Assembly (NCBI GenBank): GCA_963930775.1 | Contig: OZ005689.1 | Coordinates: forward strand, 6,797,569-6,861,568 | Length of the DNA stretch: 64,000 nucleotides | Origin: Cliona cf. orientalis | Lineage: Eukaryota > Porifera > Demospongiae > Clionaida > Clionaidae | Direction of reading: 5' to 3' | Shown here: positions 1 to 64,000 of the stretch, in pieces | Layout: every line of letters starts with the position of its first letter | Position numbering within the stretch: the stretch's first letter is position 1 | The notes under the pieces: generated by a model | What the model was told of the DNA's origin: nothing | Database searches by the model: none | What the model saw: only the letters and a program-made list of their open reading frames with translations | Position numbers and translations under genes: made by a program

Positions 1-20
1 CCGTACCCCCTGAACATAAC

Positions 21-58
21 ATGGTAAAGGTCGTCACACTTATTGAATAGTCGGCGCC
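21..58 (+). promoter_or_regulatory. Promoter-like motif pair upstream of gene A
   Basis: The string GGTAAAGGTCGTC (23-35) is followed after 15 bases by TCGGCGCC (51-58). The same pair, in the same order, lies upstream of the first exons of genes B, C and D with a somewhat longer spacer. Its position about 600 bases before the first codon of gene A and its sharing across the cluster suggest a core-promoter or enhancer element. Function is inferred; no TATA box is evident. Confidence 0.4.
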
Positions 59-175
59 CTAGCCCTAGCACTGTAAGCTAGAAGCTTTGAAGATCGTGCT
101 ACCCTGGTCCCAGCATGCTAATCGCCACAGTGCTACATTACGGAGCATCTCCGTGCATTTTTTAATGAAAATCTA

Positions 176-290
176 TCAGTCCAGTAGTCCAGTCCACTAG
201 TCCAGTCCACCAGTCCAGTCCACCGATTGTATACACCCAGACCACTCCCACGTAACATTGAAAACGTGGGAGTGGCCTGGGGACGAGGCT
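176..290. repeat. Short tandem repeat followed by a hairpin (MITE remnant)
   Basis: Bases 176-231 are imperfect copies of a CCAGTCCA unit. They are followed by an inverted repeat, CCACTCCCACGT pairing with ACGTGGGAGTGG (about 241-275), which ends in GGGGACGAGGCTA. A similar tiny fold-back ending in GGGACGAGGCTA lies at 1947-2003, so both are probably copies of one MITE related to the larger TAGCCTCGTACCC-ended elements further right. Confidence 0.5.
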
Positions 291-645
291 ATGCAACACT
301 CCATTATTTTGAAATACAAATAACAGGAATGTCATGGCTTGTCAGTGGTATTTTGTTGTAGCTACATGTTTCAGAAGTAGTGAGGCCACTTACTATGCTT
401 GATAGTCACTCTTTCCAACTCCCAGATCAGTAGCTATTGTCTTATGAGTGGAATGGGAATGGGACTTGAACCATTAGGCAGTTCTCCAATTGTGGATATA
501 CCAGTGCCAAACAACAGTGTGACAGTAGCTATCATTGTCCAGTAGTGAATTTGAAGTACATGTTGCAGCAAAGCTAATTAGGAACTGTGATTCATGAACT
601 TTTGGCTATATACCAGACAATTCTGAAACTTGCCACCAACGGATA

Positions 646-1192
646 ATGATGTATAAAATAAGAGTGCTCTTCCTTCAGTCCCTACTTTTGATATGGCTAG
701 GACTGGACTACCGCCTTGTGAATGCACAGTCAAGGTCATGTCCACTCATTACTATCGATGACCTTGGAAGTACTACTGAGTTTTCCACCCAGGGACTCAT
801 TGCCTGGGGCATATCCCTTAATACAGGAGAGGCTGAACCCAGCATCTCTGTGAGAATTAGGAACTTCACGAAAGTTTGTGACGCAGCAGGAGATCGAATA
901 AACACATCCTCCTTTGTTTCTGTGGTAGTTGAATTCCAGTGTGACTTTCAGAGTGTGAGTTTCAATTTGGCAGTTTGCAGTAATTCGAGCACCATAGTCA
1001 CCAGGCAGTACCAGTTTCAATGCATTGAAGATGATGGGCAACCTGTTTGGAGTACTATTGTATCTGGCAGTAATTTGTTTGTCCAGACTCTGAACCCAAC
1101 AGCTAGTCTCTCGACACCACTTGCTGTCCAGTGCAGGCGATGTATTGATGATCAGCAGTCTAGTAGAGCTGACCCCACCACTCACTGCGACC
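646..1192 (+). CDS. Gene A exon 1: signal peptide plus unrecognised N-terminal domain
   Basis: Starts at tandem ATGs (646, 649). A hydrophobic core is followed by a likely cleavage near NAQS. The mature part holds about nine cysteines and several N-glycosylation sequons (NFT, NTS, NSS). It ends at the donor CC|GTGAGT in phase 1. I do not recognise the domain; its position before a furin-like module suggests a ligand-binding head. Confidence 0.7.
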
Positions 1193-4100
1193 GTGAGTCT
1201 ATAGCTGATTACCTATATAGCTACACTCTTGTTGTAATGATAATGATAGATATAATATTAATATTATTGTAACAGCATGTCCATCAAAATGTGATCAGGG
1301 ACAGGGACGTTGCTATCTCGGGCAAGCAGCTGATGTGTGCTGTAACTTTTACCTTCAGAATAACTGTACAGATCTAGAGGAATGTCCTAGTCCTTTGGTG
1401 AATGATTCAAACTCTGTCTGTGGTGAGTAAATTTCACGGTTATGTTATAGATAACCATGATAATGTAAATCTCTAGCTCTTAATATGCACATACGTATAC
1501 ACATGCACACGCATTCACACACACATGCACACACTCACACAGTGTGTCGTTCTCTAAGTCTTGCTAATGGTGATGTGAGCTACTCGCCAGCAAACAGGGA
1601 CATTGGAAGTGTGGCCACTTATACCTGTAATCCAGGCTACCGACTGTCATCACCACGGACTGGAATGACACGAACATGCAGTGTAAATGGCTGGAGCAGT
1701 CAAGACTTTACTTGTGAACGATGTGAGTATATTATTTTATCAAGAGTATATTATAATAGTGATTTATTAACCTATATTATAATATCAGCCATGCTTGCAA
1801 AGTATTGTTGCATGTTATTTATTCAGCAGTGCATTTAATACTACTAGACTATTAATAATAGTCTAGTATGGGCGAGATCAACTATTCATTTATTGTTTGC
1901 CACCCATATGATGACCAATTAACCTTGTGGCCTCACCTAGCTAAGAGTAGCCTTATCCCCAGGCCACGAAAACGTGGGAGTACGTGGCCCAGGGACGAGG
2001 CTATAATTATTATAGATTCTGAGCATTGATTAATCTTTTACACTTAATTATTTTAGTTTTTCAGTGTCCTGATCTTGGTGATAGCATAGAAAATGGCAAA
2101 GTGCTTGTCACTCCTGCTGCACGTACGGTTAACTCAACAGCCGAATACTCCTGTAATGATGGCTATAAGCTGGACAAGGGAGATGTCAAACGTACCTGCC
2201 AAGCTGGGGGTATTTGGAGTGGTGAAGGTCCTCAATGCAGTGAGTAGAATTGCTTTGCATACCTGTATTGTACAATGTATAGCTACTATATATCAGGAGC
2301 GTATGAGCTGCAAAGGAGCATCCAACTGCGTGTCAGATGTGTTAGGCGAAGTTCATTAGCAATGCTTTACCTTATATGGAGTGGCCAGCTGCAGGGTACT
2401 TCCATTGGTTAAGCTCTGACTGATCTCCATAGTGATAGCACCGCCTGTAGTACACAGTCTACAACCACACTACAATTGGCTAGTACAGTGTGGCTTGTAC
2501 AAAAGTTATCTGCTATATATATACATATATGCACTTCACCAGTTGCACATTCCAAATAAGGAAGTGTAGTACTTCACCTAACACATGCTATATACACCCA
2601 ACCCTACTGGACGCTCCTTCACCGCCCTTCAGGCAGCTGATCATATATATGCTCCATAGTGTATTGGTGGTCACAATAATAATTATTTAGGCCATATCTA
2701 CTGTCTGCATGCTGACCTGACTAACTTGTGGATCCATGACACAGCAGTGCATTATAATCCACATTTACAAGAACATGACATTGTACTTAGCAATCTGTCC
2801 CAAACAAATGTCGTAACAAAATTAATCTTCCAGCATACACATTATTCATACTGAGTATAGTACTATGACTTATCATAATATAGGTCACCCTTATTGTTCA
2901 TTTTTGTGAGAGACATACATTGCAAAAAACGTTATGTGCATAAAGTGTTATAAATATTGATATAGTAATATTATAGTAAATAATATTTGGTGAGTAGCAC
3001 TAATTACAATCTTGATTTTCCCACACACACCTTTAGTTCCCTTGGACAACCGGTCTAACATTGCTGCTGTAGTTGGAGGAGTTGCTGGTGGCTTGGTGGT
3101 ATTAGGAATCTTGAGTTTGATTTCTGGCATAATTATAGTGGGCATGAAGCTAAGTAAACGAGGTAAGTAGTTAGCTACGTATACAAACACTACGAGACTC
3201 CCAGCCAAGTGACATCCACATAATATTAATTATAATATTATAGGCACATTTAGATAGCTACAAAATGTAGGTCACAATCTAAAGCCTTGAAGACAATTTT
3301 AAACATAAGAGGAAGTTGAAATCTATGAGAAAAGAAGATCCAGTGCCATACCCAGCCTGTCCATCCCTTACACTTCTTGCAAATCGAGAAAACTTGTTCC
3401 TTAGAATGGCAACACCAAAAACAGTATTTTTCGAATGTATATGTATAGTCCGCTTCTTTCACTGCTATAACATTAGATCTACATGATTTATCTCCGTTTC
3501 AGCTTCAAATTTGGCCATAGTTCATAAATACAAACATTTTTAGCCACCAGCTACACTCGCAAACGGCATTCTTTTGAACGCATGGCAGCATAAATGCATA
3601 TCAAGATCATATGACTATATAGTGTATACGTAAATGTGTGTCATGTCCAACCTCTTCTACTAGTTGCTTGGATAAATTAAATCAGCTGATACTTGTGCAA
3701 TAGAGCACCCGTATATAGAACTTCAAAAGCGTGCCTTGTTTCCCTGGAGTATGATGGCATACTCTTTTCTACGATGATAATATTATGTGTATCAGTATGT
3801 ATCTAACAACTTTGTGGTCAATATAGAATACAACGGAATAATATTATCATGACTGGACCATTATTGTCAAAATGAAGCTATGAGGTTATAATAAGGAAAT
3901 ATCTTGATATGCATGGATGTAGTTGCTGGCTTAAGCGTATGTATAGATGAAGCTCTCCCCCTCCCCCCACACACATGCACACACTGAGGAACACACACAT
4001 GCATGCTCACTCACATGTGAAGGAATTTGAGGGATGCACCTGATTTAATTAAGTTCATATTACACTGGTATTACGTTCCCTCCTGTGAAATCCCCTCTGA

Positions 4101-5680
4101 CTTGTGGGCTACTGGTATGCAGTTGATGAATCAGATGCGATATATGCACGAGTACACATCAATTGGTTGGTAGATAAATGCATTTCCATTTCATGGCTGA
4201 TTAGGCTGATCAATGATGATAGTTTTATTTTTGAGGCGTCACTATTACTTACCCTTACTCCCCCCCCCCCCCCCCCCCCCCATCTCTGAATATACACACA
4301 TGAGTGCCCATAATAATAATTTTATTGAGAGATATATGAACAAATGCAGTGCATGCAACCACACACACACACACACACTATACTTAAAGGTTAAATTAAA
4401 TTTTAATGGTGCACTATACTATAGGTACGTAATTCAGTTCTGTACAGTAATTATTATTTAGATCATAGCTGTAATATAGACAGGTATCTATGTGTGATAG
4501 TCACCTACAAGCTTCTCATAGTCACCTACAAGATTTTCATAGTCATGACACCTACAAGTTTTGCCCTCTGGCTCTAGCAATATAAACTAAACTTGTTAGA
4601 CACTGTTTAGTTGGTTTCTATATTATTATTATGATTTAGAAGACTTTAGGGCTCTCATAGAACACTCGCTTCACTCGGGATTCTGTATAGAGTCCTCCGG
4701 TGTTCTAAATCACATAGAAACCTCCTATATGAACAGTGTCTAATGTACTACATTGTAGTACATACCAATGCACCCAATTCTATGCGTACAGGAATCAGCT
4801 TTTAATATATTTAATTATGAAATTGACGTGTTTTGAAAGAGGTTAGGATAACTTTAATTTAGAGCAACAATATTGTTTCAACTCTGCATCATCAGCAGAT
4901 TTGGTTGATAAAATATCTTGCAGATAAGTGGCATAATATGGTTACATGTTGGTAATGAAAGTGAAATTAATTAACATCATAATGTAGATGGGAGAGCATT
5001 AACTGTATAAAAGGACCATAATATATTAATTTTTACCAATATAAGGGGTATAAAATGGAAAACAAGGTACTATAATATAGTGGGCTTTTCCATTTAATAG
5101 TGATACACCACCACGGAAGAGCCATAATTACTTCTGAGCGATCTTAGTTTAGGGTGATACTTTTAAGTTCATGTAAGAGTCACAATTAAGCACTCCAAAA
5201 TGGTGGCTGCATGTGGTTGCTTTGGTTGGGATGTATGTGGTTGGACAGCCACATGTGTTGGGATAAACACTCCTAGATCTGCATTGTCCAGTATACTTGA
5301 GAATCATTACATTTCATACGTAAGTGGAATATTCTCCTCTGCATGATAATAGGGTGCTGGAAATTTTCACCAGGAGACAATTTTGCCATTTACCTCCTGG
5401 CCACCTGGTTATTATTATAGGTAGTCAAGTAAAGACTGAAGCTTTTTATGATGAGCCAGACAGTATTCAACAACACAAATCAAAGAAAAAGGAAGCAGAA
5501 CTGGAAGTCTTAGAGTGTCCAGCATATGAACAAGCGAAGGAAGACCTAAAACTGGAAGAGTGTCCCACATATGAGCAAGCAAAGAAAGAACTGGAACTGA
5601 GAGAGTGTCCTGCTTATGTTGAGAAAAGGAAGGATGACATTAAACAGGAAGAGTGCCCTGCATATTATGGACATGCTTAA
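646..5680 (+). CDS. Gene A: furin-like/CCP single-pass receptor with ECPAY-repeat tail
   Basis: Predicted type I membrane protein of 480 residues from six exons: 646-1192, 1276-1422, 1543-1722, 2057-2239, 3037-3162 and 5421-5680. Every junction has GT/AG and is phase 1, and the total (1443 bases) is an exact codon multiple. The first exon gives a signal peptide (LLLIWLGL core) and about 155 residues of a Cys-containing domain I do not recognise. Exon 2 is a furin-like Cys module of the kind seen in insulin-receptor-type ectodomains (CCNFY motif). Exons 3 and 4 are sushi/CCP domains. Exon 5 is a TM segment rich in Gly, Val and Ile with a KLSKRG stop-transfer end. The last exon is the tyrosine-repeat tail. 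TM and tail match genes B and C, whereas the ectodomain does not. No kinase domain is present, so signalling would need partners. Exon 4 uses the AG at 2055-2056 rather than the one at 2063-2064, because only the former keeps frame. Confidence 0.75.
1276..1422 (+). CDS. Gene A exon 2: furin-like cysteine-rich module
   Basis: 49 codons with 9 cysteines, beginning P-C-P-S-K-C and containing CCNFYLQNNC and then ECPSP. This spacing resembles the end of the Cys-rich region in insulin-receptor-family ectodomains. Flanked by AACAG and G|GTGAGTAA, phase 1 on both sides. Confidence 0.65.
1543..2239 (+). CDS. Gene A exons 3-4: two sushi/CCP domains
   Basis: Exon 3 (1543-1722) and exon 4 (2057-2239) each encode one CCP domain. 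Both show the pattern C-x-n-NG-x-n-Y-x-C-x-x-GY-x-L...C-x-n-W-x-n-C, for example YTCNPGYRL then NGW, and YSCNDGYKL then GIWSGEGPQC. Each domain is one phase-1/phase-1 exon, the usual arrangement for this mobile domain. Confidence 0.85.
1947..2003. repeat. 57-bp fold-back in gene A intron 3
   Basis: TAGCCTTATCCCCAGGCCAC pairs with GTGGCCCAGGGACGAGGCTA around a short loop, and includes ACGTGGGAG shared with the hairpin at 241-290. It is probably a minimal MITE of the family with TAGCCTCGTACCCAGG ends. Confidence 0.5.
2240..3036 (+). other. Gene A intron 4, partly homologous to the pre-TM introns of B and C
   Basis: No coding exon is seen here. The last 250 bases (for example the stretch around TTCATTTTTGTGAGAG near 2900) match intron sequence before the TM exons of gene B (about 31510) and gene C (about 47960). 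Shared non-coding sequence supports common descent of the 3' half of the three genes. Confidence 0.55.
3037..3162 (+). CDS. Gene A exon 5: transmembrane exon
   Basis: 42 codons: a short juxtamembrane stretch (PLDNRSN), then a Gly/Val/Ile/Leu-rich helix of about 25 residues (GGVAGGLVVLGILSLISGII) and the basic end KLSKR. The same exon, with few substitutions, occurs at 31702-31824 (B) and 48153-48275 (C). Confidence 0.85.
3163..5420 (+). other. Gene A intron 5
   Basis: A 2.3-kb intron with no exon I can support. It holds a poly-C run (4261-4280), CA microsatellites near 3970 and 4360, and a stretch just before the last exon (from about 5165: CACTCCAAAATGGT, then GGACAGCCA and ACTTGAGAATCA) that is conserved in the same place in genes B and C. 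Confidence 0.6.
5421..5680 (+). CDS. Gene A exon 6: cytoplasmic tail with four tyrosine repeats
   Basis: The tail starts GSQVKTEAFYDEPD and then has four units with the core E-C-P-[AT]-Y about 15 residues apart (ECPAYEQAKE, ECPTYEQAKK, ECPAYVEKRK, ECPAYYGHA). YDEP fits the known pY-D-E-P preference of Nck-type SH2 domains. The ECPAY units are charged, Lys/Glu-rich and not ITAM-like, since they lack YxxL/I. Function as phosphotyrosine docking sites is inference. Confidence 0.8.
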
Positions 5681-5939
5681 TAATAACAATATTTTGTGCG
5701 ATGTATGGTACAGTTTACTTGTTATTGTGCATATTCATGCATGCAGTGGTGTGTGATATAAATAATGTCTTGTAAACCACATATAGCTACAGTAGCTATC
5801 ATTCTCACATGCATACTCGTACCAGTACCCCTCCGATCCCCAATAATTTTGCATGTGTGCATAGAATTGGGCCGGCGCCACTGTAAAAAACTGGCAGTAT
5901 AAGCTAGTATATGTATGGTAGTATATGTTTGTTATTCTG

Positions 5940-6086
5940 CTGTTATAAGTCCGCTTATATGTGATAGTGACATAAGCTTGTTTTAAGCTAGCTTATATGG
6001 TTAGAAGGATATAAGCTGGAGCCAATAACACTCTTATATTGTTAGAGGGTATAAGCTGGAGTCAATAACACTCTTATTTCAATCTC
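5940..6086. repeat. Short tandem duplication (about 50 bp unit)
   Basis: Two near-identical copies of a unit containing GGTATAAGCTGGAGTCAATA and ACACTCTTAT lie at about 6005-6086, preceded by related TATAAGC-rich sequence from 5940. No coding content is seen. Confidence 0.5.
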
Positions 6087-6455
6087 ATATCATATTATGG
6101 TATATGCTTGCTATAAATAACGCAGTGTCTACTGAGCCGGTACCGGAACTCGACTTGACTACCTTAAAGAGCCGGCATAGACAAATGCGCATGCGCACTT
6201 GCGGCCTGCGCGAGATGAAAAGGGTTACGTCATTGGGTCCCACCCCCTTCACGCAGCGCATTGCACAAGAGTATTATAAACAACGTACACCACCAAATAA
6301 AGCACACCACATCATCAACAAAGGAAGTCAGAGCTAGAGAAGGTTGGATACCATGTGTCTGTCTGTTTTGCCATGGCTTGAGTGATACAACATGGATATT
6401 CACGCCAGGAGGGAGTTTCCAGAGGTACGTGCACTCATCTTTAATACTAAGGTTA

Positions 6456-6814
6456 TGCACCTGTCAATAGTATATAAATATTATATGCCCCAGTATTCCC
6501 CTCCCGCTCCAAGTAGGGGCATACTAGGAGATTTGACATAATTTGATCATTTCAATTGCCCCAGGGTCGGAGCAATATTTGAAGTCAAATCCCCTATTCA
6601 GTACCTAGTGTATCCTAGGGGAACATAGGGGATTTGATTGCATTCATGCTCCTTCTGTTATGACGTGGCAATCATAGTCTCGTGAGCCACACCCTCTAAT
6701 TTACGAATAAAATCAAATGCCCCACCCTATGTCCAGCTTCTCCTGTAAAATCCCCTTGGTACCCCTTGGTTTTGCACGGGAGGGGGATAGTGGGGCATAC
6801 CGTTGACAGGTGCA
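6456..6814. mobile_element. 359-bp Harbinger-like MITE
   Basis: Imperfect terminal inverted repeats: TGCACCTGTCAATAG...TATGCCCCAGTATTCCCC on the left, matched by the reverse of GGGGGATAGTGGGGCATACCGTTGACAGGTGCA on the right. TTA lies on both outer sides (6453-6455 and 6815-6817), the 3-bp duplication typical of PIF/Harbinger. No transposase reading frame. Confidence 0.65.
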
Positions 6815-6923
6815 TTAGTGGGGGTAGGTGGAGGTGCAGATAATTTCTACAGTAGCAGTGTCATCAGGTTTTGCAAATTGTATGCCTAGTTGAACAATTA
6901 CATGAATCAATGATGGCGGTGTA

Positions 6924-7178
6924 ATGTACTTGAATACATCCAAGTGTTGGGGTAATTTCGTATGCGGGGCAACTTTATTATCCTCGTTATTTCTGCTACA
7001 TAACGCGTGTAATCGCTGCGCTTCCAGGCATCCTATATAGCTACCAATAGCTACTAGGTATACTGCCGGCTTATTTCATAGATGCTCGCATTGTGGAACA
7101 GGGGATACGAGGATACGGAATTGCCCCGCGTACGAAATTACCCCTGTTTACCTTACATGTACTTGAATACATCCAAGT
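6924..7178. mobile_element. Small TIR element flanked by a 22-bp direct repeat
   Basis: GGGGTAATTTCGTATGCGGGGCAA (6949-6972) is inverted at 7121-7144. The whole is bracketed by a 22-bp direct repeat, ATGTACTTGAATACATCCAAGT without mismatch at 6924-6945 and 7157-7178. The left repeat lies 3 bp from the inverted repeat and the right one 12 bp away, so this is not a simple target duplication. Confidence 0.6.
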
Positions 7179-8018
7179 ACCATTGCTGACCACTTTAGGT
7201 ATATACTCTTGAGTTGGGTTATAATTGTACACATCTTCATGAATGTGTATGTGTATGTGTGCATACGTGTACCTTACATTTTGTTATTTTAGTATAATTG
7301 GCTATTCAGAATATTTGTCCTTAATAAACAGTTATGTTACTTTAATGCACCTTCCATAAACAATCACTGAAGTTTATATTATGAAATTCCTCTTCACGCA
7401 GGACATATTTGGCAAAGAGGGAACATCAAAGTGACTATTTTCTATCCTATACTGTTTTTACCTTATTTTGTGTATCTGTATGGATATTTTCGTTTCCGCT
7501 AACAATATATTTCCAGACTGGGATTTTTGACGATCATTGCTAGTCACAGTTACCTTTGCATGTGATGAGAGCAACTCATCAAGGTCATCACTCCATAGGT
7601 ACCGTTCCTTTGAAATCTCTTGACACAGTGACATGCCAGTAATTATAACTACCTATCCAATCCGGCAATCAGTATAAATTTATTAAAGTATGGTAAGTTC
7701 CACGTTTAATAACAGTGTACTAAATGTGTGCACAGGGAGAGCTGGATATTGGTGTGCAGGCTGCACTGCAGAAACAACGTGTAGGCCAAGGGAAGAAGTC
7801 GTAACTCAGTGGCGGTGGCAACAGCGCTAGTAGCGGCTTAACCCTTCTCGGATTGGCTGGCTAGTGGGCGCTGCGCCACGTGAAACTCGAAGCGGGTGGG
7901 ACCTAATGACGTAACCGTTTAATCTATAACTTTTTAACAATAATGCTTTGAGGACATAATTTTAATGATAAAGGCTATAATAATAATATTTATTATGGTG
8001 ATAAAGATGAGCTGAGAT

Positions 8019-8372
8019 TAGTCTCGTGCCCAGCCCCTTTCATGCACGCGGAGAGAAGGGGTCTGGCCAAACGTGTATAGGGCCCGTGTCGCCCATGCAA
8101 CGCGCATACAGTGCACACCAATCAGATGCATGGATCAAGTCACATGATTGTGCAGGCATGAATGGAATGCACATTAATGAATGTGCCCGTGCTCGTTCGT
8201 ATGAAATATAGCTAACCATCGGCATCTAAAGGAATGTTAATTTATTTACGTTTCTTATTCACGCACATCATAAATACGTGACGTCATACATTCCTCGGCG
8301 ATACGGGCCCTATACACGTTTGGCTAGACCCCTTCTCTCCGCGTGTGTGAAAGGGGGCTGGGCACGAGACTA
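8019..8372. mobile_element. 354-bp MITE with 9-bp target duplication (Mutator-like)
   Basis: Long terminal inverted repeats of about 70 bp begin TAGTCTCGTGCCCAGCCCC and end GGGGCTGGGCACGAGACTA. AGCTGAGAT is duplicated at 8010-8018 and 8373-8381. A 9-bp duplication with long TIRs is characteristic of Mutator-type elements. No transposase. The ends resemble those of the 632-bp element at 23575-24206. Confidence 0.75.
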
Positions 8373-8381
8373 AGCTGAGAT

Positions 8382-9410
8382 AAAGGCTGTGTATTATAAT
8401 TATTGTGGCGTAAATATATTTTAGTGTACAAGTTGCTTCATACCTCCTCTATACGACTCAAAGAAGCTATTATCTGTAACTATAAATTAATAGTTAATTA
8501 ATAACCCTTTTTTCGTTTTTTCGTCATTGTTTCTCCTTATCAATATTATTGATGGTTTGCTGCAGAGGAGGTGCTTGAAATACTTCCTCTGTGTGTGTGA
8601 GAGAGAGAGAGCTCAATCCAAATTCTTTTACTTTGAATCGAACTTGCTAGTCTTTAGAAGAGTGAGCAGAAGATGTATACACTTACATTGCATCTATGCT
8701 GCATAAATTCAGTAAGAGTTAGGCATAATTGAAGAGTTTGACTAGTAGGCTAGGCTAGCTACTACAACAGCTACTGTTGTTTCCACGAAAGACTCAGTGT
8801 TAGCTAGAATCAACCCACCTTCGACCCATTATGATTTCGATTCTGAACAATAGAATAGTCAGTCACCATCACACTAATTAACTAAGCCATTTCCAGCTTT
8901 ACAATCACTGTTGCATGCTCAGGGTATGCAAGCTGAAAAAAGCTGGCAGTGGCCTGAGGATGAAAGCTATTCTAGAACACAAATTCTCATTCAATTTGAT
9001 AGGGATTCTTATATCTCTACCCAGATGTGTTGAGGTTGTGTCCCCTAGTCCAGTATAGAAGCAGCTTGGACTGGGCACACCCCCCAAGGGACAGTTGACC
9101 AATGACTGTTCAGACACTACTGGATATAGTTTATTGGAAAATTATAATAATAGTGTTGAAAAAGTGTTAACATTGATGACATTGTATCTGAAAATTGTAT
9201 TAAACACGGATGTTTTCCAACATGCTATCCTGGGTTCATGTTGGAAATTTTGGAGAGTATGAGAATCATATAGGAAATAATTGATGTTCGTGTAGGAATA
9301 TTTTGAGAGTGTGAGAATCGTATAGGAAATAATTGATATTAGATTCAGCTACATCTGATTTGTATCAGAAATGTTATCAGTGTTGGAATTCGAAAGAGTG
9401 CGTGTTTTAC
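8382..9410. other. Gene-free intergenic stretch
   Basis: AT-rich sequence with a short GA microsatellite near 8600 and fragments of GTTGGAAA-containing repeat from about 9160 onward. I see no splice-supported open frame. Confidence 0.5.
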
Positions 9411-9640
9411 CACGGTGTTGGAAAAGCAACCAAAATTTTTGAGTGTTGGAAAAATATCATTCCGAGTTCATATAGGAATTACCACGATGTTGGAAAAGCA
9501 ACCAAAATTTTTGAGTGTTGGAAAAATATCATTCCGAGTTCATATAGGAATTACCACGATGTTGGAAAAACAACCAAAATTTTTGAGTGTTGGAAAAATA
9601 TCATTCTGAGTTCATGTAGGAATTTTCTAGAGTGTGAGAA
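9411..9640. repeat. 72-bp minisatellite, three copies
   Basis: Three near-identical 72-bp units begin GTTGGAAAAGCAACCAAAA at 9417, 9489 and 9561. Because 72 is a multiple of three, one frame stays open through the array (24-residue repeat with IFECWKNII), but the surroundings give no gene context and the array reads as a minisatellite. Reverse-strand relatives (TTTTCCAACA, TTTTCCAGT) occur near 12330-12545. Confidence 0.7.
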
Positions 9641-9977
9641 TCGTATCTGAAATAGTTATTAAGTGTTGGAAACATTTAAATTCAATAATAATGTGTGAAT
9701 TGTATTGCAAAATGGACCATAGTGTTGAAAAGTAGTGCATGTGCAAGGCATGTGATCCAAGCTGAGTCAGCAATATTCAAAATCTACTGTGTCAAACTCG
9801 CCGGCCTCTCTATAAGGAAGGCCCTGAGCAGTGGAGATCTACACATTGAAAATGAGTACCTGAGGAAAGGAGGATCGGATTCGGGTTTGTCTGCAAGGGA
9901 GAGTTCAGGCAGGAGGTAAGCTACAAATCACGTATGCATGCAGCGGTGCCGGGATGCTTTAGGCCAAACAAACTTAA

Positions 9978-10515
9978 TTACTAGTTTCTCAGGCTTTCAA
10001 ATTTCAAAACCCATGCGGGAGGCGGCTTTTTATTTTATTTTTTAATGAAAAATGGGCGTGGCGATAGTGACCACGCCCATTTTCGCTAGTGCTGCACGTG
10101 GTTGATACACCAGCTAGTGCTGAAATACAAGTATTGAAGTCCAACCAGAGAGAATATTCAGCCTAACAATCAAGTTTAGCTTTTTATTTAGTAGAGAAAA
10201 GTTTTATCAGTCGTACTAACCTTGTAAGATGACAAGATTTAGCCTGCACCAGATGACGTCATCATCTTTGAAGAAAATAGCTAGCTAGCTGCTGGCTAAA
10301 TGCCACTTTCACGGGGACTTCAGTTGTGAGATGTCAACCAAACTGTCTCGAGATGCCAGAAAACAGTTAGTTTCATGAACTCTTTACTGTATGTTCCAAT
10401 TTTTGTCTGTTAATTAAATTAATTAGCACGTGACTGCTCACGTGAAAATAAATAAAAAAGTCTTGCTTTCTCAAAATTTGATGCGGGCGGGCCTGAGAAA
10501 CTATTAATTAACTTT
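9978..10515. mobile_element. TIR element with TAGTTTCTCAGG ends
   Basis: TAATTACTAGTTTCTCAGGC (from 9978) is matched in reverse by GGCCTGAGAAACTATTAATTA near 10495-10515, and a GATGCGGG/CCCATGCGGG motif follows at each end. Inside is a hairpin of TGGGCGTGG with CCACGCCCA (about 10053-10080). No transposase frame. Confidence 0.5.
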
Positions 10516-12230
10516 GCTTGGCCTTATAAATACAGAGAAACTCGATGATTTTATTGTTAGATTTACACGGTCATGTTTGTCGTGAAGGATGTAGCCTCAA
10601 GGATAGGTAGCTATAGTCTAGCGAGCTAAACCCTCTCGCTCGCCACACTAAGAAGAGAGCGAGAGTTTAAGCCAAAATATACCCAAGCACCAACCGAGAC
10701 TCTAAATACTATTCGTGAAGACGCCTCCATAAGTAGCTATAAGAGAGTTATTGGTGATCACTTTCTTTGTTCGGCTTGGTGGTCCCAGTAAGAACGTCGA
10801 TGGCCATAGAGACTGCTGGGCTTTGGATCCTTTTAATACGCATACAGTTCGTGTTAGCTGAACTGCAATTGTCAAAGGTGTTGATCATTAATTTTATTAA
10901 ATATGCTACTGACTCACAGGTGGTACATATTGGACTATTAAAGTTTGTCTCAAAATAGATGTCAGTACACAACCAAGAAGACGGTGATGGAAGGAGTTTT
11001 GTAGAAGCTGGTTTGAGTAAATCCTGACACGTTAAGATCTTGGCTGCAGGAGATGGCGAGCGACGCCGGTCCTTTAAGTTCAGAAGCAGTCGACCCATCA
11101 CCAGAGGTGGAGGAATCAACCCTTTCCAACTCCACTAACTTGAAGTTAGTTTGTGTATGTGTGCGTGTGTAAATGGACACGTGTGTATGTGGATGTGAAT
11201 CATGCCCTTCGGGACAACCCTTGTGCGTGTCTGTACAAGTTTGCATTAATTATGAGTGAGTTTGTGTAGCTAAGTTTGCACATATGGGGTAGTACTACAA
11301 CTAAAATTAATGTTAATTTTAGTAGCGATTCCGGACGCCCGATTTTTCGGCTCGATAACGCAAAGTGGCGGCAATAGAAATTCATACGGTTAAGGTGTCA
11401 ATAGCTTCATCTCGATGAGGCCTATTCAGCACTGGGTGTTTCCTGTTGAAAGAACAAAGCTTGTTCGAGTTACGCACTAAAATAGATTTTTACATACAAA
11501 TTTCCATAGAGCTAAAAATCAAAATCGCAAAGCGTGTGGTAAACCGATTAGCTTGATTCGAGGTTCATGCAGAAGAAAGGCCATTCACTCAGCTAACTCG
11601 TAGTTTGTGTTTCCTGTTCATAGCTAATTCCATTGCCAAGTTATGGCTGTTTTTATTGCCACAGGTCGATCGTCCGGAAACGCTAATTTTAAGTGGGTGA
11701 GTGTACACATGTACTTGCAATTATTGATAGGTATATTTATAAAATTTCTATAGTGACACTGTGCACAAGGGAGTAGTCCTGGGATCTACAATATTAATTT
11801 TATCAAGTCCCTGATGAAAATTAATGGTAAGTCGTACACTTTTAATATTATATGACATCACTAATAAAAAATAATAATTATGTATTCTAACCAATTTGCA
11901 GGTATGTATACAGAGTTATACATGTATATATTGAAGGGAAAGACTGGCCGTGAAGACCAGGAGCCGGAGGGCCAATCCCACCCAGGTGGATCGCCTCATT
12001 TACAACGAATAAGGTTAATAATTAACTTGATCGTGAATTGCTATAATAATATCCATAATATATGACATGTACATGTATATTATTAAATTTTTATCTATCA
12101 CAATGCTCAATAATTATTCTTTATTTAATCCTTATCACTTCATTCATTATAATATTATTATTCATGATTCTTTTCACTTCATCACTATTATAATATGATC
12201 TATGTATATCCTTGTGATCATTAATGTTAT
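10516..12230. other. Intergenic stretch, weak coding hints only
   Basis: Contains a hairpin (CTCTCGCTC pairing with GAGCGAGAG, 10629-10664). A hydrophilic open stretch begins at an ATG at 11052 (MASDAGPLSSEAVDPSPEVE). Another, at 11930-12012, lies between an acceptor-like and a donor-like site (DQEPEGQSHPGGSPH). The two do not join in a consistent phase, so I do not call a gene. Confidence 0.3.
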
Positions 12231-12784
12231 ATTATTTTTATTTAGTGATTATCATTCTATTTCCAATATTATTATAACACGTTTTTAACATATCTAAACC
12301 ATGATTTCCAATCGAATTACAATAATTATATTTTCCAACAATACCCAAGAATAAATATAAAACCAACAGGATAATTTCAATAGTATTATCGTACTTTTCC
12401 AGTGGTATCCCAATGGTTTCCCAAGAAAAATGCGCGCATAATTTCGCACACTTCTCCACTACAATTCCCACTATTAGAATTACCCCTGATTTGTGGAAAA
12501 TTCATATACTTTCAAAACACATTTCCTACAGCATTTTCCAGTAGTGAGATGACCTCACCAATCCAAACAGGCCAGCGCTCTGTCTCCGAGGCGGCTCATA
12601 ACCTGCATATACACGAGTGGGCAGAGGCAAAATTTAATGATACCAACAATACTATAACTTCATCAGTGCATGCTTGCAAAAAAAGTCCGAGGATACAGCG
12701 CTAGAGTTGCAGGGTGCTAGCTACATTAATTTTAAGAGATTTGGGCTGGGGAGGGGGAGGGGGGAAGAGTTTTGTACCTGCACG

Positions 12785-12815
12785 TTATTAACCCTCGGCG
12801 CATGCGCCGGAGGGT
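12785..12815. repeat. GC-rich palindrome
   Basis: AACCCTCGGCGCATGCGCCGGAGGGTTA forms a near-perfect hairpin and is followed by a TGTCTGTCTG microsatellite. It is likely the end of a decayed dispersed repeat. Confidence 0.5.
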
Positions 12816-12930
12816 TACGGTAGTCACTCTGTGTGTCTGTCTGTTTGTCTGTTATACAGCTAGCTGCTACATACCTCATTTATATGTTGAAAATCAGGTA
12901 CTAGTGTCATTAGGCCATGACTTATAATAT

Positions 12931-13180
12931 ACTTGTTTCCCGTCCCCTGATTTGCCATCAACCCATGCGGGCGGGCGGATATTTTTTATTATTGTATTAA
13001 TAATATTATTATTTTGCTACTATTAGTTGGCATACAGTTCAGTAACTTTGAGCCTGATCTTGCAAGCAAGAATCTGACCACACCCCTAAACCCGCCTTGA
13101 ATTAGGGGTGTGGCCAACGAAACTGCCAATAATAAGTGAGGATGCGGGTGCTAAAATAGCATGCGGGCGGGGGACGGGAA
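12931..13180. mobile_element. About 250-bp MITE with GTTTCCCGTCCCC ends
   Basis: GTTTCCCGTCCCC near 12937 is inverted as GGGGACGGGAAAC near 13170-13183. CATGCGGGCGGG occurs near both ends, as in the element at 9978-10515, so the two are probably related. No coding content. Confidence 0.55.
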
Positions 13181-13417
13181 ACTATTATATTATAAGTGAT
13201 GGCCTTAGGCTTTCTATGCTAGTTTCAACATATTATTACGGTATGCATTGTGTGGATATCGTTGAAAATTCTTTGTTCAGAACATTTAATTTGCTAACCA
13301 CCACGACCTTCTTAGCTTCTTAACCAGCTCACAATGGACAAAAGAGACAGTGATGGCTTCTTTTCAAGAAGACTAGTAGCGATAGTTCTTATAACTTGAC
13401 TGACTCATCAATGATCA

Positions 13418-13572
13418 AGGGCGTAGGAAGATGGTTTGGTAAAGGGGGGCTCTACAGATCTATATGCAAGGACAGTATGATCAGCGTGTATAAAATTGAA
13501 TCTAGCTATGTAACTATCAGAAAACATAGGGGGGCACCAGCCCCCGGAGCCCCCATGGTTCCTACGCCTATG
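13418..13572. mobile_element. About 155-bp MITE (GGGCGTAGGAA ends)
   Basis: AGGGCGTAGGAA at 13418 is inverted as TTCCTACGCCTATG near 13559-13572. ATGATCA lies on both sides (13411-13417, 13573-13579), a 7-8 bp duplication of the hAT type. The inside is C-rich (AGCCCCCGGAGCCCCC). Confidence 0.55.
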
Positions 13573-13670
13573 ATGATCACGGTAGACTATCAACAATACT
13601 TCTTGGCTTGTACTTTCATAGATAATTAAGACTGCGGTTACGCAGTCTTATTTTGAATCTTCGATATTAT

Positions 13671-13873
13671 TACCGTATATAGCCGGAAATTTTGGCGGGC
13701 ATTAAATTTGGCGATTGAGCCCTAAATCGCTATTAGAAGAATATTGGCGGGTTTAAATTTGGCGGTTCGGTACGGGATCGCCATACGTATATATGCGAGT
13801 AGGAAATTTGGCGGATTTTAATTTGGCGGTTGTAATAATATAGACCGCCAAACCGCCAAATTTCCCGGCTATA
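13671..13873. mobile_element. MITE with TTTGGCGG repeats, copy 1
   Basis: Starts ACCGTATATAGCCGGAAATTTTGGCGGG and carries several direct and inverted TTTGGCGG units, ending CCGCCAAATTTCCCGGCTATA. Two further copies lie between the TM and tail exons of genes B (31972-32142) and C (48393-48594). Confidence 0.65.
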
Positions 13874-14239
13874 GACCCGCCGGTTGCACGAATCCGTATA
13901 ACTCCGGTTACGTTACTCGGCGGCGCGCGCAAAAGCCGCATTGGAGGACAACCACTATGGAGGATTGTACTAATCAGCAGTGTTTCTCACCGTTTATGCC
14001 ATCCCTCCAGCAGAGTTCCAGCTATCACAGAAATATGTCATAGCGCACCCGGTACTATTTAACATACTGTAAGGCGCAAGTGAGCGGAGCCTTCGTTTGT
14101 CGACAAACTAGCTGCAAACACGACCTCTGTACATTTTGCCATAGACAAAATCCGCATTGTCCTCCAAGCGTGGGCGTTAATTTTCCGTATACTGCAATAA
14201 AACTCAATGATGACGTCACGTGCAATGGGTCTATATAGC

Positions 14240-14905
14240 TATACGGTAGAGCAAGGTACTGATCTTCGGACGTAGGCATTTTCGGACATCACTAAGCCAT
14301 CTTCATTCAATCCGATGCACCTTCTCGAACATAAACAGGTCTAGCTCTATCCCATAGTAATTACATTCTATAATCTGTGACCATAGTGCTAAGTGACGTG
14401 GGTACCGTACTAAATCAAAAATCATGTACGAAATATTGATTTCTGTCCAGGAGTATGAATTTTCGACTAACCTTCATAAAAAATAAACCAAAAATGGTCA
14501 ACTCTCTCCAACACCGATACGGCTGTCCTACTACCTTGCCGTTCTTGACTGGTAATTGTAACTGCTGAAGCCCCTCCCACTGCGCATGCGCAATGCTTAC
14601 GTGAAGTCGAGTCCTGGTATCAATGTTCGTTCGATATAAATTTTCGTCTGCGCGGAAAAGCCATTGTCCAGGGTAAGAGCGTGTGTATTCATACTCCTGG
14701 ACAAAAATCAATATTTCGTACAAGATCTTTGATTTAGTACAGCACCCACGTCACTTAGTAGCTACTATGGTCAGATAGTAAATACTATGGGGTAGAGCTA
14801 CCTATTTATGTTCGAGAAGGAGCATCAGGTAACTGGTTGAATGAAGATGGCTTAGTGATGTCCGAAAATGTCTACGTCCGAAGATCAGTACCTTACTCTA
14901 GCTAT
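14240..14905. mobile_element. Fold-back element with arms of about 220 bp
   Basis: The segment 14240-14458 is repeated in reverse at 14688-14905 with only scattered differences. For example GGTACTGATCTTCGGACGTAG (14254) pairs with CTACGTCCGAAGATCAGTACC (14872), and GTCCAGGAGTATGAA pairs with TTCATACTCCTGGAC. The 230-bp spacer holds a GCGCATGCGC stretch. The 102-codon open frame across the spacer and arms (14415-14723, minus) has no recognisable domain and is probably incidental. Confidence 0.75.
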
Positions 14906-16271
14906 ATGTGAATGCATCAAGTAAAAATGGGGCCTTCAGTTGAACTGTTCACTCGGCCAGTATCACCCCCCAAAGGTAGGAATAGGTGCAAAGTGTGATT
15001 CAGAGAATTTACAAAATTCACATTTCAAAAATTTTCAGGCTTTTTATAGAGGGGATCATATGGTTTTTATTACATTTTTACGCTATTCAGACCATTTCAC
15101 ATATCAAAGTGTTCCTCTGTTTACTTGAAATTCAATATGCTCTTAGGAGGTGGGGGATAATCAGCTTTAATTGATCATCGCATTCCTGCCTGGTTAATTT
15201 ATTCCTGTACCTACTCAAAAAGCAAGCGTAGGGATGTATAGTGGATGTGATTATCCCTAATCTTGTTGGTGTACATTTTGACCCTGCCATCCCTACTTCA
15301 TCCTTCAATTTATTTAATTATTTTTTATACTTGTTACTGTTCTTTTTTTATTGCCCTCTGGGAAATTCATGTCTTTCAGCACTGCCTGACATGGTTTGCC
15401 CGTTCAATGCTGGACTTTATTGTCAATGGGTAAAACTGCGTCTGTGTTCATACTATCTTGTAGCTAGTTATTTCTGTAAATGTGTAATTAGTAGTATTTT
15501 CAGAGATTTTTGTTCATAATCATGCAGGAAAGGTGGAACAGGGAGGCAGGGGGGGTGTCCCCCCCCCCCCCCCCCCCCCCCAAAGTGGAACGGTGGCTAC
15601 TAATAGCTATAGGTAATAATATGACATTTTACACTCTATGTACATACATAGCTACTATTATCAAGTTTGCGGGTGTTTATTTGACTGATTTTGCCCCTCC
15701 CCCACCCCCCCGCCCCCCCCCCCAAACTGTCCCTCATACAGCCGCCTCTGATAATATTTAATATGTATACTTGCAACTAATAGCTATCATGCATATAGCT
15801 ACACTCCCGTCGGTATCAAAAGGTTGGCCTAAGTACATGTATATGCATACAATAATATTATTATTTTGATTTCAGGTACTATATTTTAGACCACTAGTAG
15901 TTACTAGAAGACTCCAGAGTGCATGATAACCCTAAAGTTTGTCTAAATATGTTTAACATGTAGCCGGCCACTCCCACGATTTCACATGTTGACCAGACTC
16001 ACCCACACACATCCAGGCACCACAGACAGTGGACATATGTGTCGAAGAAACATGCATATGCTGTGCTATTAAATTTCATAATGGATCCGGGCCTTTCATA
16101 ATAATAATAATCAATGATTGTTCTTCACTTATATTATGTATAGCTATATATACAATGATAGCTACATATAATTTTAATTTCATGGCTTCTGCCAGTGAGT
16201 GCATGCATAAGCCTGGTACCCAGAATACTATGTTCAAGAGCTTCATCCCATGGCATTGCTGTATAAATGAC
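14906..16271. other. Intergenic stretch with poly-C tracts
   Basis: AT-rich and gene-free as far as I can see. Long C runs lie at 15559-15581 and 15694-15723, each in a C-rich stretch near GGAACAGGGAGG-type sequence. No splice-consistent reading frame is evident. Confidence 0.5.
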
Positions 16272-16275
16272 TTAA

Positions 16276-17287
16276 GGTACCATTAAATTGCGTGGGCGTG
16301 AGGTGGGGGATATGACACCTAAACCACATCAAAGTCATTAGTGAGGTGCATGTTGTGTAACCACGCCCTTTTAATTGCACAGGTCTCAGGGGTGTGGCTG
16401 CTAGAGCCGGAAGTGTTCATTTAATATCCTCCATGGACCGGAAGCCGAGCCGGAAGGGAGGGGCCAGGCCACGCCCAAAACAGCCCCACCCTGTTCCCCA
16501 AGGACCACCATTCTCAATCAAGTGCCTACTAACCACCGGATGTCCACCGGAAGCCCACAATCAATCCCAATTAAAACACACAGCTTCCTCAAGGCCAAAA
16601 CACACACAAACACTTGGAGGCCGTTCTGCCACACCGCCCACACAAGAGCTCACCTCATTTCCTGTGTGGGCGGAGTAACAACACGTCATCGCAACCACAT
16701 CCGCTTCAAACCATCGTCAGCTTCCGTCCAGCCGTACGGTCCCCTCCATCGCACCGGCGTACAGTGCCTCATTAACAGACATGGCCTCACCTTTGACCTC
16801 CTGCCACGCCCCCAAAGCCTCCTCGCGGGGTTCAAAGGTCACCACCGCTTCCGGGACACGCCCACCTATCGCCGAGGCCAAGTCCCAGGCGCCGATATCC
16901 AAGCACTGGCCCGTGAAGCCACGCCCAATCGGAAGCAATAAAACCTGCATTAACGCACACGCACACACTCCACACAGTGCCAGGAACACGCCCACATGCT
17001 TAATTAGGCCTAATAAGGCTTTTTTTTTTTTTTTTTTTTTTTTGTCGTTGCGGTTAATAGTTAAGCAAGAATGCTTTGATCTTGCTTTGATGTGGGCAAT
17101 TACCGGCCTTTTCTTCAGGGGCCACTTCCGGTCGCTAATCACACGCGCATAATCATCCCTGGCCGATTCTGGACACGCCCACCTTCGACCAAAAGCACTC
17201 GTATGGCCTCTTCGGCCACGCCCCTTCACGATTCGCTAATTGAATTAGCCAATCCTGACGCTCACGCCCACGCACTTTAATGCCACC
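16276..17287 (+). mobile_element. TTAA-flanked TIR element, copy 1 (1012 bp)
   Basis: Terminal inverted repeats of about 28 bp: GGTACCATTAAATTGCGTGG on the left, and the reverse of CCACGCACTTTAATGCCACC on the right. TTAA flanks both ends (16272-16275, 17288-17291), as in piggyBac-type insertions. The inside is GC-richer than its surroundings and has a T run at 17020-17043. Open frames on both strands (up to 170 codons) lack a recognisable transposase and are not conserved as proteins would be, so this is probably a non-autonomous element. A second copy lies inverted at 53108-54105. Confidence 0.75.
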
Positions 17288-17291
17288 TTAA

Positions 17292-17967
17292 GGCGTGACC
17301 GTTTAGCCCATTAACTGCATGGCAGCTGTTGCTATCCGCCATTTTGGTGGTCAAGCGGCGTATTAGGCCCGTACGCAGCCTTTCTCAAAGAGGGGTTACA
17401 TGGGGGTGTGGGTCAGACAGGTATGCAGGGGGTCTGGGGGCATGCTCCCCCAGGAAAATTTGGAAATTTAGACTCTTTGAGGGCGACTCTGAGGCACTGA
17501 TTCTGACGTGATTAGATAGGCTCTGCCGCTGATGCTGCTAGCTACTAGCACTATGTACACTGGCTATGCAATCTATACTATTGCACATCCGGTGTGCGTT
17601 TTTTGGGAAGCAACACTTCGTTTCGTAAAGAAGCACAAGTTACACCTGGATTGTTTCTATAGATATATAGTGCTATGCCAGGTGGCCAAAAAAGGGGGGT
17701 TCGTCCGAACCCCCCCCCCCGTACGGGCCTGAATACTGCATGTACTGCCAGTATGCCAGTGGAAGCTAGCAAGATCGATCATGAGCAAGAAGTACACCGA
17801 AAGTTTGCCTAAAGCAGCCCGAGAGCGTTACATCCGGAAGCTTCAATGCCTTTACGGTGTCGTAGGCGAGCTGAGAGACGAAAAATGCACTTGCTATCAT
17901 ACGCTATATAAAGCTATGGCAGCGATGACCACCAACATGTGCAGTTAATGGGCTAAACAGTCACGCC
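17292..17967 (+). mobile_element. Second TTAA-flanked TIR element abutting the first (676 bp)
   Basis: GGCGTGACCGTTTAGCCCATTAACTGCA at 17292 is inverted at 17940-17967 (TGCAGTTAATGGGCTAAACAGTCACGCC). TTAA lies at 17288-17291, shared with the neighbouring element, and at 17968-17971. A smaller inverted-repeat element (17365-17730) is nested inside. Confidence 0.7.
17365..17730. mobile_element. Nested MITE with AGGCCCGTACG ends
   Basis: AGGCCCGTACG at 17365 is inverted as CGTACGGGCCT ending at 17730. The inside has G-rich and C-rich runs (GGGGGTCTGGGGGCATGCTC; a C run near 17711). It lies inside the TTAA element at 17292-17967. Confidence 0.55.
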
Positions 17968-18036
17968 TTAAGTCGTCTACATATGTATAACTGTGCTCAT
18001 AAATGGGTGTGGCTATGGATGCTTGCCGCACAGTGT

Positions 18037-18391
18037 AATATGCATGTGGTAAAGGTCGTCAATAGAGTGCGTACATGTCAGTTGCCGGCGCCAGAAATCA
18101 TGGAGATGGAGTCTAAGACCGACTCTCAACGTCGATAGCGATAATTTTTGATGCTTTATGAATATTAGGAAGGAAATCTTGTCCGAATTAAATTCGATAT
18201 CGTTAATATCTGAAATCGAAAATCAACCATCGACTAGAAATCATAGCTGAAATCAGGAAATCCGTGTTTGAAATCCTATGATTTCGAAATCTCGTACGCC
18301 AAAATGAATCATTGCGGACCCGAGCCTCGGCTTTTGAAGAGTTGAAGCACAGATATCTATTGTTGAAGAAACCACCGACTTACTGAGCTAT
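18037..18391 (+). promoter_or_regulatory. Gene B promoter/5' leader block
   Basis: A 350-bp block immediately before the signal-peptide exon. It begins GTGGTAAAGGTCGTCAATAG, contains GCCGGCGCCAGAAATCATGG and GAGTCTAAGACCGACTCTCA, and is more than 90% identical by eye to the blocks before genes C and D. Upstream of it the homology is replaced by the two TTAA elements, so gene B lacks the NRF-1/CRE-like stretch found upstream of C and D. Confidence 0.6.
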
Positions 18392-18449
18392 ATGCTAAAG
18401 CGACTGATACCGTGCGTGGCGCTGGCCTGTGCACTTCTCGCCACTAGAG
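18392..18449 (+). CDS. Gene B exon 1: signal peptide
   Basis: 58 bases giving a 19-residue signal peptide (MLKRLIPCVALACALLATR) plus the first base of a Gly codon at a phase-1 donor (GAG|GTACTA). Same length and frame as in C and D; Pro replaces Ala at residue 7. Confidence 0.75.
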
Positions 18450-19273
18450 GTACTAAAAAGATTGAGTGTGAATTGAATTGAATTGAATTTTATTTTAAAG
18501 TCACGCCTCTAGGCGGCAGACCACAAGTTTGGCCCATGTGACAACAATTTTACATAAAATTAATAAAGGTATAATGTGATAATAATATAATAAAGAGAGT
18601 GTCATATAATATGAGAGATATATACATAATCCTGCAGGAGCCTCGAGGAATTGTACATAGAATAGTTAATAATCAAGGGGGGTGGAGGGTGAAAGGAGAG
18701 GTGGATAGAGAGGGGAAGGTGGGAAAGGGCTTTCTTCTTTTCAACAACAATAAATATATTAATATTAGATTGGCAAATTAGGTGAATTTTGAGGATGATT
18801 TTTGTTGTGTACACAAATATGTTCAGGAGAAAGTAGTAAAAATTTTGCCATAAGGTTCAATAGAGATAATATTATACAGATTTGTCAGATTAGGTGAATG
18901 TTTGGGAGTGATTTCCGTTGTATATACACATCAGTAAAGTACGATCGAGAAATTAGCCATTTGGGAATGTTCAATAGAGATAATATGATTGGGAAAGTTC
19001 AATGGAGGTAATATGAGTTGTTTTTCTTTTTTTTTGGTTGCTGTTTAGAACAATGATATAAGATAAGTGTCAATAATAGATTAGAAGTTTTCAGAAGAGA
19101 ATAAAATGATTTTGCCATTTGAGGAGTTTTTTTTTTTTTTTTTTTTTTTTCAAGGAGACCAGAACACTAAGCAGAAAAAAAAATTGTCCAAAACCACCAC
19201 ACAGTTGAGCTGGATGCTTAGAACAGCCATACAATGCAAGCAGGCAGCCTGTACTCCAATTTTGAACAAAGCG

Positions 19274-19287
19274 GGTAAAGGTCGTCA
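19274..19287 (+). promoter_or_regulatory. Stray copy of the GGTAAAGGTCGTCA motif
   Basis: The 14-base motif found upstream of all four receptor genes also occurs here in the 3' region of the LINE, followed by a GC-rich GTGCGCGCGTGG stretch. It may mean the motif is a dispersed promoter element rather than receptor-specific. Confidence 0.3.
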
Positions 19288-19901
19288 CATTTATGTGCGC
19301 GCGTGGCCCCACCCCTCACGTAGCGTGTGGGCGGAAAACATTGCAAATGCATGGCTTCCTATACAAACATATGGGGAAACTTCAAAGGGCCGTATCTTTA
19401 ATTCTAAGGCGTGAATCAAAAATCTGTCCGGTCAAATCTCTAGTTTCAACCCATTCTGCGTGCCCATGTAAAAATTGTCCCCCCAAGTACTCCCAAACTC
19501 CCCATGAATTAGATTAATTATTTAAATTTGCTTTTTTTTTCTACTTAGTGTATGAAACATGATATAAGACAAGATTTCAGTAAGAGATTAGAAGTTGTCA
19601 GAAGAGAATGATTTCAGTTGTATAAATGATTTGCCATGTGAGGAGTATATTATTTATTTTATTTATTTATTTATTTTATTATTATTTTTTTTCCAGATAA
19701 GTTATAGGGTTTTGTTTCTCTCTTTTTTTATTTATTTATTATTATTATTTTTTTTTTTCCTTATCTTTTATATTTAAGCCCATTGTGTGTGTGTATGGAG
19801 AGGAACGAGAGGGGAGGGGAAGAAGGAGAGGAGAGAGTGGAGGAGATATGAAGAAAAGGTGTCAAATGATATAATTATTCTTTGCGGCCTCACGGTCTGA
19901 G

Positions 19902-22196
19902 TTACCTCAAACGGTTACACCTCTCGCGGTACAGATGGCAGACGGCAGTGCCAACTTTGGGGGAGGTTGCACAGGCAAGTAAGATCTGGCAGGTTTTTTC
20001 TTTAGCTGAGAGAGATGAAAAATTCGGTACAATATCTGTAATTGCCTGGGTAAGTTCAGTCCTAGGGGAGCTCAGCTCGTGGCATGACAAGAGGAAGTGG
20101 CTTTCGTCCCCCACACCATCCTTGCACAGTTGGCAGGTTCTTTCCATTAGGGGGGTTTTGGGAGATCTGTACCGACCTGTTTCTACTTCTAGGGGTAGGC
20201 ATCCACATCTCAGTTGTGCAACAATTCTTCTTTTATTTAGTGAAGCTGATCTCATAATATACTGCTCGCTTGAAGGAGTTACTTTAATTTCACGATAATA
20301 CCTAAATCGGCCACCTGTTTCACTGTCGACTGGGATTTCATCAACTGTCTCTTTCCATTTCTTTGACTCCAAGTTAGCCAGTGCATCCCACTGCTCATCT
20401 CCGGTCATCAACCCACTAAAGTCCTTGATGCTCTCCATTAGTTCTTTCGTCTTCCCTGCCCAGTTTTTTGCTGTAGGCTTTCCTGAAATAAATTTACTCC
20501 ATGCATGTATCTTTTTAGTTACTCTCTCTCCCTCCATTTTCCTAATTCTGTTGTTGAACCTAAGTATTTGAAATTTGATGGCCATGGCTAAAGGAATCCA
20601 TCCCGTCTCCCCGAACAAACCAGCTATGGGACAGACCTTACCCACCCCCAGAAGGTATCTCATCGCGCTATACTGTATACCTAGAATGCTTCTACTTACT
20701 GTATGCCCCCAGATGCATGCATTGCACAGGATTATTGGCTGCACCAATTGGTTGAAAAGCATGGTGTAGGTGTTAGTGTGTAGGCCACCGCACATCCTGG
20801 CTCGGTGATTCAGTAAAGCAAGTGCTCTGTTGGCTTTCTTTACTAACTCCTGAAAGGCTAAGTCCCATTCAAGGTGCTCAGACAAAATGAGTCCCAGGTA
20901 TTTGTACTGGTCAGCATAGGCTATTTCTTCCTTTTCAAGCTTAAAAGCAGTCTCCGATCTAGACCTGCCCCTCCCTTTCTTCCTAAAATGTACTACCTTA
21001 GTTTTATTGATGTTCAGACTCATACCCCATCTCTTACACCATGCAACAATTACATCAATAAGCTTCTGTAGCTGACCCTCGTCTGGGGCTATGACCACAG
21101 CATCATCTGCATACAAAAGGCCTGATACCATATCCTTCCCACACTGGACCCCTGCCTGGGCCTCCTTGATCTCTTCCATCAGGTCATCAATAAACATAGC
21201 AAAAAGGGTAGGGGATAAAATGCAGCCTTGCTTTACTCCGGAATCTACATGGAACCATTCTGAGAGGGATTGATTGATGTCAACCGAGCAGCTGACGTTC
21301 TTATACAGGGATTTCAAAGCAGATAGGAATTTACCTCTTATCTTATATCTAGCTTCAATTTTATGCCATAATAAATCCCTGTTAACACAATCGAACGCTT
21401 TCTTGAAGTCCACAAAGCAGGCAAAGGTGTCCATCTTATTAAGTAATCTATTTTCTATGATTGTTGTGAGGGTAAATATATGGTCCTGGCAATTTCTACC
21501 GGGCCTAAAGCCATTTTGTTCGTCACAGAGTGCTCCATTCGCTTCTAGGTAGTCCCTAAGTCTAGAGTTTAGTATTCTGCAGTAAGTCTTTGCCACAAAA
21601 GACTGTAGCGATATGCCCCTATACTCCGTCGGTAGCTTACTGGCTCTGCTAGTCTTAGGGATGGGTTTTATGATTGCCTTAACCCAAGCTTCGGGCACCT
21701 TTCCATGCTTGAAGCAGTAGTTACACAGGGAGTGGATAAACTTTGTACATGCTTGGTTCTTAATGAATGTGGGTCTTATCCCATCAACTCCCGGAGATTT
21801 GTGGTCGTTATTGGAGAGTATCGCTGTCTCAACTTCCTGCATTGAAATTTCATCATTCAGATCGACTGGGTCTAAATTGTTCATGATCCGATCAGGCTCT
21901 ATTGCAATGTCCAGTTGACTCTTATTACTAGGAGGGTTCAACAAGCTTTGGAAGTATTTCTTCCAAGTTTCCTTCACTTCCCCAGGGACACCCTGCTCAT
22001 TGCCCATTTCATCAATAACACTATCCGGTAAGGATGCCTGTTCACTCCCGCCTAGGTTTTTGATAAAGTTCCAGAAGGCTTTGGGGTTCCGTTTTTGATC
22101 CTCAAGCAGTTTGTCCCTCCGCAGACGTCTAAACTTGCGCTTGCTACTGCGGACTAGCTTATTGAACTGTTTTTGCTTCGTGAGGTAGGAGAGTTT
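19902..22196 (-). CDS. LINE reverse transcriptase (N-terminally truncated ORF2)
   Basis: About 765 residues remain open, and the first internal Met is at 22007. From that Met, the RT domain spans about residues 95-350, with YRGISLQS, the palm motif ACFVDFKKAFD, GVKQGCILSPTLFAMFIDDL and the catalytic LLYADDAVV, then a thumb and a C-terminal C-x2-C...H-x4-C finger (CQLCK, HFLLSC) near residue 650. The order and finger fit the CR1/L2/Jockey side of LINEs. I am not sure of the clade. The missing endonuclease domain makes it non-autonomous. Confidence 0.85.
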   Translation of the reverse strand, partial: KLSYLTKQKQFNKLVRSSKRKFRRLRRDKLLEDQKRNPKAFWNFIKNLGGSEQASLPDSVIDEMGNEQGVPGEVKETWKKYFQSLLNPPSNKSQLDIAIEPDRIMNNLDPVDLNDEISMQEVETAILSNNDHKSPGVDGIRPTFIKNQACTKFIHSLCNYCFKHGKVPEAWVKAIIKPIPKTSRASKLPTEYRGISLQSFVAKTYCRILNSRLRDYLEANGALCDEQNGFRPGRNCQDHIFTLTTIIENRLLNKMDTFACFVDFKKAFDCVNRDLLWHKIEARYKIRGKFLSALKSLYKNVSCSVDINQSLSEWFHVDSGVKQGCILSPTLFAMFIDDLMEEIKEAQAGVQCGKDMVSGLLYADDAVVIAPDEGQLQKLIDVIVAWCKRWGMSLNINKTKVVHFRKKGRGRSRSETAFKLEKEEIAYADQYKYLGLILSEHLEWDLAFQELVKKANRALALLNHRARMCGGLHTNTYTMLFNQLVQPIILCNACIWGHTVSRSILGIQYSAMRYLLGVGKVCPIAGLFGETGWIPLAMAIKFQILRFNNRIRKMEGERVTKKIHAWSKFISGKPTAKNWAGKTKELMESIKDFSGLMTGDEQWDALANLESKKWKETVDEIPVDSETGGRFRYYREIKVTPSSEQYIMRSASLNKRRIVAQLRCGCLPLEVETGRYRSPKTPLMERTCQLCKDGVGDESHFLLSCHELSSPRTELTQAITDIVPNFSSLSAKEKTCQILLACATSPKVGTAVCHLYRERCNRLR

Positions 22197-22202
22197 CGTG
22201 TG

Positions 22203-23565
22203 TACGTTTTGGTGGTTTCAATTGCTTGGTGTTTAATAATAATATTATGTACAAAGCTGCCACAATCTTCTGACAATAAATCCTAAGGAACATACCCCAA
22301 ATCCTGAGATAACCATGGAATACACTGTAACTTATGGGAGTAAAAGGCTAGCTGAGCTAAAAAATTAGTCCTAGTCTTGTTTGTGGGAGTACTATGTGTA
22401 TGTGTACTAAATCTCGTAGGGCCATGTACAGTTTTGTCTATAATATTTCTGATGCCATAATAATAGCCACAAGGTATACGTATAGCCTAGGCTAATGCAA
22501 ACATGTAACCTGAACAATTATAAACATTTAAAAACTGTTAGTGGTGTTAACGAATCATTTATTTAGTTATAGATTATGAAATGGCATGGGCCAGGATAGA
22601 AACAATTGGAAGTGGGAGATCTGAACAAAGTTTGTATAAGTGTACCAGATTACTCCTGTGGCTGCTATATATAAAAAATCACAACTATAGTAATGCTTCT
22701 TTGCGGTGAAGGATTCCACATGCCAATACCCTGGAGCTTGTACAAGCCCTGAAGGGTCTTTGTGAATTGAGGAAGAAAGCTAGACTCTAGATCTAGGTAG
22801 CCTATAATGTTATTATAGGTATATTAAAACTTTTCCTTGGGCTGGGTTGCTGGCAAGCATCCTCTTAGTTTCCATCATGATCACCTTGTGATACTTGACG
22901 TCATGCAATCATGCAAGTTTGAAAAATGCATGCTTTAAATCTCTGGTAAAGGTCATAAATCACCCCCGCTAATAATATAATTTCTTATGTTAAATTGGTT
23001 GTATTCGATTAACTACGGTATATAATTAATACTCTATGTTAATGAATGTTTAAAAACTGTCAGTGATGATAAAGAATCATTAGCTAGTTGTAAATCATTC
23101 CATTATGAAATGGCATGGGGATAATATTATAATAGCTATAATAGAAAGAGAAATGGAAATGGGAGGTCTGAGCAACAAAGTTTGTATCTGTACAAGCTAG
23201 ATAACTCCTGCAGCTGCTATAGTGTAGTTGAGTGTTCTGTTTGCAATTGGGGCCATCTCACAGTCTGATAGCCCATATATGATTTTAAAGAGGCGACATA
23301 GCTATATAGCTACATGTACTTTCTTTCGGACATGTATGTAGTTAATAATATTTCAAGCCATGGGTATCTTATGTAATGTTGTATAAGAAACCTATAGCTA
23401 TGCTTTGGTATGGTGTTAGAGCTTTCTGGTTTAAAAATATCTGGGTATAATTATAGTTGACAAGCACACACTCAATCTTCTCATTAGATGAGCAGTGCAG
23501 GTTTGTTACATGAGTATATATGCATGCGCATGTATGCAACTTTATGATCTTGTATGTTAAATCCA
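22203..23565 (+). other. Gene B intron 1, right part
   Basis: Homologous to the first introns of C (from 36745) and D (from 50382), but without the 444-bp MITE that C and D carry. GGTAAAGGTCATAAATCACC (22946-22965) is conserved in D at 52690-52709. No exon is seen. Confidence 0.5.
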
Positions 23566-23574
23566 CCCTTGGTA

Positions 23575-24206
23575 TAGCCTCGTACCCAGGCTAGGTCTTC
23601 TGAGGAGGAGGAGAAAGGGCCTGGTACACACTGTGTGTGCATGCGTTATTTCCCGGTAAAAGCTGAGAATTCGTATTTTTGTCCGCTTATTTATCCGTAA
23701 ACGTGATTCTTGAACTCAGAAATAGCTATACCTAAAAATCATATTATTAAAATTTTGTTGGCACACGTTTTGGGCCAAAGAGCGCCAGTTGTGACCAATT
23801 AATTATTAGCTATCACAAGTGAGCGATATTGACAGAAGAATAATAAAGAAGCTATGAGAAGGACTTTGATTCATATTTAGTCAAGTTTTTCGATGAATAA
23901 TCAGAAGTATAGACACAGAGGCATGCAGTTATCCAAAGGCAGTTAAGGGACTTTGTCAGATCTCTGAAGTTCAAGAAGGTTAGCTAAATTTATTTAAAAT
24001 AAAATTATAAAGAAATATCGAGTCTCTAGGCTTCACTGACTTTGGATGCTTAATATACCTAGGCCTTGTCCGTACACGTCCGACCGCATGGTAGCAACAA
24101 TACCCAGTGAATTGTACTAGAAAATGCTCCGTAAAATTTGCGTATACTAGTACAGTGTGTACCAGGCCCTTTCTCCTCCTCCTCAAAGGACCTGGGTATG
24201 AGGCTA
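23575..24206. mobile_element. 632-bp TIR element with 9-bp duplication (Mutator-like)
   Basis: TAGCCTCGTACCCAGG is inverted as CCTGGGTATGAGGCTA. The longer arms (GAGGAGGAGAAAGGGCCTGG near 23605; CCAGGCCCTTTCTCCTCCTC near 24163) extend the inverted repeat to about 60 bp. CCCTTGGTA is duplicated at 23566-23574 and 24207-24215. The orthologous copy in gene D intron 1 is at about 54124-54680. Confidence 0.75.
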
Positions 24207-24604
24207 CCCTTGGTATTGATAATTGACTTTTCAAACATGACTCTCTATAGCTAGGAAAGGCTTAAATGATCTTATCATTGAAGACTTGGGACTTGGTTTC
24301 ATAATATTATTATAATGAAGGGAACCTGTCTGATGATAAAACTTGATTTAATATCGGGGGAGGGGGTGTCAATCTGCATTCTTTGAAAATATCCCCGCCT
24401 CCCTCCCTCCCCAGAACTACCCTGGTATTTCTTTTCTATTAATTAGAGGGAAAATCTTCTAGGAATGGTAGATAGCAAGCTAGCTTGGGTGAAAACTTTC
24501 TCCCATAAAATTCTTCTCTATACTAAATGGACTTGACCAATATTATTTGGAACATCCCCTCCCATTATTGTTTTTAATCAGTTTGGGTGTTTTTATCTCT
24601 CTAG

Positions 24605-24929
24605 GTTTGACTCAGACGCCATCTGCCCAGTGTGTGCACAACCTTCGGATTGAGACAGATCGACAAGATTTGTACATCATGCCCGGGGTGGTCAACTGCA
24701 TCACGCTGTAACATTATGGGTGACATTGCCTGGGAAATTGAAGTGGATGGTGATCTTGTTCCAACAAATTCATCCATAGCAGCCCAGTTTGTCTCTACTA
24801 TGAATAACTATCCGATTATTGCAATGCCTGAGGACTATGTTCTACCAGGAACATCGGGAAGGCGAGATATTCTCTGTAGTGCAGCTCTTGCTGGCACACC
24901 TTCTCTAGAAGCAAGGCTGGCCTCTCCAG
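24605..24929 (+). pseudogene. Gene B exon 2: Ig-like domain 1 with frameshift
   Basis: The exon begins GLTQTPSAQCVHNL and is homologous to 38460-38783 (C) and 62146-62463 (D). One additional C near 24704 (CATCACGCTG versus CATCAGCTG in C) shifts the frame and brings a TAA in at once. Length 325 instead of a codon multiple confirms the single-base change. Confidence 0.75.
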
Positions 24930-25218
24930 GTAAGATCAATATCAAAGGTGGAAACGGACTGTGGTCTCAAGAATGAAACTGCACTGTCCATCTAACTTTC
25001 ATTGCCTACAATATGGTGAATACGAAATTCTCAACTCTAGAACAGTCCAGTCTAGTTACGCACTAAAAATTAACTGACACCCTTAATTGGCTCATTTCAG
25101 ACCGAGGGGAATTGTTTACACAAGTATCTGGGGACCATGCATATTATACTGTCCTACGTAATTAAAGGAGGTGTCCTCATCATGTTCAGAAGTGCTCATT
25201 ATTTTGTCTATTCTGCAG

Positions 25219-25473
25219 TTCTGCAAGAGCCATTATTTGATGATGTGACTATCAGAGAGGGAGAGACACTGACGCTCACCTGTATCACTAGAAATATTCC
25301 AGATATTACCACCTCCCAGATCCTTGATCCTCGTGGAATTGCTGTTCCAAGTGCAGTAGGAGTCTTCATGGTAGAGAATGCCATGAGAGATGCTTCTGGC
25401 GTATATACCTGCCTTGTTACTAATACCCTCAACAGTAATACCATCAATGCAACATCCACTGTCATCATTCAGT
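25219..25473 (+). CDS. Gene B exon 3: Ig domain 2
   Basis: 85 codons with the Ig signature: TLTLTC...DASGVYTCLVTN. Flanked by TTCTGCAG and T|GTAAGT, phase 1/1. Intact here. The next exon expected from genes C and D (Ig 3) is absent. Confidence 0.8.
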
Positions 25474-26132
25474 GTAAGTTCAGATTATTATTATCATGGT
25501 CAAGATTACTGGTTTTCCTTAAAATCCAATGCGTCTAATTAATTTTTACACCACCAAATTATGGAAAATAGCTTCCAATTTTTGGCAAATGTTGTCACAT
25601 ACATACATGTAGAACTTACTTAATTATTAGTACAGTATGTACCTGCCGTATGGCAATGATTATTGAGACACATTCTTGAATGCATAGCTATAGCGATTGT
25701 GTATCAACCAGTCTTCAATATTCCAAAGATGCTATGAGTAAATCAAATTTTGCTTGTCGGTATATGTACATGCAATAGTTGAGGATAGCTATAGCCTCAT
25801 ACATGCATGCGTATCAGCAGATTTCATTTTGTCTTTCTCTTTCTTCCCCCCTGTATCCATCGATCTCTCTCTCCCTCTCTTTCTCTTTTCCCTCTCCCTC
25901 TCTCCCTCTCTCCCTCTCTCTCTCTCTCTTGTCATGCCTTGTCTCCCCAGTGCTGCAGGCATACATGTAAATGTACATATAAAATGCATGTACCAGTGCA
26001 ATACCATAATGTACTATATGCATCACGTACATGTACATGCACATGTGCTGCTATTCAATACAGTATCCATACTCCCTCACAGCGGATAATAATTATTAAC
26101 TCATGCACACACACACTCACGTACACACACAG

Positions 26133-26423
26133 TCCCTGCTGAGCCTGTAACTAATCTTACGGTGACTGGGTTCACTGAGACTACAGTGTCTCTGTCCTGG
26201 ATGACTGGGCACGATGAATTCAATCCCATCACTGGCATTGAGATCCTGGTTACCCCTGAGCGAGGTGCTCCGCCCTCCACGAACCCCATCATCCTGCCCC
26301 CCTCTAATCAAAGAATCATCAGTAGTCTCCTGCCATTCAGAGAGCACAAGTTCTCTGTGGCTGTGTTGAACCTTGGAGGCACTAGTGAGAGGAGGAACAT
26401 CACTGCCAGTACTCTGTCTCTAT
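26133..26423 (+). CDS. Gene B FN3 domain 1
   Basis: A single 291-bp phase-1/1 exon encodes one fibronectin type III domain (PAEPVTNLTVTG, then VSLSWMTG, then FSVAVLNLGGTSE). It is nearly identical to 41712-42002 in gene C. Confidence 0.85.
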
Positions 26424-26623
26424 GTAAGTATACTATGGACCTTTTCTGAATGTCAATAATTATAATAATAATGGCTTTCGCTCATGTTCTCTCTCTCCCT
26501 CCCTCCCTCTCTTCCTCTCTCCCTTCCTCTCTCTCTCTCTCCCCCAGTAAATTTGGCATTCTGATATCTCGAACAAAATTGTTTATTTCATGTACCATTA
26601 ATTTTTTCTTTTGCTCCTCCCAG

Positions 26624-27199
26624 CGTTGGGTACCCCTACTAATCTCAATCTTGATGCTCTATCCTCGACCAGCCTTCGCTTCACTTGGGAAGTAAGTGTA
26701 TACAAAATTATGTATAACGTTAAATTCAGCATTCTGATCTACAGTGTCACCATAATATCTCTGTTTCATGCAGAAAATAAAACCAATTTGGTGTTGATCT
26801 AATTTTGTTCCCTAGCAAATTTTCTGACTATATAGATAATTTTGTTTAGTTTTATGCACACGTGCTTTTTTGCTCTGCTTTTATATGCATGTACATGTAT
26901 ATTATGCAATATTGCTATGTGAGTGTGTGTATTATGTTTCTCTCTCCCTCCCCCTCTCCCTTCCCTACTGCAGCCTCCTAGCTTTGATCCTGACACAACT
27001 GATGATCCCAACTTTTATCTCATCCGGTTTTCCACTGGGGAAGATGTCATAAACTTAAACATTCCCGCAAGTGAACCTCGGGAGCGAACTTTTAATCAGC
27101 TGGCTAAGGGTATAGAGTACATTGTCAGGATCGATGTGGTAAATGATGCTGGCAATGGAATAATGTTCAGTACCATACAAAGAGAGACGCTTGTTGATT
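26624..27199 (+). CDS. Gene B FN3 domain 2 (two exons)
   Basis: Exons 26624-26691 and 26974-27199 joined in phase 0 after TGGGAA. They encode GTPTNLNLDALSSTSLRFTW and then PPSFDPDTTDDPNFYLIRFS through YIVRIDVVNDAGNG. This copy keeps TACATTG near 27117-27123, which gene C has lost. Confidence 0.8.
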
Positions 27200-27217
27200 G
27201 TAAGTTACTTTTATCGT

Positions 27218-27424
27218 ATGAAGGGAAATTTTCGAGGGAGGAAATCTTCACGAATTTTGTGATTTTACAGCCACCCACAAAAGTTTTCTCCACAAAATTT
27301 TAGGCATGTCACACCCATTATGTGATCAGTTTAACATTCCATGAAAGTTTTCTCCGCGAAATGCTCCCTTCCTACCAATTATTGGTAAAAAGTTTTCTCC
27401 CTCGAAAATTTCCCGCTATACAGT
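27218..27424. mobile_element. MITE next to the FN3-2 exon (gene B)
   Basis: GGGAAATTTTCGAGGGAGGAAAT pairs with the reverse of TTTTCTCCCTCGAAAATTTCCC near 27400. AAAGTTTTCTCC is repeated internally. The orthologous insertion is in gene C at about 43248-43393, so it predates the gene duplication. Confidence 0.6.
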
Positions 27425-27770
27425 AGTTATCCCCTAGGACTAGGGAAGATACTATGCACCGTAATTCGTGAATATTTTATATCTAAAATATTTCATGCGA
27501 TTATTTTTCGCATTAAGTACTTTTCAGATAAACAACCCTGTACTGCATGTAGTGCACATAATATTATGTTTTCATTGTGATAATAATCAGTGATTTTCGG
27601 TTATTACTGGATTGATACATGGAAATCTTTGCTGGATGAGCCCAGCTAGCTAGGTATACCTTTGTAATGCAGGAAATTAAAATTAAATTGGTGGGCCAAT
27701 GCAGCCATATCCTGTATGCAATCGTTAACACAGGACAAACAATTAGTGTGATAAAGTTTCACATTACAGC

Positions 27771-27915
27771 TTACACTGTAGAAACCCCTCCTATGGTACT
27801 GGTGTTACGGCTTAGTGCCACAGGTCTAGTCATAACATTTATACTGTTGGTATCACTATATTGTATAGTGAGAAACTTTCAAGGGAGAGAGAGGGAGAGA
27901 GAGAGCAGTGCCTAG
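27771..27915 (+). CDS. Candidate alternative TM exon (gene B)
   Basis: After the acceptor CACATTACAG, a phase-1 reading frame gives YTVETPPM followed by a hydrophobic stretch of about 22 residues (VLVLRLSATGLVITFILLVS), a basic segment and a stop. The sequence from 27660 to 27850 is almost unchanged in gene C (43620-43808), more so than neighbouring intron. Spliced onto FN3-2 it would make a short membrane isoform. In gene C the frame stops at the end of the hydrophobic stretch. Weakly supported. Confidence 0.25.
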
Positions 27916-28721
27916 CTTTGAGAAACCCAGCAGTGTTACAGCAACCATCATCACTATCTTACATACATAATTATTTATATGAAGCTGTTTATGGTTTTCC
28001 AAACATGCATTGAGGGTGAACAGTGTTCATGATCAACCAGGATACCCACCATTCACAGATGATTGTTCATGTAATGGTAGAGAATGGGAAATTTATAGTA
28101 TGAACACATTGGGAGTGAGTCTGATCTGTTTGGGCACTGTAACTGCAGTACCAATGTTGATAGGATTGGTGTATGTACTGATGAATAAAAGAGATAGCAT
28201 ATAATATTGTCTATTGGGTATGTATAAATGTGCACTAGAGCTCTGCCTCTAGCTTCTGGCTATTGATGTGTTTGACTATTTTCACTGCTGAAGGTGATAG
28301 CATACACTATTATGGCATGGACTATCAGCCATGAGAATTAAATGAAGTAAAGATGTCACTTTTTAGCTGCCTTTTGCAGCTCAATAAGCTCTTGGTATGG
28401 TGTAGATTGCTGTAGATGATAATTAGGAATCATAAGTGGGTGTGGCCTGATGAGTTATTAATTTTGTTATCATCAGACAAGTATTTAATAGCTACTGTAG
28501 GCTTCCACTATCTCACTGTATTAATAAATTTTAATTTATTGCAAATACTGACACCGTCGGAGCACACCTGTGGCTGTGGGCTTAGAGCTTCCTTAGCTAC
28601 TACACTGCTTTGTTTGTCCATTACCATGCCCTACCCACCTCTCTCTCTCTCCTCTCTTTCTCCTTCCCTCCTTTCCTCCCTCTCTCCCTCCTTCCCTCTC
28701 TCCCTCCCTCCCTCCCCCCAG

Positions 28722-29236
28722 CTCCCAGTGAGTCTCAGAACTTGGTAGTATCAGGTGTTGGTGCTGGAGCTCTGTTTGCCAACTGGACTGCACCGGCTGA
28801 TAACGGAGGTAGACCTCTCTCAAACTATCGCGTTATTATCAACAGCATTGGCTTCAGCCAGATGATACCAGTTCCTGGGATGACATCACTGCTCATCAGA
28901 GACAGCCAGCTCGTGGAGAATACAACATACATGTGAGTCTGCGAACAATAAAAGAGCGAATATTCTTTAAGAATTTACTGCAAATTGGCAGGAATTAAAT
29001 TTGGCAGTTGGGTCCCAACACTGGAAGCTTTTAGCAGGGAAATATTCACTAGATATAATTGCCAAAGTGATGAAATATCATGCTCGAAACTTTGTAATCA
29101 TTTTTCATAAAAGATAAATTTCATGTGTGTACATTATAATTGTTATTCTGTAGAGTGAGAGTGAGAGTGAGTGCTGCAAATGCTGCTCAAGGATTCGGAA
29201 ATAATGCCACTTTTATAAGGAGAACTCAGTCCATAC
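28722..29236 (+). CDS. Gene B FN3 domain 3 (two exons)
   Basis: Exons 28722-28932 and 29154-29236, with phase 2 between the halves. They encode LFANWTAPADNGGRPLSNY through VENTTYI and VRVRVSAANAAQGFGNN. The second half is 6 bp longer than in gene C (a repeated GAGAGT). Confidence 0.8.
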
Positions 29237-29635
29237 GTGAGTGATACACACACAACCACACACGGACACACATATACACTCACATACATTAATACGTATA
29301 ATAATATTATTATTATATTAACTGAAGTACGAATATTTAGGCACATTTATACACAGTACATGATAATGACAAGCTGACCTTCCTAATAGTAATATTTTTA
29401 TGGTGTCAATTGTGACATGAATTGGTTTTTATGTAAGTATATGCCCAGGTCCCCTTCTCATTCCTCGCTGCTAATGATATTACCGCTACGAGGTGCATGC
29501 CAGTGCAATAGGCCGAGCCAAAGTGGTGTACCAAGTGTCCAATATAAATATAAGACCTGTGGCTATAATCTAGGCTGCACACCCAACTGTAGCGTGCCAT
29601 ATTTGAAAGCTTAACCTCACACTTACTCCCACCTC

Positions 29636-29669
<34 letters not shown>

Positions 29670-29728
29670 CGTCCTCTCTCTCTCTCTGTCTCCTCCCCTT
29701 CTCCTCCCTCCCCCCTCTCTGTTTCCAG

Positions 29729-30037
29729 TTGAGCCTCAGACTATCTTTGACGTGCCCCTGTCAGACGCTGCTCAGTCTACCAATAGTTCCGCTGTGATTA
29801 GCTGGGTGAACCCAGGAGGCACCGTCAACTTCTACATAGTTCAGTACGTCCTAGCTCGAGACCCAATGGGATTTGAGTCGAATAATGTTGTGACTGTTCT
29901 AGTCGGTCCCAACGATACATCGGTTACGGTTGGTGATGGGAATCTTTTGCCTGGGGCTAACTACAGCTTCCGTGTTGCCGTGAACAACAGCCGAGGGTTG
30001 TCCGCCTTCGGCCCTCTGGGGAGTTTTGAAACACTCA
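29729..30037 (+). CDS. Gene B FN3 domain 4
   Basis: A single 309-bp phase-1/1 exon: VISWVNPGGTVNFYIVQYVL, then LLPGANYSFRVAVNNSRG. It ends at CTCA|GTAAGCC. Nearly identical to 45600-45908 in gene C. The acceptor is preceded by a CT-microsatellite of about 90 bases. Confidence 0.85.
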
Positions 30038-30427
30038 GTAAGCCAGGATAGATAGTAGCTAACATTATAGTTCTCGTAATAATTATATAATAGTAATGTA
30101 AAATTTGGCAGGGAATTGTATAATATTTACAATATGTATTACCAGATAAAGATATGTACCTGCAATACAATGTCTATTTGGGACCTGTAAGCATATATAA
30201 ATCTACTGATTACCAATAACTTACGTATGTAATTTTTATTGGCTAGCTCTGTCCTGCATTAGGTATATGCATGTGATGTGTTATACATGCTCATTATTAG
30301 ATATTCTTGCTAATGGATTATTCTGAAAGTGAAGTTTTATTGGGATTTGATTTATCCCAGTACTAGTATTGACAAACATGATGACACACCGCTATCATCC
30401 TCCTTCCCCCTTATTACATGCATAAAG

Positions 30428-30600
30428 CCTGATCCTGCAATTATCAGTGTATTTATTCTCCTTCTCCCCTCCCCTTCATGCTGAGCCTGACCCTATAATT
30501 ATCACCTTCGTTATTCCCTTCCTCTTATAGAGCTTGACCCTTCAATTATCAGTGTAATTATTCTCCTCCTCTTCCCTTCTCTTCCCCCTTCTTGTAGGGC
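30428..30600 (+). repeat. Reiterated 3' splice-site cassettes before the last Ig exon (gene B)
   Basis: Four copies of a unit of about 50-62 bp, each a pyrimidine tract, a TAG/GAG-type site and the exon-start sequence GCCTGACCCT...AATTATCA (near 30428, 30484, 30531 and 30598). Only the last continues into the Ig reading frame. Gene C has five such cassettes. Confidence 0.6.
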
Positions 30601-30895
30601 CTGACCCTGCCATTGTCACTGTGAGCCACGCGAACCCAATACTGGAGAGCACTAATATTCAGCTCAACTACTTTGCCACTCTGAGGGGTGCTATCATGTA
30701 CAGCTGGATGAAGGACAGTGGTGACCTACCAAGCGACTCACAGTTCCAATTCAACCCCACCCAGGGATACCTTAGGATCACCATGGTAACGGAGGACAGC
30801 GCAGGAATGTATACTATATGTGTGTACAGCGAGGAATAGTGAAGGCACTGAGACAGCATCAGTACCATACACACTGCAAATTCAACCAATAGAAC
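30598..30895 (+). pseudogene. Gene B last Ig exon with frameshift
   Basis: Encodes PDPAIVTVSHANPI...YSWMKDSG...TMVTEDSAGMY. It then has 7 extra bases near 30810 relative to gene C, which shift the frame and produce a stop at EE-TAG before the second Ig cysteine region is complete. Length 298 versus 291 in C. Confidence 0.75.
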
Positions 30896-31139
30896 GTAAG
30901 GAGTTAACAGCTAATCCTTTAGAAGAAATTTTCTTGATGCATGGAGGCCAAAACCTTTTGTTGTTTGAAGCAATCCACTAAAATAACGAAATTTAATGAT
31001 GGTTATAGTAGATTTAGAGTCTAAGGGTTTGGTCCATCCTGAAAGAGGAAGAGAAATGAGGAATGGAGTACTAACTACTCTACCCACTGTACGAATGAAT
31101 GTGTCTCTATGAGATGTATGCAGCTGACAAAATCATATC

Positions 31140-31352
31140 AGCATTGAGGACCTGCGTGATATTACATTTGCCTCTTACAGAACTATAAGTCATACGAAGT
31201 AACCATGTAGTGCTTACGCTACTAAAGTGTATATTAAGCTAGTAATGTTTATAGAAAGCATTAAAGTGTTGTTTTTTTTTAGGTAAATAATGTTTATAGA
31301 CTACCATTAACAATTATTTCTAATGCTGGGATTGGGCCTTCCAGCCAACCAG
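31140..31352 (+). pseudogene. Vestigial FN3 half-exons in the pre-TM intron (gene B)
   Basis: After TTACAG at 31180 a stretch reads NYKSYEVTM and stops. After a T-run and AG at 31281-31282 another reads VNNVYRLPLTIISNAGIGPS, a typical FN3 C-terminal half, ending at the weak site G|GTCAAT (31352). The two cannot be joined to their neighbours as normal exons. Related fossils lie in gene C at 40500-40705 and 47620-47814. Confidence 0.5.
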
Positions 31353-31701
31353 GTCAATAACACAGGCTACATGTCTACATTCATTAATATTGTCATTTGT
31401 TATCAAAATTAATGTGCAATAATGAAAATTAATAATCCTCCCTCATCCTTTTTTGAAACAAGCTGCATGGATGAAAAACTTAATAATATACTAATTTGCA
31501 TGGCCTTATCATAGGTCACTTTTATCGTTCATTTTTGTTAGGTCCATACATTGTACAAACATTAGGGCCAAAATAATAATATTATTACTACAATTGTAAT
31601 ATTGAAAATCATATCATGAGTGTTGATAGTGCATATTTGGTGAGTAACACTAGAAGTGCTTCATTACAATCATGATTGTATACACACACACACACCTTTA
31701 G

Positions 31702-31824
31702 TTTCCTTGGACAACAGATCTAACACTGTTGCTATAGCTGGAGGAGTTGCTGGTGGTTTGGTGGTATTAGGAATCTTGAGTTTGCTTTCTAGCATTGTAG
31801 TGGCTGTCAAGTTAAGGAAACGAG
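31702..31824 (+). CDS. Gene B transmembrane exon
   Basis: 41 codons: SLDNRSNTVAIAGGVAGG, then a Leu/Ile/Val-rich helix ending VKLRKRG. Phase 1/1. Homologous to the TM exons of genes A and C. Confidence 0.85.
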
Positions 31825-31971
31825 GTAGGTATAGCTATATAGCTAGCTACAAACACTTTCCCAGCTAAGTAATCACATGGGGACATATTTGAGAGTAATA
31901 AATTATTAATAGCAGCTAGCTAAGAGTAAAAATGTCTCTGAATGTATATAAGGGAGAGTATTATAATAATT

Positions 31972-32142
31972 ATACCGTACAGCCGGAAATATTGGCGGGA
32001 ATTAAATTTGGCGGTTTGGTACAGGATCGTCATACGTATTATATGTGAGTAGAAAATTTGGCGGATTTTAATTTGGCGGTTGTAATATTGACCACCAAAC
32101 CGCCAAATTTAATTCCCCGCCAAATTTTCCGGCAATACGGTA
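31972..32142. mobile_element. MITE with TTTGGCGG repeats, copy 2
   Basis: TACCGTACAGCCGGAAATATTGGCGGG is inverted as CCCGCCAAATTTTCCGGCAATACGGTA. About 170 bp in the intron between the TM and tail exons of gene B, at the same place as the copy in gene C. Confidence 0.65.
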
Positions 32143-32483
32143 TCACACTTGTGTATATTATTGTAGCACAACCCTGCAAAAAGTACCATACATTTTACCA
32201 ACGTGAGGGCTATAAAAATGGAAATGAGACATTAATTGTTGGATAGATCTGAGCATTCCAAAATGGTACATATAATTAAATGTGGTTGCTTTCATTGGGA
32301 TGATTGGACAGCCATGTCCCGTATACTTGAGAATCATTTCATTTCACAGGGATAATACAAGTGGGATATTAGCTATAGGGTGCTGGATACAAGACTAGTG
32401 GGATAATCAGGTGCTAGAAAGTTTCATCAGGGAAGAATTTTTACCAATTTACCTCCTGGTCACGTGCATGGTTATCAATATAG

Positions 32484-33776
32484 GTAGTCAAATAAACATT
32501 GAAGCTATTTATGATGAGCCAGACTGTATTCAACAATACAAATCGAAGAAAGACAAAGACCCGGAAATGGAAGAGTGTCCGGCATATGGACAAGCAAATA
32601 AAGACGTAGAACTGGAAGAGTGTCCGGCATATGTGCAAGCAAATAAACACTAAGCCCTCACTTTTGCCTGATTGTGGAATGTGATTCAGTAGTAACCACT
32701 AATTACGTTATCTTGCATTTGCGGTGCTTCGCGCGCGCGCCGCGCCATATATTGTAGTGTATCGGCAACGCCCACACTTACTCTTCGTGACGTCACAAGG
32801 TCCTGAGGCCGGCCAGAAGCAAGAGAAAAATGGTCCTGGTCGACATTTTACAAGTTCATAGTCAACACGAGCAAGGGATTTAGCCAAGGATATTGCACTG
32901 GGCAACTCTCGAGGTCAAACTGTCCATGTGATCTTCATATGACTTGGCTCTGACCTTTCGCATCAGGTTGTCCAGTAAGCTGAAATCGAGCTAGCCACGA
33001 GTGTGGCGATTGATTGGTGAGCGATCGCCTCCATATCTCAACAATGAAGACAGTTGAAGAAACGAAACTTCTTCCATCCTTTAGTAGAGTTGTAAAACTA
33101 ATCTCTATGTGAGTCAGCTAGTCTACAGAGCTGTTTATACTATGACAGTACGTTATTGAATGTATAAATTATTTTCATTTTTCATGATCTAATAGTTCAA
33201 CAAATACAGTAAATATTACTTAGTTAAGCAAATATACTATACTGCTAGTGGTACTCTCCTTCCAGCTGAAGTATGAAAGCCTCAGCAGTCTTCGCATCAG
33301 GTTGTCCAGAATGTTGAAAATGAGTCGGCCAAACATTTACGGCCGATATTCGGCCGTGTATAGCGAGGTAGCTACGCTTTGGACACGAACTGAACGTGCC
33401 CATATGCTATTTAGCTAGTCTTCTTACAGTCTGCTGTGTTTCAAAACCCAGAAATATACCAGTAGCCAGAAACTAAACTTTTTTGTCATGCATGTTGACC
33501 GCGATCGCGGTCTCCATATGTTCAATACAGCAACCGCAAACCGGAAGTGATCAGGCAAAAGCGAGGGCTTAGCGTATACTGAAAGACGTAGAACTGGAAG
33601 AGTGTCCGGCATATGTGCAAGCAAATAAAGGCGTAGAACTGGAAGAGTGTCCGGCATATGTACAAGCAAATAAAGACGTAGAAATGGAAGAGTGTCCGGC
33701 ATATGTACAAGCAAATAAAGACATAGAACTGGAAGAGTGTCCTGCTTATGTTGAGAAAAGGAAGGATGACATTTAG
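32484..33776 (+). pseudogene. Gene B tail exon split by a transposon
   Basis: The exon begins GSQINIEAIYDEPD and has two ECPAY units. It then enters the transposon at 32648, where translation would stop after NKH (TAA ending 32653). The rest of the exon resumes at 33585 with four more ECPAY units and a TAG at 33774-33776. Before insertion the tail therefore had six units. If transcribed, the present gene would end with a two-unit tail. Confidence 0.8.
32648..33581. mobile_element. 934-bp non-autonomous DNA transposon in the gene B tail exon
   Basis: Left end CACTAAGCCCTCACTTTTGCC; right end, reversed, CAGTATACGCTAAGCCCTCG with CTTTTGCCTGAT following. AAA is duplicated on both sides (32645-32647, 33582-33584), and removing the element plus one AAA restores the 15-residue repeat register. 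CACTA-like start and 3-bp duplication suggest the EnSpm/CACTA group. No transposase frame. Confidence 0.75.
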
Positions 33777-34065
33777 TTGGAAGAGTGTCCAGCATAATTA
33801 TGGACATGCATAATAATGTGTGCGATATTAATTTTTGTACTTAATATTATGCATATTCATGGTGTGTGATAAGGTAAATGAATCATGCAGTTATGAAACA
33901 GTGAGTTCTAAACTGACTTTTAGGTGGAACTAGATCTAATTAGCTCTGGGTTTCATAACTGGTACTAACTGGTTCACTTCCCTTAATCTACTGAATAGTA
34001 TCTTGTATTAAAACCACAGTAGCTATAATATTATATTTTATCATTCTTTCATGCATACTCAATAA

Positions 34066-34295
34066 GGCCATATAAAATAACTTACTTGATTCTCGTCCCC
34101 CGCCCGTCCCTATTTTTACAGGCCGCCTCGCGCGTGCGCAGTAGCGACCCTTTACCAAATATCTCGAAAATATGCTCCAGATACTGCTCTTTCTAGAGTC
34201 CTGATGAGTAAAAAAAATAAAAATAAAATGCCTCCTCCCGCACCTATTTTTTGGAAAAAGGTGGCTGAGAATCAAGTAAGTTATTTTATATGGCC
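34066..34295. mobile_element. 230-bp Harbinger-like MITE downstream of gene B
   Basis: GGCCATATAAAATAACTTAC is inverted without mismatch at the right end, with an inverted repeat of about 30 bp. TAA lies on both sides. The same flank downstream of gene C (49436-49441) lacks the element, which fixes its limits. Confidence 0.75.
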
Positions 34296-34397
34296 TAATG
34301 TTCGTGCCCATCCGATCCCCAATATAATTTTGCATGTATTCATAGAATTGAGGTGTGGCTAACAGACACTAAGGAGTTGGTGGTGGCTTGGTGCTTG

Positions 34398-34894
34398 TAG
34401 CGTGCCACAATGGCTCCGTGCCACGATGGCTCCGTGCGACGTGCTGGAATGGCCATAGGGAGGCGCGCGCAACAATGGTTCGTTCATGTATACTACTATA
34501 CGTACACGCGGTATGGATGGGAGGGGCTGGGTTGCCAATGGTTAGCAGGGTTGGATGGGAGGGGCTGGGGGTTGGGGATGGGTTGCCAATGGTTAGCAGG
34601 GTTAATCTGTAGGGTTTGTCTATGCGAGATATGGATGGGAGGGGGGGTTGGGGATGGATTGCGAATGGTTAGCAGGGTTAGTCTCTAGGGTTTATCTATG
34701 ATAGGGGGGAAATAATGATTGCCATGGCAGCAGCGACAACAGCGATGGTGTAGTGGTTGGGGCTCTCATGTGTGGAACAGAATGTAGCGGGTTCAAATCT
34801 CGCTTTATACTTCGTTTTTTTTTTCTTTTTCACTTGTCGAAATTTTTAAGTTCTCGCGAGCCATTCCAGCACGGAGCCAGTATAGCATGCTGCA
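34398..34894. mobile_element. 497-bp composite element with tRNA-like module, copy 1
   Basis: GTGCTTG is duplicated at 34391-34397 and 34895-34901, and gene C downstream sequence (49530) has the empty site. The ends share GGCTCCGTGCTGGAATGGC in inverted orientation. The inside holds G-rich minisatellite units (GATGGGAGGGGCTGGG, GGTTAGCAGGGTT) and then a tRNA-like stretch at 34741-34803 followed by a T run. Confidence 0.7.
34741..34803 (+). ncRNA. tRNA-like pol III module inside the element
   Basis: A-box-like TGGTGTAGTGGTTGG (34746) and B-box-like GGTTCAAATCTCG (34790-34802) at normal tRNA spacing, followed by a T-rich run (34815-34826) that could terminate pol III. It does not fold as a complete tRNA, so it is called SINE-like rather than a tRNA gene. 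Confidence 0.55.
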
Positions 34895-34901
34895 GTGCTT
34901 G

Positions 34902-35240
34902 CATTCAGGATATGGAGTTCAATGACAGGTACTAGTTCGAACTGCAGCTGCGCATGCGTAGATCAGCCAGGCACGCGCATGCGCGTGACGTAATTCGGCG
35001 CGCGTTATTGATGTCAAGTTACGTCAGTTGCCAGTAAGCTCAATTAAGTAGCACCATCAAGTTGTATCAAAGAAGAAGCTCTATCAGCTAACAACTATAT
35101 CCTCCCTCTTTCAATTAGTCAATCTCCGTCTGCACAGACGTGATCTGAGCCGGCCAGTCCCTGGAGGCGCAGCCCCCAGTGGTATGAAAAGCTAAAATTA
35201 TTACTCCCACGCGCGTGCACGTTGTGCCCCTCCCATAGAT
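34902..35240 (+). promoter_or_regulatory. Conserved upstream block of gene C
   Basis: Contains TGCGCATGCG (34957), GCGCATGCGC (34975) and GTGACGTAAT (34985), resembling NRF-1 and CRE sites. The block is repeated upstream of gene D (49545-49930). It is separated from the proximal block by the element at 35280-36302. Confidence 0.45.
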
Positions 35241-35279
35241 GGGTGTGGCTAAGGAGCAAGAATTGGTGGATGCTTGACC

Positions 35280-36302
35280 GGTGTCACAGCGGATTTACGG
35301 TTCCGGCTCGCGAATTTGTTCCGGGGGAACGTATACGCTAGCGGAATTGTTCCGGTTTTCTAGGAAATCAGCGGATTCGTTCCGAGTGTCCTGCTTTGAT
35401 AGAAATCTCAGTATAGAACATTGGCGACAGCAGAATCTACTGAATAAGCCTTAAAATTAGCGGAGTGGCTATTGATCCGGCAGTCGACGGCAAGCGAAGC
35501 CGGGTAGGACTAGGGTTTGGGGTAGGGTTAGGGGTTCTTCTAGGGTAAAATTATGGGTTTAGGCTAACCGTTGGGGTCTAGAACTTGCCTCGCTGCTCAC
35601 AAAACGAGATACAAGCGAATCGTGATTGCGCATGCGTCGACGATCTCCATAGGCAATGTATTACGGACTGCCGGATCAATAGCCACGGCGTAAAATTAGC
35701 ATGTCCAGCTATCTACTTCCCGCTTTCAGATTACATAATATGATACAGGGGCTGCATGGTGATGAATTTGCATTCATACGATAAGTGTGCGGCAAAATCC
35801 TTTGCTTGCCACGCCCATTTCCGTGGTGCCTAATTGTCAATATTATAATTGAAAGGGTATGTTTTAATAGCAAATCATAGTATTATCTTAGTTATGCAAT
35901 TACGCGCTCCTGCATGATTGTGTTCTATCTTGCACTGCCCGACAGGCCATCATCAACGTGCTGTTCCTGTGTAGTTGACAATCACTTAGCTACCACAATC
36001 GTTCTGGGAAAGTGATGGCCTGTGAATATCAAGCTGCTAGCGAGTCTTCTACTTACTACACTATCATTGACACATCCTTGAGTTCAGACATCCTACAATG
36101 GTTCATGCAATATCATCAGGTTTTGATTGTATACGTTCATTTACAGAGGCGGAATATTTACGCGGCCCGGAACATTTACGCGCGTGCGGAAATATTCCGG
36201 GCGGAACACTTACGCTAGCGGATATGTTCCGGGGGAACGTATCCGCTAGCGAATATGTTCTCCCGGAACGTTTTCGCGCCGGAACAAATCCGCTATGACA
36301 CC
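35280..36302. mobile_element. 1-kb TIR element splitting the gene C promoter
   Basis: GGTGTCACAGCGGATTTACGG on the left is inverted on the right as AAATCCGCTATGACACC. Both ends contain many GTTCCGG/CCGGAAC palindromes (for example TTGTTCCGGGGGAACG). Gene D has the uninterrupted sequence CTTGACCATAGTAGCTG. The exact target duplication is not clear. Confidence 0.7.
35465..35699. mobile_element. Nested MITE with telomere-like core
   Basis: GTGGCTATTGATCCGGCAGTC is inverted as GACTGCCGGATCAATAGCCAC (35677-35697, with one extra base inside). AAAATTAGC occurs on both sides. The core includes TAGGGTTTGGGGTAGGGTTA (about 35510). Confidence 0.6.
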
Positions 36303-36329
36303 GGTCGCCCATAGTAGCTGCACAGAGTA

Positions 36330-36675
36330 ATACGCATGTGGTAAAGGTCGTCAATAGAGTGCGTACACGTCAGATGTCGGCGCCAGAAATCATGGAGATG
36401 GAGTCTAAGACCGACTCTCAACGTCGATAGCGATAAGTTTCGATGCTTTATGAACATTAGGAAGGAAATCTTGTTCGAATTAAATCGGATATCTTGTCTG
36501 AAATCCGAAATCAACCATCGACTAGAAATCATAGCTGAAATCAGGAAATCCGTGTTTGAAATCCTATGATTCGAATCTCGTACGCCAAAACGAATCATTG
36601 CGGACCCGGGCCTCGGCCCTTGAAGAGTTGAAGCACAGATATCTATGGTTGAAGAAACCACAGACTTACTGAGCT
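36330..36675 (+). promoter_or_regulatory. Gene C proximal promoter/5' leader
   Basis: Begins CATGTGGTAAAGGTCGTCAA and includes TCGGCGCC and GGAGTCTAAGACCGACTCTC. Closely matches the blocks before genes B and D. An inverted, diverged copy lies in this gene's second intron (39271-39370). Confidence 0.6.
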
Positions 36676-36733
36676 ATGCTAAAGAGACTGATAGCGTGCG
36701 TGGCGCTGGCCTGTGCACTTCTCGCCACTAGAG
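36676..36733 (+). CDS. Gene C exon 1: signal peptide
   Basis: 58 bases, MLKRLIACVALACALLATR then a phase-1 donor GAG|GTAAAT. Homologous exons at 18392 and 50313. These short exons were identified by frame, donor phase and identity among three copies. Confidence 0.8.
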
Positions 36734-39700
36734 GTAAATATTGAGTGTGTGTACGTTTTGGTGTTTTCAATTGCATGGCGTTTAATAATATGTAGATCTA
36801 CAAGGCTGCCATAATCTTTTGACAATAAATCCTAAGGAACATACCCCAAACTATTATTCGTAAGATTATAGTCCATCACAATAATATTATTTCATTGCTT
36901 GTATCACAATCATCGTCCACTATAGCAATTATATAATTAGGATTTTGTTTTCTATAGAGGGATTGCGCAAAACGATTGGCTAATTATTAACGCTTCATAA
37001 ATTGACGACACCCCTTGTGGGCAAAAGATGCCGTTGCCCAGTAGCTTGCATGTAAATGAGCGATCCTTTTTTTTTTAGAAAGCAGGCATGTTGAGCCCCC
37101 TTTTGTTCATGCATAGATATAGTAGATGGTTCATGGATGTCACTTTGGAGTGTGTTAAGTAAAAAAAATTCGGGTTTTGTGCAACGAAATTGCTCGAAAC
37201 CCTACGATATCTCACTGACCTTGCTCGCTTTTTACACAGGAGGCCATGGGCTTATCGAACTCTTGCCCACAATGGGTGTGGTCAATGTGGGCGTGCATGG
37301 TACCGCCGATCTAGCTCAGTGCTAATTGACACTTCTGAATCACAGAGTGAACAAGACTGTTAATTGGCCAATCATTTTGCGGAATCCCTCTATAGAGTTT
37401 TGTCAGGCTGCTACAGTTCGTAGCTGTCCTTCAGCTTTCACTGCTGTAAAGTAATAACAATAAATCCAGAGATAATCATGGAAAACACTGTACCTTATGG
37501 GAGTAAAAGGCTAAAAAATCAGTCCTAGTCTTGTTTATGGGAGTATGTGTGTGCGTACTAAAATCTCGCAGGGCCAAGTTAATGATTGGGACTGCGAAAG
37601 AGTGGCTATACACAGCTACGTTGGGGATATCGATTGTTAGCTACTTGAGTTTATACAGTTTTGTAATATTTCTGATGTCACAATAATAGCCATAAGGTAT
37701 ACATAAATAGCCTAGGCTAATGCAAACATGTAACCTGAATAATATTATAAACATTTAATAACTACATGTTAGTGATGTTAAAGAATCATTTATTTACTAG
37801 TTGTAGCTAGATTATGAAATGGCATGGGCCGGGATAGAAAGACAATTGGAATGCCCACTGTATACTTTCATACACCGACACAGTGACTGTATCTCTAAAT
37901 ATCTTCTATTTTACATAAACTTAGGAACTTGGCTGCAATTTACTAAATGTCCAATATACGTAAATATCCACTATACTTTCATAAACCCACACAGTTACTG
38001 TATCTCTAAATATCTTTTATTTTACATAAACTTAGGACCTTGGCTGCAATTTACTAATTTAATGTCATATACGTAAATATCCACTATACTTTCATAAATC
38101 CCCACAGTTGTAGCATCTCCATAGTAAAATTTTAATGTCTTCTATGATTCACGTCAAATTTCAATTGTGATTTACGTAAATGTCCAATAGTTTTGTATAC
38201 GTAAATCCCCAGACGTTTCTGATTTTGGCACAAACAACACCCCATATTAATTTGCCTTCTTTGAAAACATCCCTGCCTCCCTCTCTCCCCAGAACTACCC
38301 TGGTATTTCTCTTCTGTTAAAATGTTCTAGGTAGCGAGCTAGCTTGGGTGAAAACTTTCTCCCATGAAATTATTCTCTACACTAAAATTAGACTTGGTCA
38401 ATAATATTATTATTATGGGGAATATGCCCCTCCCGTTGCTATTAAATTTATCTCTCCAGGTTTGACTCAGACACCTGCCCAGTGTGTGCACAACCTTCAG
38501 ATTGTGACAGATCGACAAGATTTGTATATCATGCCCGGGGTGGTCAACTGCATCAGCTGCAACATTGTGAGTGACATTGCCTGGGTAATTGAAGTGGATG
38601 GTGACCGTTTTCCAGCAACATCACCCACAGCAGCCCAATTTGTCTCTACTATGAATAACTATCTGATTATTGCGATGCCTGAGGACTATGTTCTACCGGG
38701 AACATCGGGAAGGCAAGATATTTTCTGTTACAGTAGTGCTCTTGCTGGCTCACCTTCTCTGGAAGCAAGGCTGGCCTCTCCAGGTAAGATCAGTATCAAA
38801 GGTGGTAACGGACTGTACATGTGGTCTCAAGAATGAAGGGAAAAAAACTGCGCTGTCCGTCTAAAATCCATTGCCTATAATATGGTGAATACGAAATTCT
38901 CAACTCTAAAACAGTTCAATCTAGTTACATCCCCAGTATAAATTTACTTTTTTGCGGTTATAAGGGAATTATGTTGTAATTATGATGTAACCTATATCGT
39001 CATAGCGCTAAAATTCGGAGCCTTTACAGAACACTTCTGAGACCTGAAAATCGATAGAATCATATTTTAACTTACATACATACCCAGCGAATACATTAAA
39101 AGCTGAGTGCTACTTTCTCCGACAAGTAATGCTGACCGAACTTCACGCGTTCTCTTGGCTGACGTAATCCTGTGGAAAGCTAGCCTTGCGCTATTTATAG
39201 CACGCGTCATGCCACGACCGATCTGAAGTTCGGAAGCTGTAGCGTGCTGTCGAGTTCATCTCCTTTGATTGAAGCATCGAAACTCGAAGTCGAGAGTCGG
39301 TCTTAGACTCCATCTCTGCGATTGAGGCCCCGGCATCGATGTGTATATCGACGATCTTTTACCACATGCACCATTAGAACTATGTAGCTACTGGGGATGT
39401 GGTCAAGTTTTTCATTACACACTAAAAATTAGCTGATACCCCTTAATTGGCTCATTTCAGACTGAGGGGGAATTGTCCACACAAGTATCTGGGGACAATG
39501 CATGTACTGTCCTAATTAAAAGAGGTGTCCTCATCATGCTCAGAAGTGCTCATTATTATTTTTTTGTCGATTCTCCAGTTCTGAGAGAGCCATTATTTGA
39601 GGATATGACTATCAGAGAGGGAGCGACACTGAAGGTCACCTGCATCACTAGAAATATTCAAGATATTACCACCTCAGAGATCCTTGATCCTCGTGGAGTT

Positions 39701-42700
39701 ACCGTTCCAAGTGCAGTAGGAGTCGTCACGATAGAGAATGCCACGAGAGCTGCTTCTGGTGCATACACCTGCCTTGTTACTAACACCCTTAACAGTAATA
39801 CCATCAATGCAACGTCCACCATCATCATTGAATGTAAGTTCAGTGCATCAAGATTACTGGTTTTCCTTAAAGTCTGACATCTCTAATTAATTTTTACACC
39901 ACTGAATTATGGAAAATAGCTTCCAGTTTTTGGCAACTATCATCACATACATACATGTGTGCTATAAATAGACTAGAATAGTATGCACACTGCTTAAATA
40001 TTGGACGAAACTTGAGCATGACGTAAGTTTTGTATTGAAGTTTCTGCATCAGAGCAAAAGATTTTCAAGGTATTTTGATGATCATTTCTCTTTTATGAAT
40101 CTACGTACCTCTATCTGAGCATGAAACACGCATCCACAGTATTAGATGATGATTAAATGCAAAGTATATTATAAATCAAAAGTATGTACCTGCCGTATGG
40201 CAACCATTAATAGTATGTTTTTGTGTTTCGACATTTGGACGCAGTTATGAATGCATAGCTGGTGATTGTGTACCAACCAGTCTTCGATATTCCAAAGATG
40301 CTATGATTTTGCTTGTCAATCAATGTTAAACTGTAAACAGGTTCCGTAAAATTATTATGGAGAACACTTAGTGTGTGTTTCGAATCTGCTTTGACTCCAC
40401 CCACTGTACAAACAAATGTATCTCTATGACTTGGAGTGTATGCATGCAGCTGACAAAATCATATCAGCATCAATGACCTATGCAGTATATTATTATTATA
40501 CAGTTACTCGTTATTGAACTATAGGCCATACAGAGTAGTTGTGAAGTGCTTATAATAGTGTGTGTTAATATAGTAATGTTTATAGAAGGCATTAAAGAAC
40601 ACGATTGTGGGTTTTTTTTTAGTTAAGTAATGTTTGTGGACTAGCATTGATAATTATTTCTAATGCTGGGAGTGGGCCTGCCAGCCAGCCTGGGAATACA
40701 GTAACATCTTCATTTATTAATATATTATTGCTTACTACTATACTTATTATTGAAAAATTTCTGGCAAAGGTAGTCAATTGCTCCATATACAAATATTATC
40801 AAAATGGGAACTCATAATTTAAAAATGCTAATTTCTTGCTTTAAACTGGATCATGCATTCATTAGAATATGTAATAGTATGGATATCATTATTATGTCTA
40901 CATTCATCAGTGTCTGTGATATTGCTTACTTTCTTTTTTGTTTCTCCTATTATACATGCAGTTGCCCCTGAGGTAACAGCCCGTAACGACACAGAGACAC
41001 CCCACCGCATCATCCTGGGGGAGGAGCTTCGCCTCAGCTGCGGATACGTGGGCGTACCCGGACCCACCGTACAATTCTTCCAAAATGACAGCATGTTGCT
41101 GATGAATGGTATGAACGGTGTGATAATCATCGGGGGAACCCCTAGTGATAACGAGATCACCTTGGTGATCGGCTCCGTGGGATGGATGAGCGGAGGGATA
41201 TATACGTGCAGAGCCAGCAACAATGTGGGAACGGATGAGGTGGTATACTCCGTGACTATTCTAGGTAACTCCTCTACCGCATCTCTACCTCCATCTTGAT
41301 TTCAGTCTCTGCATGGCTGTAGGCCAGGGAGGCTGTGTGTTATTTATGTGTGCTTGATACATGTATGCAGTGTATGTATAGTAGGTATTGTTGGCAAGCT
41401 ACGATAGTCGAGGATAGCTAATTAGCCTATGTTCGTTCATACATGTGTATCAGCAGATTTCAGTGTCTCTCTTTCTCCCCACTCTCTCCCTCTCCCTCTC
41501 TCTCTCTCTATCTCTCTCCCTCCCTCTCCCCCTCTCTCTCTCCCTCTCTCTTGTCATGCTTGCTGAAAAGAAACAGTAACATGTACCCGCATATATACAC
41601 ATGCACTTCTATTCAATGCAACATCCATAATCAATCATTCACAGCGAATAATTCCGAATAATTATTAACTCATGCACGCACACATACTCACGTATGCGTA
41701 CACACACATAGTCCCTGCTGAGCCGGTGGCTAATTTGATGGTGACTGGGCTCACTGAGACTACAGTGTCCCTGTCCTGGATGACTGGGTTTGATGGGTTC
41801 ACTTCCATCACTGGCATTGAGATCCTGGTTACCCCCGAGCGAGGTGCTCCCCCCTCCACGAACCCCATTGTCCTGCCCCCCTCTAATCAAACAATCATCA
41901 GTAGTCTCCTGCCGTTCAGAGAGCACGAATTCTCTGTGGCCGTATTGAACCTTGTGGGCACCAGTGAGAGGAGGAATATCACCGCTAGTACTCTATCTCT
42001 ATGTAAGTATACTATGGACCTTTTCTGAATGAGAATAATTGTAATAATAATGGCTTTCTCTCATGTTCTCTCTCTCCCTCCCTCCCTCCCTTCCTTTCTC
42101 CCTTCCTCTCTCTCTCCCTCATAAATTTGACATTCGGATATAATATATCTCAAGCAAAATTGCTTATTTTTTTTGTTGTTTTCCTCCTCCCAGCGTTGGG
42201 TGCCCCTACTAATCTCAATCTTGTTGCTCTATCCTCAACCAGCCTTCACTTCACTTGGGACGTAAGTGCATGTTACGACGCAAATGCGATCCTGACCTGT
42301 TCGCGATACGCCGGTACGTACGCCGCCGCGATCGCTGGACGATATGGATGGGAGGGGCTGGGAGGTCAGGGATGGGTTGCGAATGGTTAGCAGGGTTAGT
42401 GTGGGAGGGGCTGGGAGGTCTGGGGATGGGTTGCGAATGGTTAGCAGGGTTAGTCTCTAGGGTTTGCGTATACGTGGACTGGAGGGGCTGGGTTGTGAAT
42501 GGTTAGGAGGGTTAGTGTGGGAGGGGCTGGATTGTGTAGGAAAATAGTTGAAATAACCGCTGCCGGCAGCAACAACGGTGGTGGCCGAGTGGTTGGGCTC
42601 TTATGTATGCATGGGACGGAATAGAACGGGTTCGAATCTTGCCATACACTTTGACTTTTTTCTTTTTTTTCCCTGTCAAATTTTTCTAAGTGTTGATAGA

Positions 42701-45700
42701 TCACATTTGCGTCGTAACAGTGCATACATTATGTGTAACATTATTCGGTATTCTGATCTACAGTGTCACCATAATATCTGTTCCGTGCAGAATATAAAAC
42801 CAATTTGATATTTTGTTCCCTAGCAAATTTTCCGACTATGGATAATTTGTATGGGTATGCATCGTGACCATTCTTTGGTTTTATGCACACGTGCTTTATT
42901 GCTCTGCTTTAATATGCGTATACATGTATGCAATATTGCAATGTGAGTGTGTGTATATTATGTTTCTCTCTCTCCCTCCCCCTCTCCCTTCCCTACTGCA
43001 GCCTCCTAGCTTTGATCCTGACACGACTGATGATCCCAATTTTTATCTCATCCAATTTTCCACTGGGGAAGGTGTCATAAACTTAAACATTTCTGCAAGT
43101 GAGCCTCGGGAGCGAACTTTTAATCAGCTGGCTAAGGGTACAGAGTCAGGATTGATGTGGTAAATGATGCTGGCAATGGAACAATGTTCAGTTCCATACA
43201 ACAAGAGACACTTGTTGATCGTAAGTTTTTATGTTGATCTATCGTATAGCGTGAAATTTTCGAGGGAGAAAATCTTCACGAATTTCTTGATTTTACAGCC
43301 ACAAAATTTTAGGCATGAAAGTTTTCTCCACGAAATGCTCCCTTCCTACCAATCCACAAAAAATTTTCTCCCTCGAAAGTTTCCCACTATACAGTAGTTA
43401 TCCCCCAGGACTAGGGAAGATACTATGCACCGTAGTTCGTGAATATTTTATATCTAAAATATTTCATGCGATTATTTTTCGCATTAAGTAATTTTCAGAC
43501 AAACAACCCTGTACTACATGTAGTACACATAATTTCATTGTGATAATAATCAGTGATTTTCGGTTATTACTGGATTGATACATGGAAATTTTTGCTGGAT
43601 GAGCCCAGCTTGCTAGGTATAGCTTTGTAATGCAGGAAATTAAAATTAAATTGGTGGGCCAATGCAGCCATATCCTGTATGCAATCGTTAACACAGGACA
43701 AACAATTAGTGTGATAAAGTTTCACATTACAGCTTACACTGTAGAAACCCCTCCTATGGTACTGGTGTTACGGCTTAGTGCCACAGGTCTAGTCATAACA
43801 TTTGTACTGTTGGTATCACTATAATATTATTGTATAGTGGGAAACTTTCAAGGGAGAAGAGGGAGAGAGAAAGACATCAAAAGCAGTGCCTAGCTTTGAG
43901 AAACCAGCAGTATTACAGTGACTATCGTCACTATCTTGCATACATAATTATTAATTTTACATGAAGCTGTTTTCCAAACATGCATTGAGGGTGAACAGTG
44001 TTCATGATCAACCAGGTTACCCACCATTCACAGCTGATTGTTCATGTAATGGTAGAGAATGGGAAATTTATAATGTAAACACTTTGGGAGTGAGCCTGAT
44101 CTGTTTGGGCACTGCAACTGCAGTATCAATGTTGATAGGATTGGTGTATGTACTGATGAATAAAACAGATAGCACTAGAGCTCTGTCTTTATAGCTTCTG
44201 GCTATTGATTTGTTTGACTATTTTCACTGCTGAAGGTGATAGCATTCTAATACACACTATTATGGCATGGACTATCAGCCGTGAGAATTAAATGAAGTAA
44301 AGATGTCATTTTTTAGCCGCCTTTGGCAGCTCAATAAGCCCTTGGTATGACATAGATGATAATTAGGAATCATAAGTGGGTGTGGCCTGATGAGTTGTTT
44401 GTCATCATCAGATAAGTATTTAATAGCTACTGCAGCAGGCTTCCTCTGACTCTGATCTCACTGTATAAAATAATATTATATTGATAATATTATTGCAAAT
44501 ACTGACACCGTCGGAGCACGCCTGTGGCTGTTGGCTTAGAGCTTCCTTACTACACTGCTTTGTTTGTCCACTACCATGCCCTACCCACATCTCTCTCTCT
44601 CTCTCTTCTCTCTCTTTCCTTCCCTCCCTCCCTCCCTCTCCCTCCCTCCCTCCCCCCAGCTCCCAGTCAGCCTCAGAACTTGGTGGTATTAGGTGTTGGT
44701 GCTGGAGCTCTGCTTGCCAACTGGACTGCACCGGCTGATAACGGAGGTAGACCTCTCTCAGACTATCACGTCATTATCGACAGCATTGACTTCAGCCAGA
44801 TGATACCAGTTCCTGGGATGACATCACTGCTCATCAGAGACAGCCAGCTTGTGGAGAATACAACTTACACGTGAGTTTATGATATTATTAATTCTTTAAA
44901 AATTTACTGCTTATTGGTAGGATTTAAATTTGGCCATTTGGGTCCCATCATTGGAAGCTTGATATAGCAGAGAAATAAATTTATAACGTAGTTGTTAACG
45001 TGATAAAATATCTTGCTCGAAACTTTCCATAGAAGCATGTACAATATTATTATTATTATGTACATGTGTACATTATAGAACTGTGAATTATTATTCCATA
45101 GAGTGCGAGTGAGTGCTGCTAATGCTGCTCAAGGATTCGGAGCTAATGCCACTATTTTGGCGAGAACTCAGTCTATTCGTGAGTCTCACACACTCACACA
45201 CACTGACAGATTAATTTTAGCACTACAGTGCACGTATACACTCGCATGCAGTGCTATGATAATGTCAATCTGACCTTCCTAATATGGTTTCGATTGTGAC
45301 ATGAATTGGTATAGCGTGCCCTCTCCTTCTCATTCCTCACTGCTAATGATATTGCAGCATACCAGTGCAATAGACTTAGCCAAAGTGGTCGTAAGTGTCC
45401 AATGAATATTATGACTGTGCTAATCTAGACTGCACACCCACCCCTGTAGGGTGCCATAATATTTGAAAGCTTAACCCCACACTAACTCCTCTCTCTCTCT
45501 CCCCCCCCCCCCCCTCTCTCTCACTCTCTCTCTCTTTCTCTCTCCCTCTCTCCCTCTCTCTCTCTCCCTCTCTCTTTCCCTTTCCCTCTCCCTCTCCAGT
45601 TGAGCCTCAGGCTATCTTTGATACGCCCCAGTCAGATGCTGAACGGTCCACCAACGGCTCCGCTGTGATTAGCTGGGTGAACCCAGGAGGCACTGTCGAC

Positions 45701-48700
45701 TACTACGTGATACAGTACGTCCTAGCTCGAGATTCAATGGGATTTGAGTCGAACAATGTCGTGACTGTTGTAGTTGGTCCCAATGATACGTCTGTTACGG
45801 TCGGTGATGGGAATCTTTTGCCTGGGGCTAACTACAGCTTCCGTATTGCCGTCAACAACAGCCGAGGTTTGTCCGCCTTCAGCCCTCAGGGGAGGTTTGA
45901 AACACTCAGTAAGCCAGGATAGATAGTAACATAATAATATTAGCTATATAGTAATGTAAAATTTGGCAGGGAATTGTATAATACTTACAACATGTAGCTA
46001 TTACCAGATAAAGATATAATATATGTACATATATCCTGATTCACCCTTGTATCCTAGGTAACAGGGGTGTTATAACTAAAATATTGACCTCCCCCAGGCA
46101 ATTATAATCCCCTGTGAACACCATAGCGCACTGCACTAAAAATATGCCAGCCAATGACTTCTACCAGATAAATGCAACCACTAAGAAACTGACCAATCAG
46201 GATATATATCAGATGTCGCATGGTAGGCACGTGTATTATGGATTATAAAGCCCCTCCCCCTCGGGCTGCGCCCTCGGGGTCATGGGCTTTATAATCCATA
46301 ATACACTCCCTACCATGCAATATCTATTACCTACAATACAATTGATATCTGTTTGCAATTGGGACCTACTGTATAAGCCTGTAAATCTACTGATTTCCAA
46401 TAATTTACGTATGTAATCAACTTTTTATTGGCTCTGTCCTGCATTAGGTATATGCATGTGATGTATTGTACATGCTCATTATAACCGTAAATTGCTAATA
46501 TTTCGTTATTAAAATATTTTCGGATAGCCCGGCTTGTGCGGAAAGTAAACACACGAAAATACATGCGCAATATTAACGATAATGCGGTACAGGGTCGTTT
46601 GTCTGAAAATTATTTAACGCGAGAATTTAAATATTTTAGACACAAAATATTCGCTATTTACTGTATATATTCTTAAGATCTTGCTAATTGGAAGTGAAGT
46701 TTATTGGGATTTGATTTATCCCATACTAGTATTGACAAACATGATGACACTCCGCTATCATCCTCCTTCCCCCTATTACATGTATAAAGCCTGACCCTGC
46801 AATTATATCAGTGTATTTATTCTCCTTCCCCTCTCCCCTTATGCAGAGCCTGACCCTATAATTATCACCTTCGTTATTCTCTTTCTTCCTCCCCCTTCTT
46901 ATAGAGCCTGACCCTTCAATTATCAATGTAATTACTCTCCTCCCCTTCCCTTCCCTTCAACCTTCTTATAGGGCCTGACCCTGCAATTATCAGTTTAATT
47001 ATTCCCCCCCTCCTCCCCTCCCACCCTTTTCATAGAGCCTGACCCTGCAATTATCACCGTGAGCCACATGAACCCAGTACTGGTGGACACTACTGTTCAG
47101 CTCAACTGCTCTGCCACTCTGAGAGGTACTATCATGTACAGCTGGATGAAGGACAGTAGTGCTCTATCGAGCGATCCGCAGTTCCAACTTAACCCCACCC
47201 AAGGATACCTCAGGATCACCATGGTAGCGGAGGACAGTGCGGGAATGTATGTGTGTACAGCGAGGAATAGTGAAGGCACCGAGACAGCATCAGCACCATA
47301 CACACTGCTAATTCAGCCAATAGAACGTAAGGAGTTAACAGCTAATCCTTTAGAAGAAATTTTCTTGACTCATGGTTAGGTTTTGAGGCCAAAACCTTTT
47401 GTTGTTTGAAGCAATCCACTAAAATAACGAAATTTAATGATGGTTATAGTAGATTTAGAGTCTAAGGGTTTGGTCCATCCTGAAAGAGGAAGAGAAATGA
47501 GGAATGGAGTACTAACTACTCTACCCACTGTACGAATGAATGTGTCTCTATGGGATGTATGCAGCTGACAAAATCACATCAGCATTAATTGATGACCTGC
47601 GCAATATTACATTTGCCTCTTACAGAACTATAAGTCATACAAAGTAACCGTGTAGTGCTTATGCTACTAAAGTATATATTATAAGCTAGTAATGTTTATA
47701 GAAAGCATTAAAGAACGAGTAGCTAGTATTTTTTTAGGTAATATAAGTATAATGTTTATAGACTAACATTAACAATTATTTCTAATGCTGGGATTGGGCC
47801 TTCCAGTCAACCAGGTCAATAACACAGGATGCATGTCTACATTCATTAATATTGTCATTTGTTATCAAATGTGCAATAATGAAAATTAATAGTCCTCCCT
47901 CATCCTTTTTTGAAACAAGCTGGACAAGAAACTTATTAATTTACTAATTTGCATGGCCTTATCATAGGTCATCTTTATCGTTCATTTTTGTGACGTCCAT
48001 ACATTATACAAACATTAGGGCCAGAATAATAATATTATTACTACAATTGTAGTATTGAAAATCATATCATGAGTGTCGATAGTGCATATTTGGTGAGTAA
48101 CACTAAAAGTGCTTTATTACAATCATGATTGTGTACACACACACACCTTTAGTTCCCTCGGACAACAGGTCTAACACTGCTGCTATAGCTGGAGGAGTTG
48201 CTGGTGGCTTGGTGATATTAGGAATCTTGAGTTTGCTTTCTAGCATTGTAGTGGCTGTGAAGTTAAGTAAACGAGGTAGGTATAGCTAGCTACAAGCACT
48301 TTCCCAGCTAAGTGATCACATGGGGACATATTTGAGAGTAATAAATGATTAATAGCAGCTAGCTAAGAGTAAAAATGTCTCAATGTATATAAGGGAAATA
48401 TTGGCGGGAATTAAATTTGGCGGTTGAGCCCCAAATCGCTCTTACAAGAATATTGGCGGTTCGGTACAGGATCGCCATACGTATTATATGCGAGTAGGAA
48501 ATTTTGGCAGATTTTTAATAAAAATTTTGGCGGTTCTAATATTGACCGCCAAACCGCCAAATTTAATTCCCCACAAAATTTCCGGCTATACGGTATCAGA
48601 CTTGTGTATATTATTGTAGCACAGTGACCCTGCAAAAAGTACCATACAATTTAGCTACCAACGTAATGGCTATAAAAATAGAAATGAGACATTAATTGTT

Positions 48701-49263
48701 GGATAGATGTGAGCATTCCAAAATGGTACATACCGGTATATATTATAGCTAAATGTAGTTGCTTTCATTGGGATGATTGGACAGCCATGCCCCATACTTG
48801 AGAATCAATTCATTTCACAGGGATGTGATGTTATACAAGTGGGATATTAGCTATAGGGTTCTGGATACAAGTGGGATAATAGGGTGCTAGAAAGTTTCAT
48901 CAGGGAAGAATTTTCACCAATTTACCTCCTGGTCACGTGGTTATCATTACAGGTAGTCAAATAAACATTGAAGCTATTTATGATGAGCCAGACTGTATTC
49001 AAAAATACAAGTTGAAGAAAGATGAAGACCTTGAAATGGAAGAGTGTCCAGCATATGGACAAGCAAATAAAGACGTAGAACTGGAAGAGTGTCCGGCATA
49101 TGTACAAGCAAATAAAGACGTAGAAATGGAAGAGTGTCCGGCATATGGACAAGCAAATAAAGACGTAGAACTGGAAGAGTGTCCGGCATATATACAAGCA
49201 AATAAAGACATAGAAATGGTAGAGTGTCCTGCTTATGTTGAGAAAAGGAAGGATGACATTTAA
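36676..49263 (+). CDS. Gene C: Ig3-FN3x4-Ig-TM receptor with ECPAY-repeat tail
   Basis: Thirteen exons: 36676-36733, 38460-38783, 39579-39833, 40962-41264, 41712-42002, 42194-42261, 43002-43220, 44660-44870, 45102-45178, 45600-45908, 47036-47326, 48153-48275, 48953-49263. Order: signal peptide, Ig, Ig, Ig, FN3 x4, Ig, TM, cytoplasmic tail. Between-domain junctions are phase 1; the junction inside FN3-2 is phase 0 and inside FN3-3 is phase 2, consistent across copies. The coding sum is 2840 bases, 7 short of a codon multiple. The shortfall is a 7-bp loss in FN3-2 (near 43146) compared with gene B. As assembled, the frame therefore stops in FN3-2. It may be a recent loss, an allele or an assembly error. 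A full-length protein would be about 948 residues. Adhesion or recognition is the likely role from the domain mix; the ligand is unknown. Confidence 0.65.
36952..37395. mobile_element. 444-bp TIR element in gene C intron 1
   Basis: CTATAGAGGGATTGCGCAAAACG is inverted at the right end as TTTTGCGGAATCCCTCTATAG. TTTTGT occurs on both sides. Shared with gene D (50567-50977) but absent from gene B, so it entered before C and D separated or was lost in B. Confidence 0.65.
37856..38200. repeat. 111-bp tandem repeat in gene C intron 1
   Basis: About two and a half units containing ATATCCACTATACTTTCATA, CAGTTACTGTATCTCTAAAT and TTGGCTGCAATTTACT; period 111 judged from TTAGGA at 37921 and 38032. One and a half units recur in gene D intron 1 at about 61650-61790. 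An incidental open frame runs through it. Confidence 0.6.
38460..38783 (+). CDS. Gene C exon 2: Ig-like domain 1
   Basis: 108 codons, phase 1/1: GLTQTPAQCVHNLQI, then INC/ISC-type cysteines, IAWVIEVDG, and YLIIAMPEDYVLPGTSGR followed by a Cys. The spacing Cys-Trp-Cys suggests a divergent Ig fold; I cannot name it more precisely. Confidence 0.75.
38928..39400. mobile_element. Insert in gene C intron 2 carrying an inverted promoter piece
   Basis: ACATCCCCAGTA on the left is inverted on the right as TACTGGGGATGT. Genes B and D lack the insert. From 39271 to 39370 its reverse strand reads GTGGTAAAAGATCGTCGATA, then GAGATGGAGTCTAAGACCGA and GTTTCGATGCTT, matching the 5' blocks of genes B, C and D. 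Confidence 0.65.
39579..39833 (+). CDS. Gene C exon 3: Ig domain 2
   Basis: 85 codons: EGATLKVTC...AASGAYTCLVTNTLNSN, phase 1/1. Cys-Cys spacing and the D/A-x-G-x-Y-x-C motif are standard for Ig domains. Confidence 0.85.
40370..40705 (+). pseudogene. Vestigial FN3 half-exon region (gene C, intron 3)
   Basis: A segment matching the pre-TM introns at 31080-31350 and 47510-47815, including a T-run, an AG and a frame reading VCGLALIIISNAGSGPASQP. It lies directly upstream of the Ig 3 exon that gene B lacks. Confidence 0.5.
40962..41264 (+). CDS. Gene C exon 4: Ig domain 3
   Basis: 101 codons: APEVTARNDTETPHRIILGE, ELRLSCGYVGVPGPTVQFFQ, then SGGIYTCRASNNVGTDEV, a typical I-set Ig. Phase 1/1. Present in gene D (63737 onward) and missing in gene B. 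Its base composition is more GC-rich than the neighbouring exons. Confidence 0.9.
41712..42002 (+). CDS. Gene C FN3 domain 1
   Basis: 97 codons in one phase-1/1 exon: PAEPVANLMVTGLTETTVSL, WMTGFDGFTSITGIEILVTP, then FSVAVLNLVGTSE. Confidence 0.85.
42194..43220 (+). CDS. Gene C FN3 domain 2 (two exons, frame interrupted)
   Basis: Exons 42194-42261 and 43002-43220 joined in phase 0 after TGGGAC. Compared with gene B, TACATTG is missing after GGTACAGAG (43137-43145), so the frame shifts and meets TAA at once. A possible alternative donor AAGG|GTACAG at 43136-43138 would restore phase 1 to the next exon but would remove the last FN3 strands. A 447-bp element sits in the internal intron. Confidence 0.6.
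42272..42718. mobile_element. 447-bp composite element with tRNA-like module, copy 2
   Basis: GTTACGACGCAAATGCGATC on the left is inverted as GATCACATTTGCGTCGTAAC on the right. AGTGCAT is duplicated at 42265-42271 and 42719-42725. Gene B has the empty intron. The inside has the same G-rich minisatellite (GGGAGGGGCTGG, GGTTAGCAGGGTTAGT) and tRNA-like stretch as the element at 34398-34894. Confidence 0.75.
42577..42642 (+). ncRNA. tRNA Ser/Leu-like pol III module
   Basis: GTGGCCGAGTGGTTGGGCTC (42581-42600) matches the start and A box of Ser/Leu-type tRNAs, and GGTTCGAATCTTG (42629-42641) is a near-consensus B box. T runs follow from 42655. It lacks a full cloverleaf partner sequence, so it is SINE-like. 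Confidence 0.6.
43248..43393. mobile_element. MITE next to the FN3-2 exon (gene C)
   Basis: GAAATTTTCGAGGGAGAAAAT is inverted near 43365-43387. Shorter than the gene B copy (27218-27424) by an internal deletion; same position in the gene. Confidence 0.55.
44660..45178 (+). CDS. Gene C FN3 domain 3 (two exons)
   Basis: Exons 44660-44870 and 45102-45178 with a phase-2 internal junction: LLANWTAPADNGGRPLSDYH, SQLVENTTYT, then VRVSAANAAQGFGANAT. Confidence 0.85.
45600..45908 (+). CDS. Gene C FN3 domain 4
   Basis: 103 codons, phase 1/1: VISWVNPGGTVDYYVIQYVL, VVVGPNDTSVTVGD, then LLPGANYSFRIAVNNSRG. Confidence 0.85.
46205..46320. mobile_element. Hairpin MITE in gene C, intron after FN3-4
   Basis: GCATGGTAGG...GTATTATGGATTATAAAGCCC pairs with GGGCTTTATAATCCATAATACAC...CCTACCATGC around a short GC-rich loop. 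Gene B lacks it (30110-30170). It probably forms the right part of a larger insert from about 46030. Confidence 0.65.
46488..46670. mobile_element. Decayed AT-rich MITE
   Basis: ACCGTAAATTGCTAATATTTCG on the left is partly inverted as ATATTCGCTATTTACTGTAT on the right. Related strings (CGCATTAAGTA, AAACAACCCTGTAC) occur near 27465-27555 and 43437-43520. Confidence 0.4.
46788..47045 (+). repeat. Five reiterated 3' splice-site cassettes (gene C)
   Basis: Five copies, 55-65 bp apart, of pyrimidine tract plus (C)ATAGAGCCTGACCCT plus AATTATCA (near 46790, 46847, 46904, 46971 and 47035). The last one opens into the Ig exon at 47036. Each contains its own acceptor-like AG. Confidence 0.65.
47036..47326 (+). 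CDS. Gene C Ig domain 4 (membrane-proximal)
   Basis: 97 codons: PDPAIITVSHMNPVL, VQLNCSATLRG, MYSWMKDSS, then DSAGMYVCTARNSEGTE. A complete Ig with both cysteines and Trp; phase 1/1. Confidence 0.9.
47620..47814 (+). pseudogene. Vestigial FN3 half-exons in the pre-TM intron (gene C)
   Basis: Matches 31180-31352 in gene B. The second piece still reads VYRLTLTIISNAGIGPSSQP, but the sequence between the acceptor-like AG (47737) and it contains stops. Confidence 0.5.
48153..48275 (+). CDS. Gene C transmembrane exon
   Basis: SDNRSNTAAIAGGVAGGLVI, then a Leu/Ile/Val helix ending KLSKRG. Phase 1/1; homologous to A and B. Confidence 0.85.
48393..48594. mobile_element. MITE with TTTGGCGG repeats, copy 3
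   Basis: Same family and same intron position as the copy in gene B, but the left end is shortened and the inside is longer (202 bp). Confidence 0.6.
48953..49263 (+). CDS. Gene C tail exon: YDEP plus five ECPAY units
   Basis: GSQINIEAIYDEPDCIQKY, a Lys/Asp linker, then five 15-residue units alternating ECPAYGQANKDVEL and ECPAYVQANKDVEM, the last being ECPAYVEKRKDDI and stop. The 45-bp units are nearly identical, so copy number can change by slippage or unequal exchange. After the TAA the frame continues LEECPAYGHA to a second stop, matching the real C-terminus of gene A. Confidence 0.85.
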
Positions 49264-49526
49264 TTGGAAGAGTGTCCAGCATATGGACATGCATAATAAT
49301 GTGTGTGATATTAATTTTGGTACTTAATATTATGCATAATATATTATTCATGGTGTATGATAATCTACTGAATAGTGTCTTGTAAACCACAGTAGCTATT
49401 TTATCATTCTTTCATGCACATAATATACTCATTAATGTTCGTGCCCATCCGATCCCCAATACGTATAGTTTTGCATGCGTTCATATAATTGGGGTGTGGC
49501 TAACAGACACTAAGAAGTTGGTGGTG

Positions 49527-49935
49527 GCTTGGTGCTTGCATTCAGCACATGGAGTTAAACGACAGGTACTAGTTCGCACTGCAGCTGCGCATGCGTAGAC
49601 CAGCCAGGCACGCATGCGCATGACATAATTGGGCGCGCGTTATTGATGGCAAGGTACACCAGTTGCCAGTAAGCAGCACCATCAAGTTGTATCAAAGAAG
49701 AATATTCGAAGCTCTGTCAGCTAACAAATGTTCCCATCCATACTATACCCTCCCTCTTTCAATCAGTCAATCTCTGTCTTCACAGACGTGATCTGAGCCG
49801 GCCAGTCCCTGGTGGCGCCGCCTCCATGGTAGTAGTATGAAAAGCCTAAAATTATTATTACTCCCACGCGCGTGCATGTTGTGCCCCTCCCCCTAGCTGT
49901 GCTCATAGATGGGTGTGGCTAAGGAGCAAGAATTG
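49527..49935 (+). promoter_or_regulatory. Conserved upstream block of gene D
   Basis: Has TGCGCATGCG (49588), GCATGCGCATGACATAAT (49612), the AAGAAGAA and CTCCCTCTTT stretches, and GATGGGTGTGGCTAAGGAGC, in the same order as the block at 34902-35240. Unlike gene C it is continuous with the proximal promoter. Confidence 0.45.
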
Positions 49936-49966
49936 GTGGATACTTGACCATAGTAGCTGCACAGTG

Positions 49967-50312
49967 TAATACAAATGTGGTAAAGGTCGTCAATAGAGTG
50001 CGTACACGTCAGATATCGGCGCCAGAAATCATGGAGATGGAGTCTAAGACCGACTCTCAACATCGATAGCGATAAGTTTCGATGCTTTATGAACATTAGG
50101 AAATCTTGTCCGAATTAAATCGGATATCCTGTCTGAAATCGGAAATCAACCATCGACTAGAAATCATAGCTGAAATCAGGAAATCCGTGTTTGAAATCCT
50201 ATGATTTCGAAATCTCGTACGCCAAAACCAATCATTGCTGACCCGGGCCTCGGCTCTTGAAGAGTTGAAGCACAGATATCTATTGTTGAAGAAACCACCG
50301 ACTTACTGAGCT
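49967..50312 (+). promoter_or_regulatory. Gene D proximal promoter/5' leader
   Basis: AATGTGGTAAAGGTCGTCAA, TCGGCGCC (50016-50023) and GGAGTCTAAGACCGACTCTC, as in genes B and C. The translation start is 50313. Confidence 0.6.
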
Positions 50313-50370
50313 ATGCTAAAGAGACTGATAGCGTGCGTGGCGCTGGCCTGTGCACTTCTCGCCACTAGAG
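50313..50370 (+). CDS. Gene D exon 1: signal peptide
   Basis: Identical in protein to the gene C exon (MLKRLIACVALACALLATR), donor GAG|GTAAAG, phase 1. Confidence 0.8.
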
Positions 50371-53300
50371 GTAAAGATTGAGTGTGTGTGCGTTTTGGTG
50401 TTTTCAATTGAATGGCGTTTAATAATATGTACAAAGCTGCCATAATCTTTTGACAATAAATCCTAAGGAATATACCCCAAGCTATTATTCGTAAGATTAT
50501 AGTCCATCACAATTTCATTGCTTTTATCATAATCATCGTCCACTATATTATATTAGGATTTTGTTCCTATAGAGGGATTCCGAAAAAACGATTGGCCAAT
50601 TAACGCTTCATAAATCGACAACACCCCTAGTATATAGGCAAAAGATGCCGTTGCCCAGTAGCTTGTATGTAAATGAGCGATCCTTTTTTTTTTAGAAAGC
50701 AGGCATGGTGAGCCTCCTTTTGTTCATGGATGTCACTTTTGGAGTGTATTAAGTAAGAAATTCAGGTTTTATGCAGCAAAATTACTCGAAACCCCATGAT
50801 ATCTCACTGACCTTGCTCGCTTTTTACACAGGAGGCAATGGGCTTATCGAACTCTTGCCCACAATGGGTGTGGTCAATGTGTGCGTGGTACTGCCGATCT
50901 AGCGCAGTGCTAATTGACACTTCATAGAGTGAACAAGACTGTTAATTGGCCGATCATTTTGCAGAATCCCTCTATAGAGTTTTGTCAAGCTGCTACAATT
51001 CGTAGCTGTCCTTCAGCTTTCACTGCTGTAAAGTAATAGCTAGCTAACAATAAATCCAGAGATGATCATGGAGAACACTGTACCTTATAGGATCGAGTAA
51101 AAGGCTAAAAATCAGTCCTATAGTCTTGTTTATGGGAGTATGTGTGTGTGTACTAAATCTCGTAGGGCCAAGTTACTCAGGTACACTAAGGCATGGGAGT
51201 ACAATTTCGCGTATAGCGGCCGTTTCCGCTCATGAATATCATTTGCATCTAATTTGCATATCATTAACGAGCGTGCATGTGCTCGCTCTCCATAATTATG
51301 TTTTGTATTGAGCGGTGAGGCAGCTAGCAGCCAAGAAGCTATAATTATATTGATCGATTTCCAGAGCAGAAGATGATAGTTTATGGCAGTAAAAAGCGAC
51401 TCATCAGAATGTTAGATACCTCTGCTTCATAGATTCATCTGGGAGAAATGGATCTGGTTGCTTGTAGGTGAGTGGCAACAAGAAATACATGGACTAGCAG
51501 TGGATTTTGGTGCTTGTTGAGCACACAAGTCGACACCTCGCTCAAGAACAAGCCTTCTATCCATCCTCCTAGATAGTTTGAGATACTCTAGCATCTATTT
51601 AACTACCATACGAAGTTAGGAGAGAAACTAAGGTCATCTTCTGCTCCGGAATTCACGATTTTTGTTTGTAAATATCGTGTGCCGTTTTTGGTTGCCACGC
51701 CCACAGAAATGGTTGCTATGGTAACAAATTTGGTCCTAAATTAGATTAAGGTACCAACAATAAAAAAAAACCAAGTCTGATGTACGTATCTCAAAGACTT
51801 TTCCAGATACAGTGAGTTTTGTATCACCATATTTTTGACACAAAATTGCATGTCCCATGCCTTAATGCACCTGAGTAATGATTGGGACTGGATGCGAAAG
51901 AGTGGCTATACACAGCTACGTTGTGGATTGCTAGCTACTTGAGTTTATACAGTTTTGTCTAATATAATGTTTCTGATGCCACAATAATAGCCATAAGATA
52001 TATTATATGAATAGCCTAGGCTAATGCAAACATGATATGTAACCTGAATAATTATGAACATTTATAAACTGTTAGTGATGTTAAAGAATCATTGTTGTAA
52101 GTTATGAAATGGCATGGGCCAGGATAGAAAAACAATTGGAACTGGGAGATCTGAACAAATTATAGTTTGTATCCGTGTACCAGATTATACTCCTGTGGCT
52201 GCTATATAGCTAGCTATAGTTCATGGTGGTAATAAAAAAAATTACAACTATAGTGTAGCTAGCTTCTTTGCGGTGAAGGACTCCACATGCCAATACCCTG
52301 CAGCTGGAGCTTGTACAAGCTCCGGCCTCAAGAAGGGTCTTTTTGATTTGAGGAAGAAAGCTAGACTCTAGATCTAGGTAGCCTAGGTATATTAAAGCTT
52401 TCCCTTGGGCTGGGTTGTTGGCAAGCATCCTCTTAGTTTCCATCACCTTGTGATACTTGAGATGGGGCTATGCCAGTTTTTTTGTGTATGTGTGTATGCA
52501 GGTTGTGGCACAGCGGAATGCACAGAATATTTACGAGATAGCAACAAGGTATACATGAATAGCCTAGGCTAATGCGAGCATGTAAGTTAAACCTGGATAC
52601 CATAATAATAATATTATTATAGCTATACTTAATGTAATGTTACGTATAAAAAATTTCAATCAAGTTTGAAAAATGCACGCTTTTCTGGTAAAGGTCATAA
52701 ATCACCCCTGCTAATATAATTTCTTATGTCAAATTGGTTGTAGTCGATTAACTACGGTATATAAAATTTGTTAATGAATGTTTAAAAACTGTCAGTGATG
52801 ATAAAAGAATCATTATTAAAATTTAGTTATAAATTATTCCATTATGAAATGGCATGGGGATAATATTAGCTATAGAAAGAGAAATGGAACTGGGAAGTCT
52901 GAGCAAACAAGGTTTGTATCTGTACCAGATAATTCCTGCAGCTGCTATAGTGTAGTTGAGTGTTCTGTTTGCAAACAGTTAGAGCTTTCCTGGTTTAAAA
53001 ATAGCTGGGTATATAGTTGACAAGCACACACTCAATCTTCTTATTAGCTGAGTGGTGCGGGTTTGTGCATGACGTGTGTATGCGTGCGCATGTACACAAC
53101 TTTTTAAGGTACCATTTAATTGCGTGGGCGTGAGCGTCAGGAATGGCTAATTCAATTAGCGAATCGTGAAGGGGCGTGGCCGAAGAGGCCATACGAGTGC
53201 TTTTGGTCGAAGGTGGGCGTGTCCAGAATCGGCCAGGGATGATTATGCGCGTGTAATTAGCGACCGGAAGTGGCCCCTGAAGAAAAGGCCGGTAATTGCC

Positions 53301-56300
53301 CACATCAAAGCAAGATCAAAGCATTCTTGCTTAACTATTAACCGCAACGACAAAAAAAAAAAGCTAATTAGGCCTAATTAAGCATGTGGGCGTGTTCCTG
53401 GCACTGTGTGGAGTGTGTGCGTGTGCGTTAATGCAGGTTTTATTGCTTCCGATTGGGCGTGGCTTCACAGGCCAGTGCTTGGACATCGGGGCCGGGGACT
53501 TGGCTGCGGCGATAGGTGGGCGTGTCCCGGATGCGGTGGTGACCTTTGAACCCGTCCAGGAGGCTTTGGGGGCGTGGCAGGAGGTCAAAGGTGAGGCCAT
53601 GTCTGTTAATGAGGCACTGTACGGCGGTGCGATCGAGGGGCCTGTACGGCTGGACGGAAGCTGACGATGGTTTGAAGCGGATGTGGTTGCGATGACGTGT
53701 TGTTACTCTGCCCACACAGGAAATGAGGTGAGCTCTTGCGTGGGCGGTGTGGCAGAACGGCCTCCAAGTGTTTGTGTGTGTTTTGGCCTTGAGGAAGCTG
53801 TGTGTTTTAATTGGGATTGATTGTGGGCTTCCGGTGGACATCCGGTGGTTAGTAGGTACTTGATTGAGAATGGTGGTCCTTGGGGAACAGGGTGGGGCTG
53901 TTTTGGGCGTGGCCTGGCCCCTCCCTTCCGGCTCGGCTTCCGGTCCATTGAGGATATTAAATGAACACTTCCGGCTCTAGCAGCCACACCCCTGAGACCT
54001 GTGCAATTAAAAGGGCGTGGTTACACAACATGCACCTCACTAATGACTTTGATGTGGTTTAGGTGTCACATCCCCCACCTCACGCCCACGCAATTTAATG
54101 GTACCTTAATTTTGTATGTGAAATCCCGTACCCAGGCCCTTTGAGGAGAAGGAGAAAGGGCCTGGTACACACTGTGTGTGCATGCGTTATTTTCTCAGTA
54201 AAAGTTGAGAATTCGTGTTTTTGTCCGCTTATTACGTGAATCTTGAACTCAGAAATGTACCTAAATATCATATTTGTTGGCAGCGTTTTGGGCTAAAGAG
54301 CGCCAGTTGTGACCAATTAATTTTAGCTATCATTGACAGAAGAATAATAAAGAAGCTATGAGAAGGACCTTGATTCACATTTAGTCAAGTTTTTCAATGA
54401 GTATAGACACAGAGGCAGTGAAGGGACTTTGTCAGATCGCTGAAGCTCAAGAAGGTTAGTTTAAAATCAAATGAGAGCAAATTAAAGAATTTCAATATCG
54501 AGTCTGTAGGCTTCACTGACTTCAGATGCTTAGTATACGCTGTCCGTACATGTTCGACCGCGTGGTAGCGACAATACCCAGTGAATTATATTAGAAAATG
54601 CTCTGTAAAATTTGCGCATATGTGTACAGCGTGTACCAGGCCCTTTCTCCTCCTCCTCAGAGGACCTGGCTATGAGGCTACCCTTGATATATATAATTGA
54701 CTTTTCAAACATGACTATCTAGCTAGAAAAGGCTTAAATGATCTTATTGAAGACTTGGGACTTGCTTTCATATAATGAAGGGAGACTGTCTGATAATAAT
54801 CAATACTTACATTAATTTTACTGGTATAAATTGCAGCAGATATTTACACAGTTTGTGACAAATTCTGTATAGTGGCAGACATTTTAGTGATGTTGCAGGA
54901 ATTTACAAAAGTAGTGGATGTTTGCAAAAAAAAACACAGTGGACATTTATCATCATCCTCATAGGTCATGTGTGTAACAACCAGTCGAGCCCTTTTTACT
55001 AGCGCAACGCTGAGCAAGCGCCTGACAAGGATAGACAGCACCAATTCTGATTATTCTGAACAAGTCATACGGTTATATATGCACAAAAGAATTTAATTAA
55101 ATGACATCACTTCCTATTACGTTACACATCCCCCTCCTGAGGCCATTGCTTGCCCTCAAGCGGGTTAACAAAAAGCAAAATTAATAAGCACAAAAAGCAA
55201 AATTAATAAGCACAACATAACTATAAATTTTTCAGCTATATAGTCATGATCTGTCTGGGCCCTGGTCATAGACCTGGTAATCGGACCCTCACTGCGAACA
55301 GGTACAGCTTTAGCTCGACTCCCTTGGGGGAGGGCAGTTCGCTTCTTCTTCTTGCTTTTAGATCTCTTTTTGCGACCAGTCCAGCTGGCATCAGTCATTT
55401 CTGGGTAGCATCTCCTGAGTCTGCTCAGAGCCACAAACAATGAAGGATCTCCTGGCTTCTCGATAAGCTGCACCTCTGCATTGGTGGGTGTCAAACTCAG
55501 GATTCTGAACGGTCCATGGTACGGTCTCGCCAACTTCCAGTTCTTTCCAGTAACATCACCAGGCATATACACCATTACTCGCTCTCCCAACCGGTACTGT
55601 GGATTTCCAGCTTGACGATCATAGAACTCCTTCTGTTTGGCCTGAGCCTGCCGTATGTTCTCTAGCGCTAACTTCTTTGTCTTCGCCAGGCCCACTAGAA
55701 ACTCTGTACGGTAATCTTCCATGTCCACAAGGTAGGCAGGTTCCACTTCATCCAGCACACTTCCAGTAGGGAGCCGCGGATCACGACCATATAATAAAAA
55801 GAAGGGGCTCTCCCTGGTAGACTCTTGTACTGTGGATCGGTATGCAAATAATAAGAGAGGGAGCTGCTGGTCCCACTCCATTCCTCCACTGTCTGAGCTT
55901 TTGGAGATCATGTTTATTAACGTTGAGTTGAACTTCTCAACTAAGCCATCGGTCTGTGGATGATATCCACTCGTGTTCACCTTCTGAACGCCCAAAATAG
56001 AACAGATCTCCAAGATCAAGTCTGAGAGGAAGTTAGAACCACGATCCGATGGTAACTCTTGTGGAACCCCATGCCGGCACACAATATTCTCCACTAGCAA
56101 TCTGGCTATAGTCTGAGCTTGTTGATCAGCAACTGCAAAGGCCTCCACCCACTTTGTAAAGTAGTCCATAAAAACTACAACGTACTTATTTTCACTTGAA
56201 GTAAGGGGCAACTGCAACACATCAACAGCGACCCTATGGAAGGGCTTCAACACTGGTATTGGCTGCAGTGGGGGGCGCACTGCTCGCCCCGGTCCTCGGC

Positions 56301-59300
56301 GGGAGACACAGTTGAGACATCCTCTACAAAATCGCCTGACGTCAGCCCGCATGCCTTGCCACCAGAACCTACGACGTAGCCGATCATACACTTTCCGCTC
56401 GGATAGGTGGCCACTAAAGAGACTAGCGTGAGCTTCTGCAATCAGATCCTGTTGTAACTCTTTTGGCACCGCAATACACCACTGCAGTTGATCAGCAGCG
56501 CTATCGTGTTGAAGAACTCCGTCAATTACTTCCATCTTCTCGCTCTCGAAAACAATTCGGCGGGCATCTCACTCGTTCTCTGGTAGTTTTCCTTCCTCCA
56601 AATACTGAAAATACGGTAGCAAGTCATTATCTTTAATCTGCAACTCACGAATTTCATGTGAGGTCTTTTGAATACAGTCACAGTCAGAAATAGAATCAAA
56701 TATAAATTTCTTTTTATTTTCTTTGTGATAATTCTTTTCAAATTCATGATCAGCCACTGCATCAGCAGGGCATTTCTTATTGAAACTTGGCTTAGGAAGG
56801 GTCTCACCTATTACACAGGATAGGGCTCTAGCAGGATGGCCACCGTCACTATTGCTACCGCCCGCACGCTCCGGGGGTTTGGGGGCACTCTCCTTGGGTT
56901 GGTGACCATCACTGCTACTAGGCTCGCGCTTATTCATATAACTCGGCCTAGGGTTAACTGCCTGGGGCTGGGCATTAGCATCAATACAAGAATTTACATT
57001 GACATTGGTGGGATTCAAACAAACTGGGTTTCGCGACAGCGCGTCAGCATTGGTGTTGGATTTTCCCGATCGGTGCTTTATTATCAAATCCATTTCTTGG
57101 ATAGTCATAGCCCATCTGGCTAATTTTCCAGAGGGTCTTGGATGATTCAAAAGTGATAAGCAAGCCGAGTGGTCGGTATAAACAATGGTACGGTGGCCCA
57201 AGATATAAGAGCGAAAGTACCTGACAGCCCACACCAAACCAAGGGTTTCGAGCTCAGTGACTCCATAGTTTCGTTCATGTTGATCGAGAGACCTTGACGC
57301 ATATGCAATTGGATGAACACTACCATCTTCCTGCTGCTGGGAAAGAACCGCTCCCAGCCCAACGTAGCTCGCATCCGTCTCCAAGATAAATTCACATCCG
57401 GGGCCAAACTTGGGGAAGACTAAAACTGGTGAAGAAGTCAGCAAATCCTTAAGTTGCTGAAACGCACTGGAACATTCCACAGACCACTGAAAAGTATTAT
57501 CCTTCTTTAGTAATGCATGCAAAGGAGAAGCAATCTGCGCAAATTTCGGCACAAACCGTCTATAGTAAGAGGCTAAACCTATGAATTGACGAACTTGTGT
57601 CACATCACGTGGCACAGGAAAAGATCTAACTTTCTCCGTTTTCTCGGGATCAGGGCACACTCCCTCAACTGAAATAACATGTCCAAGGTAAGTCACTTTG
57701 TTACAAAGGAAGCTACACTTTTTCGGCTTTAATCGCAAATTGGCATTCCTTAACCGATCAAAAATCTGCTCCAAGTGTCGGAGATGCTCCTCAAACGTAC
57801 GGGATACAACGAGAATGTCATCTATGTAAACAAAACAGTCACGCCATTCAAGACCAGCTAAAACACTCTGCATTGCCCTCTGAAAGGTAGCCGGGGCGTT
57901 ACATAAGCCAAAAGGCATACGAACAAATTCAAAAAGTCCTTGATGGGTAGTAAACGCTGTTTTAGGTCTGGATTCAGCATCCAGAGGAATTTTCCAGTAT
58001 CCCGAAGCCAGATCCAATGTGCTGAAATACTTAGCATCCCCCAGAGTGTCTAAAATGTCATCAACTCTAGGGAGGGGGTACACATCTTTCTTAGTCAGGG
58101 CATTTAGCTTCCTAAAATCAACACAGAATCGTAAGGATCCGTCTTTCTTTGGCACAAGAATGACAGGACTAGCCCATGGGCTCATAGACGGTTGCACTAT
58201 CCCCCTCTCCTGCATCTCCATCACCATTTCTGCTATCTTTTCTCGGTATATCATTGGAGCACGGTAAGGAGGCTGTTTCACAGGCAGTTTGTCACCAGTG
58301 TCGATATTATGTGACACTACGTCAGTACAGCCCAATTCACTGTCATTTAGGGCAAACACATCAGTTGATTTCATTAACAATTGTTTAAAATTTTCAATTT
58401 GGTAAGCATCCAACGTATCAGGAAAGTCCAACACGCTCCGTAATCGCTCGTAGCGCTCAGGGGTGTTGATTAAGGCCTTAACACTCGCACAGGTACTGCG
58501 GAGCAGAGCACCATTCCCCTGTTTAGGCTCTGTTACTTTCACAGGCTCATCCTGTCTGGGAATATCGCACAGACTAGCTACTCCTAAATGGACTCCCTCA
58601 TCAAGCTTAATGGACGTTCCTTGGAAATTCTGCAAGGGAATAAAGGCTCTCCCATCAGGCTGAACCGTGATTAGAGATTCCTGAGTCCATACCCCTAGGC
58701 CATCCAAAACTTTATGCTCTGGTTGGAATAAAAGCTCACTCCCACGAAAGCTGTCACTATTTTCAAGTTGGGCTTCTACCACCCTGCCCTTCATGCTGGG
58801 AATAGTAGTCGAATGAACCAGTCTGACTTGGGCATCATGCTCCACTACTGCATGCAACGGCTTTCCATTGGCTCGACAGATAGTAATACCTAGAAAAGGA
58901 ATGACATTCATACCAATTAAACATTTCTGCTCACTCTCAGGCTGGATAAAAGTAGGCACGGTAACTCTTCTACCATCACATGAAAAGGTGAGGGATACCT
59001 GCGCAGTAATATCTAAAGGCTTCCCTTTTGTTCCCTCCTTGCCATAAAGTGGCACACACGGTAGTTCTAGCTGCGGCATAGGCTCCCCTCAGGCTTGCAA
59101 GTGTCTCTTGATCTCATGCAACATAGAGCGGGAAATAATTGATGAATTAGAGGCTGTGTCCACCACCGCCGCCACCTGCAACCCTTCCACGCTCAGGTCC
59201 AACATTAGGGTAGGCCCAACTGCTCCCTCTACTACATTCACTGTGCTTACACTGCTAGACTCAGTTAAGATCTGCTGCTCCCTAGCTAGCCTCCGACCCG

Positions 59301-62300
59301 CCAACTCCTGCTCCAACTGACTATCAGACATCTCAGCCACCGTCACTAAAACTTTGTTTGGGTTGGGATTGCCTCCCTGCCTCCCGGTGGCTTCAGACCT
59401 CCTCCTAGGCTTCCAGCAGTTCCTAGCAATGTGACCTGGCTGCTCGCAGTTAAAGCACACGACTGATCTTGGGGACACCTGGGGGACGCCCTCCTTAACC
59501 CCGCCCCCACTCAGCTTCTCACTTTCAGCTTTATTCTGGGACTCTGGTTTGTTCGTGCTAGATTTCTTACAATTGTCTGGTTTGTCTGCAGCAGACTGAC
59601 TATACTGTTCATCCCGCTTTTCAACTGTACGGGCTCTGTTAAACAGATCCTCAAATGTTTCCTCGGCCTTGGGGGCACCTAGCTTCCTTTGCCACTTAGG
59701 CGCTAAACTCTGGAAAAATCTCCCCTTCATTAATCGGTCATGCTCCTTGCCAATCAGGCTTGGAAATGCTTTCCTTGCTGCAGCTTGCAGCTTGATACCT
59801 ATTTCCTCCACACTCTCATTCTTCTGGTAAATCTGATAAAATTCAGCACCTCTTAACTCCTCTATATCTACAGGTTGGAATCGTTTTCGTAGTGCCTCCA
59901 CCACTGTACTGTAGCTCTGCTTAGTCTCCTTGGACAACATGCAGAAAGTCTGAAAGGCTGTTTTATCTAAATGCATCTTAAGTCTGTATTTCTTCTGATC
60001 CATGGACCACCCAGCCACCGCTGCCCTCTCTTCAAAATGTTCTAACCATCTATCAAAACTCTCCTCTCCTATTAGACTACCCTCCCCACTAAAATGAACC
60101 AAAGGGGGCAAGGATTGTGCAGCCATTGCCTTTGTCTGCGCAGCCATCATATCCGTTTGCGCTTGACCATAGACTGCACCAGTTCAGAACTTTCAGGAGG
60201 AACTATAGCAGGCTTAGAACTAGCAGCTGTATCTGATTTGGAGCTAGCTTCACTCACACTATCACTAGGGCTGGCTCCCAGAACCTCCCCCTTACCAGTA
60301 CTACTTGGTGGGGTCACCCCATGGCCACTCTCAGCGCTAATAGCCTTGTCAGGTGCAGGCTTACTGACCACACTCACAGGTATTTTGGCAGCCACACTGG
60401 TGCCATCACTACTCACCTCCAGGGGTGTTCCACCCTTACTACTATCAGTGATCTTAGCACCGCCTGTAGAAACAACTCTAGAACTTTCCCTAGGCAAAAG
60501 GTCGGCTCCCGACACCTTTGAAGCTGACGCTGTGGCTGGAGAGGTCACTCCAGTCTCTTCACTACTAGCAACCCCGTGCTCTGCATGCTCTGACCCCCTC
60601 GCCACACTCTCCAAGTCATGCACCCCTTTAGGCTTCTCTACACTCTCACCATGCAACTCACCACCAGCAGCACCACAGCCAGGCACAGCTCCTTCCCCAC
60701 TCCCAGCGAGGCTCGAGCGTAGCTCCTTCTCAGCAGTCAGCTCCTTCTCTAATCTCTGGATCCTCTCCAGGTACATCTCCCGTTCTCGATCAAAATTCTT
60801 TCGTACGGTTTCTAATTCCTGCAATCGAGCTAGTTCAAATTTCACCTCCTGATTTTTGAAGTCTAAACTGTACTCCTCCAAATTTTCTCTCAGTCCTCAA
60901 TTCTGCTTCTCTAAAGCTTCGATGGCTCTCTGAAGCTCACACCTTTCCCGCTCTGCCTCTTCCTTAGCCAGGGTCAGATCCGTGGCCGCCTCGCTCTTGG
61001 CACTATCCAGCGCCTTACGAATAGCCTGTAGCTCTTCATCTTTGTCGCTGACGGCTTGCTTGGACATCGTCAACTTTTGCTCCAATTCGTGCACGCGAGA
61101 GCGCAATTCGTCGACACTCTCTGCTATCTGCTCGCCTTCACTCTCCGATGTCAGCATCGCCATTGCAACAACTCTTCCACTTCGTAGTTCCAGTCCCTCG
61201 TCTGCCTCGCTCATCAGGTTGATTCTCTAGACTCGTCCTGGCGTGGGTCGCCACATGTAACAACCAGTCGAGCCCTTTTTACTAGCGCAACGCTGAGCAA
61301 GCGCCTGACAAGGATAGACAGCACCAATTCTGATTATTCTGAACAAGTCATACGGTTATATATGCACAAAAGAATTTAATTAAATGACATCACTTCCTAT
61401 TACGTTACATGTGCCTCATATAAACACAGTACACACATGAATACAAAGACTGCACCCAAGACTTGGATCGAGCATGCATGCCCACAAGGTTAATTAAAGC
61501 TTATTTTTGTGCCAGCTGCAGTGCATGGTTAAGAGTATTGAAAGAATACTTTGATCCACAGTAATATTATGTGGACAATTACTGGCCTTTTCTTCAGGAG
61601 CTTTCTGATTCTGGATTTACTGTAACATAAATCTCTATTTTAATGCCCACTACTTTCATAAACCCACACAGTTACTGTATCTCTAAATATCTTCTATTTT
61701 ACACAAACTTAGGACCTTGGCTGCAATTTACTAAAATTTAATGTCCAATACGTAAATATCCACTACTTTCATAAATCCCCACAGTTGTATCATCTCCGTA
61801 TGTAAAATTATAATGTCTTCTGTGATTCACGTCAAATTTCAACTGTGATTTACATAAATGTCCACTAGTTTTGTAAATCCCCAGACTTTTCTAAATGTCT
61901 ATCAATGACACAAATGGCACCCCATATTCATTTGCTTTCTTTGAAAACATCCCCGCCTCCCTCTCTCCCCAGAACTACCATGGTATTTCTCTTCTGTTAA
62001 AATCTTCTATGAATGGTAGGTAGCAAGTTATATAGCTTGGGTGAAAACTTTCTCCCACGATATTCTTCTCTACACTAAATGGACTCGGTCAATAATAATA
62101 ATTATTATTATGCCCCTCCCATTACTATTAAATTTATCTCTCTAGGTTTGACTCAGACACCAGCCCAGTGTGTGCACAACCTTCAGATTGAGACAGATCG
62201 ACAAGATTTATACATCATGCCTGGAGTGATCAACTGCATAAGCTGTAACATTATGGGGAACATTGCCTGGCAAATTGAAGTGGATGGTGATCTTGTTCCA

Positions 62301-64000
62301 ACAACTTCATCCATAGCAGCCCAATTTGTCTCTACTATGAATAACTATCTGATTATTGCGATGCCTGAGGACTATGTTCTACCTGGAACATCAGGAAGGC
62401 GAGATATTCTCTGTAGTACTCCTGTTGGCACACCTTCTCTGGAAGCAATTCTGGCCTCTCCAAGTAAGATCAATATCAAAGGTGGTAATGGACTGTGGTC
62501 TCAAAAATGAAGAAAAAAACTGCACTGTCCATCTTAGATTCCATTGCCTATGATGAATATGAAATTCTCAACTCTAAAACTGTCCAGCCTAGTTACCCAC
62601 TATAAATTAACTGACACCCTCAACTGGCTCATTTCAGGCCGAGGGGGAATTGTTCACACAAGGAGACCATGCATACACAGTCCTACGTTTACTAATTATT
62701 AAAGGAGGTGTCATCATAATATTATGTTCAGAAGTGCTTGATAACTCAATGTCTATTCTGCAGTTCTGAGAGAGCCATTATTTGATGATGTGACTATCAG
62801 AGAGGGAGAGACACTGAAAATCACCTGTATCACTGGAAATATTCAAGACATTACCACCTCCCAGATCCTTGATCCTCGTGGAGTTGCCGTTCCAAGTGCA
62901 GTAGGAGTCTTCACAGTAGAAAATGCCACGAGAGCTGCTTCTGGTGTATATACCTGCCTTGTTATAAACACCATCAATAATAGTACCATCAATGCAACGT
63001 CAACTGTTGTCATTCAGTGTAAGTTAAGTACATCAAGATTAGTGGAATTATTCAAGTTACTGTAGTACGATTAATATCGCTAAAACAAAGCTCGTGATTT
63101 GGTCTGCATGGGTGCTTATCTGGGATATAATAATAAGTGCATACATTTATAATAATTATTATTATAGAAGCTGCTACATTGACCGGTATATGGGAACTTA
63201 CCCGGAAGTGGGCACTTGCTCTGGACACGTTAAAATCTGGCACCTCTAGTTATTTTCTGAAATATGGAAGTTACATGTAGCCTCCGAATTTTTGGTCAAA
63301 TTGTCACAACGTCATGTATTGTGTACACTATGAGAATGCTTATTAAGAGTTGGGCAAAACTTGAGCATAACTAATTTAGAACCAGAACTGAGCATGAAAC
63401 TCACATCCACAATATTATATGATCCTAATGAACATAAGAATGCAATGACTTAATGATAAATCAAAAATATTATGTATTTACAATGATTAATGTTTTTGTG
63501 TTTTGACCTTTGGATTCAGTCTTGATAGCAATTGTGTACCAACCAGTGCTTTGCATGATATTCCAACGATGCTATGAATAATTCAAATTTAGCTTATCAA
63601 TATTAAACTATAAACGAAGGCATTAAAGAACTCTTAGTGTTTTTTTAGATAAATGTTATCATGGCATTCCTAATTCCCTCTGAATTGTTACTTAAACTTT
63701 TTTTACTTAGTGTGTAATTATTTTTCCTATTATAAGTTGCCCCTGAAGTGACAGCTATAAACAGCACAGTGATGGCCCACCACATCACCATGGGGGAGGA
63801 GCTTCGCCTCAGATGTGGATACGTGGGTGTGCCTGGACCCACCGTACAATTATTCCACAATAACAGTATATTGCTGATTCCGGATGGTATGGACGGTGTG
63901 ACAACCATTGGGGGAGCCTCTGGTGATAACGAGATCACCTTGGTGATCAGCTCTGTGGGACAGATGAGCAGAGGGACGTATACGTGCAGAGCCAACAACA
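50313..64000 (+). CDS. Gene D: Ig/FN3 receptor, 5' part only
   Basis: Exons seen: 50313-50370 (signal peptide), 62146-62463, 62764-63018, and 63737 onward (Ig 3, cut by the window edge). All junctions are phase 1 and no frameshift is seen. The first intron is 11.8 kb because of a Ty3/Gypsy element, a TTAA element and a 700-bp TIR element. By homology with C, four FN3 domains, an Ig, TM and tail would follow to the right. Whether they are intact cannot be judged here. Confidence 0.7.
50567..50977. mobile_element. TIR element in gene D intron 1 (orthologous to 36952-37395)
   Basis: CTATAGAGGGATTCCG and the reverse of CAGAATCCCTCTATAG at the ends, and the same internal sequence as the gene C copy. 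Confidence 0.6.
51176..51875. mobile_element. 700-bp TIR element in gene D intron 1
   Basis: CTCAGGTACACTAAGGCATGGGA is inverted as TCCCATGCCTTAATGCACCTGAG (the left copy has one more G/T difference). TA lies on both sides. Gene C has the uninterrupted AAGTTAATGATTGGGACTG. TA duplication suggests a Tc1/mariner-type MITE; no transposase. Confidence 0.75.
51876..53103 (+). other. Gene D intron 1, middle
   Basis: Intron sequence homologous to genes B (22440-23545) and C (37600-37850), with GGTAAAGGTCATAAATCACC at 52690. No exon is seen. Confidence 0.5.
53108..54105 (-). mobile_element. TTAA-flanked TIR element, copy 2 (998 bp, inverted)
   Basis: Reverse-complement copy of 16276-17287, with TTAA at 53104-53107 and 54106-54109. 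GGTACCATTTAATTGCGTGG and its inverse form the ends. The A run is shorter (53353-53363). High identity between the copies indicates recent activity. Confidence 0.75.
54124..54680. mobile_element. Mutator-like TIR element (orthologous to 23575-24206)
   Basis: CCCGTACCCAGG on the left and CCTGGCTATGAGGCTA on the right, with the same AGGAGAAAGGGCCTGGTACA arms. The left end is eroded. Confidence 0.6.
54973..55126 (-). repeat. 3' LTR of the Ty3/Gypsy element
   Basis: 154 bp, TGTAACAACCAGTCGAGCCC to TTACGTTACA, apparently identical to 61256-61409. Confidence 0.9.
55165..56535 (-). CDS. Ty3/Gypsy integrase region
   Basis: About 456 codons. An N-terminal HHCC zinc finger (HASLFSGHLSERKVYDRLRR, then CRGCLNC) is followed by the DDE core (VDVLQLP, SDRGSNFLSD, GYHPQTDGLVEKFNSTL) and a C-terminal region with the GPF-type motif (YHGPFRI). 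This is the integrase part of pol, which joins element DNA to the host chromosome. Confidence 0.85.
   Translation of the reverse strand: MEVIDGVLQHDSAADQLQWCIAVPKELQQDLIAEAHASLFSGHLSERKVYDRLRRRFWWQGMRADVRRFCRGCLNCVSRRGPGRAVRPPLQPIPVLKPFHRVAVDVLQLPLTSSENKYVVVFMDYFTKWVEAFAVADQQAQTIARLLVENIVCRHGVPQELPSDRGSNFLSDLILEICSILGVQKVNTSGYHPQTDGLVEKFNSTLINMISKSSDSGGMEWDQQLPLLLFAYRSTVQESTRESPFFLLYGRDPRLPTGSVLDEVEPAYLVDMEDYRTEFLVGLAKTKKLALENIRQAQAKQKEFYDRQAGNPQYRLGERVMVYMPGDVTGKNWKLARPYHGPFRILSLTPTNAEVQLIEKPGDPSLFVALSRLRRCYPEMTDASWTGRKKRSKSKKKKRTALPQGSRAKAVPVRSEGPITRSMTRAQTDHDYIAEKFIVMLCLLILLFVLINFAFC
56569..59079 (-). CDS. Ty3/Gypsy protease C-terminal part, reverse transcriptase and RNase H
   Basis: 836 codons. 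Reverse transcriptase motifs: SPWASPVILVPKKDGSLRFC, VDFRKLNALT, FVYIDDILVVS with the catalytic pair of aspartates. RNase H: LETDASYVGLGAVL, then YTDHSACLSLL. Order and motifs are those of Ty3/Gypsy pol. Confidence 0.9.
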   Translation of the reverse strand: MPQLELPCVPLYGKEGTKGKPLDITAQVSLTFSCDGRRVTVPTFIQPESEQKCLIGMNVIPFLGITICRANGKPLHAVVEHDAQVRLVHSTTIPSMKGRVVEAQLENSDSFRGSELLFQPEHKVLDGLGVWTQESLITVQPDGRAFIPLQNFQGTSIKLDEGVHLGVASLCDIPRQDEPVKVTEPKQGNGALLRSTCASVKALINTPERYERLRSVLDFPDTLDAYQIENFKQLLMKSTDVFALNDSELGCTDVVSHNIDTGDKLPVKQPPYRAPMIYREKIAEMVMEMQERGIVQPSMSPWASPVILVPKKDGSLRFCVDFRKLNALTKKDVYPLPRVDDILDTLGDAKYFSTLDLASGYWKIPLDAESRPKTAFTTHQGLFEFVRMPFGLCNAPATFQRAMQSVLAGLEWRDCFVYIDDILVVSRTFEEHLRHLEQIFDRLRNANLRLKPKKCSFLCNKVTYLGHVISVEGVCPDPEKTEKVRSFPVPRDVTQVRQFIGLASYYRRFVPKFAQIASPLHALLKKDNTFQWSVECSSAFQQLKDLLTSSPVLVFPKFGPGCEFILETDASYVGLGAVLSQQQEDGSVHPIAYASRSLDQHERNYGVTELETLGLVWAVRYFRSYILGHRTIVYTDHSACLSLLNHPRPSGKLARWAMTIQEMDLIIKHRSGKSNTNADALSRNPVCLNPTNVNVNSCIDANAQPQAVNPRPSYMNKREPSSSDGHQPKESAPKPPERAGGSNSDGGHPARALSCVIGETLPKPSFNKKCPADAVADHEFEKNYHKENKKKFIFDSISDCDCIQKTSHEIRELQIKDNDLLPYFQYLEEGKLPENE
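59089..60150 (-). CDS. Ty3/Gypsy gag (capsid and zinc knuckle) with start of protease
   Basis: 353 codons. A retrotransposon-gag-like helical region (DRWLEHFEERAAVAGW...RFFQSLAPKWQRKL), a CCHC knuckle (CFNCEQPGHIARNC), then a protease-type VDTASNSSIISRS near the end. This is the nucleic-acid-binding and particle part of the element. Confidence 0.85.
   Translation of the reverse strand: MMAAQTKAMAAQSLPPLVHFSGEGSLIGEESFDRWLEHFEERAAVAGWSMDQKKYRLKMHLDKTAFQTFCMLSKETKQSYSTVVEALRKRFQPVDIEELRGAEFYQIYQKNESVEEIGIKLQAAARKAFPSLIGKEHDRLMKGRFFQSLAPKWQRKLGAPKAEETFEDLFNRARTVEKRDEQYSQSAADKPDNCKKSSTNKPESQNKAESEKLSGGGVKEGVPQVSPRSVVCFNCEQPGHIARNCWKPRRRSEATGRQGGNPNPNKVLVTVAEMSDSQLEQELAGRRLAREQQILTESSSVSTVNVVEGAVGPTLMLDLSVEGLQVAAVVDTASNSSIISRSMLHEIKRHLQA
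60147..61214 (-). CDS. Ty3/Gypsy 5' coding region, coiled-coil and Ser-rich
   Basis: Leads the element after the 5' LTR and covers two adjacent open stretches. Heptad-rich Glu/Leu/Lys sequence (ELRSRVHELEQKLTMSKQ type), then a Ser/Ala/Thr/Pro-rich linker. I do not recognise a named domain; it is probably the N-terminal part of gag. Confidence 0.6.
61256..61409 (-). repeat. 5' LTR of the Ty3/Gypsy element
   Basis: 154 bp, same sequence as the 3' LTR; followed on the minus strand by the primer-site-like sequence. Confidence 0.9.
61410..62145 (+). other. Gene D intron 1, right part
   Basis: Contains one and a half of the 111-bp repeats (about 61650-61790) and intron sequence shared with genes B and C just before the Ig 1 exon (TGAAAACTTTCTCCCA near 62042). 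No exon is seen. Confidence 0.5.
62146..62463 (+). CDS. Gene D exon 2: Ig-like domain 1
   Basis: 106 codons, phase 1/1: GLTQTPAQCVHNLQIETDRQ...IAWQIEVDGDLVPTT...YLIIAMPEDYVLPGTSGRR. Frame intact, unlike gene B. The donor is CCAA|GTAAGA. Confidence 0.75.
62764..63018 (+). CDS. Gene D exon 3: Ig domain 2
   Basis: 85 codons: EGETLKITCITGNIQD...AASGVYTCLVINTINNS, phase 1/1, frame intact. Confidence 0.85.
63737..64000 (+). CDS. Gene D exon 4: Ig domain 3 (cut by window edge)
   Basis: APEVTAINSTVMAHHITMGE, LRLRCGYVGVPGPTVQLFHN, then SRGTYTCRANN to the end of the window. Homologous to 40962-41264 of gene C. Confidence 0.85.

Follow-up and report, generated by a model that had tools for sequence, protein, structure and literature searches.

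The exon at positions 48953-49263 on the + strand of the window, i.e. the whole 64,000-nucleotide stretch of sponge DNA analysed here, would encode a cytoplasmic tail common to type I receptors of a sponge, which form a large, clustered family. In this tail, selection holds the core E-C-P-A-Y of a repeated unit, and the constraint sits N-terminal of the tyrosine. The best overall explanation, which we hold tentatively, is that the tail combines one SH2 site with an NPxY-like array in which Cys replaces Asn. That the tail serves tyrosine phosphorylation of some kind we regard as likely.

Genes in the window and their tail exon

The translation of this exon, the last of gene C, starts SQINIEAIYDEP, and the exon is preceded by a phase-1 acceptor (AG at 48951-48952, by splice consensus). 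It contains a YDEP site (48979-48990) and, in frame, five ECPAY units (at 49042, 49087, 49132, 49177 and 49222), spaced by exactly 15 codons, and ends in a TAA stop codon (49261-49263). Downstream of the stop codon lies the remnant of a sixth unit, LEECPAYGHA (49264-49296, + strand; unit at 49270-49284). The codon at the position of this stop is TAG in gene B and TAA in gene C, while it is read through in gene A and, similarly, in loci L006 and L007.

Upstream of the tail, all on the + strand, gene C has a probable signal-peptide exon (36676-36735; MLKRLIACVALACALLATRG), to which exons in gene B (18392) and the next gene, gene D (about 50313), are similar. There follow an N-terminal exon with an open frame and no Pfam match (38405-38833; paralogs in gene B at 24611-24973 and gene D at 62079-62507) and a region with two Ig-like domains in Pfam searches (39437-41296), of which the open frame at 39437-39874 matches I-set with E 1.7e-4 and 22 bits, just below the cut-off of 23.7, and that at 40832-41296 gives an Ig-like match with E 1e-8. 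The fibronectin type III region (41669-45919) contains domains at 41669-42025 and 45467-45919 above the cut-off and one at 44506-44871 below it, and a membrane-proximal Ig domain lies at 46999-47376 (I-set, 7.6e-11). The transmembrane exon (48153-48275), phase 1 at both ends with splice sites placed by consensus only, encodes GGVAGGL... and then KLSKRG; its hydrophobic segment has a mean Kyte-Doolittle hydropathy of 2.54 over 19 residues. For the two N-terminal exons of the window's genes that stayed unassigned, structure prediction gave mean pLDDT values of 50.9 and 33.7, which is not good enough to search by fold.

Gene A (+ strand) encodes a signal peptide and a domain of ~150 residues without Pfam match (649-1192), which has six more aligned copies in the cluster, followed by two sushi (CCP) exons (1464-2247; open frames 1464-1838, 1.2e-9, and 2023-2247, 1.4e-11), a transmembrane exon predicted from its sequence (3037-3162) and a tail exon (5421-5680) with YDEP and four units, one of which is ECPTY. 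Gene B (+ strand) has a similarly predicted transmembrane exon (31701-31826) and a tail exon (32484-32653) with YDEP and two in-frame units, which stops at an insertion of ~0.93 kb (32644-33578) bounded by 29-nt terminal inverted repeats (32644-32672 and 33550-33578, 90% complementary). The insertion cuts the array in two; the displaced rest, with four units and a TAG stop codon, lies at 33582-33775.

In genes A, B and C, the order of signal peptide, ectodomain exons, transmembrane exon, basic stop-transfer and tail corresponds to a type I layout, and a gene at 7.017 Mb has this layout from the ectodomain exons to the tail, the signal peptide lying outside that check; splicing in these layouts was read from consensus sites in genomic sequence. 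The same tail follows different ectodomains, i.e. sushi in gene A and Ig/FN3 in genes B and C. Moreover, the chromosome carries 40 tail loci (38 at E<=1e-3), 36 of which lie within 0.5 Mb. Judged by their sequence, these ~40 loci are receptor genes plus gene remnants that share one inner tail.

The main set comprised 29 tail frames, 26 of which supplied 88 units after one false regex row of 89, from the chromosome-2 locus, had been dropped; for pN/pS, 86 units were used, as a decayed frame at 6.386 Mb was left out with its two units. Ten short, broken or divergent frames outside this set (L035, two of L030, two of L043, gene B past the insertion, the second of L018, two of L029 and the second of L015) gave an extended set of 39 frames. 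The number of units per frame varied from 1, in a short frame, to 9. A doubled tail at 6.385 Mb has two YxxP sites where the other tails have one, and a paralog on chromosome 2 retains both of its CPAY cores in changed surroundings.

The original prediction of a multi-tyrosine tail was borne out: the tail is conserved, is placed in the cytoplasm by its predicted type I topology and is under strong purifying selection. Its description as YDEP with 4-6 ECPAY repeats applies to gene C (five) and gene A (four) but not to gene B (two in frame). Similarly, a 15-residue unit is exact in gene C but not general across the tail frames, being the spacing of a young subfamily only; core-to-core distances were 13-17 residues in 65 of 74 cases and exactly 15 in 23 in the 29 tail frames. 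In the window, the YDEP codon pattern occurred three times compared with 0.22 expected, and 1 of 100 shuffles reached 3; GARTGYCCNGCNTAY occurred 15 times compared with 0.02 expected, and no shuffle reached 15.

The membrane-adjacent site and the CPAY unit

A Y[DE]xP site was present in 27 of the 29 tails. An Nck SH2 site has the form pY-D-E-[PV], and YDEP, found in genes A-C and some paralogs, had been labelled accordingly; however, the family also contains YEDP, YEEP and YDYP, and therefore the Crk-type rule of a Tyr with Pro at +3, which in its YDxP form has an acidic +1, fits better. From its sequence, the first site is a classical SH2-type motif, Crk-like and partly Nck-like, for which an Nck-specific label is too narrow, and there is a good chance that the YxxP functions as an SH2 site. 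The SH2 domain of Crk binds YxxP, and Amphimedon crka exists (PMC5043372). In an anchor-free alignment of 10 tails, Glu at -3, the Tyr, Pro at +3 and Asp at +4 were invariant. By contrast, a 28-row pattern of the site fixed the Tyr, +1, +3 and +4, so that conservation at these positions is not independent there, and one of its rows is false (an ECPAY unit followed by EKP at 6.898 Mb, with the true site skipped).

Among the 88 units, Cys was found in 87, Tyr in 85 and Ala in 81; Pro at -2 was an anchor in these counts, in the position-by-position pN/pS analysis and in the analysis by unit place and +1 class, and its conservation there is not independent. No unit in the 29 tail frames had Phe for Tyr or Ser for Cys, which is notable because each of these substitutions is one base away. 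When matches were anchored on positions -8..-4 and CPAY was not required, CPAY was present in 79 of 102 matches; in residue-shuffled tails with the same anchor, it was present in a mean of 0.085 and at most 1.

Synonymous differences across genes were large (pS about 0.6). For the 86 units, pN/pS was 0.011 at C-3, 0.038 at Y0 and 0.11 at A-1, and 0.69, 0.33 and 1.49 at +1, +2 and +3, respectively. With equal weighting of gene pairs, pN/pS was 0.044 (95% 0.006-0.102) for C/A/Y and 0.76 (0.65-0.90) for +1..+3, and this contrast was reversed in 0 of 1000 gene bootstraps; that analysis gave 0.03 for -3..0 and 0.42 for -8..-5. The corresponding pairs of values were 0.04/0.56 for first, 0.06/0.74 for penultimate and 0.03/0.93 for last units, and 0.01/1.09 and 0.03/0.42 for units with G and with V or I at +1, respectively. 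At +1/+2, the classes VE (25 of 86 units), GQ (19) and GH (10) recurred.

In the extended set of 39 frames, 92 cores were CPAY. Broken or divergent copies had Phe-for-Tyr cores at 6.706 Mb (YPAF) and 6.785 Mb (CPGF) and a Ser-for-Cys core at 6.694 Mb (SPSN); further variants were CLAY at 6.721 Mb, four Tyr-for-Cys cores and one CPAL, and CNTW was a chance match. The copies at 6.694, 6.706 and 6.721 Mb keep their transmembrane exons and, instead of being debris, may form a subgroup that has diverged but still works; two of the three belong to the 29-frame set, and these are without Y[DE]xP. The core does change where tails are decayed or divergent (CPVS, SPSN, CLAY) and hence does not behave as a mutational cold spot. 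Cores with Phe or Ser make a phosphorylation tail, and the favoured reading as a whole, slightly less probable and a sorting tail slightly more so.

Candidate readers of the tail

In the reading that we favour, the membrane-adjacent site, E-[AV]-[VI]-Y-[DE]-x-P, would be phosphorylated by a Src-family-type kinase and bind a Crk-type (or Nck-type) SH2 adaptor. Behind this site, a charged chain that is probably disordered would present as many as nine copies of [IVL]-x-[LM]-E-E-C-P-A-Y, the copy number setting the valency. These copies are probably read mainly N-terminal of the Tyr, as NPxY is by PTB domains, with Pro at -2 allowing a turn, hydrophobic residues at -8 and -6, and Cys for Asn at -3. 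Ligand-driven clustering via any of the ectodomains would then create a multivalent docking tail tied to actin or endocytosis.

PTB domains read residues N-terminal of the Tyr, while SH2 domains read +2..+4 (PMC3507883). Because the constraint lies N-terminal of the Tyr and +1..+3 are weakly constrained, a PTB-like reading is favoured over an SH2 reading. A PTB-type domain is thus a plausible, if tentative, candidate for the reader of the CPAY array; a reader of another kind is unlikely, and SH2 domains slightly more so. The genome has 103 SH2, 17 IRS-type PTB and 6 PID matches, and locus L052 has three PTB domains in one frame, which match FRS2/3 and Dok structures. Like NPxY ligands, which have Pro at -2 and Tyr or Phe at 0, the units have Pro at -2 and Tyr at 0, with selection on the N-terminal side; Asn at -3 is not among their features, as NPxY was found in 0 of 29 tails and Cys occupies this position in 87 of 88 units. 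We know of no PTB domain that prefers Cys at -3, and the near-invariance of the Cys has no explanation in SH2 binding or in canonical PTB binding. The hydrophobic residues at -8 and -6 are only partly constrained, as seen in the value for -8..-5, which speaks against a PTB reading.

The original prediction of a multivalent phosphotyrosine platform corresponds to an account in which SH2 domains dock along the entire array; multivalent tyrosine arrays of this sort are known, with 15 YxxP in p130Cas and three YDxV in nephrin (PMC12071665, PMC12203975). The recurring +1/+2 classes, the constraint at +2 and the 103 SH2 matches could serve such a platform; however, it is the specificity side, +1..+3, that is weakly constrained and most variable at +3, while -3..0 is nearly frozen, and we consider an SH2 platform unlikely. 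To our knowledge, Cys-3 and Pro-2 have no role in SH2 specificity. Alternatively, the core could serve kinase recognition only, in that one dedicated kinase reads the acidic -5/-4, Pro-2 and the Tyr, and the C-terminal side serves varied readers. Acidic residues ahead of a Tyr favour several tyrosine kinases, and of 89 matches (one of them false), 79 had Glu at -4 and 71 had it at -5, with +1..+3 variable, but this account leaves the near-invariance of Cys and Ala unexplained and is improbable. A function centred on the Cys, with the Tyr secondary, would fit Cys-3 being the least changed non-anchored position without Ser in 88 units; Cys-Pro can bind metal or haem, and CD4/CD8-Lck offers a parallel for a zinc clasp, redox sensing and palmitoylation being further variants. 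Such a function is quite improbable, since the Tyr is nearly as constrained, the spacing of the cores varies, unlike a fixed metal site, and the extended set contains the Tyr-for-Cys and Ser-for-Cys cores. Moreover, palmitoylation is disfavoured by an acidic context far from the membrane.

Improbable too is a constitutive endocytic or WW/ubiquitin-ligase sorting tail (NPxY-, YxxPhi- or PPxY-like), for which phosphorylation would not be needed. P-2 and Y0 are common to NPxY and PPxY, 12 of 29 tails have Y-x-x-hydrophobic, Phe replaces Tyr in two cores of broken or divergent copies, and the majority of PTB domains favour a Tyr that is not phosphorylated (PMC3507883); however, neither NPxY nor PPxY was found in the 29 tails, 17 are without Y-x-x-hydrophobic, and none of the 88 units has Phe. 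Finally, the 45-bp units are highly alike in DNA (93% matches in gene B and 90% in gene C) and vary in copy number, as would be expected of a coding minisatellite that evolves neutrally and is kept uniform by slippage and gene conversion. The large pS across genes with a frozen CPAY argues against this, as does the phase-1 AG located 18-62 nt ahead of the first-site Tyr in 27 of 27 Y[DE]xP frames (and exactly 26 nt ahead in 24 of 27). We rejected this highly improbable explanation, which the position-specific pN/pS contradicts.

Known tyrosine tails and the sponge family

ITIM and ITAM have the forms [ILVS]xYxx[LIV] and paired YxxL/I. ITIM-like motifs were found in 0 of 29 tails, and each of the 12 tails with Y-x-x-hydrophobic has a single one, which in 7 is a terminal YGHL, YGHI or YAHI; thus, the absence of YxxL claimed earlier is correct for genes A-C but not for the family. 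As explanations, ITIM, NPxY and PPxY were rejected, none being present in the 29 tails. That the array matches no described motif still stands: comparison of the tail with Pfam and with PDB sequences gave sub-cut-off matches or none, a literature search for 'ECPAY' gave no relevant paper and one for 'CPXY motif' nothing, and no sponge paper with such a tail was found among the papers listed. A pattern-based scan of prokaryote genomes and viral contigs gave 54 and 29 matches, respectively, and no confirmed relative.

With p130Cas/BCAR1 and the Crk-type YxxP system, the sponge tail shares a Y[DE]xP site, a multi-tyrosine region and the early-animal age of Crk-YxxP, and choanoflagellate transmembrane proteins carry cytosolic YxxP repeats (PMC12071665, PMC5043372); however, the sponge tail has one YxxP, and its repeats are CPAY, mostly without Pro at +3. 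Nephrin, an Ig receptor in which three YDxV motifs serve as Nck sites, resembles genes B and C as an Ig/FN3 transmembrane receptor with a YDEx motif and a multivalent tail (PMC12203975), but differs in the array unit and the spread of copy number, and the sponge side has a gene cluster and sushi-type members. NPxY/NPxpY ligands, such as the NPApY peptide bound by IRS-1, share Pro-2, Ala-1, Tyr0, N-terminal information and upstream hydrophobics (PMC3507883) but have Asn at -3, where the sponge units have Cys, and PTB binding by the latter is putative. The EPIYA motif, repeated in bacterial effectors and also present in Pragmin, resembles the sponge units in its duplicated, disordered Tyr units of variable copy number with Pro-2, but has Glu-3 and Ile-1 (Leu/Val in related motifs; PMC3593179), whereas the sponge units have Cys-3 (87 of 88) and Ala-1 (81 of 88) and lie in a receptor's own tail. 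The fester co-receptors (FcoR) of Botryllus, with 53 loci, are likewise a clustered family with Ig and sushi domains and tyrosine tails, but these tails carry ITIM, hemITAM or core tyrosine motifs (PMC12065747), whereas the sponge tails have a different motif and no ITIM.

For the signalling of sponge surface receptors, this family offers a tail motif that is well defined, conserved and open to testing. Receptors whose outer domains are unrelated have this motif in common, on a branch that is among the oldest in animals, which suggests that the tail, as read from the genome, points to an early-animal signalling system. Sponges are known for strong self/non-self reactions. It is conceivable, though rather unlikely, that the ~40 loci with exchangeable ectodomains form a histocompatibility or immune-type receptor complex with its own phosphotyrosine code, in which YxxP would recruit an SH2 adaptor, and multi-PTB proteins, e.g. 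the triple-PTB protein of locus L052, would read a CPAY array of variable copy number, the two together replacing ITIM/ITAM. Should CPAY be a docking site for phosphotyrosine readers, it would be a motif that the searches here link to no described class, and would represent a way other than ITIM/ITAM to build a clustered receptor system.

The tail exons of genes A, B and C

The tail exon of gene C (48953-49263, plus strand) is directly preceded by a phase-1 AG, and the transmembrane exon of the same gene (48153-48275) has KLSKRG as its last residues, followed by a phase-1 donor; we infer a splice that joins the two exons as ...KLSKRG-SQINIEAIYDEP.... The tail exon encodes YDEP followed by five ECPAY units with a period of 45 bases, and 28 acidic and 11 basic residues among its 103 make an unfolded tail plausible. 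The original prediction of four to six repeats in the three genes holds for gene A (5421-5680, four units) and gene C, but not for gene B (32484-32653), which has only two units in frame, since its array is interrupted by an insertion bearing terminal inverted repeats. The same codon is a stop in genes B (TAG) and C (TAA), leaving the last unit unused beyond it; gene A has no stop there. Similarly, the predicted 15-residue unit ECPAYxQANKDxEx describes the young version of genes B, C and locus L002, but it fails as a family rule because core spacing is variable. In the same window, two copies of ~1 kb (16272-17291 and 53104-54109), inverted to each other and 96% identical, are probably a recent mobile element.

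Constraint on the CPAY units and the first tyrosine site

In total, 29 tail frames were collected with their DNA, and 88 units, which are related by descent so that counts are not independent events, were taken from 26 of them. CPAY was present in 79 of the 88 units (C in 87, A in 81, Y in 85), and neither Phe for Tyr nor Ser for Cys was found among these 88 units from 26 of the 29 frames. With the anchor restricted to positions -8 to -4 from Tyr, CPAY came next in 79 of 102 matches. At a pS between genes of ~0.6, pN/pS was low at Cys (0.011), Tyr (0.038), Ala (0.11) and Glu-4 (0.16), and C-terminal of Tyr it was 0.69 at +1, 0.33 at +2 and 1.49 at +3. In a bootstrap over 25 gene frames, pN/pS was 0.044 (0.006-0.102) for C/A/Y versus 0.76 (0.65-0.90) for +1 to +3, with 0 of 1000 replicates reversed. 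Moreover, the contrast was evident within the first, penultimate and last units, each taken separately, and within both large +1 classes, where it was mildest in the V/I class (0.03 versus 0.42). Because 65 of 74 core-to-core distances are 13-17 residues, the array resembles a series of separate sites rather than a folded repeat.

The first site reads Y[DE]xP in 27 of the 29 frames, and YEEL and HKEP occupy its place in the remaining two. In an unanchored alignment of ten tails, E-3, Y, P+3 and D+4 were invariant. The pattern that collected the 27 true first-site rows fixed Tyr, +1, +3 and +4 in advance; these rows have E-3 in 27 and Q+7 in 25. In its residues, the first site resembles a typical SH2 site. 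YxxP is bound by Crk SH2 domains, and a crka gene has been reported in the sponge Amphimedon (PMC5043372).

A further ten frames, which are short, broken or divergent, bring the set to 39, with 92 CPAY cores, and contribute the cores YPAF, CPGF, YPTY, CPAL and a second YPAY; SPSN and CLAY belong to the first 29. Three divergent neighbouring tails on contig C1, which holds the window (G000:C1:6797569-6861568), have one core each, i.e. SPSN (L034, 6693956-6694168), YPAF (L035, 6706447-6706641) and CLAY (L037, 6720754-6721002). These tails at 6.694, 6.706 and 6.721 Mb have kept their transmembrane exons and may represent either debris or a diverged subgroup in which the tyrosine code was lost.

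Organization of the receptor family

Protein searches of the 216.8-Mb genome with three different tails, after merging of rows, identified on C1 at least 40 distinct tail loci with E <= 0.06 (at least 38 with E <= 1e-3), some of them broken. At least 36 of these (at least 34 at E <= 1e-3) lie within 6.67-7.17 Mb, and at least one further locus each was found on C2 and C14. A single transmembrane exon as query gave 24 matches on C1 and 26 genome-wide at E <= 0.1; therefore many tails probably have a like transmembrane exon. Locus L019 (G000:C1:6385348-6386030, minus strand) has a doubled tail, in which a single open frame contains two sets of Y[DE]xP and array, adjoined by a further, decayed copy (CPVS). 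Weak, close-set matches (E 0.03-0.5) to the part spanning the first site and first unit were present at G000:C15:8060093-8083313 and at C3:9509452 and 9544391; these matches may mark another cluster of more remotely related receptors.

The gene A ectodomain combines sushi domains with a Cys-rich exon, a signal peptide and a domain that matches no Pfam family; similar exons recur across the left-hand portion of the cluster that was retrieved. Its N-terminal domain (window 649-1192), the one without Pfam match, has six other copies (L032, L034, L037, L023, L045 and L050) with 78-82% identity to that of gene A. In genes B and C, a signal-peptide exon (MLKRLI.CVALACALLATRG) and an N-terminal exon that matches no Pfam family are followed by Ig and FN3 domains, with an Ig next to the membrane. 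The start of gene D, the next gene, resembles that of genes B and C and has Ig domains, and a gene at 7.017 Mb has one Ig and two FN3 stretches. Ig-type exons of gene D lie at the right end of the window (62079-64000), and exons of the sushi, transmembrane and tail types lie 2.5-4.6 kb past this end (L045:2466-4571); this region is either two genes or one Ig-sushi hybrid. By these exon arrangements, a single tail serves unrelated outer parts.

How the tail might be read

Neither ITIM, NPxY nor PPxY was present in the 29 tails, in agreement with the predicted distinction from ITIM. The accompanying claim that YxxL is absent holds for genes A-C, but Y-x-x-hydrophobic occurs in 12 of the 29 tails, where it could be sorting or hemITAM-like. 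The original prediction knew of no named motif that fits the repeat, and none emerged here: the tail matched no Pfam family over cut-off and nothing in PDB, no relative was confirmed when prokaryote genomes and viral contigs were scanned by pattern, literature searches found nothing relevant on an ECPAY or CPXY motif, and the papers listed included no sponge receptor carrying this kind of tail. The CPAY array belongs to none of the motif families tested.

SH2 domains take their specificity from residues C-terminal to pTyr, and PTB domains from N-terminal ones; PTB ligands are commonly NPxpY or NPxY, an NPApY peptide is a ligand of IRS-1, and an NMSF ligand was shown for Numb (PMC3507883). The constraint in the CPAY unit falls N-terminal of Tyr, i.e. 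on the PTB side, and CPAY shares Pro-2 with NPxY ligands and also has Ala-1 and upstream hydrophobics, but it has Cys-3 in place of Asn-3. Moreover, because PTB domains for unphosphorylated sites can accept Phe, as in the Numb ligand, the absence of Phe from the 88 units favours phosphorylation. On these grounds, we propose that the tail would comprise one SH2 site and an array of PTB-type sites, a model that leaves Cys-3, unlike any canonical PTB ligand, unexplained. Against PTB-type reading also stand the only partial constraint at -8 to -5 (pN/pS 0.42) and the some constraint at +2, where classes recur; the Y-x-x-hydrophobic sites and the odd copies with Phe and Ser cores likewise speak against the proposed model.

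Possible readers are encoded in the genome, which has 103 SH2, 17 IRS-type PTB and 6 PID matches, all of them candidates only. L052 (G000:C13:172901-174501, minus strand) encodes, within a single open frame, three PTB domains resembling those of FRS2/3 or Dok; LRRYG and EAGRRC are retained in the second and third but not the first. L053 (G000:C19:5399801-5400901), which lies where ten SH2 matches are grouped at 5.39-5.52 Mb of C19, has an SH2 closest to SHP-1/SHP-2 and then an IRS-type PTB frame. Finally, L051 (G000:C1:6618901-6623801, minus strand), which lies ~50 kb away from the first tail in the receptor cluster, has three tandem SH2 frames (2-577, 1980-2519 and 4387-4899); because all three have YLVYDF at the place of the FLVR arginine, they probably lack the usual phosphotyrosine binding. 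By analogy with the multivalent phosphotyrosine tails of p130Cas and nephrin, the sponge tail would act as a multivalent phosphotyrosine tail.
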